DNA of 64,000 nucleotides from Parelaphostrongylus tenuis (Eukaryota > Nematoda > Chromadorea > Rhabditida > Metastrongylidae). Positions 1 through 64,000 of the stretch are shown here, piece after piece. The stretch is from positions 62,001 through 126,000 of the forward strand of contig JAHQIW010007105.1 in the NCBI GenBank assembly GCA_019055375.1, in the 5' to 3' direction. The notes under the pieces are model-generated. The model was not told where the DNA came from, made no database searches, and worked only from the letters and a program-made list of their open reading frames with translations. The position numbers were made by a program, and so were the translations under genes. Every line of letters starts with the position of its first letter. The first letter of the stretch is position 1.

Positions 1-59
1 GGTGCACTGCACAGAAGCGGTCCTTCCAAAAGATAAGCACAGAATTGAAATTAGCAAAC

Positions 60-350
60 ATTGCGACATGGAACCTTACTAGTAGTTCAAAAAAGGAGCT
101 CTGTCCGGTGGGGTGTAAACCACAAATCTTTTGCCAGCTCCTAAGGAACGGAGTTTTGCTGAGGCGAAATGAAATATAAACGAGATAGGACAAAAGCATG
201 TAGCTTTGTAAAACGTAATTTTATTTTGGATTTCGCAGTGTAACAAAAGGGTGTTCTGAAAAATCAACCATGTGAGGCTCTAGTGAGAAATCAGAGCTTT
301 CGAATGATTACTGACGCTTTGAAAACATCTTCTTCACCGAATGTGGTAGG
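60..350. repeat. M-family repeat, right half
   Basis: This matches the right arm of the M elements at 28060-28435 and 59570-59940. Shared blocks are a GGAGCTCTGTCCGG segment, a TTTTATTTTGGAT segment, a TTACAGCG-like segment and a CTTTCGAATGATTACT segment. No left arm is visible because the window starts here. The short frames in it are chance. Confidence 0.6.
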
Positions 351-384
351 TTTTTCCATTTGTTCTCTCAAAAATTGGAAAAAC

Positions 385-412
385 TATATAAATGTATATA
401 TATATATATGTT
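385..412. repeat. TA-rich microsatellite
   Basis: A run of about 25 nt of alternating T and A. Nothing else is visible between 350 and 760. Confidence 0.7.
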
Positions 413-759
413 GCTTTGGTATAGCTCCATAAGTGATGTCCTATCAGCATACATGTTCCACGTTACTTGACCTGCAGATCATATCCCCACCGCCGATTGC
501 GACCAATACCGACAGAATCAAGAGCCGGTGCGATATTTCGCCATTTTTGCATAAAAAGTCATTTCCGCCTTCAAATTACTAAGCAGATAGTGCATATTTG
601 ACTATCAGGCCGTTCCATTGAGTTCGGCACTAATACAATAAACACTGAATTTATTAACCACAAACAAAAAACGGTTATAGGATTTTGGTATCATTCAATT
701 ACGCGTTTTCTTGCAGACATTTGGCATTCCACTTGCTTATATTGCTCCGCTATTGAACC

Positions 760-1610
760 GTCGTAAGAACAAATTTGGGCACTCTTCTATTATGGCGGAG
801 CCACTTCAGGCCTTCGGTAAAAACGTACTTTTAGCTTTCACAAAACGTTTCTGGAGTTCATCGATAGCTCAAACCAAGTAAATTTCAATGGCATGGTTAA
901 TTTCTCAAATAGCTTATTTTTGGTGTCGTACCAGTCAAAATAAGATTTTGTTTCTCATTCGAGATTTCTCACTGATTAAAATTTGTATTGTCCTATTATG
1001 GCGGTGCCAATTGAGGCCTTCGTTGAAAGCGTATTCTTTGCTATTATCTATCTGATAGCTTAAACTGAATATCTTTGATTTGAATATCTGATAGCTTAAA
1101 TCAAGTAAATTTTGAAGCATATTTTATTTTTCATATTGCCTGTTTTTTATGCCGTACCAGTCAAAATAAGTTTTTGTTTCATACGTCAAGATTTCGCTCC
1201 TGATAAAAACTTTTTTTATAAGAAAATTTTAAATATTACATGGAGCAAATTTCTCTGACTAAGCTAGAATCCTCCCTGAATGCGAAACCAATATTCTTTC
1301 GGTTTACAAAGCTCGAAAAAGTTCTTTACGAAAGCCAAATATACCAATATAATTGGAAAGATTTTTTCTATCTGATGATAAAAATTTCATTACAACAAAA
1401 CTTTTCTCCCAGTGTGAAATCTTCGAATGATAAACAAAATCTTATTTTGACTGGTTACGACACCGAAGTTAACAAATTGAACATGCCATTGAAATTCACT
1501 TGATTTGAGGTGTCGATAAACTCGTTCTGCAAAAGCAAAAAATATGCTTTTACCAAAGACCTCAAGTGGCGCCGCCGTAATAGAACAGTACCTAAATTCG
1601 CTTGAATCTT
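760..1610. repeat. Three-copy dispersed repeat (two direct, one inverted)
   Basis: A module built from a CTATTATGGCGG block, a GAGGCCTTCG block and a GTACCAGTCAAAATAAG block occurs at about 785-970 and 1000-1205. It recurs inverted at about 1420-1600, where it reads CTTATTTTGACTGG and later GGCGCCGCCGTAATAG. It has no reading frame of note. The arrangement suggests a degraded inverted-repeat transposon, but I do not recognise the family. Confidence 0.55.
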
Positions 1611-1835
1611 ATGCACGAATGCCTCATAAGGGAGATGTTAGTGAAGTAATGGGCAGAATTAATGAAGCTTTTTATGGACGGGCCCGAGCGCGCGACTGAT
1701 CCTTCAGACTGTTCTCTCCGGGTTTGAACTTTGCGAGCCACTTCCCAGCCGTCCTTTGTGTAACCGTATCATCTCCGTGAGATCCATTAAACTTTAACTC
1801 GCTTCTATAGCATTTTCTCCTAAGCGCCATCCGTG

Positions 1836-1880
1836 CATGAGTAGCAGTAGATTTCGTCCTCCAGAACTCTTCAGTTGCAC
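1836..1880 (-). ncRNA. Degenerate hammerhead ribozyme (F1 type)
   Basis: The minus strand reads GTGCAA, then the core CTGAAGAG, a stem II of GTTC/GGAC, then CGAAA. The stem III and cleavage side are eroded. It lies in a truncated F1 copy (about 1830-2100) that abuts a second F1 element. Probably inactive. Confidence 0.45.
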
Positions 1881-2110
1881 AGTCCCTCGTTTCAGCAGAT
1901 GTCCTGAGGATGTAGTCCTCTATGACGGAATCGAAGTCGAGTAATAAATCATCGCAAATCCGGTGATAGATTAGACACGTAGAGACCAGCAGTCGAGCAT
2001 GTTGCTGCTAAAATGAATCATACTTCTTCATTCGACCGCTTCTTCATAGACCTAGCTCAAAAACGATAATAGTCTGATAATGATATAAGCTGTTTAGGTC
2101 TGCCAGGTCG

Positions 2111-2160
2111 AAGTGTTAGACAAGCGCCTGTTTCATCCTCAAGAACTCTTCAGTAGCACA
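2111..2160 (-). ncRNA. Hammerhead ribozyme, F1 left arm (degenerate)
   Basis: Read on the minus strand: stem I TGTGCTA, core CTGAAGAG, short stem II, TGAAAC in place of CGAAAC, near-palindromic stem III AGGCGCTT, GTC cleavage triplet, then TAACAC closing stem I with one mismatch. The 11.1 position is changed (C to T), so activity is doubtful. Confidence 0.55.
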
Positions 2161-2435
2161 GTTCTTCAGTTCAACAAGATATCGACACCGAGTAATAAAG
2201 CACTTAAAACGGTAATAGTCTGATAATGATATAACATGTTTTAGACCGTTTTTGAGAGAAGCCTATAAAAAACGGGAAAATGAAGAGATATGATTTTTAT
2301 AGCTCCCACTAGCTCGACTGCTGGTCTCAGCGCTGTCAGGGGCTTCTATCACCTGATCTGCGGTGATTTATTAATCGGCGTCGATTTATTTCATAGAGGA
2401 AGCATAGCCTCAAGAGATAGACTGAATCGAGAGAC

Positions 2436-2487
2436 TGTGCTATTGAAGAGCCCTTGGAGACGAAACATGCGCCTGTCTAGCACTTAG
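2436..2487 (+). ncRNA. Hammerhead ribozyme, F1 right arm
   Basis: Stem I GTGCTA pairs with TAGCAC. The core is TTGAAGAG (first C changed), followed by a weak stem II, CGAAAC, a stem III around ATGCGCCT and a GTC cleavage triplet. Cleavage would fall just before TAGCAC. It is recognisable but has one core change. Confidence 0.6.
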
Positions 2488-2739
2488 ACCATACAAAAGG
2501 CTCAAAACGTGTTATACCATTATCAGACTATTGACGTGATTGAGCAAGGTCTATAAAAAAGGGTTAAGAGTGGAGAAATAAGGAGTTTTATTTTTACAGC
2601 GGCCATCCAAATCAAGTTAGGCAAGTTGTAGGTCAAAATATTTGCAAGAAAAGGCGCAGTTGATCGGTACCACAACAGGCATCTTGATTACTGGGGCTAC
2701 CGAAATTAAGAAATATAATCTCACGAAACTCCTCCCTCT

Positions 2740-5200
2740 GCAGGGATCTCCTTCATTAGTTGCGAGGGCACGTGACGCGTTTCTACGTGGTAGATAGGGG
2801 AATAAATGCAAACCAGAAGCGATTGTGTGCTTTCCAGAGGCGCAGGTGGATTTAGGGGATGAGCTCCTTGCTCTTACAATGCCGATTTGACGAACCTTTA
2901 TTTGTACGAGTCAAGTCGGCCAAAAACCCGCAATCAAGCTGCTGGGAAGTACATGGGAGGCGGTCAGGAGTTAACTGCAGCAAATGCGCTCTTCCAGCTT
3001 CTCCGAGAGAAGCTGCCAAGCTACTCGTGAGTACCCCACTATTACGTTGAGAGCCTAGCAAGCTACATGTTGGGTACAAAATACTAGAAACGGCAACAAA
3101 TATGGGCCTCATCCCCCAACCCAGGAAGAGCCCGCGATACGGTCGTCACCCTGTAGGATGAGTACTGCTAGGCTGCTGAAGTCTCAAGGGCAAACATGGC
3201 TGCGAAAATCGAAACAGACTAAAATGACGCAACATACCTATAATACGAGAACACTTGCTCATGAATCCGCTGTAGAAAATCTGATTGATCCAGGGAAGAA
3301 GGAGAAGATACGACTCCATTGGCTTGGTTGAGACGAGAAGACGCCATAATTTTCGCACTGTTTATGACACCGGAGAAGAACTGTTTCTTGGAACATGCAA
3401 TAGCAGAGGTGTCGGCTGCGTTGGTGCCCTCGTTAAATCAAATCTGACCGCGAACATCGATTCATTTGAACAACTGTCAACCCATCTCAAACGATTGCGG
3501 TTGGAACGATGTGGTGCAATCCGGCTCTGACCATCTTCACTGCTTAGGCATAAATATCAAGCGATGACGAAGTCAGAGTCGAAGCACTCCATACGGACAT
3601 CGAAAAAAATCTCCAGAGAAGAGTATAACTTCTGCAAAGTCATTGTCACAGATATGAAGAAGAAAATTGAACCTAGGAGAACGTCCAAAGTACTTCACAG
3701 TGTGACCCACGAAATAGAGTGGAATCTACAGGGTGAGAGGCTATCTGAGTTTGTCATGACAACTAAAACCATCCGTGATAACTCGCAACTGTGAAAGTCT
3801 TACTCTAGACGGTGGACGTGGGAGTCTCCCAATGGAGAGTACCATAACGACATAGTCCTCATGTTAGTGAATCTAGGATTTTGCCTGACCGATACCGCTG
3901 TTGTTCCTAACTTTAACACGGGATCAGACTATTGTCTCCCTCGCGCAGCGTCTCGTTTTTCGCGAAACGAGGGAAGTCGCTAAATTCAAGCAACGAAATC
4001 CCAAACATCCATTAATTGAATGTACTCGGATCATTAGTCGGCTCTCGGGGAAACACCGTTCTCGACAACATCGACGAATAGTACGACCGGCTCGTCGAGT
4101 ATCTTCACGTTAGCGCTATAAAAGCTGAGAGTCCTAAAGTCACAAAGAGGCACTTGTCTTCGCAGACACTAGAGCTGATAGTCAACGTGGAATCGCACAA
4201 GCTACAGATCACCGATACCTTATGTCCGCACTTGCAAAACGCTGCAGAGAAGCGATAAAAAAGGCCTTAAAGAGAGACGAGAAGCAGCTATGGCAGAAGG
4301 CGCTGGGAAGAGCATCGCAAAGTCCAGCGAAGCTTTATTATTCTGTCGTTCCACCGGTCCTCCCTTCCAAAATCCGACATGCTGTATTGTCGGTGAATAA
4401 CAGAACAACACCCAGTCCAGACAGAATTAGGCCAGAACACCCGAAGAATCTGCCACCAGTTCTCATCAACACAATGGGTCGGCTCTTCACTCGCTACCTG
4501 TCAAAATGCAAGGTTCCCATTCAATGGAAAACTAACAAGACCGTGTTGTTTTTCAAAAAGGAGACCTTCACGGCATAGGCAATTATCTCCCAATATGCTT
4601 GATGTAAGTTGCGCAATTATCTCCCAATCTGCTTGCTGTACTTTGCTGTAATCTGCTGTATAAACTCTTCACCCTAATCGTCTTGAACAGGATTGACAGA
4701 ATACTGGACGAAGGACAACCATGCGAACAAGCAGTGTTCAAACAGAAGCGGTTATAGAGGCTCTGGATAACCAGGGCATTCCCACTCGGTACATAATGAT
4801 CCTTCGTGAGCTTTATAAAGATTTCACCACCAAAATATCTCCATTCTACAACAATATCACTATCGGCGTAAGAAGGGCAGTTTGATAGGATGATGCAATT
4901 CCGCCAAATTTATTGACTGTCACCTTTCAAACACATCGTGTGAACTTTGAAATGGTGCGACATGGGAGTGAAAATTGACGGTCGACAATTAGCCATCTTC
5001 GTTTTGCTAATGAAATCGTCCTCATAACACCAAGCATCAACTAGGAGAAGCGACTGTTGACTGAATTCGACAACTCCTGTGAAAAGATGGGTCTTCAACT
5101 AAATTGACGAAAACGATGTCAGTGGTTGATCTTGAAGAACGGATGGGTTTTTGAATGCCCCATTCACGAACATTTGCAATCCACAAGCGCCAAGATCACA
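2740..5200 (+). pseudogene. RTE-type LINE, endonuclease plus reverse transcriptase, decayed
   Basis: Pieces of one protein appear in order on the plus strand, with frameshifts and stops between them. At 3285-3530 there is an apurinic endonuclease N-terminus with GLVETRRRHNF and TGEELFLGTC. At 3564-3794 is the continuing endonuclease with GERLSEFVMTTKTI. At 4222-4578 is the start of the reverse transcriptase with PSPDRIRPEHPKNLPPVLIN. Fragments to about 5200 resemble later RT segments (CDMGVKIDGRQLAI). The family is known from hookworms as RTE-like endonuclease-RT. The stretch 2740-3140 looks like its 5' leader. It is clearly dead. The right edge is approximate. Confidence 0.8.
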
Positions 5201-6530
5201 AGTGCTCTTTCTAGAAATAGTATGTGAAGCGAGACATCGAGTGACAATGACAGGGCACGGTTTTCGGTGCAAGACGTTCTCGGCAATATATTTCAAGAAA
5301 TCAAAAGTCACGCTTGTATAGAACTGGTGCTTATCAATCTCACGCATTTAGCTCGCTTATAAAATCTGCTACGTTGATATAAAGGTTGATTAATACTAAA
5401 ATAAATCATGTTCAAAAGCAGAGTACCAAGAAGAAGCAAAAAGATTCTGCGTCAGAGTTTGTTCTGAGAAAAACAACTGCATTAAAGCGCTGAGTCTTTT
5501 CGTTAAGCAGAAGAATTTTACAGAAGAATTCCAGTGTGGCAAAACTCCGTTTTGTCCGTTTCGCAATTGACTATTCGGTAACATCTTGAGCGCTATATAA
5601 TCATAGGTCTTGTTATCAGTCTTTTATGACCGATGATTGAGGATGAATAAGCAGCTTCGCGTTCTATTTAGTTCCATGTTTGAGTAGTCATGTTGTTCAA
5701 AAATGCGTATCGTAATAGTTAAAGTGCTGATCAACAAACGGTTCCACTATAATAGTCTCCCTGAACTTCCAATGCGACATTATACTGAGTCAGATGGTTT
5801 GGAACACTGGGCTTACAAAACCATTCCCCCAAAGGTCGTATAACCATAATTGTTAACAACACCATCTCGTGTGTTTTCAAAATCTGTGACACCTGTCTCA
5901 CTGATTGTCGAGTGACTAAAGCAGGGATCTGTGAGCCCCTTATTTTTTTCTAGCGCTTGGAAGGAGAACGCAAAAATTCTAGATGTAGGCACGTTAGGCA
6001 TCACAGCGCTCCTTTGGGCTATTTATGAATGAAACAGATAATATCAAATAGCGTTCTCGCTATGCGTCCGACATATCAGAGAATTTAGTTGGAATGCATT
6101 CTTTTTCTATAAGTCGTTGCATCAAGTGCCCGGCTCCTGAGAGTATTCTTCGTTCTAAATTAAGCGCGCAAATGGGCTCAGATGAAGTCTTGTTCAGGGA
6201 AACCGGAAGATCCACAAAGCTATGTTGGATTCTTTTTTTCCTCAGCCTTACACGAAGTTAACATAACTTCTCCGGAAGCGGTGACTAACGGTCCGGAAAT
6301 TTTGCTTCTTCAGAGCTTACACATGCCATGCTATGGCAGATCCAAATGAACTAATAATACTGCATTTTATCCTGTGAAAGTTCAGTACAGAAACTAATAT
6401 AATGGTCTATCTATGTTGGGTTATCCACCTCTTATTAGTTGTGTGAGTAAGATCACCTGTTCTACTGTTTATAATTTTCAATAATTTAGAAAAATCTGAG
6501 GTAAGGTGTCACATTGTGTGTAATATTCAC
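5201..6530. other. No recognisable gene
   Basis: AT-rich sequence with only short chance frames. No repeat family I could match elsewhere in the window. Confidence 0.5.
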
Positions 6531-6532
6531 AC

Positions 6533-8590
6533 GCTCGTGATATGAGTCGGTATATACAAGTGCTGCCTCAATGGGAAAGGTGCATTACGAGCCTACGTGA
6601 TCTCCTTCCGGAGGTCTCCACCTGAATCACTCGGTGGAGCACATATAAAAAGCGGGAGTGTGCTGAGAGTTGATTTAGTGCTTGATGCCATTGGAATTTA
6701 GCTTTGGTGATTTTTTCTAAAGCAGTAAGGGAGGGATTGGATTGCGGACAATCTGACCTTTCCAGGCTCTGAAGAAGGCGAGCTGCCTCGGCCTGCGGCT
6801 TCACCATTTCAGCCCATCTCTAAGGTGTCCTTGCGTAAGGTTGCATGTGGCTTACATAAATTGCAAGATTAACTCAGTTAAGAGGCCAGAGCTGAAGGGA
6901 CTAATAGGAATGAAGAGCAAGTAGAGGTTGCACCAACACCACCATTTCCTCAGCCGTTCTATAGACAACAAGACCCCAACGAGGAGGTAGATAAAAAATT
7001 CCGGAAATTTGCGGACGAAACTTTTAAAACCCTCACTCACTATAGCAGGAAAAGATATCAATCGAACCTCACCGAACTACAAAAACGTGGCATGAAAGAG
7101 GTTCGAGAGTTGATAAGCGAAGGTAGGATAAGGCTGTCAGTTAGTGATAAGGGTGGAGATTTTGTTGTGGTTCCTTGACAGTTAAATATCGCAATAAAAA
7201 ATATGCTTTTTGAAGGTGCTTCGCTTTACTGATCATCTTCTGTAAAGGAATTAAAAGTCAAAACCGCAATTTAAACAGTGAGTGGGTTCACACGGCAAAA
7301 GCGTCAGGCTTAAGACCATCTATCATTTCTCAAATGAAAAATCCAGCCACCAACATGTCCTATCTTATATTTACTTATAAGAACACATACGTTAGTTGAT
7401 CTAATGTCTAACGTCCATCTATATTCAAAGTTAGCCCCATCATCACCTGTGTAGACGAACCTACGGATAGGATAACACGGCTCTTAAATCAATAAAATCC
7501 CAGTTGCTAACACATTCCAGCCAATCTGACGAACGCTCAGATGTTCCTGGACCGTCTACGTAGCGCAAACCCGAACAACGCGTACTCAATGGAGTCATTC
7601 GACGTCACTGCTGTATATGCCATAGTGTCGAACGACTCAATATTACAAGCCACATTGAGCATGTATGGCCTCGTCGATTGAGCAGCTCATGGTCTTATCA
7701 AAAGAGGGCCTAAACTGTTCAATCTTCAGTTGGTCCGGGAGATATTATTGCTCAAATGAGAGGGTTGGCACTGGGGCAGCGACTGGCACCTAGCCTGCGA
7801 TTGCCTTTATGTCGAAAGTGGAAGCACCAGTGATGGATCTTCGGCCATTACCCTGCTGTAGGTATGAAGATGATTGTTTAGTTATCTGTTCCACTCAAGA
7901 GGAGCTAAATAATTGCTTTAGATTGTTGAATAAACAGTTAGAGTATATAAATTTTACCCGTGAGATACCAAAAGATGATGGGCTTCCTTTCTTGACGTGC
8001 AAATGAGCCCAAGCGAGAATGGCTACCTAACAAAGTGGAACCGAAAGAAAAGTAATAAGAATATTCTGCTTCAGTTTCGAACAGCAGCCAATTTATGTAT
8101 TGGGGAGGAGCAGAGCTCTGATGAATAGGAATTTGTAACCCCTCTGCTTGGGTTTAGAGGAAAGAGTACGCCTTTGAACGAGAACTCGAATAAAAGGAAG
8201 GTCTCGTTCACCCTCCCGTTTTTCTTTTTCAAATGAGATTAGTACAGCTATAAAATGCTGTTTGAAAGGAGCAGGTTTAGAGCAATCGATGGCTATTATT
8301 GAGATGCCACCGAATACTCTAAGTCGCTAACTAGTTCGCAACCGCTTATATGACCGCCTTTGTATAATGAAAGGTCGTAAAATATGCCCTAACGGCAGAG
8401 ACGGTGATTGCATGACCCTAGGTATAGCAATCTACGTAATCTCTTGCAAAGCGTGTAGCGGTAAATATATCAAGGAAACGGGTAGGACGCTTTATTTCCG
8501 CATAGAAGAGCACCTAGATGACAAACGTCCTAATAGACGGAACACCCCGTTAGAGACGCATAGAGGACAGAAACACAGCGTGTTTAGGTG
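6533..8590 (+). pseudogene. Penelope-like element copy 1 (PLE-1), decayed
   Basis: It opens with a terminal repeat matching the PLE tail (6533-6800: end of the ORF, a GGTGCATTACGAGCCTA block, then a hammerhead remnant with CTGAAGA at 6769-6775). Broken coding follows: an N-terminal region to a stop at 7176 with SVSDKGGDFVVVP, the RT region with SFDVTA near 7600, and a B-motif-like GLALGQRLAP at about 7760. A 7809-8006 frame has RYEDD in place of the usual YxDD. An 8367-8603 frame carries the GIY-YIG region with YIKETGRTLYFRIEEH. It stops abruptly after a HRGQKH segment. The 5' terminal repeat suggests this copy was once nearly full length. Confidence 0.85.
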
Positions 8591-9555
8591 TTTAGGTTTT
8601 TAACCTTTTAGGTGTTTTCAAGTGCGCACCCAAAGTGGTCTGATTCTTTCGCCTATATCTCATAAATAAATGTCTCATAAGACGTCCGCCTGTTGTACAT
8701 AGAATCTATCATGCAACTTCATCCTTAGCAATGAGACATATCACGCAATTTTTGATCACGGTCATGCGGGTGGTTCCGATCCAAATAGCGAGTGATATAA
8801 AAGGTAGAATTTCTGTCTTTGCTACAGAGCTACAGAATACTATCTATTATACACCTTTTGACAGGCTCATATCGTTTAGGAAGGTAGTTTCCTGAACTAT
8901 ATTGCCATTTGGGTTTGGGTTTAAGAGACCATTGCTTTCCTCAGGAGGCGTCTCTTTTTTAACTTGATCAAAATCATTGCTAGTGAAGATGGTCATTTGT
9001 CATATTAAAAATTTCCTTGCTTTCTAGGAAAGCAGTTTAATCTGCTTATATCAGTCAGCGGATAAAATTACCCCTATAGAGGTTTTGAATTCTTCTTCAA
9101 CAACTTCGTAATGCGTTCTCTAGAGTCGTCCACGAAAAGTTAAAATATCTCAAACCTTCTCAACTACATGATTATTTTTGTTTCCTCGAAAATGGTGAGT
9201 ATTCGTTTTCATAAAGACGAGAGCTTTCTTGCTGGATATAGATCGTCCACCAAACATCTAAATTTGATTCGATAGGCTCTAAAATGGAGTTTTCACCCCG
9301 TGTTTGGTTTTTGAAAATCCCTTAACCCTAGGTGACGACGTAGACTAGATGAAGTACACGATTGTTTGAAGGCCTTTCTCGCCGAGCAAAACTTTTCTTC
9401 TTGACACTGGGTGAATATTCGAAAGCTTAAATCTTTGTCATTTCAACGACATGCCTGATTTTTCAAAAATGCTCTCTATTACCAAGACCGACTGTCTAAT
9501 AACCTCGGCATGCTTCAATATAATTACTGTTTTTCTTCTTTAAGCAAAACACGAA
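8591..9555. other. No recognisable gene
   Basis: Non-coding spacer between two oppositely oriented PLE copies. No repeats or motifs identified. Confidence 0.5.
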
Positions 9556-9577
9556 GTGTTTATAATAAAATTTATTC

Positions 9578-9616
9578 ACAGCTGACGTTTCGGCAGTTCG
9601 CCTTCTTCAGAGCCTG
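9578..9616 (-). ncRNA. Hammerhead ribozyme in PLE-2 tail
   Basis: Minus strand: GGCT, core CTGAAGA, stem II GGC/GCC around a GAACT loop, GAAAC, then GTC and AGCT. Stem I is GGCT/AGCT (4 bp). Stem III is only ACGT, typical of PLE hammerheads that may work as dimers. Cleavage is expected after GTC. PLE terminal repeats are known to carry type I hammerheads. Confidence 0.75.
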
Positions 9617-9816
9617 GAAAGGTCAAATTGTCCGCAATCCAATAAGCCAAACACCTCCAATACTCTTTTAGAAAAAATCACCAGACCTAGATTTCAATCG
9701 CATCAAGCACAAATCAACTCTCAACATACTCACCGCTTTTTATATGTGTTCCACTGAATGATTCAAGTGGAGACAACCGCAAGGAGATCACATAGGCTCG
9801 TAATGCACCTTACCCA

Positions 9817-11052
9817 TCAAAATAACAGTCTTATATACTGACTAAAATCACGTGTGATAACAAGGCATTCCTCCCTGCGGTTCATAGTTGGATTGGTGGT
9901 ATTAATCCAAAGTGCTTCAAGAAGTTTTCGCGCTGATGTTTTTTGTTCCTGCGCAAGGATGGTGACTTCAATCTCAAAATCAGCTCCGTCGTGTTTCTGT
10001 TCTCTATGCGTCCCTAGCGGGGTGTTCCGTCTTTTAAGACGCTTATCAGCTAGGTGTTCCTCTATACGGGCATAGAGCGGCCTACCCGTTTCGCCAATAT
10101 ATTTATCGCTACACGCTTTGCAAGAGATTAGGTAGACTGTACCTACGCTCGTGCAATCACCGTCTCTGCCGTTAGGACATATTTTACAATCTTTCATTAT
10201 ACAGAGACGGTCATATAAGCGGTTGCGAACTAGTTGGCGTTTTAGAGTATTCGGTGGTATTTCAATAAGAGCCACCGATTGCTCTAAACCCGCTCTTTTC
10301 AAACAGCGTTTTATAGCTGTACTAATCTCATTTGAAAAGAACGGGAGTATGAACGGGATTTTCCTTTCATTCGAATTTTCGTTTGGAGGCGCACTATTTC
10401 CTCTAAACCTAAGCCGAGGGGCTACAAATTCATATCCATTAGAAGTGGCTATTTCCCGAGCCAATTTCACGGATTCTTCTCTCTGCTCCTCCCCAGTACA
10501 TACGCTGGCTGCTGTTCGAAACATGTTCTTTAGTAGCGCCTTTTTCGTATGTGAGGGATGAGAAGAGAGATAGTGAACCAGGATATTTTTACTACTTGGC
10601 CTCCGGTACCACTTTGTGATGTAGCCGCTCTCGCTTAAGCTTATTTGCACGTTCAAGAAAGGAAGCCAATGATCTTTTGGTATCTCACGGGTAAACTTTA
10701 TATACTCTGACTGTTCATTCAACAATCTAAAACAATTATCTAGCTCCTCTTGAGTGGAGCAGATAACCAAACAGTCATCTATATACCTACAGTAGAGTAA
10801 TGGCCGGAGATCCATCACTGGTGCTTCCACTTTCGACATAAAGGCAATCGCTAGGCTAGGCGCCAGTCGCTGCCCCATTGCCAGCCCTCTGATTTGTGCG
10901 AAATACTTCCCGGACCATCTGAAGATTGAGCAGTTCAGGCACTCTTTTAGCAGGACCATGAACTGCTCAATCGACAAGCCATACATGTTTACTGCTCCCT
11001 GGTGTTGTATCAGAAGCTCATGTGTGGCTTGCAATGCGGAGTCATTCTTCAC
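9817..11052 (-). CDS. PLE reverse transcriptase with GIY-YIG endonuclease, partial
   Basis: This frame encodes 411 aa. PLE RT primes reverse transcription at a nick made by its GIY-YIG nuclease. Visible motifs are QIRGLAMGQRLAPSLA (motif B, about residues 53-68) and CRYIDDCLVI (catalytic motif C, about 88-97). A Cys cluster CKICPNGRDGDC precedes TVYLISC and KYIGETGRPLYARIEEH (GIY-YIG, roughly 295-345). It ends with a conserved NRREECLVITRDF block. The called Met is not a true start: upstream in the same frame the motif A region SFDVTAL is followed by TAA, where the PLE-1 reading suggests Tyr. A 1-nt length change lies further upstream near 11080. Hence the catalytic domain is split by a nonsense change and the copy cannot make whole RT. 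Confidence 0.85.
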   Translation of the reverse strand: MKNDSALQATHELLIQHQGAVNMYGLSIEQFMVLLKECLNCSIFRWSGKYFAQIRGLAMGQRLAPSLAIAFMSKVEAPVMDLRPLLYCRYIDDCLVICSTQEELDNCFRLLNEQSEYIKFTREIPKDHWLPFLNVQISLSESGYITKWYRRPSSKNILVHYLSSHPSHTKKALLKNMFRTAASVCTGEEQREESVKLAREIATSNGYEFVAPRLRFRGNSAPPNENSNERKIPFILPFFSNEISTAIKRCLKRAGLEQSVALIEIPPNTLKRQLVRNRLYDRLCIMKDCKICPNGRDGDCTSVGTVYLISCKACSDKYIGETGRPLYARIEEHLADKRLKRRNTPLGTHREQKHDGADFEIEVTILAQEQKTSARKLLEALWINTTNPTMNRREECLVITRDFSQYIRLLF

Positions 11053-11509
11053 GTTGATTTATAAAGCAGTGACGTCGAATGACTCCATTACGTACGCGTT
11101 TTTCTGGGTTCGCGTTACGTAGACGATCCAGGAGCATCTGAGTGTTCGTCAGATGAGCTGGAATGTGTCCTAGCTCTCTATTACCTTGTAGCAGCGAAAA
11201 CAAAATTATGTTTCATACTCAATTTGCTTTATTCGCTCGGCGAGGGCTTCCAACTGGCTCTATACCAAACTGGCTCTAGTTATTATATAGCCAAAATCTC
11301 GAGGTTTTGATAATGTAATTGCTTTTATCTAACTTACTGGTAATTATAGATGACCTTCATAAGCGGAGCTATTATATTGCTTCATAAAGGATGGAATATC
11401 ACAAATAAATCATTCATAAGAGCTATTTATTATGAAGAGCAATTTATCTTGAAATCTTCCTTTTCTCAGAGGCATTACCATATCCTTATAAGAAATAAAC
11501 AAATTCTTA

Positions 11510-11830
11510 ATTCGATAAGGATATTACATGTTTTGAGCCGAAAGCTCTAGTGCTATATACACGCCTATTTCGTCCTATTGGGACTCATCAGTAGCACCCT
11601 CCCTCCGTTCCATCGATCCCTTGAGGTGAAATAATCCTCTGAAGGAATCGACGCCGAGTAAAAACTAAGCACCAAAGTAGGATGATGGTATTAGCTGACT
11701 TTGTGGTGACCGGCAGTCGAGCTTGCGGCTTTTAGAATGAACCATACCTCTGCTATCGACCGCTCTTTTACAGACCCGCTCAAAATGATTTAATCTGATA
11801 AGAAATTACATGTTTTGAGCCAAATTCTTA
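11510..11830. mobile_element. F1 element, unit bounded by direct repeats
   Basis: A block ending TTACATGTTTTGAGCC occurs at about 11524 and again about 282 bp later at 11806, in the same orientation. Between them are an intact hammerhead (minus strand) and the F1 interior (a GACGCCGAGTAAA block, a CGACCGCTC block). The direct-repeat layout recalls tandem PLE terminal repeats or retrozymes rather than a classical MITE. Confidence 0.6.
11550..11597 (-). ncRNA. Hammerhead ribozyme with intact core (F1)
   Basis: Minus strand: stem I GTGCTA/TAGCAC (6 bp), core CTGATGAG, stem II GTCC/GGAC with a CAATA loop, CGAAA, and stem III closing with at least 3 bp. The cleavage triplet is GTA, directly before TAGCAC. 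Every invariant core nucleotide is present, so it is a good candidate for activity. Confidence 0.8.
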
Positions 11831-13640
11831 ACCCTTATTCTGCATTTGTATTGCCTTTCTTGCGTGAACGTAGTTAGTAAGAAGATCTTCCGCAACTAAA
11901 CCCCGCTAATAGATGTAATGCATGTCTATGCAAATTGAATATATTATATAGCTGGAATGAGTGTAGGAAGATGCGCGTACATCATTGCTGGGAATACGGT
12001 ACATCCTGTGCCAGCATCCATATTCAAAAATATCGTATATCTCGCTCTATTCAAACAGTTTGGTAGCCTTTCGATTACTTCTGCTCCCACAACAGATCAT
12101 AGTATCCATTTGATAAGTTTGATGCCCCTTTGAATTTTCGGAAATCAAACTGCCAAGATTTCTAAAACGTCAAAGAGCAATATTTCCGGCCAATAGTCTG
12201 CATAGTGTTAATGTTCTAAGCTTTTACTCAAAGACGATTGTCCTCCCACTCTAAGAATCCCATCATTACCCATGAATTCTCAGTATAGTCCCAACACGGG
12301 TGAACTCCTGATAATTGGAAGTAAGCGAGTGGCTGATACAGACTTAGGCATAGTGTGTGTTATCCACAATTGGCATCACATTTGCCATGCATGATCATTT
12401 TTGGCAAATCACTCTGTCTTTTCTAATTTTTCCTCACTGTGACAACTCTTGGGTCATGTGTATACCTAACAATGAACAAAACAGAATTTTCAATGTGACA
12501 TTTTTGTAACGAAAAAAAATCATGTTGAGGGAATCGCATGTCGCTTGCTATTGACACTGCGCGCAGCGAGTTCTCTTTGTAGTGTCAGTCTAAAGAATAT
12601 TCCGACGACTTTTCGAATATTAAAAATTTCAGTAGTTGACAGCTCCATGATAATTTAGAAGAGACTTTGCACAATCGTTTTATAAGTATTACTTCTCCAA
12701 TATCATGTCATGTTATCAAATAAGGTCTTTTGGGATCAATAAGTCGTTGTGAGCCGCTCAGTTCAACGCCGTGCTCATCGCACCTCCCAGCTTTCTGCGG
12801 CAATCAACACGAGCGCTCCACGAAACGTCCCTTTCGAGATATCCTAGAAATTGTATGATGTACTCAACTAGTATTTTATGGACGTTTTAGAAAAAAACTA
12901 ATCTCAGTCATGAATGCCAGACGAACTGGAATTTGTACAAGAAACTCTAATGCAGATCGAATATAGTATTAAAGTAATGAAGAATAAGCCCAAAGGGAAA
13001 ATGGACTTTGTATGACGAAAATGCCACTGTGCAGTGCGATCTAAAGACGCATGTGGTCTTAAAAGCGTTAAAAATGGTTTAAATTCTCCAGAAAAAATTT
13101 CATAATCCTTGCGACTGTCTTTTGTTTTTGCAAATTCCCATTTCTTCCTTGTCTTGAATGCAATAAAACCTAATGAGTATCCACAATACTATCGAGAAAA
13201 TGACGGATATGTACGTAATTCGAAACATTTCATCATTCTCTAGGAGGGCACAACTATACCTCTCACACTGCATTCATAGAAGTTGGAAAATTCAAAATGA
13301 CCTATCAGGGATTTATGTTTATCATTGAGCCTTTGAGAGACAACGCTGTTGCAGCACAGTTCGACAAGGAAATCATAATTTGCAAGATGGAGTCGTTCTT
13401 TCTTTACAGCTCCCACAACTGATTTGGGTAAAATCTTCACATGGAAACACATTTACACTCGACAATCGTATACTGATGAAGATTTGGCTCTTTGAATATT
13501 TAAATATGGATCAGTTTTCTCTTGATTGCCTTCATTTGACATCAGCTAGCAATGTGGGCAATTCATGACAGGCGCATAAACACATTTTTAGCTAAACCCA
13601 TGAAACGCTGTCGTAGTAGACCCAAATCTAGTTAATTATA
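11831..13640. other. No recognisable gene
   Basis: AT-rich, with short frames on both strands only (for example around 13240-13570). No motif or repeat identified. Confidence 0.5.
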
Positions 13641-13946
13641 TTATATCTTCTGTAGTTTTCGTCTCTGCAATCCTCCACTATCTAGTTTCTTATGACCAGC
13701 AGTGAAGTAACAACAGAAGCATTTCCTTGAATTCTAAATAGAAAGACTCCTTCTTATGGAAATTTTACTTGCAAGTTTCAAATTTGCTTGTGAAAAAAGC
13801 ACTAAGGAAATCCATACCTTGTAGATTTTGATTTATCGCATTACTCCGAGTAACCACTACTCAGATGATCTGTCCATTTATTGGTGCTGTAATGTTACAA
13901 TATATAACAGTATGAAAATATTGCTTCAATACATTTCACTTCAATT

Positions 13947-15919
13947 TCAGTTTCCGCCGACAACCGCGACTGCCGAGAAGAAGTGCGATCTGAATGGACC
14001 CGATGCCAACATTCGAATCGCTCGATTCACTACACTTTGCCACATTGCTTTCGGCCAATTCGCCAAAATGATGTTCGTAGTCTGCAAAAGATCTTTTTAC
14101 AAAAAATAAGGCTGTACAGAGAAGGCGAATAAAATTTATACCGAGAGAGATCCCGAAATTGTCAAGGGTGGGCCAGACACAGGCGTTATCATCACATTGG
14201 CGGGGGGCCCCGGTACCACCGTACATACCATCGGGTCTCTGTTCATATTAGTGCAAAGTGCAGTCACCGTATTGTCAACAATTATGCAGCTCATTTCCAT
14301 CGCCTTGACTGCAATAAACTAAGAGCCTTGGCAAGACTTTTTTCACAGGAAAAAATTACAAAAAATCTGAAAGCAGCTTTGAGAAGTGATTTTCTTCAAA
14401 TACCTGATACTCTATGTACCATCACCTGCAACATCGAGTGTTGCACTATTCTTGTATAAAAGATCCAGAAGAAGCTTGTTCAAAAGTCCGCATATATTTT
14501 ATGAGATCGATTTTCTCACCGTGATAATCTTCCCCATACATTGAAACTTTTCTAAGTTTTAATTAGCAGATTTTTTGCGAAATGCATAGGAGGTGGGGTT
14601 TTTCCTTATTTTTCATGTATCTGCTTCGATCTTTCAAGAGAATTACATTGAATGCCCACTCTGATCCGGGTTCATTAGACCGAGGCGCACATTCGGACAC
14701 TTTAGTGGCGCGTAATTGACTATAATAGTAAGTTGACTCAAAATGGCCGATATGATAGCATCAGGTAGGAGTGCACTACGAGCTTGGCTTTCAAGAACGT
14801 CGAAGACCTGAAAACAAATTTACCTCCAGTTCAAAAATTTATTTGAAAATGCTCTTAGTGATGTGAAATGCTAAAAGTCATATCGATACTAAGAGACTGA
14901 CCTCATTGTCAGAACATTCAAGCTTACTTCATACACGTTTTCGAATATCGTTGAAAATAAGACAACTAGTAACATGCTTTTGAGCCGTTCATGAGGTCTG
15001 TTATAGCACTTGTACAGTGAAAGGCACGTGTTTTAGCAATACAGCCTAGTTGGTTGCACGGTGTCTTTCGGTTCAGTCACTTGCGCCGGAAAATTCTCTA
15101 TCTGAAGGAACTGACAGCGAAATGCTTACACGCCGTAGAGTGGAAAACATTAAACGGGCAGTGTTGCACACTCGAATGCTCGCGGTTGGTAAAACAAGAT
15201 TGTTACACCTTTAGTTTTGAGTTTTCCTAGACCGCTCTCAAACAATATATAATTCAATCACATGTTTTTGAGCCGATCATGAGGCCTGTTATGGCAATTG
15301 GCATAAGCACGTGTCGAATTTATGAGTGCCATAAGAAATCTTATGAAAGGCTCAAAAACATGTTATCAGATTACATACTGTTTTAGGTGAACTCTCAGAA
15401 AAGCTCGAGACGAAAAATCCGAAGACTCTTGAGATATTAGAGTTGTTGCTCACTGTTTGCATTATAAGGCGTTCAACAAATCGCTTAGCTCCTGCCTCGC
15501 TAGTTGCAATACCAGGCACCTGGGCTGAAGCACCACTTGCGGTAGAGTAAACCATGGCAACAGGCAAAGTGAAGCCAGTGACGGTGAAGGCTCTAGTGCT
15601 CTCTGAAGTGGAATCTCGTTGTTTTTATGGGAAACAAAGCAAAAGATATTACTATATTTGGCGAGTTTCTAACCCTTTTTTTACCAATAATTCCTAAAGT
15701 AATCCATTATGGTGCACGGTTCTGGCGGCTCTAGAGAACTGGTGAAATATCAAACATAATCATTCTGATATTAATCCTTAAATCTCCGTCTAGGACTGAG
15801 AATGTCTGTAATTACATAGTCTATTCATTACCTTGACCAGCAGGCAACACTCCACATCCAAACACAGTAGGGATTGTGGCCAGCAGCAAAATTATGAAGG
15901 GACTGGAATGTCTTACCAT
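13947..15919 (-). CDS. G1: small secreted nematode protein, five exons, intact
   Basis: Exons on the minus strand are 15919-15832, 15602-15454, 14807-14660, 14308-14142 and 14081-13947. They join in phase (88+149+148+167+135 nt) to 228 aa. Residues 1-21 are a signal peptide (MVRHSSPFIILLLATIPTVF) followed by GCGVLPAGQ. Conserved blocks are FTVTGFTLPVAMVYS in exon 2, ARSALLPDAIISAILSQL in exon 3, and ending MWQSVVNRAIRMLASGPF in exon 5. Cysteines fall at 22, 116, 136, 147 and 157. Donors are GTAATG, GTGAGC, GTGGGC and GTATAA; all acceptors end in AG. G2 and G3 share every exon boundary, which supports the model. Intron 2 has gained an F2 repeat (14960-15370). The stop is followed by AATTGA, as in G2. 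The presence of a signal peptide suggests secretion. I do not recognise the family, so the function is unknown. Confidence 0.8.
14960..15370. mobile_element. F2 element in intron 2 of G1
   Basis: A block reading GAGCCG-TCATGAGG-CTGTTAT occurs at about 14985 and again about 288 bp later, as direct repeats. A degenerate minus-strand hammerhead trace (about 15010-15060) and a CACGTGT block at 15310 match the F2 ribozyme region at 48435. The equivalent intron of G2 is only 193 nt, so this is an insertion. Confidence 0.5.
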
Positions 15920-16539
15920 GTTAGTGGCATACATTACTTTTACTCCCTAAAAAGCAAAGCAGGAGTTGCAAATTCAAATGTAAGCAAGCTTACCATTTTT
16001 TTGCATCAGGACATTCATAGTGTAAAAGATAGTTATTTCAGTGGTTTCCAGTTTACTTGATTCAGACAATGCTTTTCAAAGAACGTTTTATGATAGATTT
16101 TACTGAAACACGGAAAATTCGGTTAGGTGTAGAAGCCGTGTCAAGTGATGAATAACAAGCTGCGTAGAACGGCCTGCCAAACAGAAATTCTAGAAAATGT
16201 GTTATTTCGTAGCTGGAGTGAAGTGATCAAGAATCAACCTATTTAAAAGCATAGTTGTAGTGATGCGACATAAAACTGCGACTATTTCAGGGATAAATTG
16301 CATAAAATCGACAAAACGCTGAAATTGCAAGCGCATTTATATGACAAAATTTATAGAATGTATCGCCTGCCAAAACAATGTGCAAGGAAACCGCTTGGCA
16401 ACGAATTTCTATGATGCAGCAATCGCGCATGTTGAGTTGTCATACTCTCACTCCTCTTACAACTAGTACGCCTCTGATATCTCTTTGTCGATGGAGAGGG
16501 AGACTGATGCTTATAAAATTATGCACAATATAATCTGAT

Positions 16540-16740
16540 AGATTTTTTTCAAGCCTTTTAGAAGTCTGGTTTGACATTTTGCATGCTAAACACATGTGTC
16601 GACTTTCTCGCAAACCTCATCAGTAGCACACGCCACTCGGCTAATTGCACCTACTATTATAGAGAATCGCTGCCGTATTAGCTACAATTTGCGTTAGGTG
16701 AAAAGATCACCCAAGATGAAGTTCTTACAGAGCGATTGAT
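16540..16740 (-). mobile_element. F2 element, partial
   Basis: One arm of the F2 family, containing the hammerhead at 16581-16629. It matches 60120-60290 (an ACCTATTATAG-GAATCG-TGCC block) and has no second arm. The sequence from 16000 to 16540 beyond the G1 duplicated flank holds nothing recognisable. Confidence 0.5.
16581..16629 (-). ncRNA. Hammerhead ribozyme (F2), one core change
   Basis: Minus strand: stem I GTGCTA/TAGCAT, core CTGATGAG, stem II GGTTT/AAAGTC (5 bp with wobbles), then CGACA where CGAAA is expected. Stem III is ACAT/GTGT. The A-to-C change at position 14 probably inactivates it. Confidence 0.6.
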
Positions 16741-16764
16741 CGTCAGTTGCCCTTTGCTTACGGC

Positions 16765-16830
16765 CTACTCCAGTATATGTATATATATATATATATTTTT
16801 ATCTATTTATATACGCATTTATACACATAT
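16765..16830. repeat. TA-rich microsatellite
   Basis: Imperfect alternating TA with ATGTATGCAT ends. Confidence 0.7.
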
Positions 16831-17129
16831 ATGTATGCATATCAACACTTTCAAACGTCTATTTTGAGATCTCGCTCAAGAATTCAATATAATTTGATAG
16901 AAACTTCGGCAAAATTTCTTTAAAGATTTTGGAGATATGGGTGATGGCAGTTGACCGGGAATGTAACAGCGTCAGCAAGCAAACGAGAAGCTGTAAGGAA
17001 ACTGATCGTAAGTGAAACATTTGCATGATAACATCGAATTTAATCGTGAGAAAAAATCCTTCACTTTGAGGACATTTTCAATGCATAGAATTGGGAATGT
17101 TCAGTGGACGAGGTTATTACAGAAAGTGT

Positions 17130-17380
17130 GGTGACGCCGAAGAGAAGCTTCATCGTTTACCTTCTTGAACGTTCTATGTTTATCGTCAACGTGGATGTTT
17201 ATAAAGCATCGACAACCAGCGGTGTTACATATCAGTGGTCTATATCATTTCTGGAAATGTTTGGAAAGATCACCACAAAGTCCGAACAGTAGTTTACTTA
17301 CGATAAGCGATAAACTCAATTTGATTAGAATCTTAAGTTTTTGAGGATAGTTCAAAGTTCTCACAGAAAACAACAATCTG
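17130..17380 (+). repeat. Dispersed repeat X, copy 1
   Basis: It shares an ATCAGTGGTCTAT block, a CATTTCTG-AAATGT block and a GGAAAGA-CA block with 40985-41170 on the opposite strand. The similarity extends through a TTGA-GATA-TTC-AAG segment. Encoded residues YQWSISFLEM and YQWSITFLQM are alike in both copies, so it may be a decayed coding repeat. Not identified. Confidence 0.45.
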
Positions 17381-18080
17381 AATCATAGAATGTCATATTT
17401 TCATATGAGAGAACTCCGCGCGTTTGGAATATTCTTCTAATAGACGACAGCAGCACTTGTCTTTCAATCTATCTAATCTATATAAAAGCAGAGCAACACA
17501 TGGTGACTGACTTTGGGACTGCGAAGTGTTCCTTACTGACGACTCTCTCTCTCTTACGAATAGGGAAATCGCCTTGAACACATTTTCATCATTATGAGAG
17601 TCGTGTCTCGATAAAGAGTGATGTGTGTGTGTGAAACAAATTTCAGTTTTCTCAAAATGTGAGGAAATTCTTTGACTTGAACGAACTAAACATCCATTTC
17701 GTCTATTCCATTAATGACAAATAGAGAACACCGTCAGCACTGCGTAGTCGTAGGTCCTGTTATAGTCTTTTACGAGCGGTTGAAGCTGACTAAGCGGTTT
17801 GCGCTATCGCACTTTTGTGTAAGCAGTTCCGTGTTTAGACGATTCCGTGTTATAGACTTTTGTGCCGCTTTACTAAAACTGTTAACAATCTCTGTATAGT
17901 ATGTCCCCGTATTTTCTATGCGATACTATACCAAATTAACGGATTTTGATCATTGAGTTAGGAAACTTTCTTATGAAAGAGCACAGAATTACAATTGTTC
18001 CATCATGGCAATTCTTCTCATTTTACAGCCTTATCGGTTGCATAATGTTGAAAATTATATTCATGCTCAATGATGTACAA
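17381..18080. other. No recognisable gene
   Basis: Only short frames. No convincing motif. Confidence 0.5.
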
Positions 18081-18094
18081 AATGTTGAGCGTGA

Positions 18095-18165
18095 AACGGG
18101 GTTCGAATCAGAATTCTACTGTTTCCAGGGCTGCGTGCTAGCCATTGCACCACCGGCGCTCGTTC
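18095..18165 (-). repeat. tRNA-derived SINE-like repeat, degenerate
   Basis: On the minus strand a tRNA D-arm-like A box (TGGTGCAATGGCTAGCAC) is followed about 35 nt later by a B-box-like GATTCGAACCC. It resembles the tRNA-like units at 19797-19868 and 20265-20336. Confidence 0.5.
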
Positions 18166-18879
18166 TCGTATCACTCTTCCTTCCACAATTGTATCGATGT
18201 GTCAGCAACCACTCGTCAACGGTCTAACCGATATCGGAACACCTTCAGGCTGACAGATTTGGACATATGCATTTTCAATAAAAAACTCTTTTTATTTATC
18301 TCATGATGTTACAAATATATCTCTACTAATGTTGTCTCACAATACTATACTGTACATCGCCCATAACTTCTATCATGTGCTGTCCAACTTACCGTCAGGT
18401 GGCTCGGGACGTTTCAGCAAAGCTTCAATTTTCTCTTTCCACGTAAAAGAGCCCCAGTAGGTTTTTCTAGCTGCAGACAATTGTTGAACACCATTTATTT
18501 TCCCTGGGGCTTTTGTAGATAAATCGCACCATACCATGTGGTATCATTATTATGTGCTTAAAACTTCTGAAATCCGGTAGGTAACAGGTCCCGAAAACCA
18601 ATTATCCTCAAATACCAATTACGTGTTCCTCTCACCTTATCTTCGAAGGCTTAGCGCGCAGATTGGCGGCTCTGGTTTTGGATCGCTGGGGCAGTTTGAG
18701 CGTCGGATCACTTCTAGTTAAGAGGTAGAAGCAACCATTCGGTTAGCGACCATTCTTTCCACAAGCATTGTCCACGTCGGTCACCTTCGCTTTGCCTGGC
18801 TGATGCTTGGTAATTTGAGAACGATGCTATTAGCAAAGAGAGAAGGACCCACTTTTCAACTATTGAGTTTACTTTATTT

Positions 18880-19010
18880 CAATGTTCACGCGACGATCTG
18901 AAAAGTGGCTGTGAATAATGTTGGCGTCCTAGACCAACACTCCCTAGACTAGATTGCACAGCTCCGAAGAAGGCGTATTTGCCGTAACGTCAGCCACAAG
19001 CAACCGCGAA
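18880..19010 (+). pseudogene. PLE tail remnant with decayed hammerhead
   Basis: At 18959-18996: AGCT, CCGAAGA (expected CTGAAGA), a GGCG/TGCC stem II, GTAAC (expected GAAAC), GTC, then AGCC. The order matches the PLE terminal hammerheads at 9578 and 47180. Two core changes indicate an inactive relic. No coding part is attached. The sequence from 18230 to 18880 and from 19010 to 19740 shows nothing recognisable. Confidence 0.5.
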
Positions 19011-19796
19011 AATCCATCGGCCGGAAAGAAGAACAATCCATTGGGAAAAAGATAGATACCTCGTGAAGCTTTGAATCAAGATTAGTTTCTTAAGCTTTTC
19101 TTCTCATTTCCAAAGTGTTGGCGTCATTGATTCTCATCGTCTCGTCAAACCTCCTCTCTACAAAGATGGAAGTACTGTTATGGTACAGTGATATCACATT
19201 CAAAGTCTACGAATAATAGTAAAGTCGGCCAAAATCCTGCACTCAAGTAGAAAGAAAATGCACTAAAATCTGAGAGCTGTTCCTACCAAATAAACTTTCT
19301 CCTTAGAAGATATTGGTAAACTACCCATCAGCAAGCATCATCAGAATTCAACAAGCTATACGTTGAATAATAGGGGTAAAACAGAGCAAAAAAATTGGTC
19401 CCCACTCTTTTGACCTTGAATGAGCCTTCGACATTGCTCAGAACGACGAGTAGGGAGAGGTTGTAAAGTTTTAAAGCCATACCAGGTCCTGTAAAGTTTG
19501 AGAATTTAGGGCAACGATTTACACCTATAACTCACATGCACTTGCGTACGAAACTTGTATAGAAGACCTAATAATGCCGTGGCGTTTCCGTTGAAACGAG
19601 TGTCAGCATAATCATCAAATACTTTGACAAACTATTAATCCCGACTGAACGCTTACGGGTAAAACGATGTGGATCATACGAGCTCTGCTCATTTTCGGCT
19701 CGCGCACCAATATGGACCTTTGACAGTGCAAAATTCAATCATTTAATCAAAAATTTAAATAAACCCAATGGTGTAGAGCGGCGTGCTAAAACGTTT

Positions 19797-19868
19797 GCGT
19801 CAGCCGAGATTGGAACCCAGATCTTACTCTTCTCGGAAGCATGTGCTAAGCCGTTGCACCACCGTCGC
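19797..19868 (-). other. tRNA-like SINE head (72 nt)
   Basis: It folds as a cloverleaf: acceptor GCGACGG/CTGACGC with one mismatch, D arm GTGC/GCAC, a 5-bp anticodon arm with loop CCGAGAA, and T arm CTGGG/CTCGG. Position 33 is C, not U, so it is unlikely to be a working tRNA. Confidence 0.55.
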
Positions 19869-20264
19869 TCCTTTTGCACTCCACTCTTTCTACGCTAAAA
19901 GGCGTTATCTGTCAACCGTCTACGGTGTGGCCGGGCAGTCATTATCGACATTAAACCCACTTTTGTTGACAGATATTGGGTTCAATAATCAATCGGAAAT
20001 CATTTTTATTTGACCGCTGATTGCGGTGTTATGATGTCTAAATAAACCCAATGATGCGGAGTGGCGTGCAAAAACGTTTGCGTCAGTCGGGATTTGAACC
20101 CAGATCTTATTCTTTCCGGGATCTGATTTCCAATTGATTATTGAACCCAATATCTGTCAACAAAAGTAGGTTCAATGTCGATAATGACTGCCCCGCCACA
20201 CCGTAGACGGTTAGCTGTTGACAGATAACGTGTTGTAGCGTAGAAAGAGTGGAGCGCAAAACGA

Positions 20265-20336
20265 GCGTCGGTGGTGCAACGGTTAAGCACATGCTCCCGG
20301 AAAGAGTAAGATCTGGGTTCAATTTCCGGCTGACGC
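20265..20336 (+). other. tRNA-like SINE head (72 nt), best cloverleaf
   Basis: All four arms pair: acceptor GCGTCGG/CTGACGC, D arm GTGC/GCAC, anticodon arm TGCTC/GAGTA with loop CCGGAAA, and T arm CTGGG/TCCGG with loop TTCAATT. The spacing is exactly tRNA-like (7-2-4-9-4-1-5-7-5-4-5-7-5-7). Universal U33 is replaced by C and no CCA-independent function can be assumed, so I call it a SINE head or pseudo-tRNA. Confidence 0.6.
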
Positions 20337-20779
20337 AAACGTGTTGCGTGCCACTCTACATCACTGGATTTATTTAAACATCATATGTTGCTGTTGCTGC
20401 AAAACTTTCAGTGGATTGGACCTTCAAATGGGTCGCCTAGATTGCTTCTTCTCAGCATCATGAGTAGTCTGACCGATGACCATAAATTACACATTTTTAT
20501 ATAACAGATAAGGACGGAAAATGTAACACTGCGTTTGGAGGCTTGTCGAACTCCGTTGAGTATATTGAGAAAAGGGTAAGGAGAAATACAGTGGAATACA
20601 AGGCTGAAGTGACGTGATGATTAATCCTTTTGGGACGGAATGTATTCATTTGATTACATGATCTTCTGAAGGTTTTACTTGTTGAATGAACTTTTTATCC
20701 GAACTTTTACTAATCTATCGAAAACTAGAATTCTGGCAATTTTAATAATGTTTTGGTCTCAAAAAATTTTTTTTATTGC

Positions 20780-20960
20780 GATCTATCACCTGTATCACCT
20801 GTTGTACGCCGAGTGACTCGAGCGGGCACCAGTGACACTTCCATTTTTCCCTTTGGCTTGCACTGGTAGCCCAGTGGGTCATTCTTGCTCTTGGGATTCG
20901 TTGAAAATCATATCTTTCGTCTAGTCTTTTTGTAAGTTAGATATAAAGCGGAAGACTTGC
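20780..20960 (+). repeat. T repeat, copy 1
   Basis: A block running from TATCACCTG through GAGTGACTCGAGCGGGCACC, CACTTCCATTTTTCCCTTT and GGGATTCGTTGA to ATCATATCTTTC. It recurs at 24955-25150, 27255-27460 (diverged), 55610-55800 and inverted at 63845-64000. It is non-coding. A target-site duplication around the 55.6 kb copy shows it inserts as a mobile unit. Confidence 0.65.
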
Positions 20961-22400
20961 TCCATATTCAAACTGCTTTGTTTTTAGAGCAAAGTTTTGA
21001 TAGCTTTTCCATGGAATTGGCATGATACATTCTCAAACCTCGACAGCTTTGAGGTTTAAATTGATTTTTTGACAAGTTTTACATGTAGATAGCGTCAGAA
21101 AAAGTTCTGATGCTGTCTGCCTCTTCTTGAGCATAGATTATCAATCTCGGATGAGACATCTTCATCTTCCATGTTTCGTAAGCCCATGTTATGCAACAAT
21201 GGCTATTGCACTTTCGATGCACTTTAGATCATGCTTACAGTAAGTGCCCAAACACTCTCATGACTAACCTAACATGAATGACCTCTCTTTTTGCTTTTGA
21301 ATCACTCGCGTAATCCAGCTTGTTTGGTGTTTGACCTTTTGACGCGAAGTTGTTGTCAATGTGTGCTCTACAATCTTATTCTGAAATTTCCAATCCAGCT
21401 CTAACTTTGCTATACTCTAACCAAAAACCTGCCCTCTGAGGAAGCGTGTATAATTGGTCGAAGGTTAGTTCTAGGCTCCACTTCGACATGCTCTCTCTCT
21501 CTTCGACTTGCTCTCTTCGACCTTCTCTTCTTCTGATGTCTACGCTAAGAGCAATCACCCTATATAACCATTGTTATTGTTGTTTTGTTATCATAGTGAT
21601 AAACGATAATCCAAGACAAGTAATTTGGTACAGAAGTAACTGATAAAAGTCCGGCGTGGCATAAGCAACTCTAACAACTCAATATTACCACTGAACTGCC
21701 TTTGCTACATTACATAAAGCGTACTGAAGCAAAAAGAAAATCACGTTTTGCACTCAGAGTAGTTTATCCGTTGCACGGACATTATAGCGGCTTCATTTGG
21801 CAATGTAAAACAAGAAAAAACTGTGCACCCGTAGAACGATAGAATAAAGCCTGTTCTACAGTTTCAATTTATTTTTCTCCAAATATTAGAAAAATTGATG
21901 GGGCTGTTGGAATTCGTTGCGAGCAGCGTCATTAGGAGTGCGATTTGGTAAGTTACTTAGTAATCTTTTCTCTCCATTTCAAAAGAATTTCTTGATTTTT
22001 TGTACTGCAATTGTGGAAGAAACTTTGTTCTAGCCACATAGGTACAGGCTTCTCTTTAGATTGCTGTTGCCAAATATGCCCTCAATGATGATCTAACGAC
22101 GGACAGTTCGATTGCGGAACACGATTTTCTTGCTGCTCTAACAGAGCTCTGTGCAAGCCTTTCAAGAAACTAAATTTAAACATCAGAACTTACGGGATTT
22201 ATGCTATCGAATGACTGCCACTTATTTGGCAAAAGGCCACCCCCAGACTCAAGCCAAGCAAGAAAAGCAAATTGAATGTCAAACATAATATTATTTTTGC
22301 GGCTGTAACGCAATAAGGAAAACTCCATATAAACCAAACACAGTACTGAAAGTGCCGACTTTTCGAATGATTACGAAAAGTCTAAAGCAAAATCAGTATC
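20961..22400. other. No recognisable gene
   Basis: Contains a CT-rich tract near 21490-21530 on an otherwise AT-rich background. No supported exon or repeat match. Confidence 0.5.
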
Positions 22401-22509
22401 TTCTTCTGTATAGCCGCTCCGAAGTGTTATTAATAGTATTTATTGAATATCAGCGAAGCATATAACAATACAGTTAATAATGCAGCACGAATATTACAAC
22501 AGTCGTGGT

Positions 22510-22547
22510 GGCTAACGTTTCGGCATGGTTCGCCATCTTCAGAGCCT
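22510..22547 (-). ncRNA. Hammerhead ribozyme in PLE-3 tail
   Basis: Minus strand: GGCT, core CTGAAGA, stem II with GGC/GCC, GAAAC, cleavage triplet GTT, then AGCC. Stem I is a perfect GGCT/AGCC and stem III is ACGT. GTT is a permitted NUH triplet. Confidence 0.7.
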
Positions 22548-22743
22548 GGAAAGGTCAAAATGATTCGCAAATTATTACATCAAAAGCCTTTATAACCCTA
22601 GCAGAAAACGTAAGAGATAAATTTTTGGGTCGCATAGAAAACTTTCATTTCAAAAACACTCACCGCTTAGATGTTTTAGGTCGTTCAATTAATCATTGAA
22701 GCCTGCCACTTGGAGTCTGTGCTAATGTGAGACTGTGCCTGGT

Positions 22744-23367
22744 TCAGGTCGGGAACATTAACGTGAGATATGATGCTAGGTCACGCGTTACTACGAGGCA
22801 TTCCTCTTTGCGGTTCATTTTTGGGCCTTTGCTATGAATCCAGAAGGCTTCCAAAGTTTTACGCGTAGACGTTTTCGATTCCTGTGCAAGGACCGTCACT
22901 TTAACTTCAAAATCTGCTCCCTTATGCTTCTGTTCCTTATGCGTGCCTGGTGGGGTTTTTGGGTAGGAGTTACGTTTCCCAACTAGGTGCTCTTTCACGC
23001 GGATGCAGAGTGGTCTACCCGTTTCGCCAATATATTCATCCCCGCATGCCTCGCAAGAAATCAGGTAAATTGTATCCGACCTCATGCAGTCGCCGTCTCT
23101 GCCGTTTGGGCAAACTTTGCAGTTGTTGGTTTCCCAGAGACAATTATCCAGCCGGTTGCTGACTAACTGGCGTTTTAGTGTTTTTGGTGGTATCTCGACT
23201 ACTGCTACCGAATTATCTAAACGTGCTCTTTTCAAGCAGCGTTTAATGGCCGCACTCACTTCGCTAAAAATAAAAGGCAGGATGAATGGAACTTTATCCT
23301 CGCTAGACCATCCGTGTAGGGGCGCCGAATTATTAATTGTATTGTTATATGCTTCGCTGATATTCAA
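22744..23367 (-). pseudogene. PLE GIY-YIG endonuclease C-terminal fragment
   Basis: A 207-aa frame matches the last half of the PLE-2 protein from PFILPFIFSEVSAAIKRCLK onward. It keeps a Cys cluster CKVCPNGRDGDC, then TIYLISCEACGDEYIGETGR with the GIY-YIG Tyr and Arg residues, and ends NRKEECLVVTRDLASYL. The reverse transcriptase is missing. The first 15 residues (MNISEAYNN...) derive from the inverted repeat and are not native PLE sequence. It is uninterrupted, so the nuclease domain itself could still be readable. Confidence 0.8.
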
Positions 23368-23830
23368 TAAATACTACTAATAACATCTCGGAGCGGCTAA
23401 ACAGAAGGATCTGATTCTTCAAACATGCCGAGGTTATAGATGCGCCTGGATTTATTCTAAAGAAAAGTTTTCCTAACATGAAGTTCTGTAGAGTGCTTAT
23501 GAATTTACATTCCGTCTCACAGGGTTGAGAAAGAAAAGGATCGCTGATATTCAATAGCCTGAAACTAAGCTAATTAACATTCCTCGGAGCGGCTAAACGA
23601 AGGTAGATACGATTCATTATCAAACCTAATTGCCTGAGGTTAATAGATATACCGGTCCGATGGGATTCTGATTCTGAAGACAGGTCCTACATCGGAACAT
23701 TACTGGTAGAAACAGTGCTTATGAACTTATTCTACCATGAAAGTTCGTAGAAGTGCTTATGGAAATTTATACATTCCGTTCGACAGGGTTGAGGAACAAA
23801 GTACCATACTCGCTTTGGAAACTGAAAACT
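23350..23830. repeat. Two diverged tandem copies of a terminal module
   Basis: GCTGATATTCAATA followed by CGGAGCGGCTAAAC occurs at about 23356-23405 and 23543-23598. A GTAGAGTGCTTATGAATTTA block followed by a CATTCCG-GACAGGGTTGAG block occurs at about 23487-23528 and 23746-23795. Both belong to the sequence flanking PLE-3, suggesting repeated terminal copies. Confidence 0.6.
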
Positions 23831-24860
23831 ATTATGCTGTTTCTGAAGTGTCCTCTTCCGCTTACAATATCAGCCATGATTATTTTGCTGTCCTGATAAG
23901 GAGGATGTGTGAAGTGACACAATCACGTTGCGCCATGAAAATCAAAAAATTGACAAGCTCACATTATACAGGACAACCTTTTGGACAACATCTTATTTCT
24001 TAATCTTGCACTCAGCTTAAGAATGATCAGTCATGACGATTCTATTCTTTCTGTTGCTCTAGAACGGAGATTTGCCGTGAACAAAAGTGTTGGCGAATAC
24101 CAAGTCACGTATGCGATTCTCATAGAAGAGTGTCAAAAGTACCATAGTTATGTATCAGTTGACACAAACTATTCTTTTCATGTTGATTAATTACCATCAC
24201 ACATACTCCTGAGAGAATCGAAATATTTCTTGCATTTTTGATGACCTCTTGATGATTGATTCTCTTTCTGGAAGTCTATACACATCTCGCTTAGTGACTC
24301 AACTGCTGTTTGAGGATTTTGACTTTATTATTGGTGTTGCGATAGTTGACTAAAGTGGTTTTCATGTAGAAATTCATTTCATAGATTGCTTTGAAGCCTC
24401 TCTTTGCTACACAATTTTTGCACAGAAAAGAGTTCTTCTTTGTCAACGCATGCGTTCAATAAGTTTTTTTTTAGGTAAAATGCCAACTGTGAAACATGAA
24501 CACAAAAGACTCTACTACCTAAAAAAAGATAAACTGGAAGATTACGCTTACCTTCCGATTTGCTTTGTAATAGTAAGCACGTGTCCACTGTATGGTTAGA
24601 ACCGAGGTTCAACATATGATAGGGATTAAGCATTTGCATAGTCCAGGAAATTCATTGTAACAATGTTGCGGTAGATTGGGCACAGTGTAACTTCTGTGAT
24701 TAATGAACAATTTCAAACCCATACGGCTGCAAGAATTTCTCCTTGCCTTAATTTTAGCTCACCAAAGAAAAATTCTGTCAAGGCGAGTGTCCAGTTTTCA
24801 CAAGATGGCGTTAATAATTAGACCAGTCATATAAATCATCGTTTTTGGAGGTTCGCGGCA
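23831..24860. other. No recognisable gene
   Basis: Short frames on both strands, none with a recognisable domain. Confidence 0.45.
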
Positions 24861-24925
24861 GTTATGCCCCTTTGTAAATGACGGCCGATGTTTTAACAAT
24901 TTCGCTGTCTTCAGTGCCTGGACAT
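24860..24925 (-). pseudogene. PLE tail hammerhead relic
   Basis: Minus strand: CCAGGC, ACTGAAGA, a degraded stem II, AAAAC instead of GAAAC, ATC, then GGCC. The order and spacing match PLE tails but the core is broken. Confidence 0.4.
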
Positions 24926-24954
24926 ACCATACCATACCATATATTTATATTAGC

Positions 24955-25150
24955 ATAACATTTTTGTCACCCTTATCATCTGCCGTCCGGATGATCGTCG
25001 AGTGACTCGAGCGTTCACCGGCACCACTTCCATTTTTCCCTTTCGCGTGCAAGAGTAGCCCATTGGGTCCTCTTTGCCTTAGGGATTCGCTGAGCATCAT
25101 ATCTTTCTCAAATCTTCTAGTCTAGCAGTCAAGTCAAAACAGTAACATTT
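24955..25150 (+). repeat. T repeat, copy 2
   Basis: Shares GTCGAGTGACTCGAGCG, CACTTCCATTTTTCCCTTT, AGAGTAGCCCATTGGGTCCT and ATCATATCTTTCT with the other T copies. Copies diverge by small gaps only. Confidence 0.65.
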
Positions 25151-25199
25151 CTCGTATCTAGGAAAACTGTGAAATTTTCAAGGCTATTTAATAAAGAAC

Positions 25200-25325
25200 A
25201 AAACATGCCGTTTGATATACCTAAGAGAATTGGGAGTTGAGCAAAAGTACGACCTTAGACGGAAGTTGAACCCCCCGTTTTATCCATACCAGGACGCGTG
25301 CTACCACTACACCACAGAGGTACCT
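25200..25325 (-). repeat. tRNA-derived SINE (head 25251-25322)
   Basis: Minus strand: A box TGGTGTAGTGGTAGCACG and B box GGTTCAACTTCC. It is followed by a tail whose complement reads CTAAGAGAATTGGGAGTTGA and GCAAAAGT. The same tail follows the heads at 25558, 45655, 56503 and 57997, which defines a SINE rather than isolated tRNA pseudogenes. Confidence 0.6.
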
Positions 25326-25514
25326 TCGCATCACTACTCATTCTTCAGGATCTCTATGTTATCTGTCATCCATCGACCTTTAACAGGTTTGGTAGAGCAT
25401 GGGATTTCGCTTTATAAACCCAGCTGAGCCGACAGCCACTGTGATAATAGTAATAATTATAGAAGTTATGAACAAATTTGTTGTATTTTTACTGCCTTTT
25501 CGTAGTGTCATCAT

Positions 25515-25610
25515 GTTTCCTATAAATCTAAGAGAGTTGAATGGTGTGCAAAACTACGACCCAGACGTGAGTCGAACCCGCGTTTCATCCATTCCGGGGA
25601 CGTTTCATAC
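25515..25610 (-). repeat. tRNA-derived SINE, truncated
   Basis: It keeps the tail (complement TCTAAGAGAGTTGAATGGTG) and the T-arm half of the head with a CGGGTTCGACTC B box on the minus strand. The A-box half is missing. Confidence 0.5.
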
Positions 25611-27250
25611 ACACCGTCTGATCTGAGTCCACACACGGATAAACTCACTAGTCGACTGTTTGCAGAACAGAAAACAATATCACGTGCACAAATCATCTGT
25701 TGAGAGTGAAGTAACCTCTACAGAGGTTATAACTCATATCCAACGACTTGAGAATGTCTCCTATAGAAATCAATCGTCGCGAAATTGTTTAGGAACTCAA
25801 ACCATCCCAACAACGAGAATACATTTTACCCTTTGGAAACGGCATGTAAGTTATTTACACACACTGTTTTGAGGAAGTCCCTCCTGATGAATATAGATTC
25901 TGAAGGAGCGATTTAAAGATGAGAACGACTATTTGATCTGCTCCTAGCTAGTAGAAAAGCTTGTGTAGTGATTGTGAGTCAAGAGAGAGTTGCGTATCGC
26001 TTTCACCGTCAATTTGTGCATGGTTAGGCTCCATTTTGAATATTCACGAGATATTCAACAATCATCTGAAAGCTCAAGATTCGTTACTTCCGAATCTGAA
26101 TTTGCTTTATGGAAAGGTCTTTATTGAGCGTTATGACGGCGAAACGTATATGTTTTGCACTCGAGTTATATATGCACCCCAAAGCTAACTGCTAAAACAT
26201 GATAGGGCGCATAGAATATAATCTAGAATCAAAGTAACTCAGACAACGTATAGCTTTTTTTAGAACGGGGAAACCCGCAATGATTTGAAAGTTCCTCGTC
26301 CTCTGCGATTCGCGCTGGTAGCAGCGGTCAACTGCCCGCCCCTTTGTGATGTCAGGTCAACGATAATTCTCAAAAATTTCTCGATTGTTACATATTTCAG
26401 TATCTGAAACTCTATGAAATTGTGAAAGGGACTTTATTTATTTGTTTATGAGTATCATTTTTTCAATCTTGTTTTGTAATGCCGGATAAATCCACTGATT
26501 TCAAGTGCCCCACGAGATAGTAGTGCTCAACGTTGTTTGATGCAGGATTGATCCCCCACCTTCAGCACCCCAGCCAATAACGATCGTCCCTCAAAACGAC
26601 CCAGGCTAGTTATCCTCGAGATTTCTTTTCAGGGGTGTAATAGATTAGTATTTCGCGACGTTCATGCAAAAGATAAATCCTTAACAAGCGATGAACACAG
26701 GGAGGCAAGCTTTAAATACTCAGTTTCACAATGGGAAAAATGTCGTACAGATTAATTAAAGTGTTGCCATGAAAACTAGATCCTATCTGAAAGGAAACAT
26801 AGAAATAATCACCCAGTGTGTCCAAGCGTAGCTTTCTCATCGAAGCGAATCTAAGAGAGGAAATATTATTCAACCCCGTTCCGACATTTTGGCTAATGGA
26901 TAACACTGCTCTCTAGCTTATAAATTGCTCTGAAGCACATGGTGCAAAGCACTTTGTATGATAAGAGCTCTTGGACGGCGACTGCGCCTCTCGCAAACTG
27001 AAAATTCTTCTGAAAATATTTCTACACCTTAAGACTCCTACTCCACTAGGCGACATAATGTCGAATGCTGAAGCGGATCCGTACTTTTATAAGCAGTGCT
27101 TATCTACGATCAATGTCAATACAGTGTTCTTTTTGGACATTCAATACAATATCGTAATATGCGGAAGAATTTCGACTACTGCTTTTACAAAACTATTTAT
27201 CAAATGCCGCATGAGCGAGAACTGCTCATCAACATTTTTTGCGTGGATTC
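25611..27250. other. No supported gene
   Basis: The longest frame (26971-27282, 103 aa, plus) has no motif I recognise and no exon support. No repeat matches were found. Confidence 0.4.
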
Positions 27251-27254
27251 CTCA

Positions 27255-27460
27255 CCACCTGCATTACCTTTCGTCCTACTGACTATCGAGTGACTTGAAT
27301 AGACCCTAGTAAGCTTTTCTCTTTCTCGTCTCTCATGAAAGAGAACCCGGTGAGTTTTGTTGGCTGCTGGTTGTGGGGGACCTGCTAGTCATGTGATCTT
27401 GCTTTGGCTTTTCGTAAGGAAACGGAACAAATCAGGTTGCCTTGCGCCCAGGTGATCTCT
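27255..27460 (+). repeat. T repeat, copy 3 (diverged)
   Basis: Keeps GACTATCGAGTGACTTGAA and the order of the T blocks, but the middle is changed. Confidence 0.35.
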
Positions 27461-27535
27461 CATCGTGCTTATCGTAGCAATCGTAGCAACAAGGTTTCTG
27501 AGGTACACGTTAGGGCAAAAGTGATTGTTTAATTC

Positions 27536-28435
27536 GGTTCATTTTGATTAGGAGGAAACAGATGAAAAACAGATATTATCAGCTGGAGTGGTAATTTTCA
27601 TAGGAATGCTAGTGACCATTCGAAAGTTGAGGCTTGAAGCTACAGCCCCACGTTTCCGGCTTTTCAAAACACTCCTTTATAACGTTGTAGCATTCAGATT
27701 AACAATTGTCTTTCAAACTCGCCTTTCGCTTCCACATTTATCATGCGCCTATTCACTAAAAGCGAAAAAGCATATAAATGTGTGGAGGAATTTCCATAGT
27801 ATCTTAGTCAATCGTTTTATCTAGAATTTTTCGAAGCGGAGAAAAAGTTCGAATGTATAACAGAGTATCAGTTGTGCCACCTCATCCCGCCTCTGCCACG
27901 CCCGTGTCACGGCCATTGCCTTGTCAAATAGCCTGTAAACATCGCTACCAAAATTGTAAAACTCGCTCTTATTTTTCCTGCTGAACAGTACTTCTTAAAA
28001 ATAAGCACGTCGTTAGAATCAGAAAATATTAAGCTGTCAAATGATTACTAATAGTCTAAAGAAAGAGCTCGGTCCAACGAGGCTCAAGCCACGAATTAGA
28101 AGACCAGAGGAGATCAAAAGATCGAAAGAGTTTTCCTGAAAACAAACACATTTTGGGTTTTTTTTGAAGCTAGTGCTATAGTTTGAGTACCAGCACTATA
28201 AAGAAGGAGTTTTTCGCAGCGAAATGCAAGGAGTGTAAGCGAAAAAACACACTGTTCTATGCAACATGATTTTATTTCGAATGTTACAGCGTTACAAAGG
28301 GCTGTTTCAGAAAATATGCGAAGATGGGCTGTACCTCAAGTTTAGCTTTTGATTGGTTACTGACACTCCTATGAAAATTTTTTCTCCAGCGAATAAGATG
28401 ATGTTTCACTGTTGCTCTCTTAATCAGAATGAACC
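27536..28435. mobile_element. M element, complete copy (about 900 bp)
   Basis: Ends are inverted: GGTTCATTTTGATTA at 27536 and TAATCAGAATGAACC ending at 28435. Arms stay complementary inward for about 150 bp: a TTCATAGGAATG-TAGTGA-CATTCG block and an ACAGCCC-ACGT block on the left, TTACAGCGTTACAAAGGG on the right. There is no transposase; the interior is non-coding. The class is probably a non-autonomous DNA transposon or foldback element. Confidence 0.6.
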
Positions 28436-28639
28436 GATAGAATTGAAAAGCTGTGCACGAAGTCTGATGTTTTCTGCCTACTTCATTACATTCTCGAAGC
28501 TTTTAAATGCTTCTGCAGTTAGCTTTCTGCTGCCAAATTGTGAAGCTATGTCATTCAGTATATTGAGCTGGCGAATAGATAGACGTAACAGAATAAATGA
28601 GGAGTTGGCGTAATTGGCCATTCGAAACCAATCCATTTC

Positions 28640-28870
28640 CTTTATCTCGAGTGCTTTGTTTAGACCACGCTCAAATTTCAATATATCCTTTCATCATTAT
28701 TTGAGCCAACATGTCATGTGGTCTGGTAAGGGCTCTTGTACAGCCCGAGACACGTTCGAACAGACGACGGGTTCTGCCCGGCTGATGAGTCTGTAAAGAC
28801 GAAACACGTGTGTCGAGCTGTACAAGAGTCCTACCAGACCACAATCCATTTCCCTTGAACATTGTGATTC
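28640..28870. mobile_element. F3 hammerhead element, internally deleted
   Basis: The left arm has GAGCCAACATGTCATGTGG and GGCTCTTGTACAGCCCGA. The right arm has TACAAGAG-CCTACCAGACCACA. The middle, present in the copy at 50750-51130, is deleted, as is the left ribozyme. Confidence 0.6.
28776..28820 (+). ncRNA. Hammerhead ribozyme (F3), altered cleavage site
   Basis: GCCCGG, core CTGATGAG, stem II GTCT/AGAC closed by a GTAA tetraloop, CGAAAC, palindromic stem III ACACGTGT, then GTCGAGC. Where other F3 copies have A at the cleavage position this one has G, which is not a permitted NUH base. The core is otherwise intact. Confidence 0.65.
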
Positions 28871-29289
28871 TCAGTCGTCATATTTCACTCTTAAGTGGAT
28901 CTATTCCAAGGTAAACATAACGTTCTGAAAGTGGCTGGAAAGAATTTTGACAAATTATTCACACTTTGCCGAGTCATCTCTCTCACATTGATGTTAGTAT
29001 TGAGCAGACATAATGATATCTTAGTGGGAGCCGAAGTTTCACCCATGTCGCCGCTGCGTACATCTACTACATTGTCGTACGCTCGCCTGGGTCGAAAGTT
29101 TTGCACATCTTTTACCATTTTTGGATGTATAGTCATAATCCATACGCTTTTCTACCAATAATCACTGTTGTACATTTGTCTTTCCATTTACTAAAGGCCT
29201 CTGAACTGCACGCGTTTAGGCTATTTGACTTGTAAAAATATAGGTAAACCGAATTGACGCACAAACGGTCCTATTGCTGCGGCTTTTGT

Positions 29290-30590
29290 ATCTAAAAGAA
29301 GATCCTTCATGGAAGAGCACAACTCGGCAGCAGAATCGCAGCAGCTCGCAAGATGCAAACGTTTTGAATTGATAAAGATGCGCAAACGATGTAAGAACTT
29401 CGCAAATGATTCACCCGTGGGATACTAAATGATAATTGGCTCCCTTTCCAGAACGTGCAAGTAAATTCAACCGATTACAGCTACATTAAGAAATGGTACC
29501 GAAACTCAAGTAATGAGAACATCCTGGTTCACTACTTCTCCTTTCATCGCTACGGCGTTGGTATAAAACATGTTTTGAAAACCCGCCGGTGGGGGTACTA
29601 CAGGAGAGTGGAGATAAGAATCTATCAAACTGGCTCGGAAAATAGCCATTTTCAATCAATACGAATACAGAACCTCTCAGCTTAGGTTTAGAGGAATCCA
29701 ACGCGCCTCCGAACGAAAACTCGAACGTAAGTAAAATTCCGTCTACCCTCCCGTTCTTTTCAAATGAATAAATACAACTAGAAAACGTTGTTTGAAAGAG
29801 CAGGTTTAGAGTTATCTGTAAAGATCATTGAAGTAGCATCAAATGCTCTAAGGCGACAATTAGATTGCAATCGCTCTTATGGCCGTCTCTGTATGATGAA
29901 AGATTGCAAAATATGTCATAATGGCAGAGACAGTGATTGTATAAACAAAGGAACAGTTCATCTAATCTCTTGCAAATCGTGCAGTGATAAAATATTGGCG
30001 AAACGGGTAGGCCGCTCTATGCTGGCATGGAAGAACACCTAGCTGACAAGCGTCCTACTTTAAAACCAGCAGCTAGGCCACATGGGGCACAAGGGCATGA
30101 CAAGTAGATCTTGACAAAGAAATTACCATCCTTGCTCAGAAACACAAAACGTCATCGTGAAAGATTTTAGAAGCGTTTAAAATCATCAAGACCAATCCAA
30201 CTATGAACCGCAGAGAAGAATGCCTCGTTATCAGTCGTGATGTGAGCCAGCACATAAGGCTATTGTTTTGATGAATAGGGTGCATCACGAGCCCATCTAT
30301 GTGATCTCCTTCCGCTGATCTTCACTTGAATTATTTAGTGGAAGACATAGAAAAAAGCTGTTAGTATGTCAAGAGTTTATTTTGTGCTAGATGCGACTGA
30401 AATCTAGATCTTGAGATTTTTTCCAGAGGAAGAATGGAAGTGCTTGACTGATTGGATTGTAGACAACTTGACCTTTCGAGGCTCTGAAGAAGGCGAACTG
30501 CCGAAACGTCTGCTGTTGAATAAAGAATATTATAAACACCTCGTGACTGGCTTAAGAAGAAAATTAGGAATTAGTGAAGCATGCCGAAAT
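29290..30590 (+). pseudogene. Penelope-like element copy 4 (PLE-4), 3' part
   Basis: Broken coding runs from the RT thumb region (KKWYRNSSNENILVHYFS at 29488 onward) through AGLELSVKIIEVASNALRRQ and the Cys cluster CKICHNGRDSDC to a frameshifted GIY-YIG region. In that region a 1-nt change splits the expected KYIGETGR into ILAKRVGR. The ORF end with RREECLVISRDVSQ lies near 30210-30270. The 3' tail and hammerhead follow to about 30590. It is dead by several frameshifts and 5' truncation. Confidence 0.8.
30479..30515 (+). ncRNA. Hammerhead ribozyme in PLE-4 tail
   Basis: GGCT, core CTGAAGA, stem II GGC/GCC with loop GAACT, GAAAC, GTC. The 3' strand of stem I is TGCT rather than AGCT, so the first pair is lost. 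It lies just before a TATTATAAACACCTCGTG block that also follows the PLE-2 ribozyme. Confidence 0.6.
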
Positions 30591-30599
30591 AAACAGATA

Positions 30600-31780
30600 G
30601 TTCGTCTTTTTTATTGTTGTCATTTTTTGATCCCTCTCCATCTACGTTGTTTATGGTCAGCATTGGGGTAACGATAGGAGCATGTTCACGAAATGAACAA
30701 GGAGAGGTTCTCTGCACAATTTTTATGTGCACCATATGCTGCGCAGAAATTTCATGAACTGGAAAATGAGTGCTGCTGTGATCCCCTTGCAAAAATGTCA
30801 GAATCTCATAACCTCAGTTTTTTTTTTTGTAAATCACAGCACTATTTGAAGTAGAGTCTTGTCTTGAGTGAAATTTTTGCACTTTGAATAATCTAGAATA
30901 TTAAATGAGTCAAAATGAAGGCAGATAATAGAAATGCTACACTTAGTTTTTTCAGATAGTTGCAAAGGAAAATTTGCAAAAACTACACAAACCATTATAG
31001 AGTCGGAACTGTTACACAGATCCCGTGAGACATCACTGGACGAGCTATGTACCAACGACTTCTGTTTCACTTCACTGTGGAGAGATTGCAAATTAGTGAA
31101 AGCGTTCTATATTATCCACCTTGATGAGATACTTGAAATCAAAGATGAAAAGATGAGCAGAGAAGCATCTACTCACCGTCATCTTTTCTGCGATATCAGC
31201 AATGTCCAGTGCATTCTCTCATTATAATATATTAACATTTCCATCGGAGTGCATGATTTTTCTGCGTCACAGCAAGACATAACGTCTCAGAATGCTGTTT
31301 CTTCTAGCAGCAACTGCAACAAGGTTTCCCATTTGTTTCTTCCTTTCGGTGGAATCTTGAATGAAGCTGTTTTTGAATACTTCAGTGAACATTTCAAGAG
31401 AAATCCTGTTTTATATAGCATTTGACTCCTTCATCAACTGAGGAAATCCTATGGGCCTACCTAATGTGGAATGTCAACGAGAACATTGACGAAGCGATCA
31501 TCACCTTATGAAAAGGGTCTTGCGACTTCATGACAAGTGTTGCGTTTCGCTTATGTCAATATCTGCTCTTATGGACGTTTTCTCAGAAGTGCACTTAAGA
31601 TCGCTTTTTAGCTAGTGTTCTATCTTTGAAGCCGGAAGTCAGTGTCGCAGCATAAGAAATAAGTAGGTAGGAACAAAGCCGTTCCACGTAAAGAGTTGCT
31701 GCATTCATTAAAATTTTGTAGTCTTATTAGCTTATTCAACTTTTTAAGAGGCAAAAGTGAATAATCTTGAATGTGTCGAA
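30600..31780. other. No supported gene
   Basis: A 97-aa frame at 30934-31227 follows a TTTTTTCAG acceptor-like site but has no recognisable domain. Part of 30700-30800 weakly resembles 42590-42700. Confidence 0.4.
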
Positions 31781-31787
31781 GAATTTT

Positions 31788-33186
31788 CGACTTTCAGTGA
31801 GAAACTCACTGTGATTTCTCTTCTGGCCACGATCTCAACAGTGTTCAGTTGTGGAGTGGTGCCGGCAGGACAAGGTAATGGATATAATACTACCACAAAC
31901 AACAGATACTCTCAAAATTAGATAAAAAATTGTATACACTAATACTAATCGAGTGAATATGTTTAACATTACTCTTGAGCTGGCGCAATTAGACATTTCT
32001 GAAAGAATTTGAATTATTGGGTGGGACACAGAAGACAGCGTCATTCAACGTAGTAACACTCAATTTCTCATTATTAACTGCTAATCACGGACATCCGTTG
32101 CAGTGAACACTAGGAACTTCACTGTCACTGGCTTCACTTTGCCTGTTGCCATGGTGTACTCTATAGCAGCCGATGTACAGGAGCCAGGTTCCTGCTATTG
32201 CGACTAGTGAAGCAGGAGCTATGGGATTTGTACTACGCCTTGTAATGCTAACAGTAAGTTGCAGATACTACATTCTGAGCATTTTCTTCTTTTACGCGCT
32301 ATCTGGTGAGGTATAGGAAGTAAGTTCCAAATTCCTGACAATACGCAACATCTTGGTGCTGAAATGACCTGGTTCATTTGACCTGGTTGAAATGCCTTCT
32401 AGTCAACTCTTGAAACTAATGGGAAAATTTGCCCAGGTCTTTGACGTTCTCGAAAATCAAGGTCGTAGTGCACTTTTGCCTGATGCTGTCATCTCGAACA
32501 TTTTGGGTCAACTTAATGTAACAGTCAGTTACGCACCATTGATGTGCACGAAAGTGCATCTCGTTCTACCAGATGCAGTGACTATGGGTGGGTATTTAGT
32601 GTTTGGGCTTGCGAAATTTCAATAAAACAGACGTCAGCAAAAAACACAAACTTCTTCATTATTCTCATGAATAACAAGCAAATACCAGAAAATGACTATA
32701 AAATGCTCTAGATTGTGAGGAAAACTACTACATTCGAGCCATTTATTTTCTTTGGTATCCTTTCTGGAATGGTATAGGATACAATGAGCTGGGTGATGTT
32801 CTAACAGGTTTCTAGCAATGAATTTTCTTGCAGTCATGATGATGGACACAGGTTGCATCATCGTCGCAATCACGTGGCAGGAATATGCACTATTACGGCG
32901 CCAGGCGCGATGCTATGTAGGCAAGGGCAGCCAGATGTAAAAATAATGCCTGTTTCCGGTCCACCCTTGATGATTTCAGAATCTCTCTTGATTTGATTTA
33001 CATTCCTTGAAATTATCTTTTCTCTGTAATGAAAAATTTGCGTAGACCACAAATAATTTCATGGCGAATTAGTCGAGGACAATGTGGCAAAGTGCAGTGA
33101 ACCGAGCGCTTCGAATATTGGCATTGGGTCCGTTTGGAACGCACTTCTTTTCAGCAACTGCCACTGTCGCCGGAAACCGAAGTTGA
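31788..33186 (+). pseudogene. G3: decayed paralogue of the G1/G2 secreted protein
   Basis: Exon equivalents on plus are about 31788-31874, 32104-32253, 32437-32587, 32834-32990 and 33046-33186. Exon 1 keeps LLATISTVFSCGVVPAGQ but has no start codon. Exon 2 is 150 nt instead of 149, a 1-nt insertion after residues QEPG. Exon 3 is readable (ARSALLPDAVISN is conserved apart from a GR pair). Exon 4 has a frameshift and its donor is ATTTGA, not GT. Exon 5 has an in-frame TAG at 33070-33072, where G1 and G2 have Trp. Intron sizes (229, 183, 246, 55) track those of G1 and G2. It is a non-processed duplicate that has decayed. Confidence 0.8.
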
Positions 33187-33189
33187 AGT

Positions 33190-34270
33190 GTTACTTCTTT
33201 GAGAGAATCTTATTTAACCAATACTTTTTGCAGCTTTTCAGCAGCAATAAAGACGCAGATCATGCGTGATGAATAGTCAAAACAACACAATGATTAACAC
33301 TGAAATATTCAATGTTATCAATTTGGTTTCAGCGCTTTTTCTCAGATCTAATTGAAAATTTTTCAAATAGGTAATGTCGACCTGAAGATCAAACAGCGTG
33401 TAAAGCGCCGTATCTCAGAACCACTGCTTGGGCTTCCTGCAACTCCATTCAACACTATTCTCACGAATGCCAAATCACGGCTATTCACTTATTCTACTCG
33501 TTGCACGACATGGGAAAACTTCTTCAAATATCCAAGCACAGAGATGGTGTTATTCCTCGTGGAATATTCTCAAACATATTGTTGGAGTGACGCCAAGACA
33601 TAAGGAAACAGAAACTAGGTGATTAGGAGTACTTATGATACCTTGTATCGATTTCTTCTGTAAGACATATGAGCCAGAAATTCTGTCATCAATTGAGGAT
33701 CATTTGCTCGATTCATAGATTAAAACTCAGTGATAACACCTGTAACTCCTGTCCTAAGCGTATACTCCACAAAAACTTTCAGCTGGAAACAGCATCAATT
33801 AGCAAGCACTGATCACAGCTTTGAGTGAAAAATGTTCAAGTACAGAAATAGCAGAGGTAATGAGATTCTTCACTATTTACATACGTATGATCGACGAGTG
33901 GTGATTGCCAAATTTCAGCCTTCTAGCAGGTGGTTGGATCTTTGAGAAAAGAATAGCAAGCTTTCGAAAAGCATAGATATAAGTTGATCAGTTTTGTTAT
34001 ATTTTGACATAAACAACACTAAAGAGTTTTAATAGTGACTGGAAATTGAAAAACATGAACAGTATTTCAAAAGAAGCTGTTGCACAATGCATGAGATGCT
34101 AGGTCAACGATAATTCCTACCGTAGCCAAATTCTTATAGCAGATAATCTTCATTTGGAATAATTTATATAGTGATGTTCACGATGAACATGGAAACTTAT
34201 GGAATGCAGAAGATTTTTCTGCAAGAGGGGACAATTGTATTCAGGAAAGCTAGTAAGTATAGTGGGCTAC
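33190..34270. other. No recognisable gene
   Basis: Short frames only. Confidence 0.45.
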
Positions 34271-34377
34271 CAATATTATCATTAGTCCATAAAATCGACT
34301 GTTTTGAAAATCTCGTAGTAAACAATCAGATTCCGAAAAAAAAGAATGATTTTAGCCTAAACGAGGTTGGTACGCCA

Positions 34378-34426
34378 GGGCCATGCACCGATGTTTCGGA
34401 GGTTTCGGCCTCCTCGTCAGTGAGGA
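34378..34426 (-). ncRNA. Hammerhead ribozyme (F4), minus strand
   Basis: Core CTGACGAG, a perfect stem II GGAGG/CCTCC with a CCGAAA loop, GAAAC, then stem III around ACATCGGTG. The base before the cleavage nucleotide is C instead of U (GCA), and stem I is only partly paired, so cleavage is doubtful. Confidence 0.65.
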
Positions 34427-34663
34427 GCGTAGGCCATATGGCCCTGGCGTACCAACCTCGTTTAGGCTAAAAACATTCTTTTTTCGGAATTTGATTGTTT
34501 ACTACGAGGTTTTGAAAACAGTCGATTTTATGGATTAATTTTGGTCTACCAGCCGAAATCCATCGACTGATGGTGATGGACCAGTGTCATTGTACTCTAT
34601 GCCATCACCACTTACCACATACGCCTCCTTCCTTGCTAGAATGCAGGGCTTAATGTGGGGCGG

Positions 34664-34712
34664 GGGTCACTGACGAGGAGGCCGAAACCTCTGAAACATC
34701 GGTGTATGGCCC
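34664..34712 (+). ncRNA. Hammerhead ribozyme (F4), intact
   Basis: Stem I GGGTCA/TGGCCC (6 bp), core CTGACGA, stem II GGAGG/CCTCT (5 bp, closing G-U) with a CCGAAA loop, GAAAC, stem III ACAT/GTGT, and cleavage triplet GTA at 34704-34706. All invariant bases are present. A decoy GAAAC inside the stem II loop can mislead motif searches. Confidence 0.8.
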
Positions 34713-34790
34713 TGGCGTGCCAACCTCGTTTAGGCTAAAAACGTTCTTTTTTTTCAGAATTTTATGATTGTTTCAGCAAATCCAAGTTTT

Positions 34791-35390
34791 ATTCATAGTC
34801 TGGGGGTAGAGATCTATTTTTTCCTGATTATCGAAAAAACATTATCGACATTGCGCTGGATTGGCTGCTGTATCAAGGTCACAAAATATGATGATTTTAG
34901 ATTAGCCAGGAGCTATACTACCCATTGCATATTTGGGTAATGTAATTGCAGTTGCGTATAATTATATGTATTTGCTAGGTTACTATGAGAAATTGGATCC
35001 GCGTGTAAGAAGAATTTGGTAAAGCTGCTAGTTGATGATATTGTGAGAGAAGTTATGCCTAAATAAATATTTTGAATAAAAGATCTTCTCTACAGTAAAA
35101 CTTGACATCTAACACTCTACCTCCAAGGACATGTTACGAACTTTTTCCAGTTGTGTAGATCAAGCAAATAAATCACATACGTTGAAGCCATATAGCGCTT
35201 GTGCTTGAAGGTAAGAATATACGTTCTTATTGACTGCTCTGTAACATTCTCTAATTAGCTGTCACAACTTTATAGTTTTGGGTTTACGATTATTCGCTTC
35301 TCTTCTTCATCTCATTATCGATGTGAGCTTATTACTCCATTACAAATTGCTATGTTGTTTGCGAATACTCTAGAGCTTACCTCTCAGCAC
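34791..35390. other. No recognisable gene
   Basis: AT-rich spacer before the piggyBac remnant. Confidence 0.45.
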
Positions 35391-35394
35391 CGTC

Positions 35395-36420
35395 ATGTCA
35401 AGAGAAAAAGACGGGGAGGTTTCAGGAGAAGAAGACTGGGAAGTTTTTGAACCAAGCTCCAAGGCTTGGCTGTAAGCGCAGACGAGGACACTGGTAACGA
35501 ATCAGACGCCAGCATGAACAAAAACGTGCACACTCCACAAGATTCTGAGGATAATTATGACGGAACTGACAATGCACAAAGAGCTCATTTCAATGTTGAC
35601 ATTGTAGGTGATTGGATCTCCAATGTGCAGCCACCGACCGTGCTGCCCTTTGATAATTCAGCGGCAGGTGTCAACTCAGCATTGCTACCGGATGCCGGCA
35701 ACCAGCTCTTTTCTACGAACTGCTCATGACCGATCTTTGGGAGTTCATTGTAGAGCAGACAATATCCATGGCACTCAGAAGAAAGCCGACTGTGAGGATA
35801 CCACTGTGGAAGAAATAAAGACATCCATAGCTTTATACATGGAGATGAGAGTTGTGAAGCTACTACAAATGAAAAATTATTGGTGCAGTCATCCATCTAT
35901 AATGAATCCCCGCTTAGGAATATGAGGTTGTGGAGAGTTTAAACAAGCACAAGTTGTTCGTCGATTTCACTAACTGAATGGCTCCCTATTGCTCATACAC
36001 CAGGAAGACATGTAAATGGCGAGTGCAGTCTGCTGCGATATTGCTTTGCAATATCCAATCTCACATCTCAAGTACATCCGCCTGTTCCTCCACCGGGTGA
36101 CACATATGTGACTGATGAACGAGTGGAAAATCTACAAAAGTTACGTGAAAATAAATTTCACTCATCGATTTCAAAATGGAAGTTTATCTCAAATACTTTC
36201 AAGATCATTACGCTGCACAGCCAACACCCAGGCGTATTCTCGAAGTCACTTTGCCACGTCGTGGACGTTGTAATGGATGTTATAGAAAATCATAATACGG
36301 ATAAATACTACTTATGCTCGAAACAAAACTAGAAAAGAAAGCACGAGACGTTGTCGATGTCAGCAGTACATTTGTTTACAATGTGTCAATACTACAATAC
36401 TCATACTACTACTCATACTA
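35395..36420 (+). pseudogene. piggyBac-like transposase remnant
   Basis: The order of parts matches DDE_Tnp_1_7 (piggyBac) transposases. An acidic N-terminus (35466-35729) comes first. The domain start follows, in another frame at about 35790-35925: TTVEEIKTSIALYMEMRVVK and YWCSHPSIMNPRLG. The catalytic middle is missing. A Cys-rich C-terminus near 36250-36400 has RCNGCYRKS and RRCRCQQYICLQC. Known full proteins are near 550-600 aa; only the ends remain, so it is an internally deleted, inactive copy. I did not identify its terminal repeats. Confidence 0.7.
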
Positions 36421-37640
36421 CTGTGTCTATACTACAATACTCATTGGAGATGTGTTGCTAGGCGCTTTGGAGTTCGACAAGTTGTATAAATTCGATTGAA
36501 AAATCATGTCGTATAATACAGAAGACATTTATAAACCGATAGCTGATTATTCTAGGATTTGATGTTTATTGTTATAGATCCCATAATTGGCTTGAATGCA
36601 ACGGGTAAAATTCTATGCAACGCGCGTGAATGAGACCGGTACTGATAATTATGGTGAACTGCTAGTGATCGATGGTTGATGTATAATTTATTGTTTGCTG
36701 AATAAATGTTTTGAGAAAAAAGATCAACAACATCAGGAAAGGCTTGGAAATTTGGGTGAGTAATATGCAATTTCTCCAGAGAACTACTCTACAAATTCAT
36801 GATTGTAGGCCTCATGAAAGCTTATTCGACTGCGTTGAAAGTCGCACACACAAGCTTCATAAAAAAATCATAAATCGAAAAAAATTAGTTTTAGTTTTAC
36901 ACTGTTCCATATCGACGAAAAATAAGAAGAATGAGGATACGTTATTTTCCCCTTGATGATACTTTGGTATTGAAAGGTGGGAATTGTCAGAACACGTACA
37001 CTTTCTTTTTACTGAAAAAGACTTTCATAGAAGACTTTTATAACATATCAGTATTTCCGATCGTAAATTGTCTCTATGGCACGAATTTTACTATGTTCAT
37101 AAATAATATAATCACCAAAACACGCAGTGCGTAGTTCAAGAGACTAGATGTTCACTTAGAGTGTAAAATCCAATTTTAATTTCCTTGCCTCAGGGCACTA
37201 AAAAAAAGGCAATCAAATTTTTTGAATCTGCACTTTTCGAACTCTCGATCGATTATCAAAACTCTACTGTAAGGCCACGCATAAACGATAGAGAAGCGCG
37301 CAAAGCACATCGAAAGCGAAACGCAGTTTTTGTTCATTGTTTTTAAAGCGCTCAAGAAACCTGAATTTGCTATTCAATTCAAAAACTATGCATATATTTA
37401 GAGTCAGCATTTCTCAAGCTATCGAATGACTGCTAGAAAAACCTTTGCTCTGTGAAAAGACCATGTGAACACGAGTGCAAATCACACTGTGCACTCCGAA
37501 AAGAAAAACGCGATTTTCTCCTCGTTGCTACAGCTCACTGAAAAAACATTTCCAAAAACCAACGTTACCATTAGAACAGCAATTTTCTCACTATCGAATG
37601 GTTATTTCAGTTATAACGAGAAGTCTATAGTTGAAGAGAA
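36421..37640. other. No recognisable gene
   Basis: AT-rich; short frames without motifs. Confidence 0.45.
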
Positions 37641-37643
37641 AAT

Positions 37644-37690
37644 CACGAGAATTCGCGTGTACCATGAGTGGTACACGCGAATTTTCGTGA
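37644..37690. repeat. Near-perfect 21-bp palindrome with 4-nt loop
   Basis: ACGAGAATTCGCGTGTACCA is followed by a TGAG loop and its complement with one mismatch. It may be a foldback remnant or a hairpin RNA. No neighbouring feature explains it. Confidence 0.6.
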
Positions 37691-38125
37691 GGGTTATTCT
37701 TGACATCAGTTATCATGGGCATTTCTCGAAGGTAGAATGAATACATTTCCAACTGAAATTTTTACGAAGCTGTCGCATTTTGTTCTCATTCTTGTTATTC
37801 ATAACATTTTTCCAATGTTTTCGTTCATGTAATCCTTCTAAAACTAGTTTATTTATGGCCACTAGTGAGGCGACAACAGTAACATTTTCTTGAAAAATAG
37901 ATGAAAGAGATTCCCTCAATGTAAGTTTTCCTTTTGCAAATATCTCAGCTGTTTCTGAAACAAAGCGCTAAAATCAAATTCATCACATCACACACTTCGA
38001 TGCAATTTGATGCATTACTCTGAGTAATCAATACTGAGATAATTAGCCCATTTATTGCTGCGGTAATGCGACAGTAAATAACAGAAAAATGGAAATGTCT
38101 GCTTCAGATAAATCACAATTCATTT

Positions 38126-39567
38126 TCAATTTCTGCCGACAGTAGCGATCGCCGAAAAGAAGTGCCGCCTGAATGGACCAGATGCCAACATACGAATCGC
38201 TCGGTTCACTACACTTTGCCACATTACTCTCGACCAACTCGTCATGATAATATTTGTGGTCTGCAGAAAAATCTTTTCTCACAAAACAAAGTTGTCTCAA
38301 TGGAAGACTGAAATTCATACTGAGAGAGATCCCGAAATTGTCAAGTGTGGATCGGGCACAGGCGTTATTTTCGGAGCATCAGGAAGTGGCGCTGGTCCTA
38401 GTGCACAAGCCATCCTACCTGCATTCGTATTAGTGCAAATTGCCGTCACCGTGCCGTCGACGATGATGCAAGCACTTTCCCCCGCGTTGACTGCAATATG
38501 CTCTGAGCTCTAGGAAGATATACCTTTATCAAGGTAGAGGAACTAAAAGCAGTTTTGAGCACGGATAATCTTTCATATTTGTGTCCCTTCGAACCATCAC
38601 ACGAAAAATCGAGCAATATATTATTCTCCAGAAGAGGGACAAAAAATTGTACTCCACCAATTATTTGTATTTCAGAGAACAAAGAAGTCAGAGGTGCTTT
38701 TTTGAAACCTGGCTGTGTTCTTGCTCTAAATCTCTTGTATTTCAAAGATGGAATACTCACGCGGATTTGGGTTTTCTACAACAAGGCGCACTTTCGAGCA
38801 CATCAATGGTGTGTAAGTGACTGTTACAGTAAGTTGATTCAAAATGGCCGAAATGACAGCATCAGATAGAAGTGCACTACGAGCTTGGCTTGCGAGAACG
38901 TCAAAGACCTGAAGAACAAACTCTCTCATCACTCCAAAGAGTTTACTTTGAAGCGTCTTCATTCAGTTCATACAAAGCGAAGCGAAGTATATTTACATCG
39001 AGAGGCTCACATACTGTCAGACACCTGGAGCTTGCTCTTTGCCCCTTTCCTGATTCCGCGTAAAATAAAAAATTATTGGAAATTGAAGAGTTGCAGCTTA
39101 CTGTTTGCATTATAAGACGGTCCACAAATCGCCTAGCTCCTTCCGCGCTTGTTGCGATACCAGGGGCTTCAGGCGGAACATCAGGTGCGGTAGAGTAAGC
39201 CATAGCAACAGGCAAAGTGAAGCCAGTAACAGTAAAGTTTCTAGTGCTCCCTGCAGTGGAATTTCATAGTTTTCATGGCAAATAATCAAGGACTAAAATA
39301 CTGTGTTTCGCAAGTTCTTACTTATTTTTTTATCCAAAATTCAAAATAATCTATCAAGAGGCTCGATTGTGAGAGCTAGAATACTGATGAAATATTAGAC
39401 AAATTCATACTGATTAGGATTCATGACTTCTATATAAGACTGAGAATACTTATAAGGCTATAACAATCTTCTATTCATTACCTTGACCTGTAGGCAGCAC
39501 TCCGCATCCAAATACTGTCGACTGTGGCCAGCAGCGTAAATATGATGGGATAGGAATGTCGCACCAT
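38126..39567 (-). pseudogene. G2: paralogue of G1 with a 2-nt deletion in exon 1
   Basis: Exons on minus are 39567-39482 (86 nt), 39250-39102, 38908-38761, 38490-38321 and 38260-38126. Exons 2-5 are open and in phase with clean splice sites: donors GTAATG, GTAAGC, GTGAGT, GTATGA; acceptors CTGCAG, CTTCAG, TTGCAG, CTGCAG. They encode FTVTGFTLPVAMAYS, ARSALLSDAVISAILNQL and a C-terminus with MWQSVVNRAIRMLASGPF. Exon 1 begins MVRHSYPIIFTLLA but is 2 nt shorter than in G1, which throws GCGVLPTGQ out of frame with the start. Either the gene is newly broken or the base calls are wrong there. The protein would otherwise be about 228 aa and secreted. Function unknown. Confidence 0.75.
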
Positions 39568-39569
39568 GT

Positions 39570-40980
39570 TCATTGAAAAAGTCATTTTTGTTTCCTGAAA
39601 GCTAAGCGAGTATCGTAAACTCAGCTGTCAGGTCTATTATTTTCTGCATCAGGTCTCTGACAGGTATAGAACAGCACTCCTACTTTGGTGGCACCACCTT
39701 GTCCAGTTTTTGAACTTCTCAAGTGCTTCAAGCAGTCCCAACTCGTATAACTCAAAGCAATACCTTTCAAAGTACATTTATGATAGATTCTGCTGAACCA
39801 CGGAGATATCGGTTAATGGTGTAAAAGACGTGTCAAATGAGAATGACAATGAACTTCATAGAAGGAAACACTTGAGAAATATCAATTAATGCTCCAAATC
39901 TTCGAGTGACGTGGCGGTAATTCAATTCCCGCCTTCTAATTTATGATGCTGCGAGATGAAATCACGACTTTCTAAAAAAATACGATGCTCATAAGCGACA
40001 AGTCGCCGAAATCACGAGTGCATCTTTGTAGAAAGTGTGCAAAAGCAGATTTCGATTTATTGAAAACACGCACAAGTTGTGCTGTGAAATGTCTTTGATG
40101 ACATATTATATTATGAAGCAGACATTGTGTCTGCTAAGCACTGGTATTCTCATTTGCCTCTTGCACTCAGTACTCCTCATTGCTATATTCCTCATTGTTG
40201 GAAAGGCCGAATGATATCCACAACTGGACGGATACTTTAGAGGATTTTCTTCAAATCATTTAGAGACAAGCGGAAATTTGCATGCCAATGAGAAACCACT
40301 AATATCAGGAAAAAAACGGGAAATCGTGTCAAAATTGGTAGAAGAAACAATTGCATGCAGCATTAAATTTGTTGTGAGCAGAAGAATCCTAAGTTTTAAT
40401 GGGATTGTCCAATGTATTGGAATGGGAAAGTACAGTAGACATCGTTGAGAACGCAAATGAGGTAACGCTGGGCAGTTTTCTTTCTCACCTTGCTTGTTTT
40501 CAAGTTTCTCATCATGATTAATGTTTATGTAATGCCCTCAATTTCTCGCAGTCACGACGTGCAGACAAAGCAAAATTCGTTGCTGCACATTTTGTGTAGT
40601 GAACTAAATTGTCTGAAGGGTTGTCCACTTTCTGCGAACTGAAAAGCTGATATGAAAATTGCGAAGGGTAAATTCCCTACTATAAATCATTATTTCGACT
40701 AATTCAGTATCTTCAAATCCTGTAGTTATTCAAAATTTCTAACTAAACAACGTTTAAAGCAAAGTCTGCTGTATCCTGCGATAGGGGGGCTGGGTCTAAT
40801 ATTATTCCAATTCCAACATTTTCGTTCATAGATAACTACAGTAGTCGGCCTCCAGTCCATAAAATTATGTGTAGCGAACGATGGATTAAGTTTCGAATTT
40901 TGAAAAACTCTTTATCTTAAACTATACCTTAAACAAACTAAAAAATCTTTCGAAATCCATGCGTAGTTATCCCCTTATAA
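39570..40980. other. 5' flank shared with G1, then no recognisable gene
   Basis: 39600-39880 is similar to 15960-16200 upstream of G1 (a TTTATGATAGATT block and a GTGTCAA-TGA block). Beyond that nothing is identified. Confidence 0.5.
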
Positions 40981-40984
40981 GGCG

Positions 40985-41170
40985 TAGCATTATCTGCTTT
41001 AGGGTGATGTTTAAGGTAAAAACTTTCGAATTATCTTGAAAACCTAGGATACTAACTGAGTCAAATCTGTTATTTATTTTAAGAAAAGTACGCTTTGGAC
41101 TTTTGAGATGGTCTTTCCAGGACATTTGCAGAAATGTGATAGACCACTGATAAGCCCAGGTGATGGAGCG
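40985..41170 (-). repeat. Dispersed repeat X, copy 2
   Basis: Reverse-complement match to 17200-17380, including TATCAGTGGTCTAT, CATTTCTG and GGAAAGACCA blocks. Confidence 0.45.
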
Positions 41171-42740
41171 TCCGTCTAGCATTTTGCAGCAACAGCAGCA
41201 TAGGTCGGCAAAGCATTCAGAATGCTATAATTCTTTATTCCTATGTGGTACTCTTCATTGTTAAACTTTCACGTCTACTGCTCGGAATGCGACTTTTGGA
41301 ATTGTGAGTTGCTATAAATGGTTGTGGTCGTAATGATGAACTCAGACAGCCTCTCATACTGGTCGTACCATTCAAATGCGTAAGTCTCACTAAACGTTCC
41401 TCAAGCGTTTTTCTAGCTCCAATTATTGCGCTCAAATCTGCAGTGATAATTTTGAAACGCGTGGTCTTCTCTTAAGAATCTTCTGTAGCCCATATATAAC
41501 GCTTCGACTTTGTCTCCGTCAAGGGTCATGTTGGTGCGTAAACGGCAAAGATGATCAAAGCTTGTAGTTTTAACGAGAACTCAGCGCCTTTTCTTGGTCC
41601 CATGAAATTTGCATGCAAGTATTACCTCAATGTATGCCTTAGAAATCTGTTCGCTAATTAAGCAGGATGAAAGATCACTTGACCTTTCAAACACACACTT
41701 GAAAGGTCGAGCAGGAGAATCTCCTAAGCAATAGAAGGGATCCAAATTTTGAGCTGGATCAACCATCCAAAATCAAAGACGCCGCCTTGCACACAAGGCT
41801 GTCCAAGATCGAATGAAACGGACAAGTAGTGCGTTTCAGTGAAAACCAATTAGGGAGAACTGTTATCGGCCGGATCCTCCGGAGTGCTAAACGCACATCA
41901 GGAAAACCACCTGGTGCGGTCTGATTTATTTACGAAAAGTCCAGATAAGATAGATGTTGTCTAACGAATGACTGCAGGAGGAAAATTCTACTGGTTTCTC
42001 TTTTGCGCAAAACGAAAATTAGAACGTTTACTGGAAGCCTCTCAAGCTACTCGCGGTAAGTGGGACGACATTCGATACAGCTGATGGCAATCCACATAAA
42101 ATAGTGTTGTGAGACAGTTATGGTACTACGATGTTTGATTAAAAGGGTTTTGCCACAGCACTGGTCAGAACTCTTCAATTTGAAACAGTCTCACATTGAA
42201 AATGCATGAGGAATAAATTAGCGAGATTGTTCGTCAATTAGCAATACAAGCAAAGCGATACGAAACTTCTCGACCGCGGAATTGCTTCAGCGCAAAATTG
42301 CTATAATATGAAAGTTATTATTCAGCTTCAATCGCTCGTAAAAGATTCATAACACGGCCTACGATTATACAGCGCTGACGGTGCTTTCATTTTGTCATTC
42401 GTCAAATAAACAAAAGAGAAATTATGACGTTTCGTTTCACAGAGTTCTCTTAAACATAGTGAAAATGGGTGGAACTTCCTGTTTCACATAGACACGTCGC
42501 TCACTCCTGGACTGAGGTGCCATAAAGATGGAAGTATATTCTAGAACTTCCAGTTGTTGGAGAACAGCCGTCAGCGAAAAGCGTTTCATAGTCCCAAATC
42601 CAATCCAACATATGCCGCACTGATTTGTTAAAAGTGGAAGATGAATGCTATTGTGATCATCCACTGACAAAAATGTAAGAAACGCACTGAGCGGTTTTTT
42701 CTCTTGTAAAACGAGGATCTCCATTGACCGCCTTTTATAG
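41171..42740. other. No supported gene
   Basis: Short frames on minus (for example 95 aa at 42437-42724) without motifs. A short inverted repeat lies at 41680-41710 (GACCTTTCAAACAC and its complement). Confidence 0.4.
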
Positions 42741-42812
42741 ACCTAGGGCTTTATAGGGCTAGAAAGGATCGTACTCGATAATAACTAACATGTCTTGAGC
42801 TGTTTGTCAGGT

Positions 42813-42863
42813 CTAAGTGCTAGACAGGCGCCTGTTCCGTCCTCAAAGACTCCTCAGTAGCTC
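42813..42863 (-). ncRNA. Hammerhead ribozyme (F1), two core changes
   Basis: Minus: GAGCTA, CTGAGGAG (allowed N7), a short stem II, CGGAAC in place of CGAAAC, palindromic stem III AGGCGCCT, GTC, then TAGCAC. The A-to-G change in the GAA triplet is likely inactivating. Confidence 0.6.
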
Positions 42864-43045
42864 AGTCCCTCGGTTCAGTCGATCTGTTGAGGCGGACAGG
42901 TATGATTCATTTTCGCAGCCTCAAGCTCGACTGCTAGTCTCTGCAATGTTAGCGGACTCTATCACTTGACTTGCCGTGATTTACTACTCGGCGTAGATCC
43001 CTTCATAAGGAGTATAGCCTCAAAGGATCAACTGAACCGACGGAC

Positions 43046-43096
43046 TATGCTACTGACGAGTCCCTTGAGGACGAAACGGGCGCCTGTCTAGACTTA
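43046..43096 (+). ncRNA. Hammerhead ribozyme (F1), core intact
   Basis: TATGCTA, core CTGACGAG, stem II GTCC/GGAC with loop CTTGA, CGAAAC, stem III GGGCGCCT, GTC cleavage triplet, then TAGACTT. Stem I is shortened to 3 bp by changes on both strands. The catalytic core is complete. Confidence 0.7.
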
Positions 43097-43199
43097 GACC
43101 TCACGAGCGACTTAGAACATGTTATATCAATAGAGTAAGACATTCCCAATTGATACAGAAGAAACTCTATCACAGCAAAGATTCGGTTCATGTCCATTA

Positions 43200-43880
43200 T
43201 AAGGGCAACTAATGAAATGTCGATCTGATTGGCTGGGCAGGAATTTTTCATATGAGTACCAGTGATCATTCAAAAGCACAAGTCTCTGGCTAGAGCGAGC
43301 CGTAAGTAGCCAATTTTTCAAAACACCCTTCTATAACGCTGAAAAACCCTAGATGAAACTATGTTCCACGTCGGTTGTGCATTTCAACAATTACTTCGCT
43401 GGAAGCACGAGAAGCATATGAACGTTCAAAGAATTTCTTCCAGTATCACAGCCATACGTTTGATCTGGAGTTACTCTCGAAGTGAAAAAAAAATTCCCAA
43501 CCGAACGACAAAAACCGCACATCACCGAAGCGTCAATCAGTCAATCGTGGAAGGTTGCCGCATCGAATCTGCGGCCAACAAACCCCCCAACCTTCGATTA
43601 GCGTGTAAACAAGCAAGCCGAATATGTGGAACTCAATCCCATTTTTCTGCTTCGCTGAGGTAAAACGCTCTTTTCAAAAATAAGCGCAGTGTTGGAGTCC
43701 TTGAATCCTACGCTGTCGAATGATTATTAATAGTCTAAAAACAAAGAACTCTATCCGGCGAAAAATATTCGCTTCTGAGATGTAGTTTTATATTGGATCT
43801 TACAGTGTTATAAAAAGGACTTTTCGACAGCGGCCACGTGAAGCTGTAGCCAGAAATTTCAACAAGTAATGCCGAAAAAA
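43200..43880. mobile_element. M element, truncated right end
   Basis: The left arm (TTTTTCATATGAGTACCAGTG, then CCCTTCTATAACGCTG) is inverted to the right arm (TTACAGTGTTATAAAAAGG, 43800-43820). The right end stops near 43865, just downstream of the taf-9-like stop. Confidence 0.55.
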
Positions 43881-43922
43881 GGCCCACATGAAACATTTAT
43901 ACATTTACTTTACAAGCCAGTT

Positions 43923-46900
43923 TTACACATCGAAATCTTCTTCAGTAGATCTTTTCAGCAGATTTGTAACATGTTCAGGACGAAGTTGCTGAAGACTATC
44001 GTCCACGTACGGTCCAGTACCTGATAGTTGACCAACACCTACAGACCTGTTATTGGACAATAAATCGGCTGTGCTTCGATCTGAGCCTCGCCATTCAACG
44101 TTAGGCTGCAGAAGACAGAACCTAAATGTAAATTGCCAATTTACCACGCGCATCACATCTGCACACCCTTCAAATGTTAGGTGATATGATACAAAGTAAG
44201 ATTGGCGAACTACCTGTCGTTGGGCAGTTTCAAGCCGAAGTTATGACGAACTTGCGGCAATGGTTGTCCGTTTCGATCACTGGCCATTTTAAGAACTTCA
44301 GCACGCCTTGGTCTCGTATCATAAAGAATACCTGAATAGTTTATAGCGAAAAACTGAACTAAGATCTGGTACAGATCGTTAAAAATACCTTCAATTGCAT
44401 GCATTCATCTCAGTGCACAAACAGGAGCTAGGTTTGATATAAATACTTGTTTCAAGGCATCATGAGCATTCATTAGTTTCTTTGGCTACGGATGTTTTTT
44501 GCTTCACTTTTTCTACTCAATCGGGAGCTTAATCAAGAAGGATGTCGTGTTAGACAAACCGTGAACAGCCGTTTTTTCCGCTTACAAATCTATGCAGAGA
44601 AATGCCTTTCCCGACCGAGTTCATGCATTGGATTGAAATCCTGCTGCTGGTGCTAGCCACTGTGAAAATTGAAGTTCCATCCTTATGAACACATTGTGGT
44701 TACGACGAGATGATAAAGCAACAAGAAAACTTGTACAAATGTGATTATAGTTTGTAAAAGAAGTACGGAAGCGCAGTCCATCAATGTGTGTAAGGGTTTC
44801 TTTTTCGTTTGGCAACACATCAAACCTATCCCCTACGCCGCAGAAGAAGTTTTCATAAAGAATGCTAGTATTCATTCAAAACCTTAAATCTCAGGCTATC
44901 GCTTTCCGAAGCCCATTTTTTGTAAAGATTCTTTTATAATACTGAGAAATTAAAAATGAAATTATGTTTCACATTACCCACGCAATACAACTCTTACTTC
45001 GCTGGAAGCACGAAAAGCACATGAATATGTGGAGAAAATCTTCCAGAATCAGAATCAGACGTTTAATCCGAAATTCTTTAGAAATCGGAGAAACGCTTCT
45101 TAATCAAATACACCTTTCTTAGATGCCATTGATCGATGTTCGCACAGACACCCCAACGCTCCCCACCCCACCGCACGTGAATTGGCTGAAGACTAAAGAA
45201 CACTTGCTCGTGCATCTGAATCAATCTTATATTCCCAGCTCGTCGCAGAGAAACAGTCTTCTCAGGATATAAACGCAGCGTTGGAATCGGTAAGTTTTAC
45301 ATTATCAAATGTAAACCATTAGTCTAAAGAAAAGCTGTGTAGAGCGAGAAATATGCTCGTGTGAAACATAATATTACTTCAATTTCTTCAATGTTACAAA
45401 GGGGTCTTTCTAAAAAATCGGTCACGTAGAACGCTTGCTTGAGAACTAAGCTTTCGGAGGATTGTTAACACTCTTTATGAGAACTCCTTGCCCAACGTAG
45501 GGGATAGGCTTGAAAATCTGTGCTACCAAACCAAAAAGTACCACACCAGACATCTTTAGAATCACTGCAGATACCAGCTCCTGTTCTTACAACTTTTCAT
45601 TGAACATCTAAAAATGTTGAGTGGTATGCAAAACATTTAACCCAAGGCGATATGAAACAGCGTTCCACTTATACGGAGGGTGCGTGCTACCAATGGACCA
45701 CCGACATCGCCGCTTTTCTACCATTCTTTCTGCGATTTGAACTATCAAAGCAGCCAGAATTAAAGGCGAAAAAAAGGAAATTCGCGTTCATCTCTTTTGG
45801 ACGTTACGTCATAACCCAAAAATCAAGTGTCGTAGCCAAAGCGTTCCTTGATAAGTCATAATATTGAGGTTTTAAGTAGCAAATGCACATTGCTCTGTCT
45901 TTCTGGTTGTGGACTGTGAAAAAAGAAGAGTCTGCCAGTGAAAACATAGCAGAAAAAAAGGACTTGCTGAGGTGTTAAAGAATCTACAACTACTCACCAC
46001 AAAAATCCACGGCCATCTGTACATCAGTCTCATCGATTACAATTTTCCCGCAATGTTGCGACATAGCTTTCGCTTTCATAAGCAAACCAGAAGTTGTCGC
46101 GTAGAGCAACTGAAAAGTCGTGAATTGTTATATAACTTAAAGCACATTGTTGTGAAAGGGAATATATTTCAAGCTGTTATATAACTTCTTTCTTTCTTTT
46201 TTATCCATATTTTTGTAGTCAATCGATAGCGTGGGAATTACTTATTCCCCACTAAGTCTGATTGGGGAATGACTTTTATTTCACTTTCTGCTGACAAAAA
46301 GAACTGACGCTTTGCAAGCAGAGTTTCTTTATGGAGTATCTGCCTTTTTCTCTAAATTTCGAGGTTTTAGGAGGAAGCATTACCATTGTTTCTGCTACAG
46401 ATAGCTTTATTTCATGTGCTTTCTTGAATTCACGCTTAAATTCAAAGAATCTCTTCATTTTCACTTGAGCCAACATGTCATGTGGTCTGGTAATGGGCTC
46501 TTGTACAGCCCGATACACGTGTCTCGACACTCGTCAGTCGAGCAGAACCCGTCGTCTTTCAATCAGTCTTAGAAAACACACGAAATAAGGTTATAATATG
46601 ATAAAAAATACCAACCAAAGAGCAATCGAATGTGAAACACTGCAAGTTCGATGATAATTTAACTTGACTAACAATGTAAAACGTTGTCTTCGATACTTCT
46701 CTGTAGGGAGAGCAGGGCTCCTGAGAGATCGGCTAGAAAGATTGAAATATGAGGGGTTCTGCCCGACTGACGAGACTGATCGGGCTGCACAAGAGCCCAC
46801 TGCTAGACCACATGACATGTTGGCTTAAATAATAAAGAAGAGAAAACTTATCTTGATTAGCTGACGAGAGGTTGGTAAATTAGTCGTAGAAGTTCGGCTG

Positions 46901-47760
46901 ACGTTTCGGCGACCCGCCTCTTCAGAGCCTGGGCGTATGTAGTATTAAATTTTGACGTGACTGCCACAATCCTAGTGCAGGAATCAAAAACCTCCAAGCG
47001 CAAAACTCTTGAGGCATTTTGGATAAACGCCCAAAATCCCGAAATGAATCGGAAGGACGAGTGCGTCACCATCACACGAGATCTCGCGCCTTTTCTTCGC
47101 TTGATCTTCTAACTTGACCTAGGCAGCATATAAATAAGACCATTCGAATCATTCAAATAGTCTAATACTACATACGCCCAGGCTCTGAAGAAGGCGGGTC
47201 ACCGGAAACGTCAGCCGAACTTCTACGACTAATTTACCAACCTCGCGTCAGCTAATCAAGATAAGTTTTCTCGATTTTCATATAACAATCAATTATGCCG
47301 AGGTTTATAGAAAGTCGAACTTTTGAATTGTTGCAATAAAGAAGAGAGCTACAGATAGCTTCATCGACGTCTCTACTGTTATATTTAGTCATTTACTAAT
47401 GGCGAAATTTTCTTTAGTGACGAAAAAAATCAAATTTCATTAGAACACGACCACAACGTCATTGTAGCCGCCGTGCACAAATCAGCGTCGTTGTCAACGT
47501 GTTAAGAGACTGAATGATGAATAAAAAATTTTACAGTCCCACTCTGCAAATCAATCAAAAGGCATTTAACCATAGGTAAAATACTATTACCCACGTCGAG
47601 AAGAAGATGTACCACACGAGGGTCATAGTCGACAATGCCGGCTTCCTCAATGATTGCCTTCAAATGCGTAATATCCCGACTCGCATCCATAGCAGCACCC
47701 TCTCCCATGTCAGAATCATCACCGTAGTTAGACGTGTCACCACCACCACCACCGCACCTC
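43923..47760 (-). CDS. taf-9: TFIID subunit TAF9-like, four exons
   Basis: Exons on minus are A ending 47595 (5' edge about 47760, conservative start ATG at 47708), B 46109-45998, C 44331-44214 and D 44121-43923 (TAA). From 47708 they join in phase (114+112+118+199 nt) to 180 aa. TAF9 forms a histone-fold pair with TAF6 in TFIID/SAGA in the nucleus. The histone fold is spread over exon A (DITHLKAIIEEAG, then DYDPRVVHLLLD) and exon B (LMKAKAMSQHCGK, then DETDVQMAVDFC). Exon C has the conserved post-fold block LPQVRHNFGLKLPNDR. Exon D is a TAF9-type C-terminus ending in acidic residues. Acceptors are TTTTCAG, ATTCAG and TTTAG. An ATG at 47773 is out of frame, though the exon-A frame is open upstream, so the N-terminus (a Gly-rich stretch) is uncertain. 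Introns hold M, SINE, F3 and PLE insertions. Confidence 0.85.
44868..45505. mobile_element. M element in taf-9-like intron
   Basis: Left arm (a CTTCGCTGGAAGCACGAAAAG block, AAATTATGTTTCAC) matches 43360-43400 and 59190-59230. The right arm (AACATAATATTACTTC, GTTACAAAGGGG) is its inversion. Confidence 0.55.
45600..45715 (-). repeat. tRNA-derived SINE, degenerate, in taf-9-like intron
   Basis: Shows the SINE tail (complement TGTTGAGTGGTATGCAAAAC) and an A-box-like TGGTCCATTGGTAGCACGC on minus. The B box is lost. Confidence 0.45.
46400..46840. mobile_element. F3 hammerhead element in taf-9-like intron
   Basis: The left arm (GAGCCAACATGTCATGTGG, 46469-46488) is inverted to the right arm (CCACATGACATGTTGGCT, about 46808-46826). 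Both ribozymes are damaged. Left (46508-46543, minus): stem I GCTCGA/TCGGGC is nearly intact and the core CTGACGAG is present, but stem II is cut to 3 nt and CGAGAC replaces CGAAAC. Right (46761-46788, plus): CTGACGAG is followed directly by ACTGA and TCGGGC, so CGAAAC and stem III are deleted. Confidence 0.65.
46896..46930 (-). ncRNA. Hammerhead ribozyme with canonical core (PLE-5 left)
   Basis: Minus: AGGCT, core CTGAAGAG, stem II GGCG/CGCC with a GGT loop, CGAAAC, GTC cleavage triplet, then AGCC. Stem I is GGCT/AGCC (4 bp) and stem III just ACGT. It is the cleanest PLE hammerhead in the window and is in sense with the taf-9-like pre-mRNA. Confidence 0.85.
46948..47112 (+). pseudogene. PLE protein C-terminal fragment
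   Basis: The plus strand reads DVTATILVQESKTSKRKTLE, then FWINAQNPEMNRKDECV and TRDLAPFLRLIF, then TAA. It aligns without gaps to the PLE-2 and PLE-3 C-termini. The GIY-YIG core itself is absent. Confidence 0.8.
47180..47216 (+). ncRNA. Hammerhead ribozyme (PLE-5 right), stem II altered
   Basis: GGCT, CTGAAGA, a stem II that has gained AC and a G, GAAAC, GTC, AGCC. It differs from the left arm by small indels in stem II; stem I and cleavage site are intact. Confidence 0.65.
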
Positions 47761-48163
47761 CTGGCCCAGACATATCTTAAACTTAAGGATGCAGAGATTC
47801 TGCTTCTCTAAATGAATAATCTAACCATAATTAATTTAAAAAGCGCTATAAGAAGCAAAACCACAGTTCTGGTAGTAGCCTTGAGGTGACAATAACACGC
47901 AATACGACTAAAATCCATTTATCAAACGTTCTTAAATATTAAATAGTTTGTAAAGCAAGAAAGCCCTTCTTAGCTATGTGAGGCGTTATAGTATAACAGC
48001 AGTGAAGCATTAGCAAGAACAGTCAGGCAAAGAGCGAAAATCAAAAATACTGGTGAGTACGTGGCCTTCAGTGGAGTGTGATGCCCATCAGTCGGAGAAT
48101 GAAGCCAGGAATAAACAGCTGATATACAAGGAAAAACCAATCCAAATTAAATATGGTTAATAT
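47761..48163 (-). other. Spacer between mlc-5-like and taf-9-like genes
   Basis: About 350-400 bp separate the mlc-5-like stop from taf-9-like exon A. On minus an ATTCATTTAG acceptor-like site (to about 47808) precedes exon A and could receive a spliced leader. The size fits a nematode operon gap, but trans-splicing cannot be shown from sequence. Confidence 0.45.
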
Positions 48164-51100
48164 TTAAGAATTCATCACATTACGAACAAAGTCGGCAATG
48201 TTCACATTCCCGTGAGAATCGTTGTGTCCAGCCAAAAGCTGATCAACTTCTTCATCCGACAAACGCTCACCTAGAACAAAAGAGCAGATCTCTTTAGTAA
48301 TTTGAAGCTTCCAAATATAAGGACTACTATGAAAAATTCGTTCTCGTTCATCGACTATTTCAAGACCTCATTCGAAAACAGTACAATCTGATAACATAGT
48401 TTCAACCTCTTCATGTCTGTTATGGCACTTCATAAAGTGCTAGACACGTGTCTCGGCATTCCAACCTCATTAGTAACACGATGCCTTTTCGTTCAGTCAG
48501 TAAGTTCCTCAGCGATATATATATCTTCTGTATAGAGGAACCGACCACGAAATTTTTACGCTCGACTACGGTGGAAGGACAGTGATCATAGATTGTATAT
48601 GCTCTCCCGTGATGTCGACGTGAAGCCTTGGATGTGTTCAAATATGCTGCACCACTCGCCGATGTGGCTCTCAGAATTCTCTTCGACAGCCGCAAGCCAT
48701 GCAATCGACAATCAGTCACTCCGAAGGAACGTCACGGTGATCCTTTCACCGTACGTCGATTGTAAGGAGTTCGTCGTCGATTCCTCTATATAAGGGGTAT
48801 ATCCTCGAGGAACTGACTAATCGAAGAGGCAACGTAGTATTGATTAGGCTGGAAGGCCGAACACGTGTCTTGCACTTAACAGTGCTATAACAGACCTCAT
48901 TAAAGCTCAGAATATCTTATGAGGTATTTTGTTCCGTTGTATTTTGTGAAAATCGACTCGCTTCTAATCTACTCATTATAAATTCCAAGATCGACTATCT
49001 ATTAAGCTCCGCATGGTCAATAATTCACAATTTTTCACTTGATTGGCCAAACACGACCCTAGTGTTAGGCTTATTAGTGAAAAACTGTGAATTAATCAAC
49101 ACACCTTTCCATTTATAAACATTCTGTCGCTAAACTTAAGGCCAAGAATTCCACCTCCTCAACTATCTGTTCTCAACAAATAGCAAAATGTAGTTCGACT
49201 GTTCATAGAAGTGCCTACTATTTTAGATTGCTTTGAGGATACGAAAAGATTGTAAAATGGATTTCATATGACTTCAATGACGATCAAATCTACGTTTATA
49301 CAACATCAGCAACAGCCAAATTGTTTGAAACATGGCGAGGTCATTTTTGATCAATTATAAAGCCAGTACTGCGGCATAAAAAGCAAGGCCTTAGCAATTT
49401 ATTCCAAAACAGCTAAGGATTCTGCAACGAAAAGTAGCTGTAGACGGTGGCTAATCGGGACAGAGAAGTGGAATCGTTGGCACGCACATGGGTCACTGAA
49501 GTAAACTGGTTATGAAGGATTTCGGTGTACCATGGTCTTCCTCATCCAGCTACCAGTAAACGACTACCTCTTCAAACAACTCATCGTGTAAACCATTCGC
49601 TTGAAAACATTCAAAGTACAATCGCCACAACACTGGATCACAGAGCGCGTAAGGCGCAGTGGCTGAAGATGCTCTGCGATCCACACATAGTCGCCGGTTC
49701 AGTGCCGCGCCTAAGGCTCACTCAGCTTCTAGTCCTCGAAGTCGGCGAGTTGGTGCTAGATTTGTCCAAGAGGGCAGCAGCACTGATTTGGCACATTTGT
49801 GTGACACTGTGAGTCACTGTGGAGGTCAGATATCTATTCATTCACTTCTGACAATGCTCGAGAAGCCGAATGCCTGGCGCACCCTTCACGGATTGATCAA
49901 CGCTGACAGCCTTATGTTTGCTATTAGACAGAATGCAGAGAGATATGATGCTGGCCGTAACGCCGATCAGAACATAGAGTTGGTAGCATTCCTGCGTTGT
50001 GACTTTCGATCAAAAACATACAGCTGACAGCACTTTTATATGCTGAATCAGACCGGCTGTAGCGAAGTAGCGTTTCACCAGAGAAATTTCTTAGTCCTCC
50101 ATTCCTACATAAGCCTAGTTCAAATCACTCCAGCCACTTCTTTCACAACAGTTCTTGCTATGCTCGACAACATTCATCCAGCCTTCTCTTTTCCAATCGT
50201 ATTCGTATGTGTTTAACTTCAATCGTGTTCCACAACATAACAAGAGGATTACAGACTCAAATCCAAATACCTCACCCTCTATAACACTCATAATTTTCAG
50301 ATCCCGAACACTAACGCTACGTAGACGAGATTTCCAGCCATATAGAACGTTGAAAACATAGCATTGCATCTAGCTGATGCTTGATTGAAAATGATAAGGT
50401 TTAAAGTAATAGCAATAGTTAGAAGCTCTTGAATGGAAATCCTACACCTCATTCTATACTAAAAAAACCTCTACAATGACAAACCTAAGGTTGTGAGCAG
50501 ATGACGTAGCTCTGCGACGTTGATCAGTCCATTTCCTTCTTTATCGAAGTGAGAAAGACCTTCGACAAACTCTTCGACGGTGTGCTTCTCCCTCAAATAA
50601 TGACATGCACAGCAAGATCGCAAAAGCACAGAGATCAGAGTTCTAACAGTATACAGAAAAAATCTTTTGGAACAACAGTACCTTCCACCTAATACCCTTA
50701 TAAATGTCAAGCTTAATAAGACGAATACGCACTTAACAATGCAATTATCTTGTACCTTTATTTCGAGTGCTTTGTTTGAACCACGCTCAAATTTCAATAT
50801 ATCTTTTCATTATTATTTGAGCCAACATGTCATGTGGTCTGGTAAGGGCTCTTGTACACCCGATACACGTGTTTCGTCCTTACAGCCTCGTCAGTCGGGC
50901 AAAACTCTGTGTTAGGTGAAGATTTCGCTTGACATAGAGTGTAAAGCGTTCGTCTTCGATAACTCTCTGTAAGGGAGCAGAGCTCCCGAGAAAACTGACT
51001 ATAAAAATATCGAAGGACGACGGGTTCTGCCCGACTGACGAGTCTGTAAGGACGAAACACGTGTATCGGGGTGTACAAGAGCCCTTACCAGACCACATGA

Positions 51101-54100
51101 CATGTTGGCTCAAACAATAATGAAAGAATGCAATTATCACTAAAGACCATCTATAGGCTCACCAAATCATCGCTGATATGCCAGTGCGCATAGTTCCCTA
51201 TGACTTCTTATCACCTTAACGGCTACTGGGTTTCCCTAAATGCTGAATCGTGATGCAAAATTGATTCCAACCGTGTCTATCAATTTTATAAATCTAATGT
51301 TCCCGTCGGATATGGTCTGTGATAATGTTTGCAACCTTTTCGAGGGTTGGTACGTCAGAGCCATACGTACGTTTCGGAGGTGTCGCTCGCTTCTTCAGTG
51401 GCCCACGCCCCACACTGAATCTTGCTTTATAGCAGGGATGAGACGTTATCTATAGTGATAGCGCAAAATACTGTATTATCATAATTTTTCAGTCGATAGA
51501 ACATGGCTGCTAATGAATATGTGGGCTATTGATGAAGCGGGCGACATCGCCGAAACGTACGTATGGAACTGCCATACCAACCTCGAAAGGACTCTAAACA
51601 TCCTCACAGACTATATAGAGTGTTTATAACGAGGTTTCAAAACAGTGGACGAGGTGGATTTCTACATATTCACTACCAGCCATAATTCACGACTAAAAAG
51701 TGGTGATAACACAACATCATGTGCCATAAAGAAAGCCTCCCCAACCCTGTTCTAGAGTTCAAAATGGGGCATGGGCCACTTCACTGATGAAGCGGGCGAC
51801 ACCGCCGAAACATAGGTATGGCTCTGAAGTACCAATCTCGAAAACCTCACAGACCATATTGAATGTTCAATGCCAGGACCGACTGCCCGGGCCAGGCCGT
51901 TGACGGCTGGGGGCTGACAGACAGGTTCGCTGTAGCGTATAAAGAGCGATGTGCAAAATGGGCGTCAGTAGTGTAACGGACAGAGCACGCATTCCCGGAA
52001 AGAGTGAGGTGCGGGTTCTAGTCCCAGCTGACGCGAAAGTTTGCACATCTCTCTACTCAATCGGTATATATTTGTAACATCATACCACCGTTATAAGCGG
52101 TTAAATAAGAAAAATATCATTATATTGAATGTTGGAACGAGATTTAAAAACAGTCGATAGTGGGTCCCCAACAAGATTATCAGCTGAAAGTAGATCTATG
52201 GAAACGCGATGAGCTTACTGCGTCTACGTTCTCGCCAAAGCGAGTAGAGAAACAAACGGTTCTACATTGAACAAGTAAGATCCACCAAGGTCCTTCCAGA
52301 AGGCAGAGCCTACTTAATTTTCTGATTCGCGAGGGAATGAAACTCGAGTCACGTGTTTTCGACAGATTTTTACAATCTTTAGCGCGATAGATGGCTCAAA
52401 TTCATTTCCTCGTATTCGACCCTTCAACACATACATAGTTTCAATTTTGTAAATGAATTAAGCGAATAAAAAATGAGTAGTCCAACAAACACAAATCAAA
52501 TAAATTAAGTTTTACATAAATAAACTGAACCATAACTATTCACTGAACCGTCTAAGGGCCAAATAAACTCACTTTGTTTCGAAGTTACTTTTTCCACTTC
52601 TACTCCGCTCCAATAACCAATTTACTCTTTTAATTTTCCTCAAAATTCCTGCACGTCATAAACAAGATCGAAAATATTACATGATGAGATGACAGAAAGA
52701 AAGAGTAATAAAATAATAAAATGAAAGTCCAAATGAGCAAAAATATTATATCTCCTACGCGTTTCAAGCGGCGCGCTTCCGGACTCCCTTGAAGCGCGTT
52801 ACCTATGCGTACGTTTCTGATAAGAATATAACATGTTTTGACGCGTTAGGTCTAGTGCTAAACAGGCGCCTATTTCGTCCTAGTGGTACTCATCAGTAGC
52901 ACCCCCTCCCCCTCGGTTCAGCCGACCCATTGAGGGTAAATAATCCTCTATGAAGGAATCGACGCTGATAAATAAATCACCACAAGTCAGATGATGGAAT
53001 TATCTGACATTGCCGATTCCTTCACAGAGGATTATTTAGTCTCATAGGATCGGATGGAACCGAGGGAGGAAGGGGAGGGGAGGGGTGTGCTATTGATGAG
53101 TTCCAGTAGGATGAAACAGGCGCCTGCTTAGCACTAGACCTAACGGCCCAAAATTTGTTATATCTTTATCAAATCATATTGTTTTGAGCGGGTCCATAAA
53201 AAAGCGGTCGAAAAAAGAGGTATGTGTGTTTTTCAACGTATTCTTTTTTCTCGCGCCCGAGAAAGATGGTGACCACTGGGTTCAATAGGACGATCGCTCC
53301 ATCGCTCAGTTCTCGAAAAGGGAAGAGGAGAAAAAAAAAGAACTACAAGCCAGCCAGTTAAAAGAATTGAGCAGTCAATAAAGAGGACTGTTTTGTATGC
53401 ACGCGTGTACACTATAGTGTTCATGTTGTTCAAAAGGTTCTCTAATCGCAGTTATTGGTTAACATTCGAAAATAATTGTTCTTACGAGGAAAACCCTATG
53501 AATTCACCAACGTTTCATCGACCAAAACAGAAAGCATTTTTACGCATTTAGACCTAATTTTGGTAAGATATAGAACCCATTGGGATGAATAAAATCTGTC
53601 CTAATGCAAAAGGTAATTCCTTAAGATAGCCAAATAGCTGCCAAGAAAACTCACCGATTCTTACTGATCGACTGAAAAATTGGCACAAAATCCTCGAATG
53701 AAAGACGGGCCTCTTTCTCGTAAGCAGCACAGCATCGTCCAATTTCCGCTTCAGTTGGATTTTGTCCAAGAGCACGAAGAACGTCACCAACATGAAAAGA
53801 GAAAACAAGTACAACATTCGTTTTACTCAGTTTATCACTTTATTTGACCCGTATCACATTTCCTTTTTTTTTACTGCGCGGGTCCCATACTTCTAGGGTT
53901 CTCTTCCTTGAGGACTTCATCTTCCTCGGAAACAATATAGAATACTGGTCGAGCACTTCTCCTCGCAATCTCGAGTACAGCCAGGCTGGGGCGTTCTGTA
54001 GGGCGTTCGCCATGATTGCCGAAGAGCGTCGGAGAACCACCCCTCGTCGAACCACGCCGAATATCACTAGCCACTAGACCACAGCTCCCCTTCCTACTCA

Positions 54101-56154
54101 AATTCTAACAGTACAAATGTCATACCAAAACAAACTGGGAAATACAAAAAAGGGTTCTTTTGATTAGGAGAGGACAAATGAAAGACCGATCTCATTTGCT
54201 AGAGAGAATGCTAGATCCTTTCACATGAATTTTGGTGACTATTCAAATTGGAGATGATATTGTCTTACTTTCAGAAAACAACTGAAGCAGAGAGGATGCT
54301 CAAGGAACTCAACGAAGCGTGGAAGAAGGTCGGACTACGTATAGATCGCATGAAGACTCAATTCGTGAAAAAACATGGTGCAATGATGAAAATAGACGGG
54401 ATGGATCTTTGATTACAAAGACCTCCTCGTACGTATACCTTGGTCGATCACTGAATATGGAGAACAATATGAAGGAGGAACTTGATAGAAGAAGAAAAGC
54501 AGCGTGGACCGCATTTGGGCCTCTCAAAGAAGCCACCGACCAAATAACGGACCCCAAATTTTACCCGCCAACCTTTTTGATTCAGCGGTCCTCCCAGCAC
54601 TCTCTTATGCAGAGGAGACGTTGGCTGACACTTCGACCAGTCAAGACTACTGCGAACAACTCACAGAGCGCTTGAACGATGTCTTCTGAAAATTAGTTGA
54701 CTCTCACATCACCTAGCCGGTTTGCGCAGCTCATATCTCAGGACGTTACCTCATCTTAGTGATCCAGAAGAATTCACATCAATAGCGAAGCACAGATGAG
54801 CGGTCATATAGTGAGGAAATCAGATGACAGATGGGCAAAACGAACTGTAGAGTGGACGCCACGAGCATTTACTTGTCCCCGAAGACGACCATCTACAGGT
54901 TGGGCGGATGTATTCGCGAGAAGAATTAAAGCTGTATTCATATCTATAATAGCAACAACTGCATTCGTACCTGCCCATCTTCTACTGATCACGGTATGAA
55001 AACCACCACCACGGACGACAATTGCGAGAACATGTCCTGGGTCCGCACAATTCGTGGAGACGGCCCATCCAAGTATCCAAGTAAGTAAGTAAGTATCATT
55101 CAAAAGCAGAGAGTTGAGGCTACAGCCCCACGTCGCCAGTATTCGAAAAAGACTTTTGACGCTGCTATAGGAGAAGATTTCTTGGCTTCAGTAACGCCTA
55201 TTTCGCGCCGAACTGAGCACTTTCTTTGGACTATTAAAGGTCGTGCAATAGCGCAAACTCCTCTGATTCCAACCTGTGCTTATATCCTGAAAAGAGCGTT
55301 TCTCTGAAACGCAGTAGGTAAAATAAGTTGGATTCCCATCTGCAATCAAGGGACTCCTTGGCCGATTCAAGCGCTCACGTTCGATGACGCGATATTATCG
55401 ATTTTTCGGGCATATGAACGCGCAGAGAAGTGTCCTTCGAGCAGTTCACGTGGCTGCTACAGCCAGCAGCACGTGAACTGGCCAAAGACCCCTTGGGTCG
55501 CACATGCGAATTCAACCTTATCTACCTGCTGCGTTGCTGAGAAACGGCCTTTTCAGGATATAAGCACACCATTGGCATCAGGAACCACTACGGTATCTAA
55601 TAATTACTAATCAGCTGTATCACCTGACGTCTCGTTGATCACTGAGTGACTCGAGCGGGCACCAGCAACACTTCCGTTTTTCCCTATTGCGTGCAAGAGT
55701 AGCCCAGCGGGTTCTCCTCGCTCTAGGGATTCGTTGAGCATCACATCTTTCTTCTATGCTATTCGTGAAGAAATCGGACCATCGGGTCGGTGGTCTTCTA
55801 TGATCTGATTACTAATAGTCCAACGAAAGAGCTCTGTCCAGCGAGAAACATGCGAGTCTGAGACACAGTTTTGCCCCGAGATCACAGCGTTATAGGAGAT
55901 CCGCAAAGCCGTCGACGTGGGACTGTAGCTTCAAGTCTCTGCTTCCGAATAATCACTTACTCTCCCACGAAAAGTTCCTCTCTAGCGAGTGAGGTCCATT
56001 TTGCCTTTGTTCCTCCTAATCAGAAAAAAAAAAACCAAAAAACAGATAATGTGATGAAAATTCCCTCACGAACCTGTTGTACGCTGATCTTGTCGTCTCC
56101 TCTGCTGTCAAAATAACAAAAAACCTCGCGACAATCGGCTAACTGATCATCCAT
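48164..56154 (-). CDS. mlc-5: Essential myosin light chain, four exons
   Basis: Exons on minus: 56154-56074 (ATG), 53791-53655, 50591-50485, 48270-48164 (TAA). They total 432 nt in phase and give 143 aa, close to the roughly 150 aa of MYL6-type essential light chains that bind the myosin neck. Exon 1: [20 protein letters not shown]. Exon 2: [18 protein letters not shown], then [13 protein letters not shown]. Exon 3: [18 protein letters not shown], then [10 protein letters not shown]. Exon 4: [18 protein letters not shown], then [12 protein letters not shown]-hand loops are degenerate, as is normal for this class. Donors are all GT. Acceptors of exons 3 and 4 end in AG, but exon 2 is preceded by TTTTCAT, i.e. 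AT. Introns are full of mobile DNA. I name it mlc-5 because it adjoins taf-9 as in C. elegans (from memory); another essential light chain is possible. Confidence 0.85.
48435..48480 (-). ncRNA. Hammerhead ribozyme (F2), two core changes
   Basis: Stem I GTGTTA/TAGCAC (6 bp with a wobble), CTAATGAG (G5 to A), a short stem II, CGAGA (A14 to G), perfect palindromic stem III ACACGTGT, cleavage at GTC. The fold is clear but the core is damaged. Confidence 0.55.
48831..48876 (+). ncRNA. Hammerhead relic (F2 right arm)
   Basis: GTAGTA, TTGATTAG, stem II GGCT/GGCC-like, CGAAC (one A short), ACGTGTC, then TTGCAC. Several core changes. Confidence 0.45.
49640..49960 (+). repeat. Second tRNA-derived SINE family (S-II), copy 1
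   Basis: The head has an A-box-like AAGGCGCAGTGGCTGAAGAT and B-box-like GCCGGTTCAGTGCC. The body (GCAGCACTGATTTGGCACAT; GGATTGATCAACGCTGACAG) recurs at 62920-63205 and in part inverted at 63240-63440. It is in mlc-5-like intron 3, antisense. The sequence from 49970 to 50480 shows nothing recognisable. Confidence 0.55.
50858..50900 (-). ncRNA. Hammerhead ribozyme (F3), core intact
   Basis: Minus: stem I GCCCGA/TCGGG (5-6 bp), core CTGACGAG, stem II closed by a GTAA tetraloop but with one mismatched pair, CGAAAC, palindromic stem III ACACGTGT, cleavage after A of GTA. In sense with the mlc-5-like pre-mRNA. Confidence 0.8.
51029..51071 (+). ncRNA. Hammerhead ribozyme (F3), intact
   Basis: GCCCGA at 51029-51034, CTGACGAG at 51035-51042, stem II TCT/GGA around GTAA, CGAAAC at 51053-51058, stem III ACACGTGT, cleavage expected between 51065 and 51066, and TCGGGG closing stem I with one mismatch. 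All invariant core bases are present. Confidence 0.85.
51358..51404 (-). ncRNA. Hammerhead ribozyme (F4)
   Basis: Minus: stem I GGGCCA/TGGCTC (6 bp), core CTGAAGA, a weak stem II, GAAAC, palindromic stem III ACGTACGT, cleavage triplet GTA. Stem II pairing is poor. Confidence 0.65.
51523..51569 (+). ncRNA. Hammerhead ribozyme (F4), one core change
   Basis: GGGCTA, TTGATGA (C3 to T), stem II GGCGA/TCGCC, GAAAC, ACGTACGT, cleavage after GTA at 51561-51563, then TGGAAC. Stem I is only about 3 bp. Confidence 0.6.
51773..51824 (+). ncRNA. Hammerhead ribozyme (F4) with 5-nt insertion in stem I
   Basis: GGGCCA is followed by an extra CTTCA before the core CTGATGA. Stem II is GCGG/CCGC, then GAAAC, ATAGGTA and TGGCTC. 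The core is intact but the insertion separates stem I from it. Confidence 0.6.
51962..52034 (+). other. tRNA-like SINE head in mlc-5-like intron 2
   Basis: Acceptor GCGTCAG/CTGACGC pairs perfectly. D arm GTGT/GCAC, anticodon arm CATTC/GAGTG with the same CCGGAAA loop as 20265-20336, T arm half paired. The upstream GACAGACAGGTTCGCTGTAG block matches the SINE body at 20210-20260. Confidence 0.5.
52851..52903 (-). ncRNA. Hammerhead ribozyme (F1), intact
   Basis: Minus: stem I GTGCTA/TAGCAC (6 bp), core CTGATGAG, stem II with 3-4 bp, CGAAA, palindromic stem III AGGCGCCT extended by U-G and A-U, cleavage triplet GTT (permitted). In sense with the mlc-5-like pre-mRNA. Confidence 0.8.
53086..53136 (+). 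ncRNA. Hammerhead ribozyme (F1), three changes
   Basis: GTGCTA at 53087-53092, TTGATGAG (C3 to T), stem II TTCC/GGA, TGAAAC (11.1 C to T), AGGCGCCT, then GCT instead of GTC before TAGCAC. Probably inactive. The GGGGAGGGG tract at 53070-53085 is the mirror of a CCCTCCCCC tract in the left arm. Confidence 0.6.
54020..54090 (-). repeat. tRNA-like fragment (weak)
   Basis: Minus shows GGGGAGCTGTGGTCTAGTGG, an A-box-like D arm, then GGTTCGACGAGG about 25 nt later. Too short for a normal cloverleaf. Confidence 0.3.
54247..55090 (+). pseudogene. RTE-type LINE, 3' fragment nested in M
   Basis: The frame opens at RT motif C as [12 protein letters not shown], then [20 protein letters not shown], a frame with [20 protein letters not shown] and [20 protein letters not shown], and later a [19 protein letters not shown] segment. 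Frameshifts and stops separate these. It ends in an AAGT tetranucleotide run (55077-55092), a usual RTE 3' tail. An ATTCAAA on both sides looks like a target-site duplication. It is a second, distinct RTE lineage from the 2740-5200 copy. Confidence 0.8.
55610..55800 (+). repeat. T repeat, copy 4, with target-site duplication
   Basis: Starts TGTATCACCTG and includes GAGTGACTCGAGCGGGCACC. It is flanked by ATTACTAAT on both sides, cutting the M element there. The end has TCGGACCATCGGGTCGGTGG, also seen inverted near 63880. Confidence 0.7.
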
Positions 56155-56439
56155 TGCACTTACCATTAACGCTGAAACTACAGTCACTACTATTCAATCG
56201 AAACAGTACACTTTCAAAAGAAAACAGCTCAAAATACAACTATAAGAAGTGCAGACGTTGAGGGTTAAGCGTCATGAATTCCAAGAAAACAGAAAGATGA
56301 TAGGCAAAAATATTTATAAACAACAAGTACCCTTCAAGATAAGCAAAAACCGAGAGATCTATGGATAACTGCGAAAAAACACGGGCAAATTAACAGACGA
56401 ATAATATCGTTTAACTCAAGATCTCCTATGCTTTTATTG

Positions 56440-56580
56440 CTTTTCGGCAGTCTTATGATGTTTGAAACATACCCAAGAGAACTGAGTGGTGAGCAAAAAT
56501 CTGACCCCGGGCGGGACTTGAAACAGCGTTTCACTCGTATCGGAGGCGCCTGCTACCACTACACCACCAAGGCACCGTTT
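56440..56580 (-). repeat. tRNA-derived SINE (head 56503-56574)
   Basis: Minus: A box TGGTGTAGTGGTAGCAGGC; the T-arm half is mutated. The tail complement reads CCAAGAGAACTGAGTGGTGA. The sequence from 56180 to 56440 holds nothing else. Confidence 0.6.
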
Positions 56581-56599
56581 CGCTACCTACGTTCCGATA

Positions 56600-56770
56600 T
56601 GTTTGCTTCAGTATGGGTGAAACGCGGGTTCAACTCCCAGCTAAGATCTTCATTTTGCCCATCACTCTATTGAATAATTCTCCTGAAGTACAACTGTTGG
56701 GTGATGTGCAAAACTCTGACACATCGGGCAGGAGTCGAACCCACGCCTCACCATTTCCAACCGGACAGCG
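56600..56770. repeat. Two partial SINE heads
   Basis: A plus-strand T-arm half (GAAACGCGGGTTCAACTCCC) near 56621-56660 and a minus-strand one (complement GGAGTCGAACCCACGCC) near 56718-56764, with the shared GGTGATGTGCAAAACTCTGA tail between them. Confidence 0.5.
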
Positions 56771-57500
56771 AACATTCTTGGATATCATATAGTTACAACA
56801 CCAATAACACTGCTACCAAAGCGATAGAATAAAGAATTCTTGTAAATAAACTATATAATCATGACATATACAAACTTACATACTGAAAATAATTAAAAAA
56901 CGCACAAATTAACAAATAAAAAGTAAATTCGACAAAGAAAAAACCGATGACAAATGGGAGATTGTGAATAATAAGTCCTCCATTAAAGGAGTAAAAACAG
57001 GTACAAAGAAAAAATTTACAAAAGGACAAAGAAAAAAGGACGTACAAAAGCACGAATCGCTCGGAAAATCCCATATATAAGAGTAGTTCACATAGATAAG
57101 AGCGGTTCAATTTCTGCAAAAAAAAAAAAAGGTACAAATCCGCTCTCTTTTCGGGGATTTAAAACGCATAGTAGATTTAGTAGATTTATGGGTAGTTTTT
57201 ACCCACTTTTCAAAACTAAGAAAAAATAAAAATTACTTAGATCACTACAAAGTACAATTTTTCCGCATAGACCGCTCTTATCTATGGAATCTAAGGGTAA
57301 TGTAAATATTTTGGTAATAATATGGTAATCCTCAGGACCATACCAGTAGAGCAAAGTGATGAAAATCGATCGAAAGAGCCCCCGAACGAACACTAGAACA
57401 TGCGAGCGATCGGTGTGGGCCGTTATCGGCATTAAATCATCTACATTCTCACGGCCGGTCGACCACCGGAGGACATTCACAGCAGAGCAACCCGACAGCG
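56771..57500. other. No supported gene
   Basis: AT-rich. A 93-aa frame on minus (57199-57480) has no recognisable domain. Confidence 0.4.
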
Positions 57501-57504
57501 CCCT

Positions 57505-57800
57505 TATTCGTCATACTCCCTCTTTTTGGTGAACAACCTTTGCCCCGAAAAACACGGGGGAGAGAAAAATTACGTCAGAAAAAAGAATTAGTGACAAAAA
57601 AACATGAAATGTCTCTCTCTCTCTCTCTCTCTCTCAGCCTTCTTCTTCTTCGTCTTTCTTTCTCTCTCTCTCTCTCTAAGAAGAAGAAGAAGAAGTCATA
57701 CTCCCTCTCTCTGGTGAGCAATCTTTGTCCCAAAAATTAGAAGGGGAGAAAAATTACGGCAGAAAAATAGAAATAGTGACAAAAAACAAGAAATGCAGAT
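57505..57800. repeat. About 105-bp direct repeat separated by CT/CTT microsatellite
   Basis: TCATACTCCCTCT, GGTGA-CAA, GGGGAGA-AAAATTACG and AATAGTGACAAAAAACA-GAAATG occur at about 57511-57611 and 57696-57796. Between them are CT runs and AAG runs (57610-57696). Confidence 0.65.
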
Positions 57801-57949
57801 CACGAAGGTGAAGAATAACGACTGGAAAAATACATATGGAAGGGAAAATAGAAGATAAAACACACCCGAAACCGTCAACAGCACCGTTAACAATAAACAA
57901 TATAAATTCCAAACTTCCTCAGGTTTCCACTACCTTTTCGCAGTTTTAT

Positions 57950-58070
57950 AATGTTTCAGAAATACCTAAGAGAATTGGCTGGTAAGCAAAAATTCCGACC
58001 TCAGACGGGAGTTGAACCCGCGTTTCGTCCATACCGAGAACGCGTGCTCACACTACACCACCGAGGCCCG
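57950..58070 (-). repeat. tRNA-derived SINE with good cloverleaf (head 57997-58068)
   Basis: The 72-nt head has an 8-bp acceptor GGCCTCGG/CTGAGGTC (two wobbles), D arm with TGGTGTAGTG, and T arm CGGG/CCCG around TTCAACT. The tail complement is CCTAAGAGAATTGGCTGGTA. Best copy of this SINE in the window. Confidence 0.65.
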
Positions 58071-58193
58071 CGCTTATGGCTCAGCCTAACTGGGTTTTTA
58101 GAGCGATATTGCGTACCCGAACAAACCTGTCGATGGTTGGTGACTGATAGATAAGACAGAGACATACTGAAGAATGAATGGTGACTAAACGGT

Positions 58194-58310
58194 AGCCTCT
58201 GTGGTGTAGTGGTAGCACACGTCACCGGCATGCATGAAACGCGGGTTCAACTCCTGTCTGAGATCCAGTTTTTTTACTTACCACTCAATTCTATTGAACA
58301 CAATATAGAG
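58194..58310 (+). repeat. tRNA-derived SINE (head 58194-58265)
   Basis: A box TGTGGTGTAGTGGTAGCAC, B box GGGTTCAACTCCTG, then the tail TTACTTACCACTCAATTCT. Opposite orientation to the copy at 57950-58070. Confidence 0.65.
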
Positions 58311-58568
58311 TACTGTAATAGTTACGCGACTACAAGTACTGAATAGTCTTTCACCACCGAATCGCTCGAAGACTGCTGCTTGTCAAAACAGGTCGTTAAT
58401 TCCACCGACGAGAAATGAAATCACCAAACCTCCATCTCGTCGAAGAATAAATTCAGCGAAACGATGCGATACGACAACTGGAATGGTGATAAACTAGGAT
58501 GTTATTCTGATAATTATTCTTTGAGCCACGAATGTCAATGGTCTGTTAAAGGAGGGCTGACTTATAGA

Positions 58569-58611
58569 GCCCGATACACGTGCTTCGATCTTGCGATCTC
58601 GTCAGTCGGGC
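58569..58611 (-). ncRNA. Hammerhead ribozyme (F3), GCAA-loop variant
   Basis: Minus: GCCCGA/TCGGGC stem I (6 bp), core CTGACGAG, stem II GATC/GATC with a GCAA tetraloop, CGAAG (15.1 is G, pairing with U as a wobble), ACGTGT, cleavage after GTA. Confidence 0.8.
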
Positions 58612-58763
58612 AGTTACCCTTTCTCGTCTTTTGCCAATCCTGTGAAGGTGCTCCAGTCTCCACACTAAGAGTTAGCGACGACGAACGTTTTACACTCTAT
58701 GTCCAGTGAAATTATTATGATGGAGCACCCACACAAGATTGGAAAAGACGAGAAAGGGTAACT

Positions 58764-58806
58764 GCCCGACTGACGAGATCGCAAGATCGAAACAGGTGTA
58801 TCGGGC
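58764..58806 (+). ncRNA. Hammerhead ribozyme (F3), GCAA-loop variant, intact
   Basis: GCCCGA 58764-58769, CTGACGAG 58770-58777, stem II GATC/GATC around GCAA, CGAAAC 58788-58793, stem III ACA/TGT, cleavage expected after 58800, TCGGGC 58801-58806. Every core base and all of stem I are intact. Confidence 0.85.
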
Positions 58807-59035
58807 TCTATGAGCCAGCCCTCATTGACAGACCACTGACATGTGTGGCTCAAATAATGATTATCAGGCATATTAAAATTTGAGCTGTGGTCTTAAGAAA
58901 ACACTCGAAACGGAAGATAAGATTTTATTACTTTCCCATTTTCTCTTGTTATCCAAAAAAAATCCAGAAAAACTGGAGGCATAACCCGCTAATACAGGTG
59001 CATACGGGTTGACACCCCAGTGATTACAAAAGTCA

Positions 59036-59940
59036 GTTTTGGTACTTGTCCATTACGAGGCGACAAACGAAAAACCGATCTCATTCGCTGTACAAGAAAT
59101 CTTCATAGGAATGTCAGCAGTCTTTTGAAAGCTTGAATCTCTGACAAGCGCCCTATATGGCCGTCGAGAAAAAATCTTTTTATAGCACTGTAGCATCCAG
59201 AATGAAATTATGTTCCACACCCACTACCCGCTTCATTTTATCACACATTTAAGTCCTGGAACCATGAAAAGCATCATATCAACGTGCAGATGAACTTTCG
59301 TAGTATCTGAACCAATCCTTCTTCGTGGAGATTCTTTCAAAGCGGAGATAAAATTCCCATCAAATATCAAGCTGCATCCCACATATTCAACGGTCAAAGC
59401 ATCGATTAATTGGCTCGCTCCTCCGACCGCATGGATTAGCCGATAATCAAGCTCCTTAGAATGTAAAATTCGATCTTATCTTTCCTGCTAACAATATCTA
59501 CGGGAAATAAGGACAGCGTTGGAATCACTGAAACATACGCTGTCGAATGATTACTAGTATTCTGAGGAGAGAGCTCTGTCCGGCGTGGTGTATAACATAA
59601 ATGTTTTTTCTACTCCAGCGCTTTCTAGAGTGCCTTTCCAAAAAGCAAACAAATTTTTAAGACCTTCAGAACTTGTGCTTTCGAATGAATACTAATACTC
59701 AAGGGAGGAAGTTTCTAGCGAAATATAAGAGAGACAAGAAAAACAAAACAAGTGGTCGTGTAAAACAATTCTATTTTGGCTTCTAAATGCGTTATAAAAG
59801 CTTTCCTCGAAATCCGCTCGAGTGGGGTCTGGCCAGTAATTTAAGCTTTCGAATGACTGCAAATACTCCCAAGAAAATTCCTGTCCAGCAAATGAATCGG
59901 TTTTCATTTCTCGCCTCATAATGGGCAAGTACCCAATTTT
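59036..59940. mobile_element. M element, complete copy
   Basis: Ends are inverted: TGGTACTTGTCCATTACGAG on the left, and its near complement CTCATAATGGGCAAGTACCC on the right. Length about 905 bp, close to the copy at 27536-28435. No coding capacity. Confidence 0.6.
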
Positions 59941-60143
59941 TATGTCACATTAATCGCTCACGACGACGAGCCTCGGGGTCCTCATTTAAGCCTTTGAATG
60001 GAAACCCGCAAAAACCAGCTTGAATAATAAGAAATTATAGAACAAAAGCTTTCAATAGACTTTTCTGAGGACCTCGCTCAAAATCCAATGCAGTCTGATC
60101 GAATGTTTTAGGCCTTTCATGAGGTATGACACCGGTACGTCTA

Positions 60144-60190
60144 GTACTAGACATACGGGCCGGCATTCTTGCAAGCCTCAGAAGTAGTAC
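60144..60190 (-). ncRNA. Hammerhead relic (F2)
   Basis: Stem I GTACTA/TAGTAC is perfect, but CTGATGAG reads CTTCTGAG and CGAAA reads CGGCC. Stem II GGC/GCC is recognisable. Inactive. Confidence 0.5.
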
Positions 60191-60371
60191 ATGCCATTCG
60201 GTTCAGCTCACCTATTATAGGGAATCGATGCCAAAAAGTATCACTCCAGGCCAAGTGAAATGATCTTCTGATGTTACAATCCATTTTCTCTCACAGTGAC
60301 TAGATTCAGAAGTCAGAGTGAACTTTTTCGGCGTCGAATCCCTATGATAGCAGGGTGACCTTGGATGGCAT

Positions 60372-60419
60372 GTGTTACTGATGAGGCTTGCGAGGAAGCC
60401 GAAATATACGTCTACCGAC
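60372..60419 (+). ncRNA. Hammerhead ribozyme (F2), intact core
   Basis: GTGTTA, core CTGATGAG at 60378-60385, stem II GGCTT/AAGCC (5 bp) with loop GCGAGG, CGAAA, short stem III, cleavage triplet GTC at 60410-60412, then TACCGAC. Stem I is weak. Confidence 0.7.
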
Positions 60420-60499
60420 TAGAGACGCCATATCAGCCCTTATAAAAAGGTTTGAAACATTCTATCAACTAGTTAAAAAATTCAGCTACTCATATATTA

Positions 60500-61330
60500 G
60501 ACGGCGATTTAATTTTCAACCGAACCTCACTCGCTGGACAGGAAATTTTCACCTGAGTGTTGAAAATTCTTGGAAACCTTGAATCTTTGGCTACAGCCCT
60601 ACGTAGTCGGTTTTTCAAAACACCTTTTTATAGCGTTGCACAATGCAGAATAAAATAATGTTTCACATGACCACGTGTTTTTTTTCTTATCCCGCTTATA
60701 ATTCGTTAGACAAAATTTTTCCTTGGAGTGCTTGTACTCGTTCGATAGCACAAATTTCGAAGAACTCAAAAATTTGTTTGCTTTTAGAAAAGCTCTTCCG
60801 ATAGTGCCGTAGGAAGAAAAAATACATGCCCTATAATCTCGCAGGACAGTGCTCTTTCTTAAGACTATTATTAATCATTCGATGTCGTAAGTTCCAATGA
60901 TTCTAACGTTATGCTTATTTTCTGGAAATACCGTTTAGCAGGAAAATCAACCGAGTTTTACATTTTCGACGACATTGTTTATCGGCCAACTCACGGAGCG
61001 GGGCAGGGACGGGCGATCGATCGCGTTTGAAATATTGTTATTCAATGGGGTTTTTTCACCAAATCGATGAAAACCTCAGATCTAAACGCAGATGTTGCTA
61101 ATATGGAGAATTCTCCACAAGCTAATATGCTATTCGTGATTCCTGCGAATTATACGCATGAGAAAATGATGGCGAAAAGCGAGTGTGAAACATAATTTTA
61201 TTCTGGATCTTACAGCGTTTAAAAAGGTGTTTTGAAAAACCGGTGGAGCTATAGCCAGAGATCTAAGCTTTCGAATGATTTCTAACATTCCTACGAAGAT
61301 TTCTGTCCAGCAAATAAGATCGGTTTATAA
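60500..61330. mobile_element. M element
   Basis: The left arm (CACTCGCTGGACAGGAAATT, then GGTTTTTCAAAACACC) is inverted to the right arm (GGTGTTTTGAAAAACC, then AGATTTCTGTCCAGC). About 830 bp. Confidence 0.6.
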
Positions 61331-61854
61331 ATTTGTCCCCAACTAACATATGAGCACCAAAATTCTTCTCAAAAGTATTTTCTTATATGAACTAGATTGA
61401 GATCTTATTATTTTTCCCAGCTGTTTAGAAAAATCCCTCCACTAACATTTGAACAGCTCTTTGACAAAAGAAAAGAAGAAATTTCCTAACATTGATAAGT
61501 CTAGAAAATGCGCAGTGTCTCCAGAACAACATCAACTTTTTTCATTACCGAACAAAAAGACCTGTGCTACTTTAATAGCAAAGATTTGTGAACTCAGTAT
61601 AAATTATCTCGGGTTTTATTTCATGTACTTCTCTATATGCTTAGACAATCGTTTAATTCTGAGGAGTGCAATTAATTTTAGGTCACACATGCATTGAAAT
61701 TAATGCCACAAATTCACTACGTATTCACTTGCAATTTTGCAATAAATATGAAATAATCACGTAGTTTGATATTCCTGACTTTTTTTTCTTGACAAGTAGT
61801 GACACGTCTTTGGTGTCATTACTATTAATCGTAGAGGTGAACCGAAAGGCAAAA

Positions 61855-62260
61855 GCTGCTGAAAAAAAAGTCCTATTGGGCCTCATCAGTAGCATACCTA
61901 TCGGCTCAAAACATGCCCTATCCTTATCAGATTATATAGTTTTGACAAGCCTGTGAATGGGCGGTCGATAGCAGAGGTTATGATTCATTATAAAAGCCGC
62001 AAGTTCGACTGCCGGTCACGACAACGTCAGGTAATACCATTATCCGACTCGAGGTGATTATTTTTTTACTCGGCGTCAATTCCTTTAGAGGAACATCTAG
62101 CTTCAAGGATCGACGCAACCGAGGAAGTGTGCTACTTATGAGTCCAATAGGAGGAAATAAGCGCCTATATAGCACTAGACATATCGCCTGAAAATTGTCA
62201 TATCCATACTAGATTAAATCGTTTTGAGCGAGTCTATAAAAGAACCTCTTGAAAGGCTTA
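61855..62260. mobile_element. F1 element, partial left arm
   Basis: The left arm ribozyme (61869-61895, minus) keeps CTGATGAG and stem II but runs into a poly-A tract where CGAAAC should be. The right arm ribozyme is at 62129-62175. A GGCTCAAAACATG block and a direct TATCAGATTATATAGTTTTGA follow. Shares the interior CTCGGCGTCAATTCCTT with the other F1 copies. Confidence 0.6.
62129..62175 (+). ncRNA. Hammerhead relic (F1)
   Basis: Stem I GTGCTA/TAGCAC perfect; CTTATGAG (G5 to T), stem II TCC/GGA, GGAAAT (11.1 C to G), AAGCGCCT, ATA. Two core changes. Confidence 0.55.
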
Positions 62261-62553
62261 GAATATTCCATCAGACTACATTGAACTTTCAAGCGAGGTC
62301 TCAAGATAGTCTTATGGAAAGTAATGTAATCACAAAAGTTGTTGAGATCTCTGTGACAGGGGATGCTTACTGTTTACAAATGTAAAGTACTAAACTGAAC
62401 AGAGGCTTCTTTCCTTTTAATTGTGAAGATCAACAAATTACCGTTGATTCTCCATGCTAATAACATAACGAAACTCTACCAATAATCTATACCATTTCAA
62501 AGGGTTCTCTAATTTTTTAACTAAACACAAAATCTGGAAGAGAATCTCCTTAC

Positions 62554-62658
62554 TTAGAAGAACATTGGAGTGCGCCATGAACATGAAACTCGAGAAGAAC
62601 ATATGGATAACCTTCAACGACAATCTCACCGTGCACCAGTGATCTTGAGATTGTTGTT
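62554..62658 (-). CDS. Possible exon of an unidentified gene
   Basis: Between a TGATTTCAG acceptor and a GTAAGG donor on minus, one frame reads TTISRSLVHGEIVVEGYPYV, then LLEFHVHGALQCSS without stops, 105 nt. It looks protein-like and has good splice sites. I found no neighbouring exon that joins in phase, and I do not recognise the family. It could equally be chance or a relic. Confidence 0.35.
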
Positions 62659-62919
62659 CTGAAATCAGCAAGACCATAGAACAAAAATATAAACAACTAA
62701 GCACTAATAGAGACACTAATGAAAAGTTTCATTAGAATGCACTTTGCAAAAACATTTGATTTTTACACAAAAAACAAGGAAAAACACTTAAAATTTTGGG
62801 TTTTTTACAAAAAAATATGGCAAATATCCACCACTTCCACAAACCGCCATGGATCACACTGAAGGTTACACGTTCCGTGACTATTTGCAATTGTCATTCT
62901 TTCTAACACACAAGCCTCC

Positions 62920-63205
62920 AAGTGGTGCGTGTGGCGCAGTAGTTGAAAGTGCTCTACGACGCACACGTGGTCGATGATTTCATTTCGCGCTCATGGGCTC
63001 ACCAAGCCGTCCATCTATTCGGGGTTGACGAATCTGCGCCAGGATTTTTCTGGGAGGATAGAAGCACTGACTTGATACATCGGAGGGCACCGCGAGTCAA
63101 TGTAAAAGCTAGATATGCATTCAATCACAATCCCTACAAACGATACTCGATGACGTTGAATGCACGGCGCATCTCTAAGGGATTGATCAATGCAGAGAGC
63201 TTTTA
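62920..63205 (+). repeat. S-II SINE-like repeat, copy 2
   Basis: Head GTGCGTGTGGCGCAGTAGTT resembles the A-box region at 49645. Body GAAGCACTGACTTGATACAT and GGGATTGATCAATGCAGAGA match 49780-49910. Confidence 0.55.
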
Positions 63206-63239
63206 GAGATTCACAAGTCTTGCTGGATAAACGTTCATA

Positions 63240-63445
63240 ACGCAAGAGACTCTGGGTTCACTTTATCGAAAGGATAGAAGTTCTCGGTATAGATCAGTCC
63301 ACGACAAATGTGCCACGTGTTCGACTTCATCAAGCCTTGTTGGAGGCGATTGAATGCGCATCCCGTCTCTAAAATAACTCGCGGCGACCTACAAATGAAC
63401 AAGTCAGTTGAGCACTCTTCTATCCTTCCCAACTCGTATCAAGTT
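63240..63445 (-). repeat. S-II SINE-like repeat, copy 3 (partial)
   Basis: On minus, GGATAGAAGAGTGCTCAACT and ATGCGCATTCAATCGCC follow the order of copy 2. The head is missing. Confidence 0.45.
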
Positions 63446-63497
63446 ACCGATCCCGGAGAGATGGTAGACATAATGATCTTTGGAAGCGGAATCAAAT

Positions 63498-63535
63498 TGT
63501 GTGTGTATGTGTGTGTGTTGTGTGTGTGCGGAAGG
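63498..63535. repeat. GT microsatellite
   Basis: Imperfect GT run. Confidence 0.7.
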
Positions 63536-63844
63536 GTACCTCTAATCATCAAGCCACACGCATTATGCTGCACTTTATAAGTCAAATTTGAACACCATAA
63601 GAATTAATGAAATTAGAGGAAAGATCAGACAGGAATCCCCCGACCCACAATGTGGAGCTTTTCAAAAATTTCGTACCGAATTCATAAGTCTGGATATGTT
63701 GCGAAGGGCGAGAGGTAGCGTCACTTAATGGTGACGGTAAGAGCACAGAATGATCAAGATCTCCCTTTGACAAACTACCCGTCAGGACGGTAAGGGTTTA
63801 ATTTATTATACATTGTGTACGTGCGGTAAAGTGGTTCAGGATGA

Positions 63845-64000
63845 ACTGAAACCTGAGTCTACGCTATATAACCCGATGGTCCGATTCCTCAAGAAAAGCC
63901 TTGAAAAAAAGGACGCTATATCCGTACTCGTCTAGGTCACTCGAGGATCAACAGGACGACAGATGATACGGGTGACCTAAGGAGGACGTCTAAAACAACT
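63845..64000 (-). repeat. T repeat, copy 5 (cut by window end)
   Basis: The complement has GTCACCCGTATCATCTGTCG, TCCTCGAGTGACCTAGACGA and GGAATCGGACCATCGGGTTA, matching T copy 4. Confidence 0.5.

Follow-up and report, generated by a model that had tools for sequence, protein, structure and literature searches.

Penelope-like elements (PLEs) have been described with inverted as well as direct pLTRs, an optional tail at one inverted end and target-site duplications (TSDs) of 8-10 bp, which some copies lack; unrelated sequences captured between the pLTRs are also on record (PMC3846280). The anole PLE is reported to be the first with in vitro activity; there, cutting and extension affect both strands of the DNA, and reverse transcription (RT) starts at two sites within the RNA, with the tail lying between them (PMC11167929). 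In the same report, hammerhead mutants showed unaffected insertion in vitro, and no reads started or ended at the cleavage site. Metazoan non-LTR retrozymes, described as direct tandem repeats, are non-coding units of about 170-400 nt with a type I hammerhead, and with TSDs of >4 bp; PLEs were named strong candidates for moving them on the grounds that the two co-exist and have hammerheads and tandem occurrence in common (PMC7229834). The words "inverted" and "nematod" are absent from the main text of that paper.

The window analysed here is a 64,000-nt stretch of a Parelaphostrongylus tenuis contig, and its elements (families F1-F4) resemble both systems. They derive from non-coding units of 255-320 nt, each unit carrying a single type I hammerhead (F1 282 nt; F4 255 and 268 nt; F3 320 nt, from the spacing of two direct hammerheads at locus L011), and they share with the retrozymes direct tandems and PLEs in the same genome, as well as TSDs, here of 9-14 bp at 16 of 29 F3 sites. 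In contrast to the published direct repeats, many copies stand head-to-head with a tail. An autonomous PLE has an RT and GIY-YIG open reading frame (ORF), whereas F1-F4 have neither RT nor endonuclease, the ORFs lying in separate copies and in the fragment P3; the TSD size is similar to that of PLEs, and RT would start downstream of a hammerhead, as in the anole PLE. The sequence-only reading did not know the mirrored layout as a described class; inverted PLE pLTRs with tail and TSD are already published (PMC3846280). With a probability of roughly three in four, we regard the elements as insertions of non-autonomous retrozyme-like retroelements, probably made by Penelope-like machinery that this nematode itself encodes, with the mirrored pairs as a by-product.

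A strict hammerhead descriptor yielded 9 window matches with a score of at least 12, compared to a mean of 0.175 (maximum 1) in 40 dinucleotide shuffles. The Rfam hammerhead models gave sub-threshold scores only (25.3 bits at 51029; 31.3 bits as the best in the window). A covariance model (R1), for which 11 motifs from F3, F2 and F4b served as training set, was used at a cut-off of E<=0.01 and detected 24 motifs in the window, including 13 held-out ones (F1, F2b, F3d, F4a), which confirms the proposed type I hammerheads. Exact matches were obtained at 51029-51071(+) and 58764-58806(+), both training motifs, with the partners 50858-50900(-) and 58569-58611(-), respectively. Across 26 motifs, pairing was seen in 260 of the 312 stem cells (shuffle mean 198), a value reached by 0 of 5000 shuffles. 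The predicted outward-facing layout, minus on the left and plus on the right, was found in nine elements at E<=0.01 and is shared by several families; in a tenth element at 34.4 kb (F4a) the left arm reached E=0.052. The F3 family and P3 comprise the following features (features without a strand are given by coordinates only).

50738-50749: left TSD of F3a, AATGCAATTATC, 12 bp, identical at the two ends (P=0.0014)
50750-50804, minus strand: F3a tail, about 55 nt beyond the arm, at one end only, common to F3b, F3c and F3d
50805-50905, minus strand: left (short) copy of F3a, outer arm and hammerhead 50858-50900 (97% arm identity to the right copy; R1 E=1.8e-15, training motif; second pair of stem II broken)
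50906-51126, plus strand: right (long) copy of F3a with body, hammerhead 51029-51071, outer arm and tail-less end (R1 match, arm comparison)
51127-51138: right TSD of F3a, repeat of the left one
58507-58910: F3b, mirrored, hammerheads 58569-58611(-) and 58764-58806(+) (R1 matches), tail on the right
28641-28841: F3c, mirrored, left copy with the hammerhead mostly missing, right copy with hammerhead 28776-28818, in which H17=G (R1, alignment)
28629 and 28842: F3c TSD, CAATCCATTTCC, repeat at both ends
46408-46843: F3d, mirrored, damaged hammerheads (R1); TSD GCTACAGATAGCTT at 46394 and 47348 (TSD search)
46844-47334, plus strand: P3, PLE fragment, hammerheads 46896-46932(-) and 47178-47216(+), arms 98% identical, tail at the right end
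46831 and 47335: P3 TSD, AATAAAGAAGAGA, repeat at both ends

P3 is nested in the right end of F3d and carries, between its mirrored hammerheads, the C-terminal 54 codons of a GIY-YIG ORF (57 and 63% identity to the two PLE ORFs of the window). It matches the short elements in its mirrored hammerheads, in TSD size and in the geometry of its ends. The relation to PLE terminal repeats that the sequence-only reading proposed is supported. Among the five elements for which a duplication could be defined, the cleavage site lies 45-64 nt from the tail-less end (29 nt in F3c) and 106-122 nt from the tailed end (P3 56/122 nt, F3a 61/114, F3d 64/106). The sites lie 29-122 nt inside the ends and not at the element edge, near which the sequence-only reading had placed cleavage. 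Further PLE copies are present in the window.

9817-11058, minus strand: fragment of a PLE ORF that includes RT and GIY-YIG domains (Pfam RVT_1 and GIY-YIG)
22391-23416: P2, PLE truncated at its 5' side, with outer arms 22391-22481 and 23329-23416 in inverted orientation (91%) and one hammerhead, 22509-22549(-) (repeat comparison)

A minimal hammerhead (9579-9617, minus) lies downstream of the first ORF, whose named relatives, among the matches listed, are from strongylid nematodes; among viral contigs, a search for PLE relatives gave one weak locus, which was set aside. A PLE tail motif was detected in the tails of F4, F1, F2 and F3 with single-test P values of 0.003-0.1 in 12 of 16 cases and P>0.25 in the other 4. 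The case for insertion by the PLE protein is circumstantial: the plan is shared with P3, and the likeness of the tail motif is moderate. The remaining families are arranged as follows.

42786-43130: F1a, head-to-head pair, monomer 212-276(-) and 89-276(+); hammerheads 42817-42863(-), 43047-43094(+) (monomer alignment, R1)
52816-53224: F1b, head-to-head pair, monomer 135-276/1-44(-) and 188-276/1-95(+); hammerheads 52855-52902(-), 53087-53134(+) (monomer alignment, R1)
11507-11824, minus strand: F1c, direct copy, 1.1 units of the 282-nt monomer, single hammerhead 11550-11597(-) (monomer alignment)
11500 and 11821: F1c TSD, CAAATTCTTAA, 11 bp
1851-2561: F1d, array of direct minus copies and a head-to-head plus copy; hammerheads 2113-2159(-), 2437-2483(+) (monomer alignment, R1)
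61870-62243: F1e, short minus copy, then a 1.2-unit direct plus copy; hammerhead 62129-62175(+) (monomer alignment, R1)
48360-48912: F2a, mirrored, both cores mutated, 48437-48479(-) and 48834-48875(+) (R1)
60060-60470: F2b, mirrored, degenerate hammerheads 60144-60190(-), 60372-60415(+) (R1)
34281-34773: F4a, 268-nt monomer, minus 229-266/1-101, plus 1-268/1-62; hammerhead 34664-34712(+) E=5.7e-7, left arm 34386-34420(-) E=0.052
51310-51867: F4b, 255-nt monomer, minus 101-255/1-53, plus 222-255/1-255/30-61, three hammerheads (monomer alignment, R1)

Read by eye, the core letters are kept in both arms of four of the eight named elements (F3a, F3b, F4a, F4b), with reservations: a mismatch in the left stem II of F3a, A15.1 = G in the left arm of F3b and a weak closing pair and stem I in the left arm of F4a. 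The claim that each arm encodes a complete hammerhead was not confirmed; at least one arm is broken in F1a (left core, A13G), F1b (right core, C3U), F2a (both cores) and F2b (left arm). F4b has three hammerheads (51358-, 51523+, 51778+) rather than a pair. As had been stated, the eight elements are non-coding, the longest ATG ORF ranging from 14 to 72 aa, and an RT and GIY-YIG ORF is absent from F1-F4. Direct copies reading through the cleavage junction occur in F1 and F4 (1.1-1.4 units) and in the F3 tandem at L011; long tandem arrays were not seen, the direct tandem arrangement itself being present in all three families, and no insertion joining two families was found. Adjacent elements may also face each other, as do the hammerheads at 51029(+) and 51358(-), which are 287 bp apart and belong to separate elements.

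TSDs in the window measure 12 bp in F3a and F3c, 14 bp in F3d, 13 bp in P3 and 11 bp in F1c (P 0.001-0.0024 each). No exact TSD of at least 9 bp was found in F1a, F1b, F1d, F1e, F2b, F4a, F4b, P2 or F3b. A 17-bp candidate for F1c proved to be an arm repeat, so that the 11-bp repeat was taken, and a 10-bp "TSD" of F2a, a match between arm and tail motifs, was excluded from the count. A genome search with F3a as query returned 6751 first-look candidates, 40 of which were scored and 29 used as independent simple sites; L003-L008 (the insertion of L002), L018 (the same as L014) and L039 (with the flanks of L033) were left out, as were the complex sites L026, L029 and L040, in which the short copy did not align cleanly. 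Genome copies were listed for F3 only and represent a lower bound. An exact TSD of at least 9 bp is present at 16 of the 29 sites (9 of 13 in the first set, 7 of 16 in the second; length 9-14 bp) and was not found at 13, whereas pairing left and right flanks of different sites, a control covering the first 13 of the 29 sites, reached 9 bp in 3 of 156 combinations.

Miniature transposons with terminal inverted repeats are short, non-coding and bounded by inverted ends and a TSD. The inverted terminal repeats and TSDs observed might accordingly suggest DNA transposons, either MITEs or fold-back elements, which carry hammerheads by chance in their repeats. Here, however, TSD length varies from 9 to 14 bp, the ends are asymmetric with the tail usually at one of them, junctions differ between sites, direct copies of these families exist as well, and one element of the same plan (P3) contains PLE coding sequence. 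We consider this origin extremely improbable.

The mirrored plan also occurs in a tRNA-type sister family.

19756-20385: T1, a tRNA in the place of the hammerhead; minus 244-283/1-283/1-41, plus 78-283/1-50 of a 283-nt unit (unit alignment)
51868-52121, plus strand: T2, single copy, TSD ATATTGAATGTT at 51856 and 52122 (unit alignment, TSD search)
57934-58295: T3, mirrored pair (unit alignment)

These elements are without a hammerhead, show the outward-facing mirrored plan as well as direct read-through of the tRNA, and end about 40-54 and 74-108 nt past it; no convincing TSD was found for T1 and T3. Some copies start at the tRNA 3' end; since the T1 unit is self-complementary at that point, this was no longer taken to prove tRNA processing. 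Tentatively, the insertion machine might read only the outer arm and the tail downstream of an exchangeable processing module (hammerhead or tRNA-like); the tRNA families would then be ribozyme-free analogues of retrozymes, cut by tRNA-processing enzymes, and would owe their movement to the same Penelope-like protein, with priming on the two strands of the target.

Among the 29 F3 sites, 26 classes of inverted junction can be told apart at single-nucleotide resolution, 21 with 2 nt of slack and 16 with 5 nt. Some junctions recur and may be inherited; one class comprises 5 sites within 2 nt and keeps the second hammerhead. Found with a full-length query, the 29 sites favour complete elements; the second hammerhead is complete at 14 and cut off at 15 of them. 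The sequence-only reading had seen the mirrored pair as a functional unit, the transcript of each strand being cut near its 3' edge, which would define RNA ends for mobility. Mirrored pairs are indeed frequent (nine in the window at E<=0.01; 15 of 20 further F3 loci with model matches in minus-left/plus-right order), four of the eight named elements keep both-arm core letters, and the five-site class retains the second hammerhead. The loss of the second hammerhead at about half of the sites, the 16 to 26 junction classes, the direct copies of F1, F3 and F4, the hammerhead-free tRNA-type elements of the same plan and the position of the cleavage sites well inside the ends nevertheless make such a unit very unlikely. 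Because junctions vary, direct copies exist and tRNA-type elements are mirrored too, the layout appears to come with the insertion process; the pair looks made at insertion rather than selected as a unit, with no separate function.

The short copy is the tailed one at all 29 sites, as in the F3a query, and most sites have a tail at one end and none at the other. The ends of the short and long copies are anticorrelated (r=-0.895). This might be explained by fold-back, in which one target-primed cDNA self-primes on its own complement and copies its arm from a single template, an idea raised for bdelloid Penelope (PMC3846280). Self-complementary monomers near some junctions (the F4a palindrome GGCCATATGGCC, the tRNA-flanking stem in T1) and the near-identical arms of F3a, F4a and P3 (97, 92 and 98% within elements, 73-94% between) would fit. 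Homogenisation of the arms at each insertion, as hinted by these three, was however unsupported over 13 F3 sites, where mean arm identity was 0.918 within and 0.908 between elements, which favours two templates over copying of one arm from the other. Moreover, fold-back would not yield tailed and tail-less ends, the state of most sites, and no TSD is expected from it alone; we judge it unlikely, less so than the other alternatives. A predicted RNA fold failed to account for the anticorrelation (P=0.14), and guidance of the junction by an RNA hairpin was not supported.

The preferred reading, insertion of retrozyme-like RNAs by Penelope-like machinery, draws on units, read-through direct copies, head-to-head pairs, TSDs of 9-14 bp and variable junctions. 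It also draws on the ends, which recur at two points past the hammerhead, one tail-less and one tailed, the optional tail being about 50 nt. The template RNA would have an intact hammerhead junction, as an uncut multimer or re-closed circle; both nicked target strands would prime RT, beginning at one of two internal start sites of the RNA, and the two cDNAs would end at variable points before being joined. As joining leaves both RNA 3' sides outward, both hammerheads would face outward. L021, with a tail at both ends and an imperfect TSD (12 of 13 letters, by eye), indicates that the tailed start is usable on both strands; the two-tail reading, first also applied to L011 and L041, was kept for L021 only, the tail of L011 sitting inside its direct tandem. 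Judging from published retrozymes, the hammerhead may free RNA of unit length from tandem transcripts, perhaps so that it can circularise; since insertion of the anole PLE mutants was unaffected in vitro, the ribozyme may not be required for insertion.

As far as can be read from the DNA, our results support the suggestion, published but unproven, that metazoan retrozymes owe their mobility to PLEs, as the retrozyme-like copies themselves bear marks of insertion in the PLE manner (a tail, two end points, head-to-head order, TSD). The inverted PLE arrangement, whose origin was left open in PMC3846280, becomes a footprint countable over many short insertions, and mirrored ribozyme pairs in genomes can, as a warning, be insertion by-products. 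The mobilisation hypothesis becomes directly testable in a genome with about 1 hammerhead per 9 kb sampled (22 matches at E<=0.01 with a model trained on motifs of this genome, in 200 kb made up of 20 chosen stretches, 9 of them contig starts, rather than a random draw). In this sample no F4 match and two partial F1 matches were obtained, and F3-like and tRNA-like matches were frequent.

The window hammerheads scored below the Rfam cut-offs, but several other measures set them apart from shuffled sequence. A strict hammerhead descriptor gave nine window matches scoring at least 12, compared to 0.175 expected from shuffles; in 26 motifs from five sequence groups, 260 of 312 stem cells were paired (198 in shuffles), and a covariance model built from 11 motifs recovered 13 held-out motifs in the window (E ≤ 0.01). 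In the 11-sequence alignment, both-sided changes of stem pairs amounted to 25 cells compared to 9.4 in shuffles, and no excess over shuffles was seen when counting pairs with both-sided changes or pair types. Stem III is short and frequently self-complementary (ACACGUGU, ACGUACGU, ACGU), in F1 carrying variants of ACAGGCGCCUGU. Dimer cleavage of small PLE-associated hammerheads appears in the title of a study cited in a review. The F2 ribozymes in the window are decayed.

The window copies of F1, one of at least four families of short non-coding elements, map to a single 282-nt unit with the cleavage site at both of its ends. The copies are arranged as follows:

11507-11824, F1 direct copy of more than one unit
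61898-62243, F1 direct copy of more than one unit
42.8 kb, F1 head-to-head copies
52.8-53.2 kb, F1 head-to-head copies

F4a and F4b behave like F1 (268-nt and 255-nt unit, respectively), and an F3 locus elsewhere in the assembly (L011) carries two direct hammerheads spaced 320 nt apart; for F2, a direct unit was not found within the window. The cleavage junction is crossed without a break in the F1 copies, the F4 copies and the F3 tandem of L011. Since direct and head-to-head copies occur within the same family, both layouts are available to one family. The middle copy of F4a begins at the hammerhead cleavage point (34432-34444) within the palindrome GGCCATATGGCC, a start that could be the mark of a cleaved template.

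The 481.5-Mb assembly (5105 contigs) was searched with F3a as query, and 29 F3 sites (13 + 16) were kept after leaving out repeat copies of insertions already counted and three complex loci. An exact TSD of 9-14 bp was present at 16 of these sites (9/13 + 7/16); when flanks were paired across different sites among the first 13, 3 of 156 combinations reached 9 bp. Measured against longer natural F3 references, the short copy had its 5′ end between 16 nt downstream and 72 nt upstream of the cleavage site, the long copy between −201 and −126. At nucleotide level the 29 junctions fell into 26 classes; 21 classes remained with 2 nt of slack, one of them comprising five sites, and 16 with 5 nt. The second hammerhead, counted as complete when the copy's 5′ end lies at or before −36, was complete in 14 of the 29 sites. 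A mirrored ribozyme pair conserved as a unit would not be expected to leave such junctions.

The F3 junction pattern is rather what two cDNAs would leave if they were separately primed, ended variably and were then joined head to head. Alternatively, the mirrored arms might originate from fold-back, which would also be expected to give arms as highly alike as those of F3a, F4a and P3, a PLE fragment nested in F3d. Some of the junctions are found at more than one site and may have been inherited, a point against the two-cDNA reading.

As the F3 sites were found by a full-length query, copy lengths and tail position are biased. The 5′ ends of short and long copies were anticorrelated (r = −0.895, 29 sites), which may itself reflect this ascertainment; total element length was nearly constant despite the moving junction. 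The tailed copy was the short one at all 29 sites, matching the F3a query, whereas P3 carries its tail on the long copy; L021 carries a tail at both ends. In nine of the 29 sites the long copy has its start between −186 and −192, which in the 320-nt unit is some 10-15 nt beyond where the tail ends; this start may represent an RNA 5′ end or a stop of the RT after nearly one turn of a circle. The F3a insertion was found with identical near flanks and TSD at seven assembly places (L002-L008), representing segmental duplication or unmerged haplotypes.

Within the window, TSDs of 11-14 bp flank F3a, F3c, F3d, P3 and F1c; none was found for the remaining F and P elements tested, and their absence from many copies counts against PLE-type insertion. 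F3 and P3 carry a tail of ~50-65 nt at one end, and their tail-less end, like the F1c end, lies 45-64 nt past the cleavage site, except in F3c (29 nt). In P3, a mirrored pair of hammerheads encloses 54 codons from the GIY-YIG end; its ends, 56 and 122 nt from cleavage, and its 13-bp TSD match the F3 geometry. Evidence that PLEs may be involved is circumstantial, consisting of the shared plan, this geometry and a moderately significant motif in the tails. At L009-L021 a short motif that may be an RT start signal is common to both F3 end points, reading AAAGGAT where the tail is absent and AAAGGTA where it is present.

A PLE ORF with RT and GIY-YIG domains lies at 9817-11058 on the minus strand. 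Among the best 120 of 279 matches, its named relatives are strongylid nematodes, with identities of 68-78% over partial matches in Angiostrongylus and 46-64% in Ancylostoma, which makes a strongylid worm the most likely host. Two PLE copies in opposite orientation (7510-8576 and 9991-11168; ~1.2 kb) are 77.5% alike. For the anole PLE, PMC11167929 describes an RT start 111-118 nt into the ORF, which is 85-92 nt past the hammerhead cut at +26, a second RT start site, cut and extension on both DNA strands, and in vitro insertion unchanged in hammerhead mutants. Bdelloid Penelope carries, according to PMC3846280, inverted pLTRs along with a tail of 31 bp and TSDs of 8-10 bp. Among the literature matches listed, comprising titles and abstract openings, there was no description of head-to-head or nematode retrozymes.

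Sequences resembling tRNAs likewise occur within mirrored elements. The tRNA-bearing elements noted in the window, mirrored or not, are:

19756-20385, T1, 283-nt unit, tandem and head-to-head, ends 41-50 nt after the tRNA
51868-52121, T2, 12-bp TSD, end ~87 nt after the tRNA
56458-56680, tRNA-bearing element
57934-58295, T3, tRNA-bearing element

Similar tRNA-type pairs were found in a 200-kb sample of the assembly (e.g., L042, L051, L053 and L059), and tRNA-bearing elements also occur at L045 and L047. Of 16 tRNA-type elements examined, two had a TSD of at least 9 bp, namely T2 and an element of L047. The tRNA-bearing elements resemble the hammerhead elements in unit size and end distances, many being mirrored outward. 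Weak Rfam matches to microRNA-family and lncRNA models at 57639-57695 and 16768-16843, well under the gathering scores, are probably due to chance.
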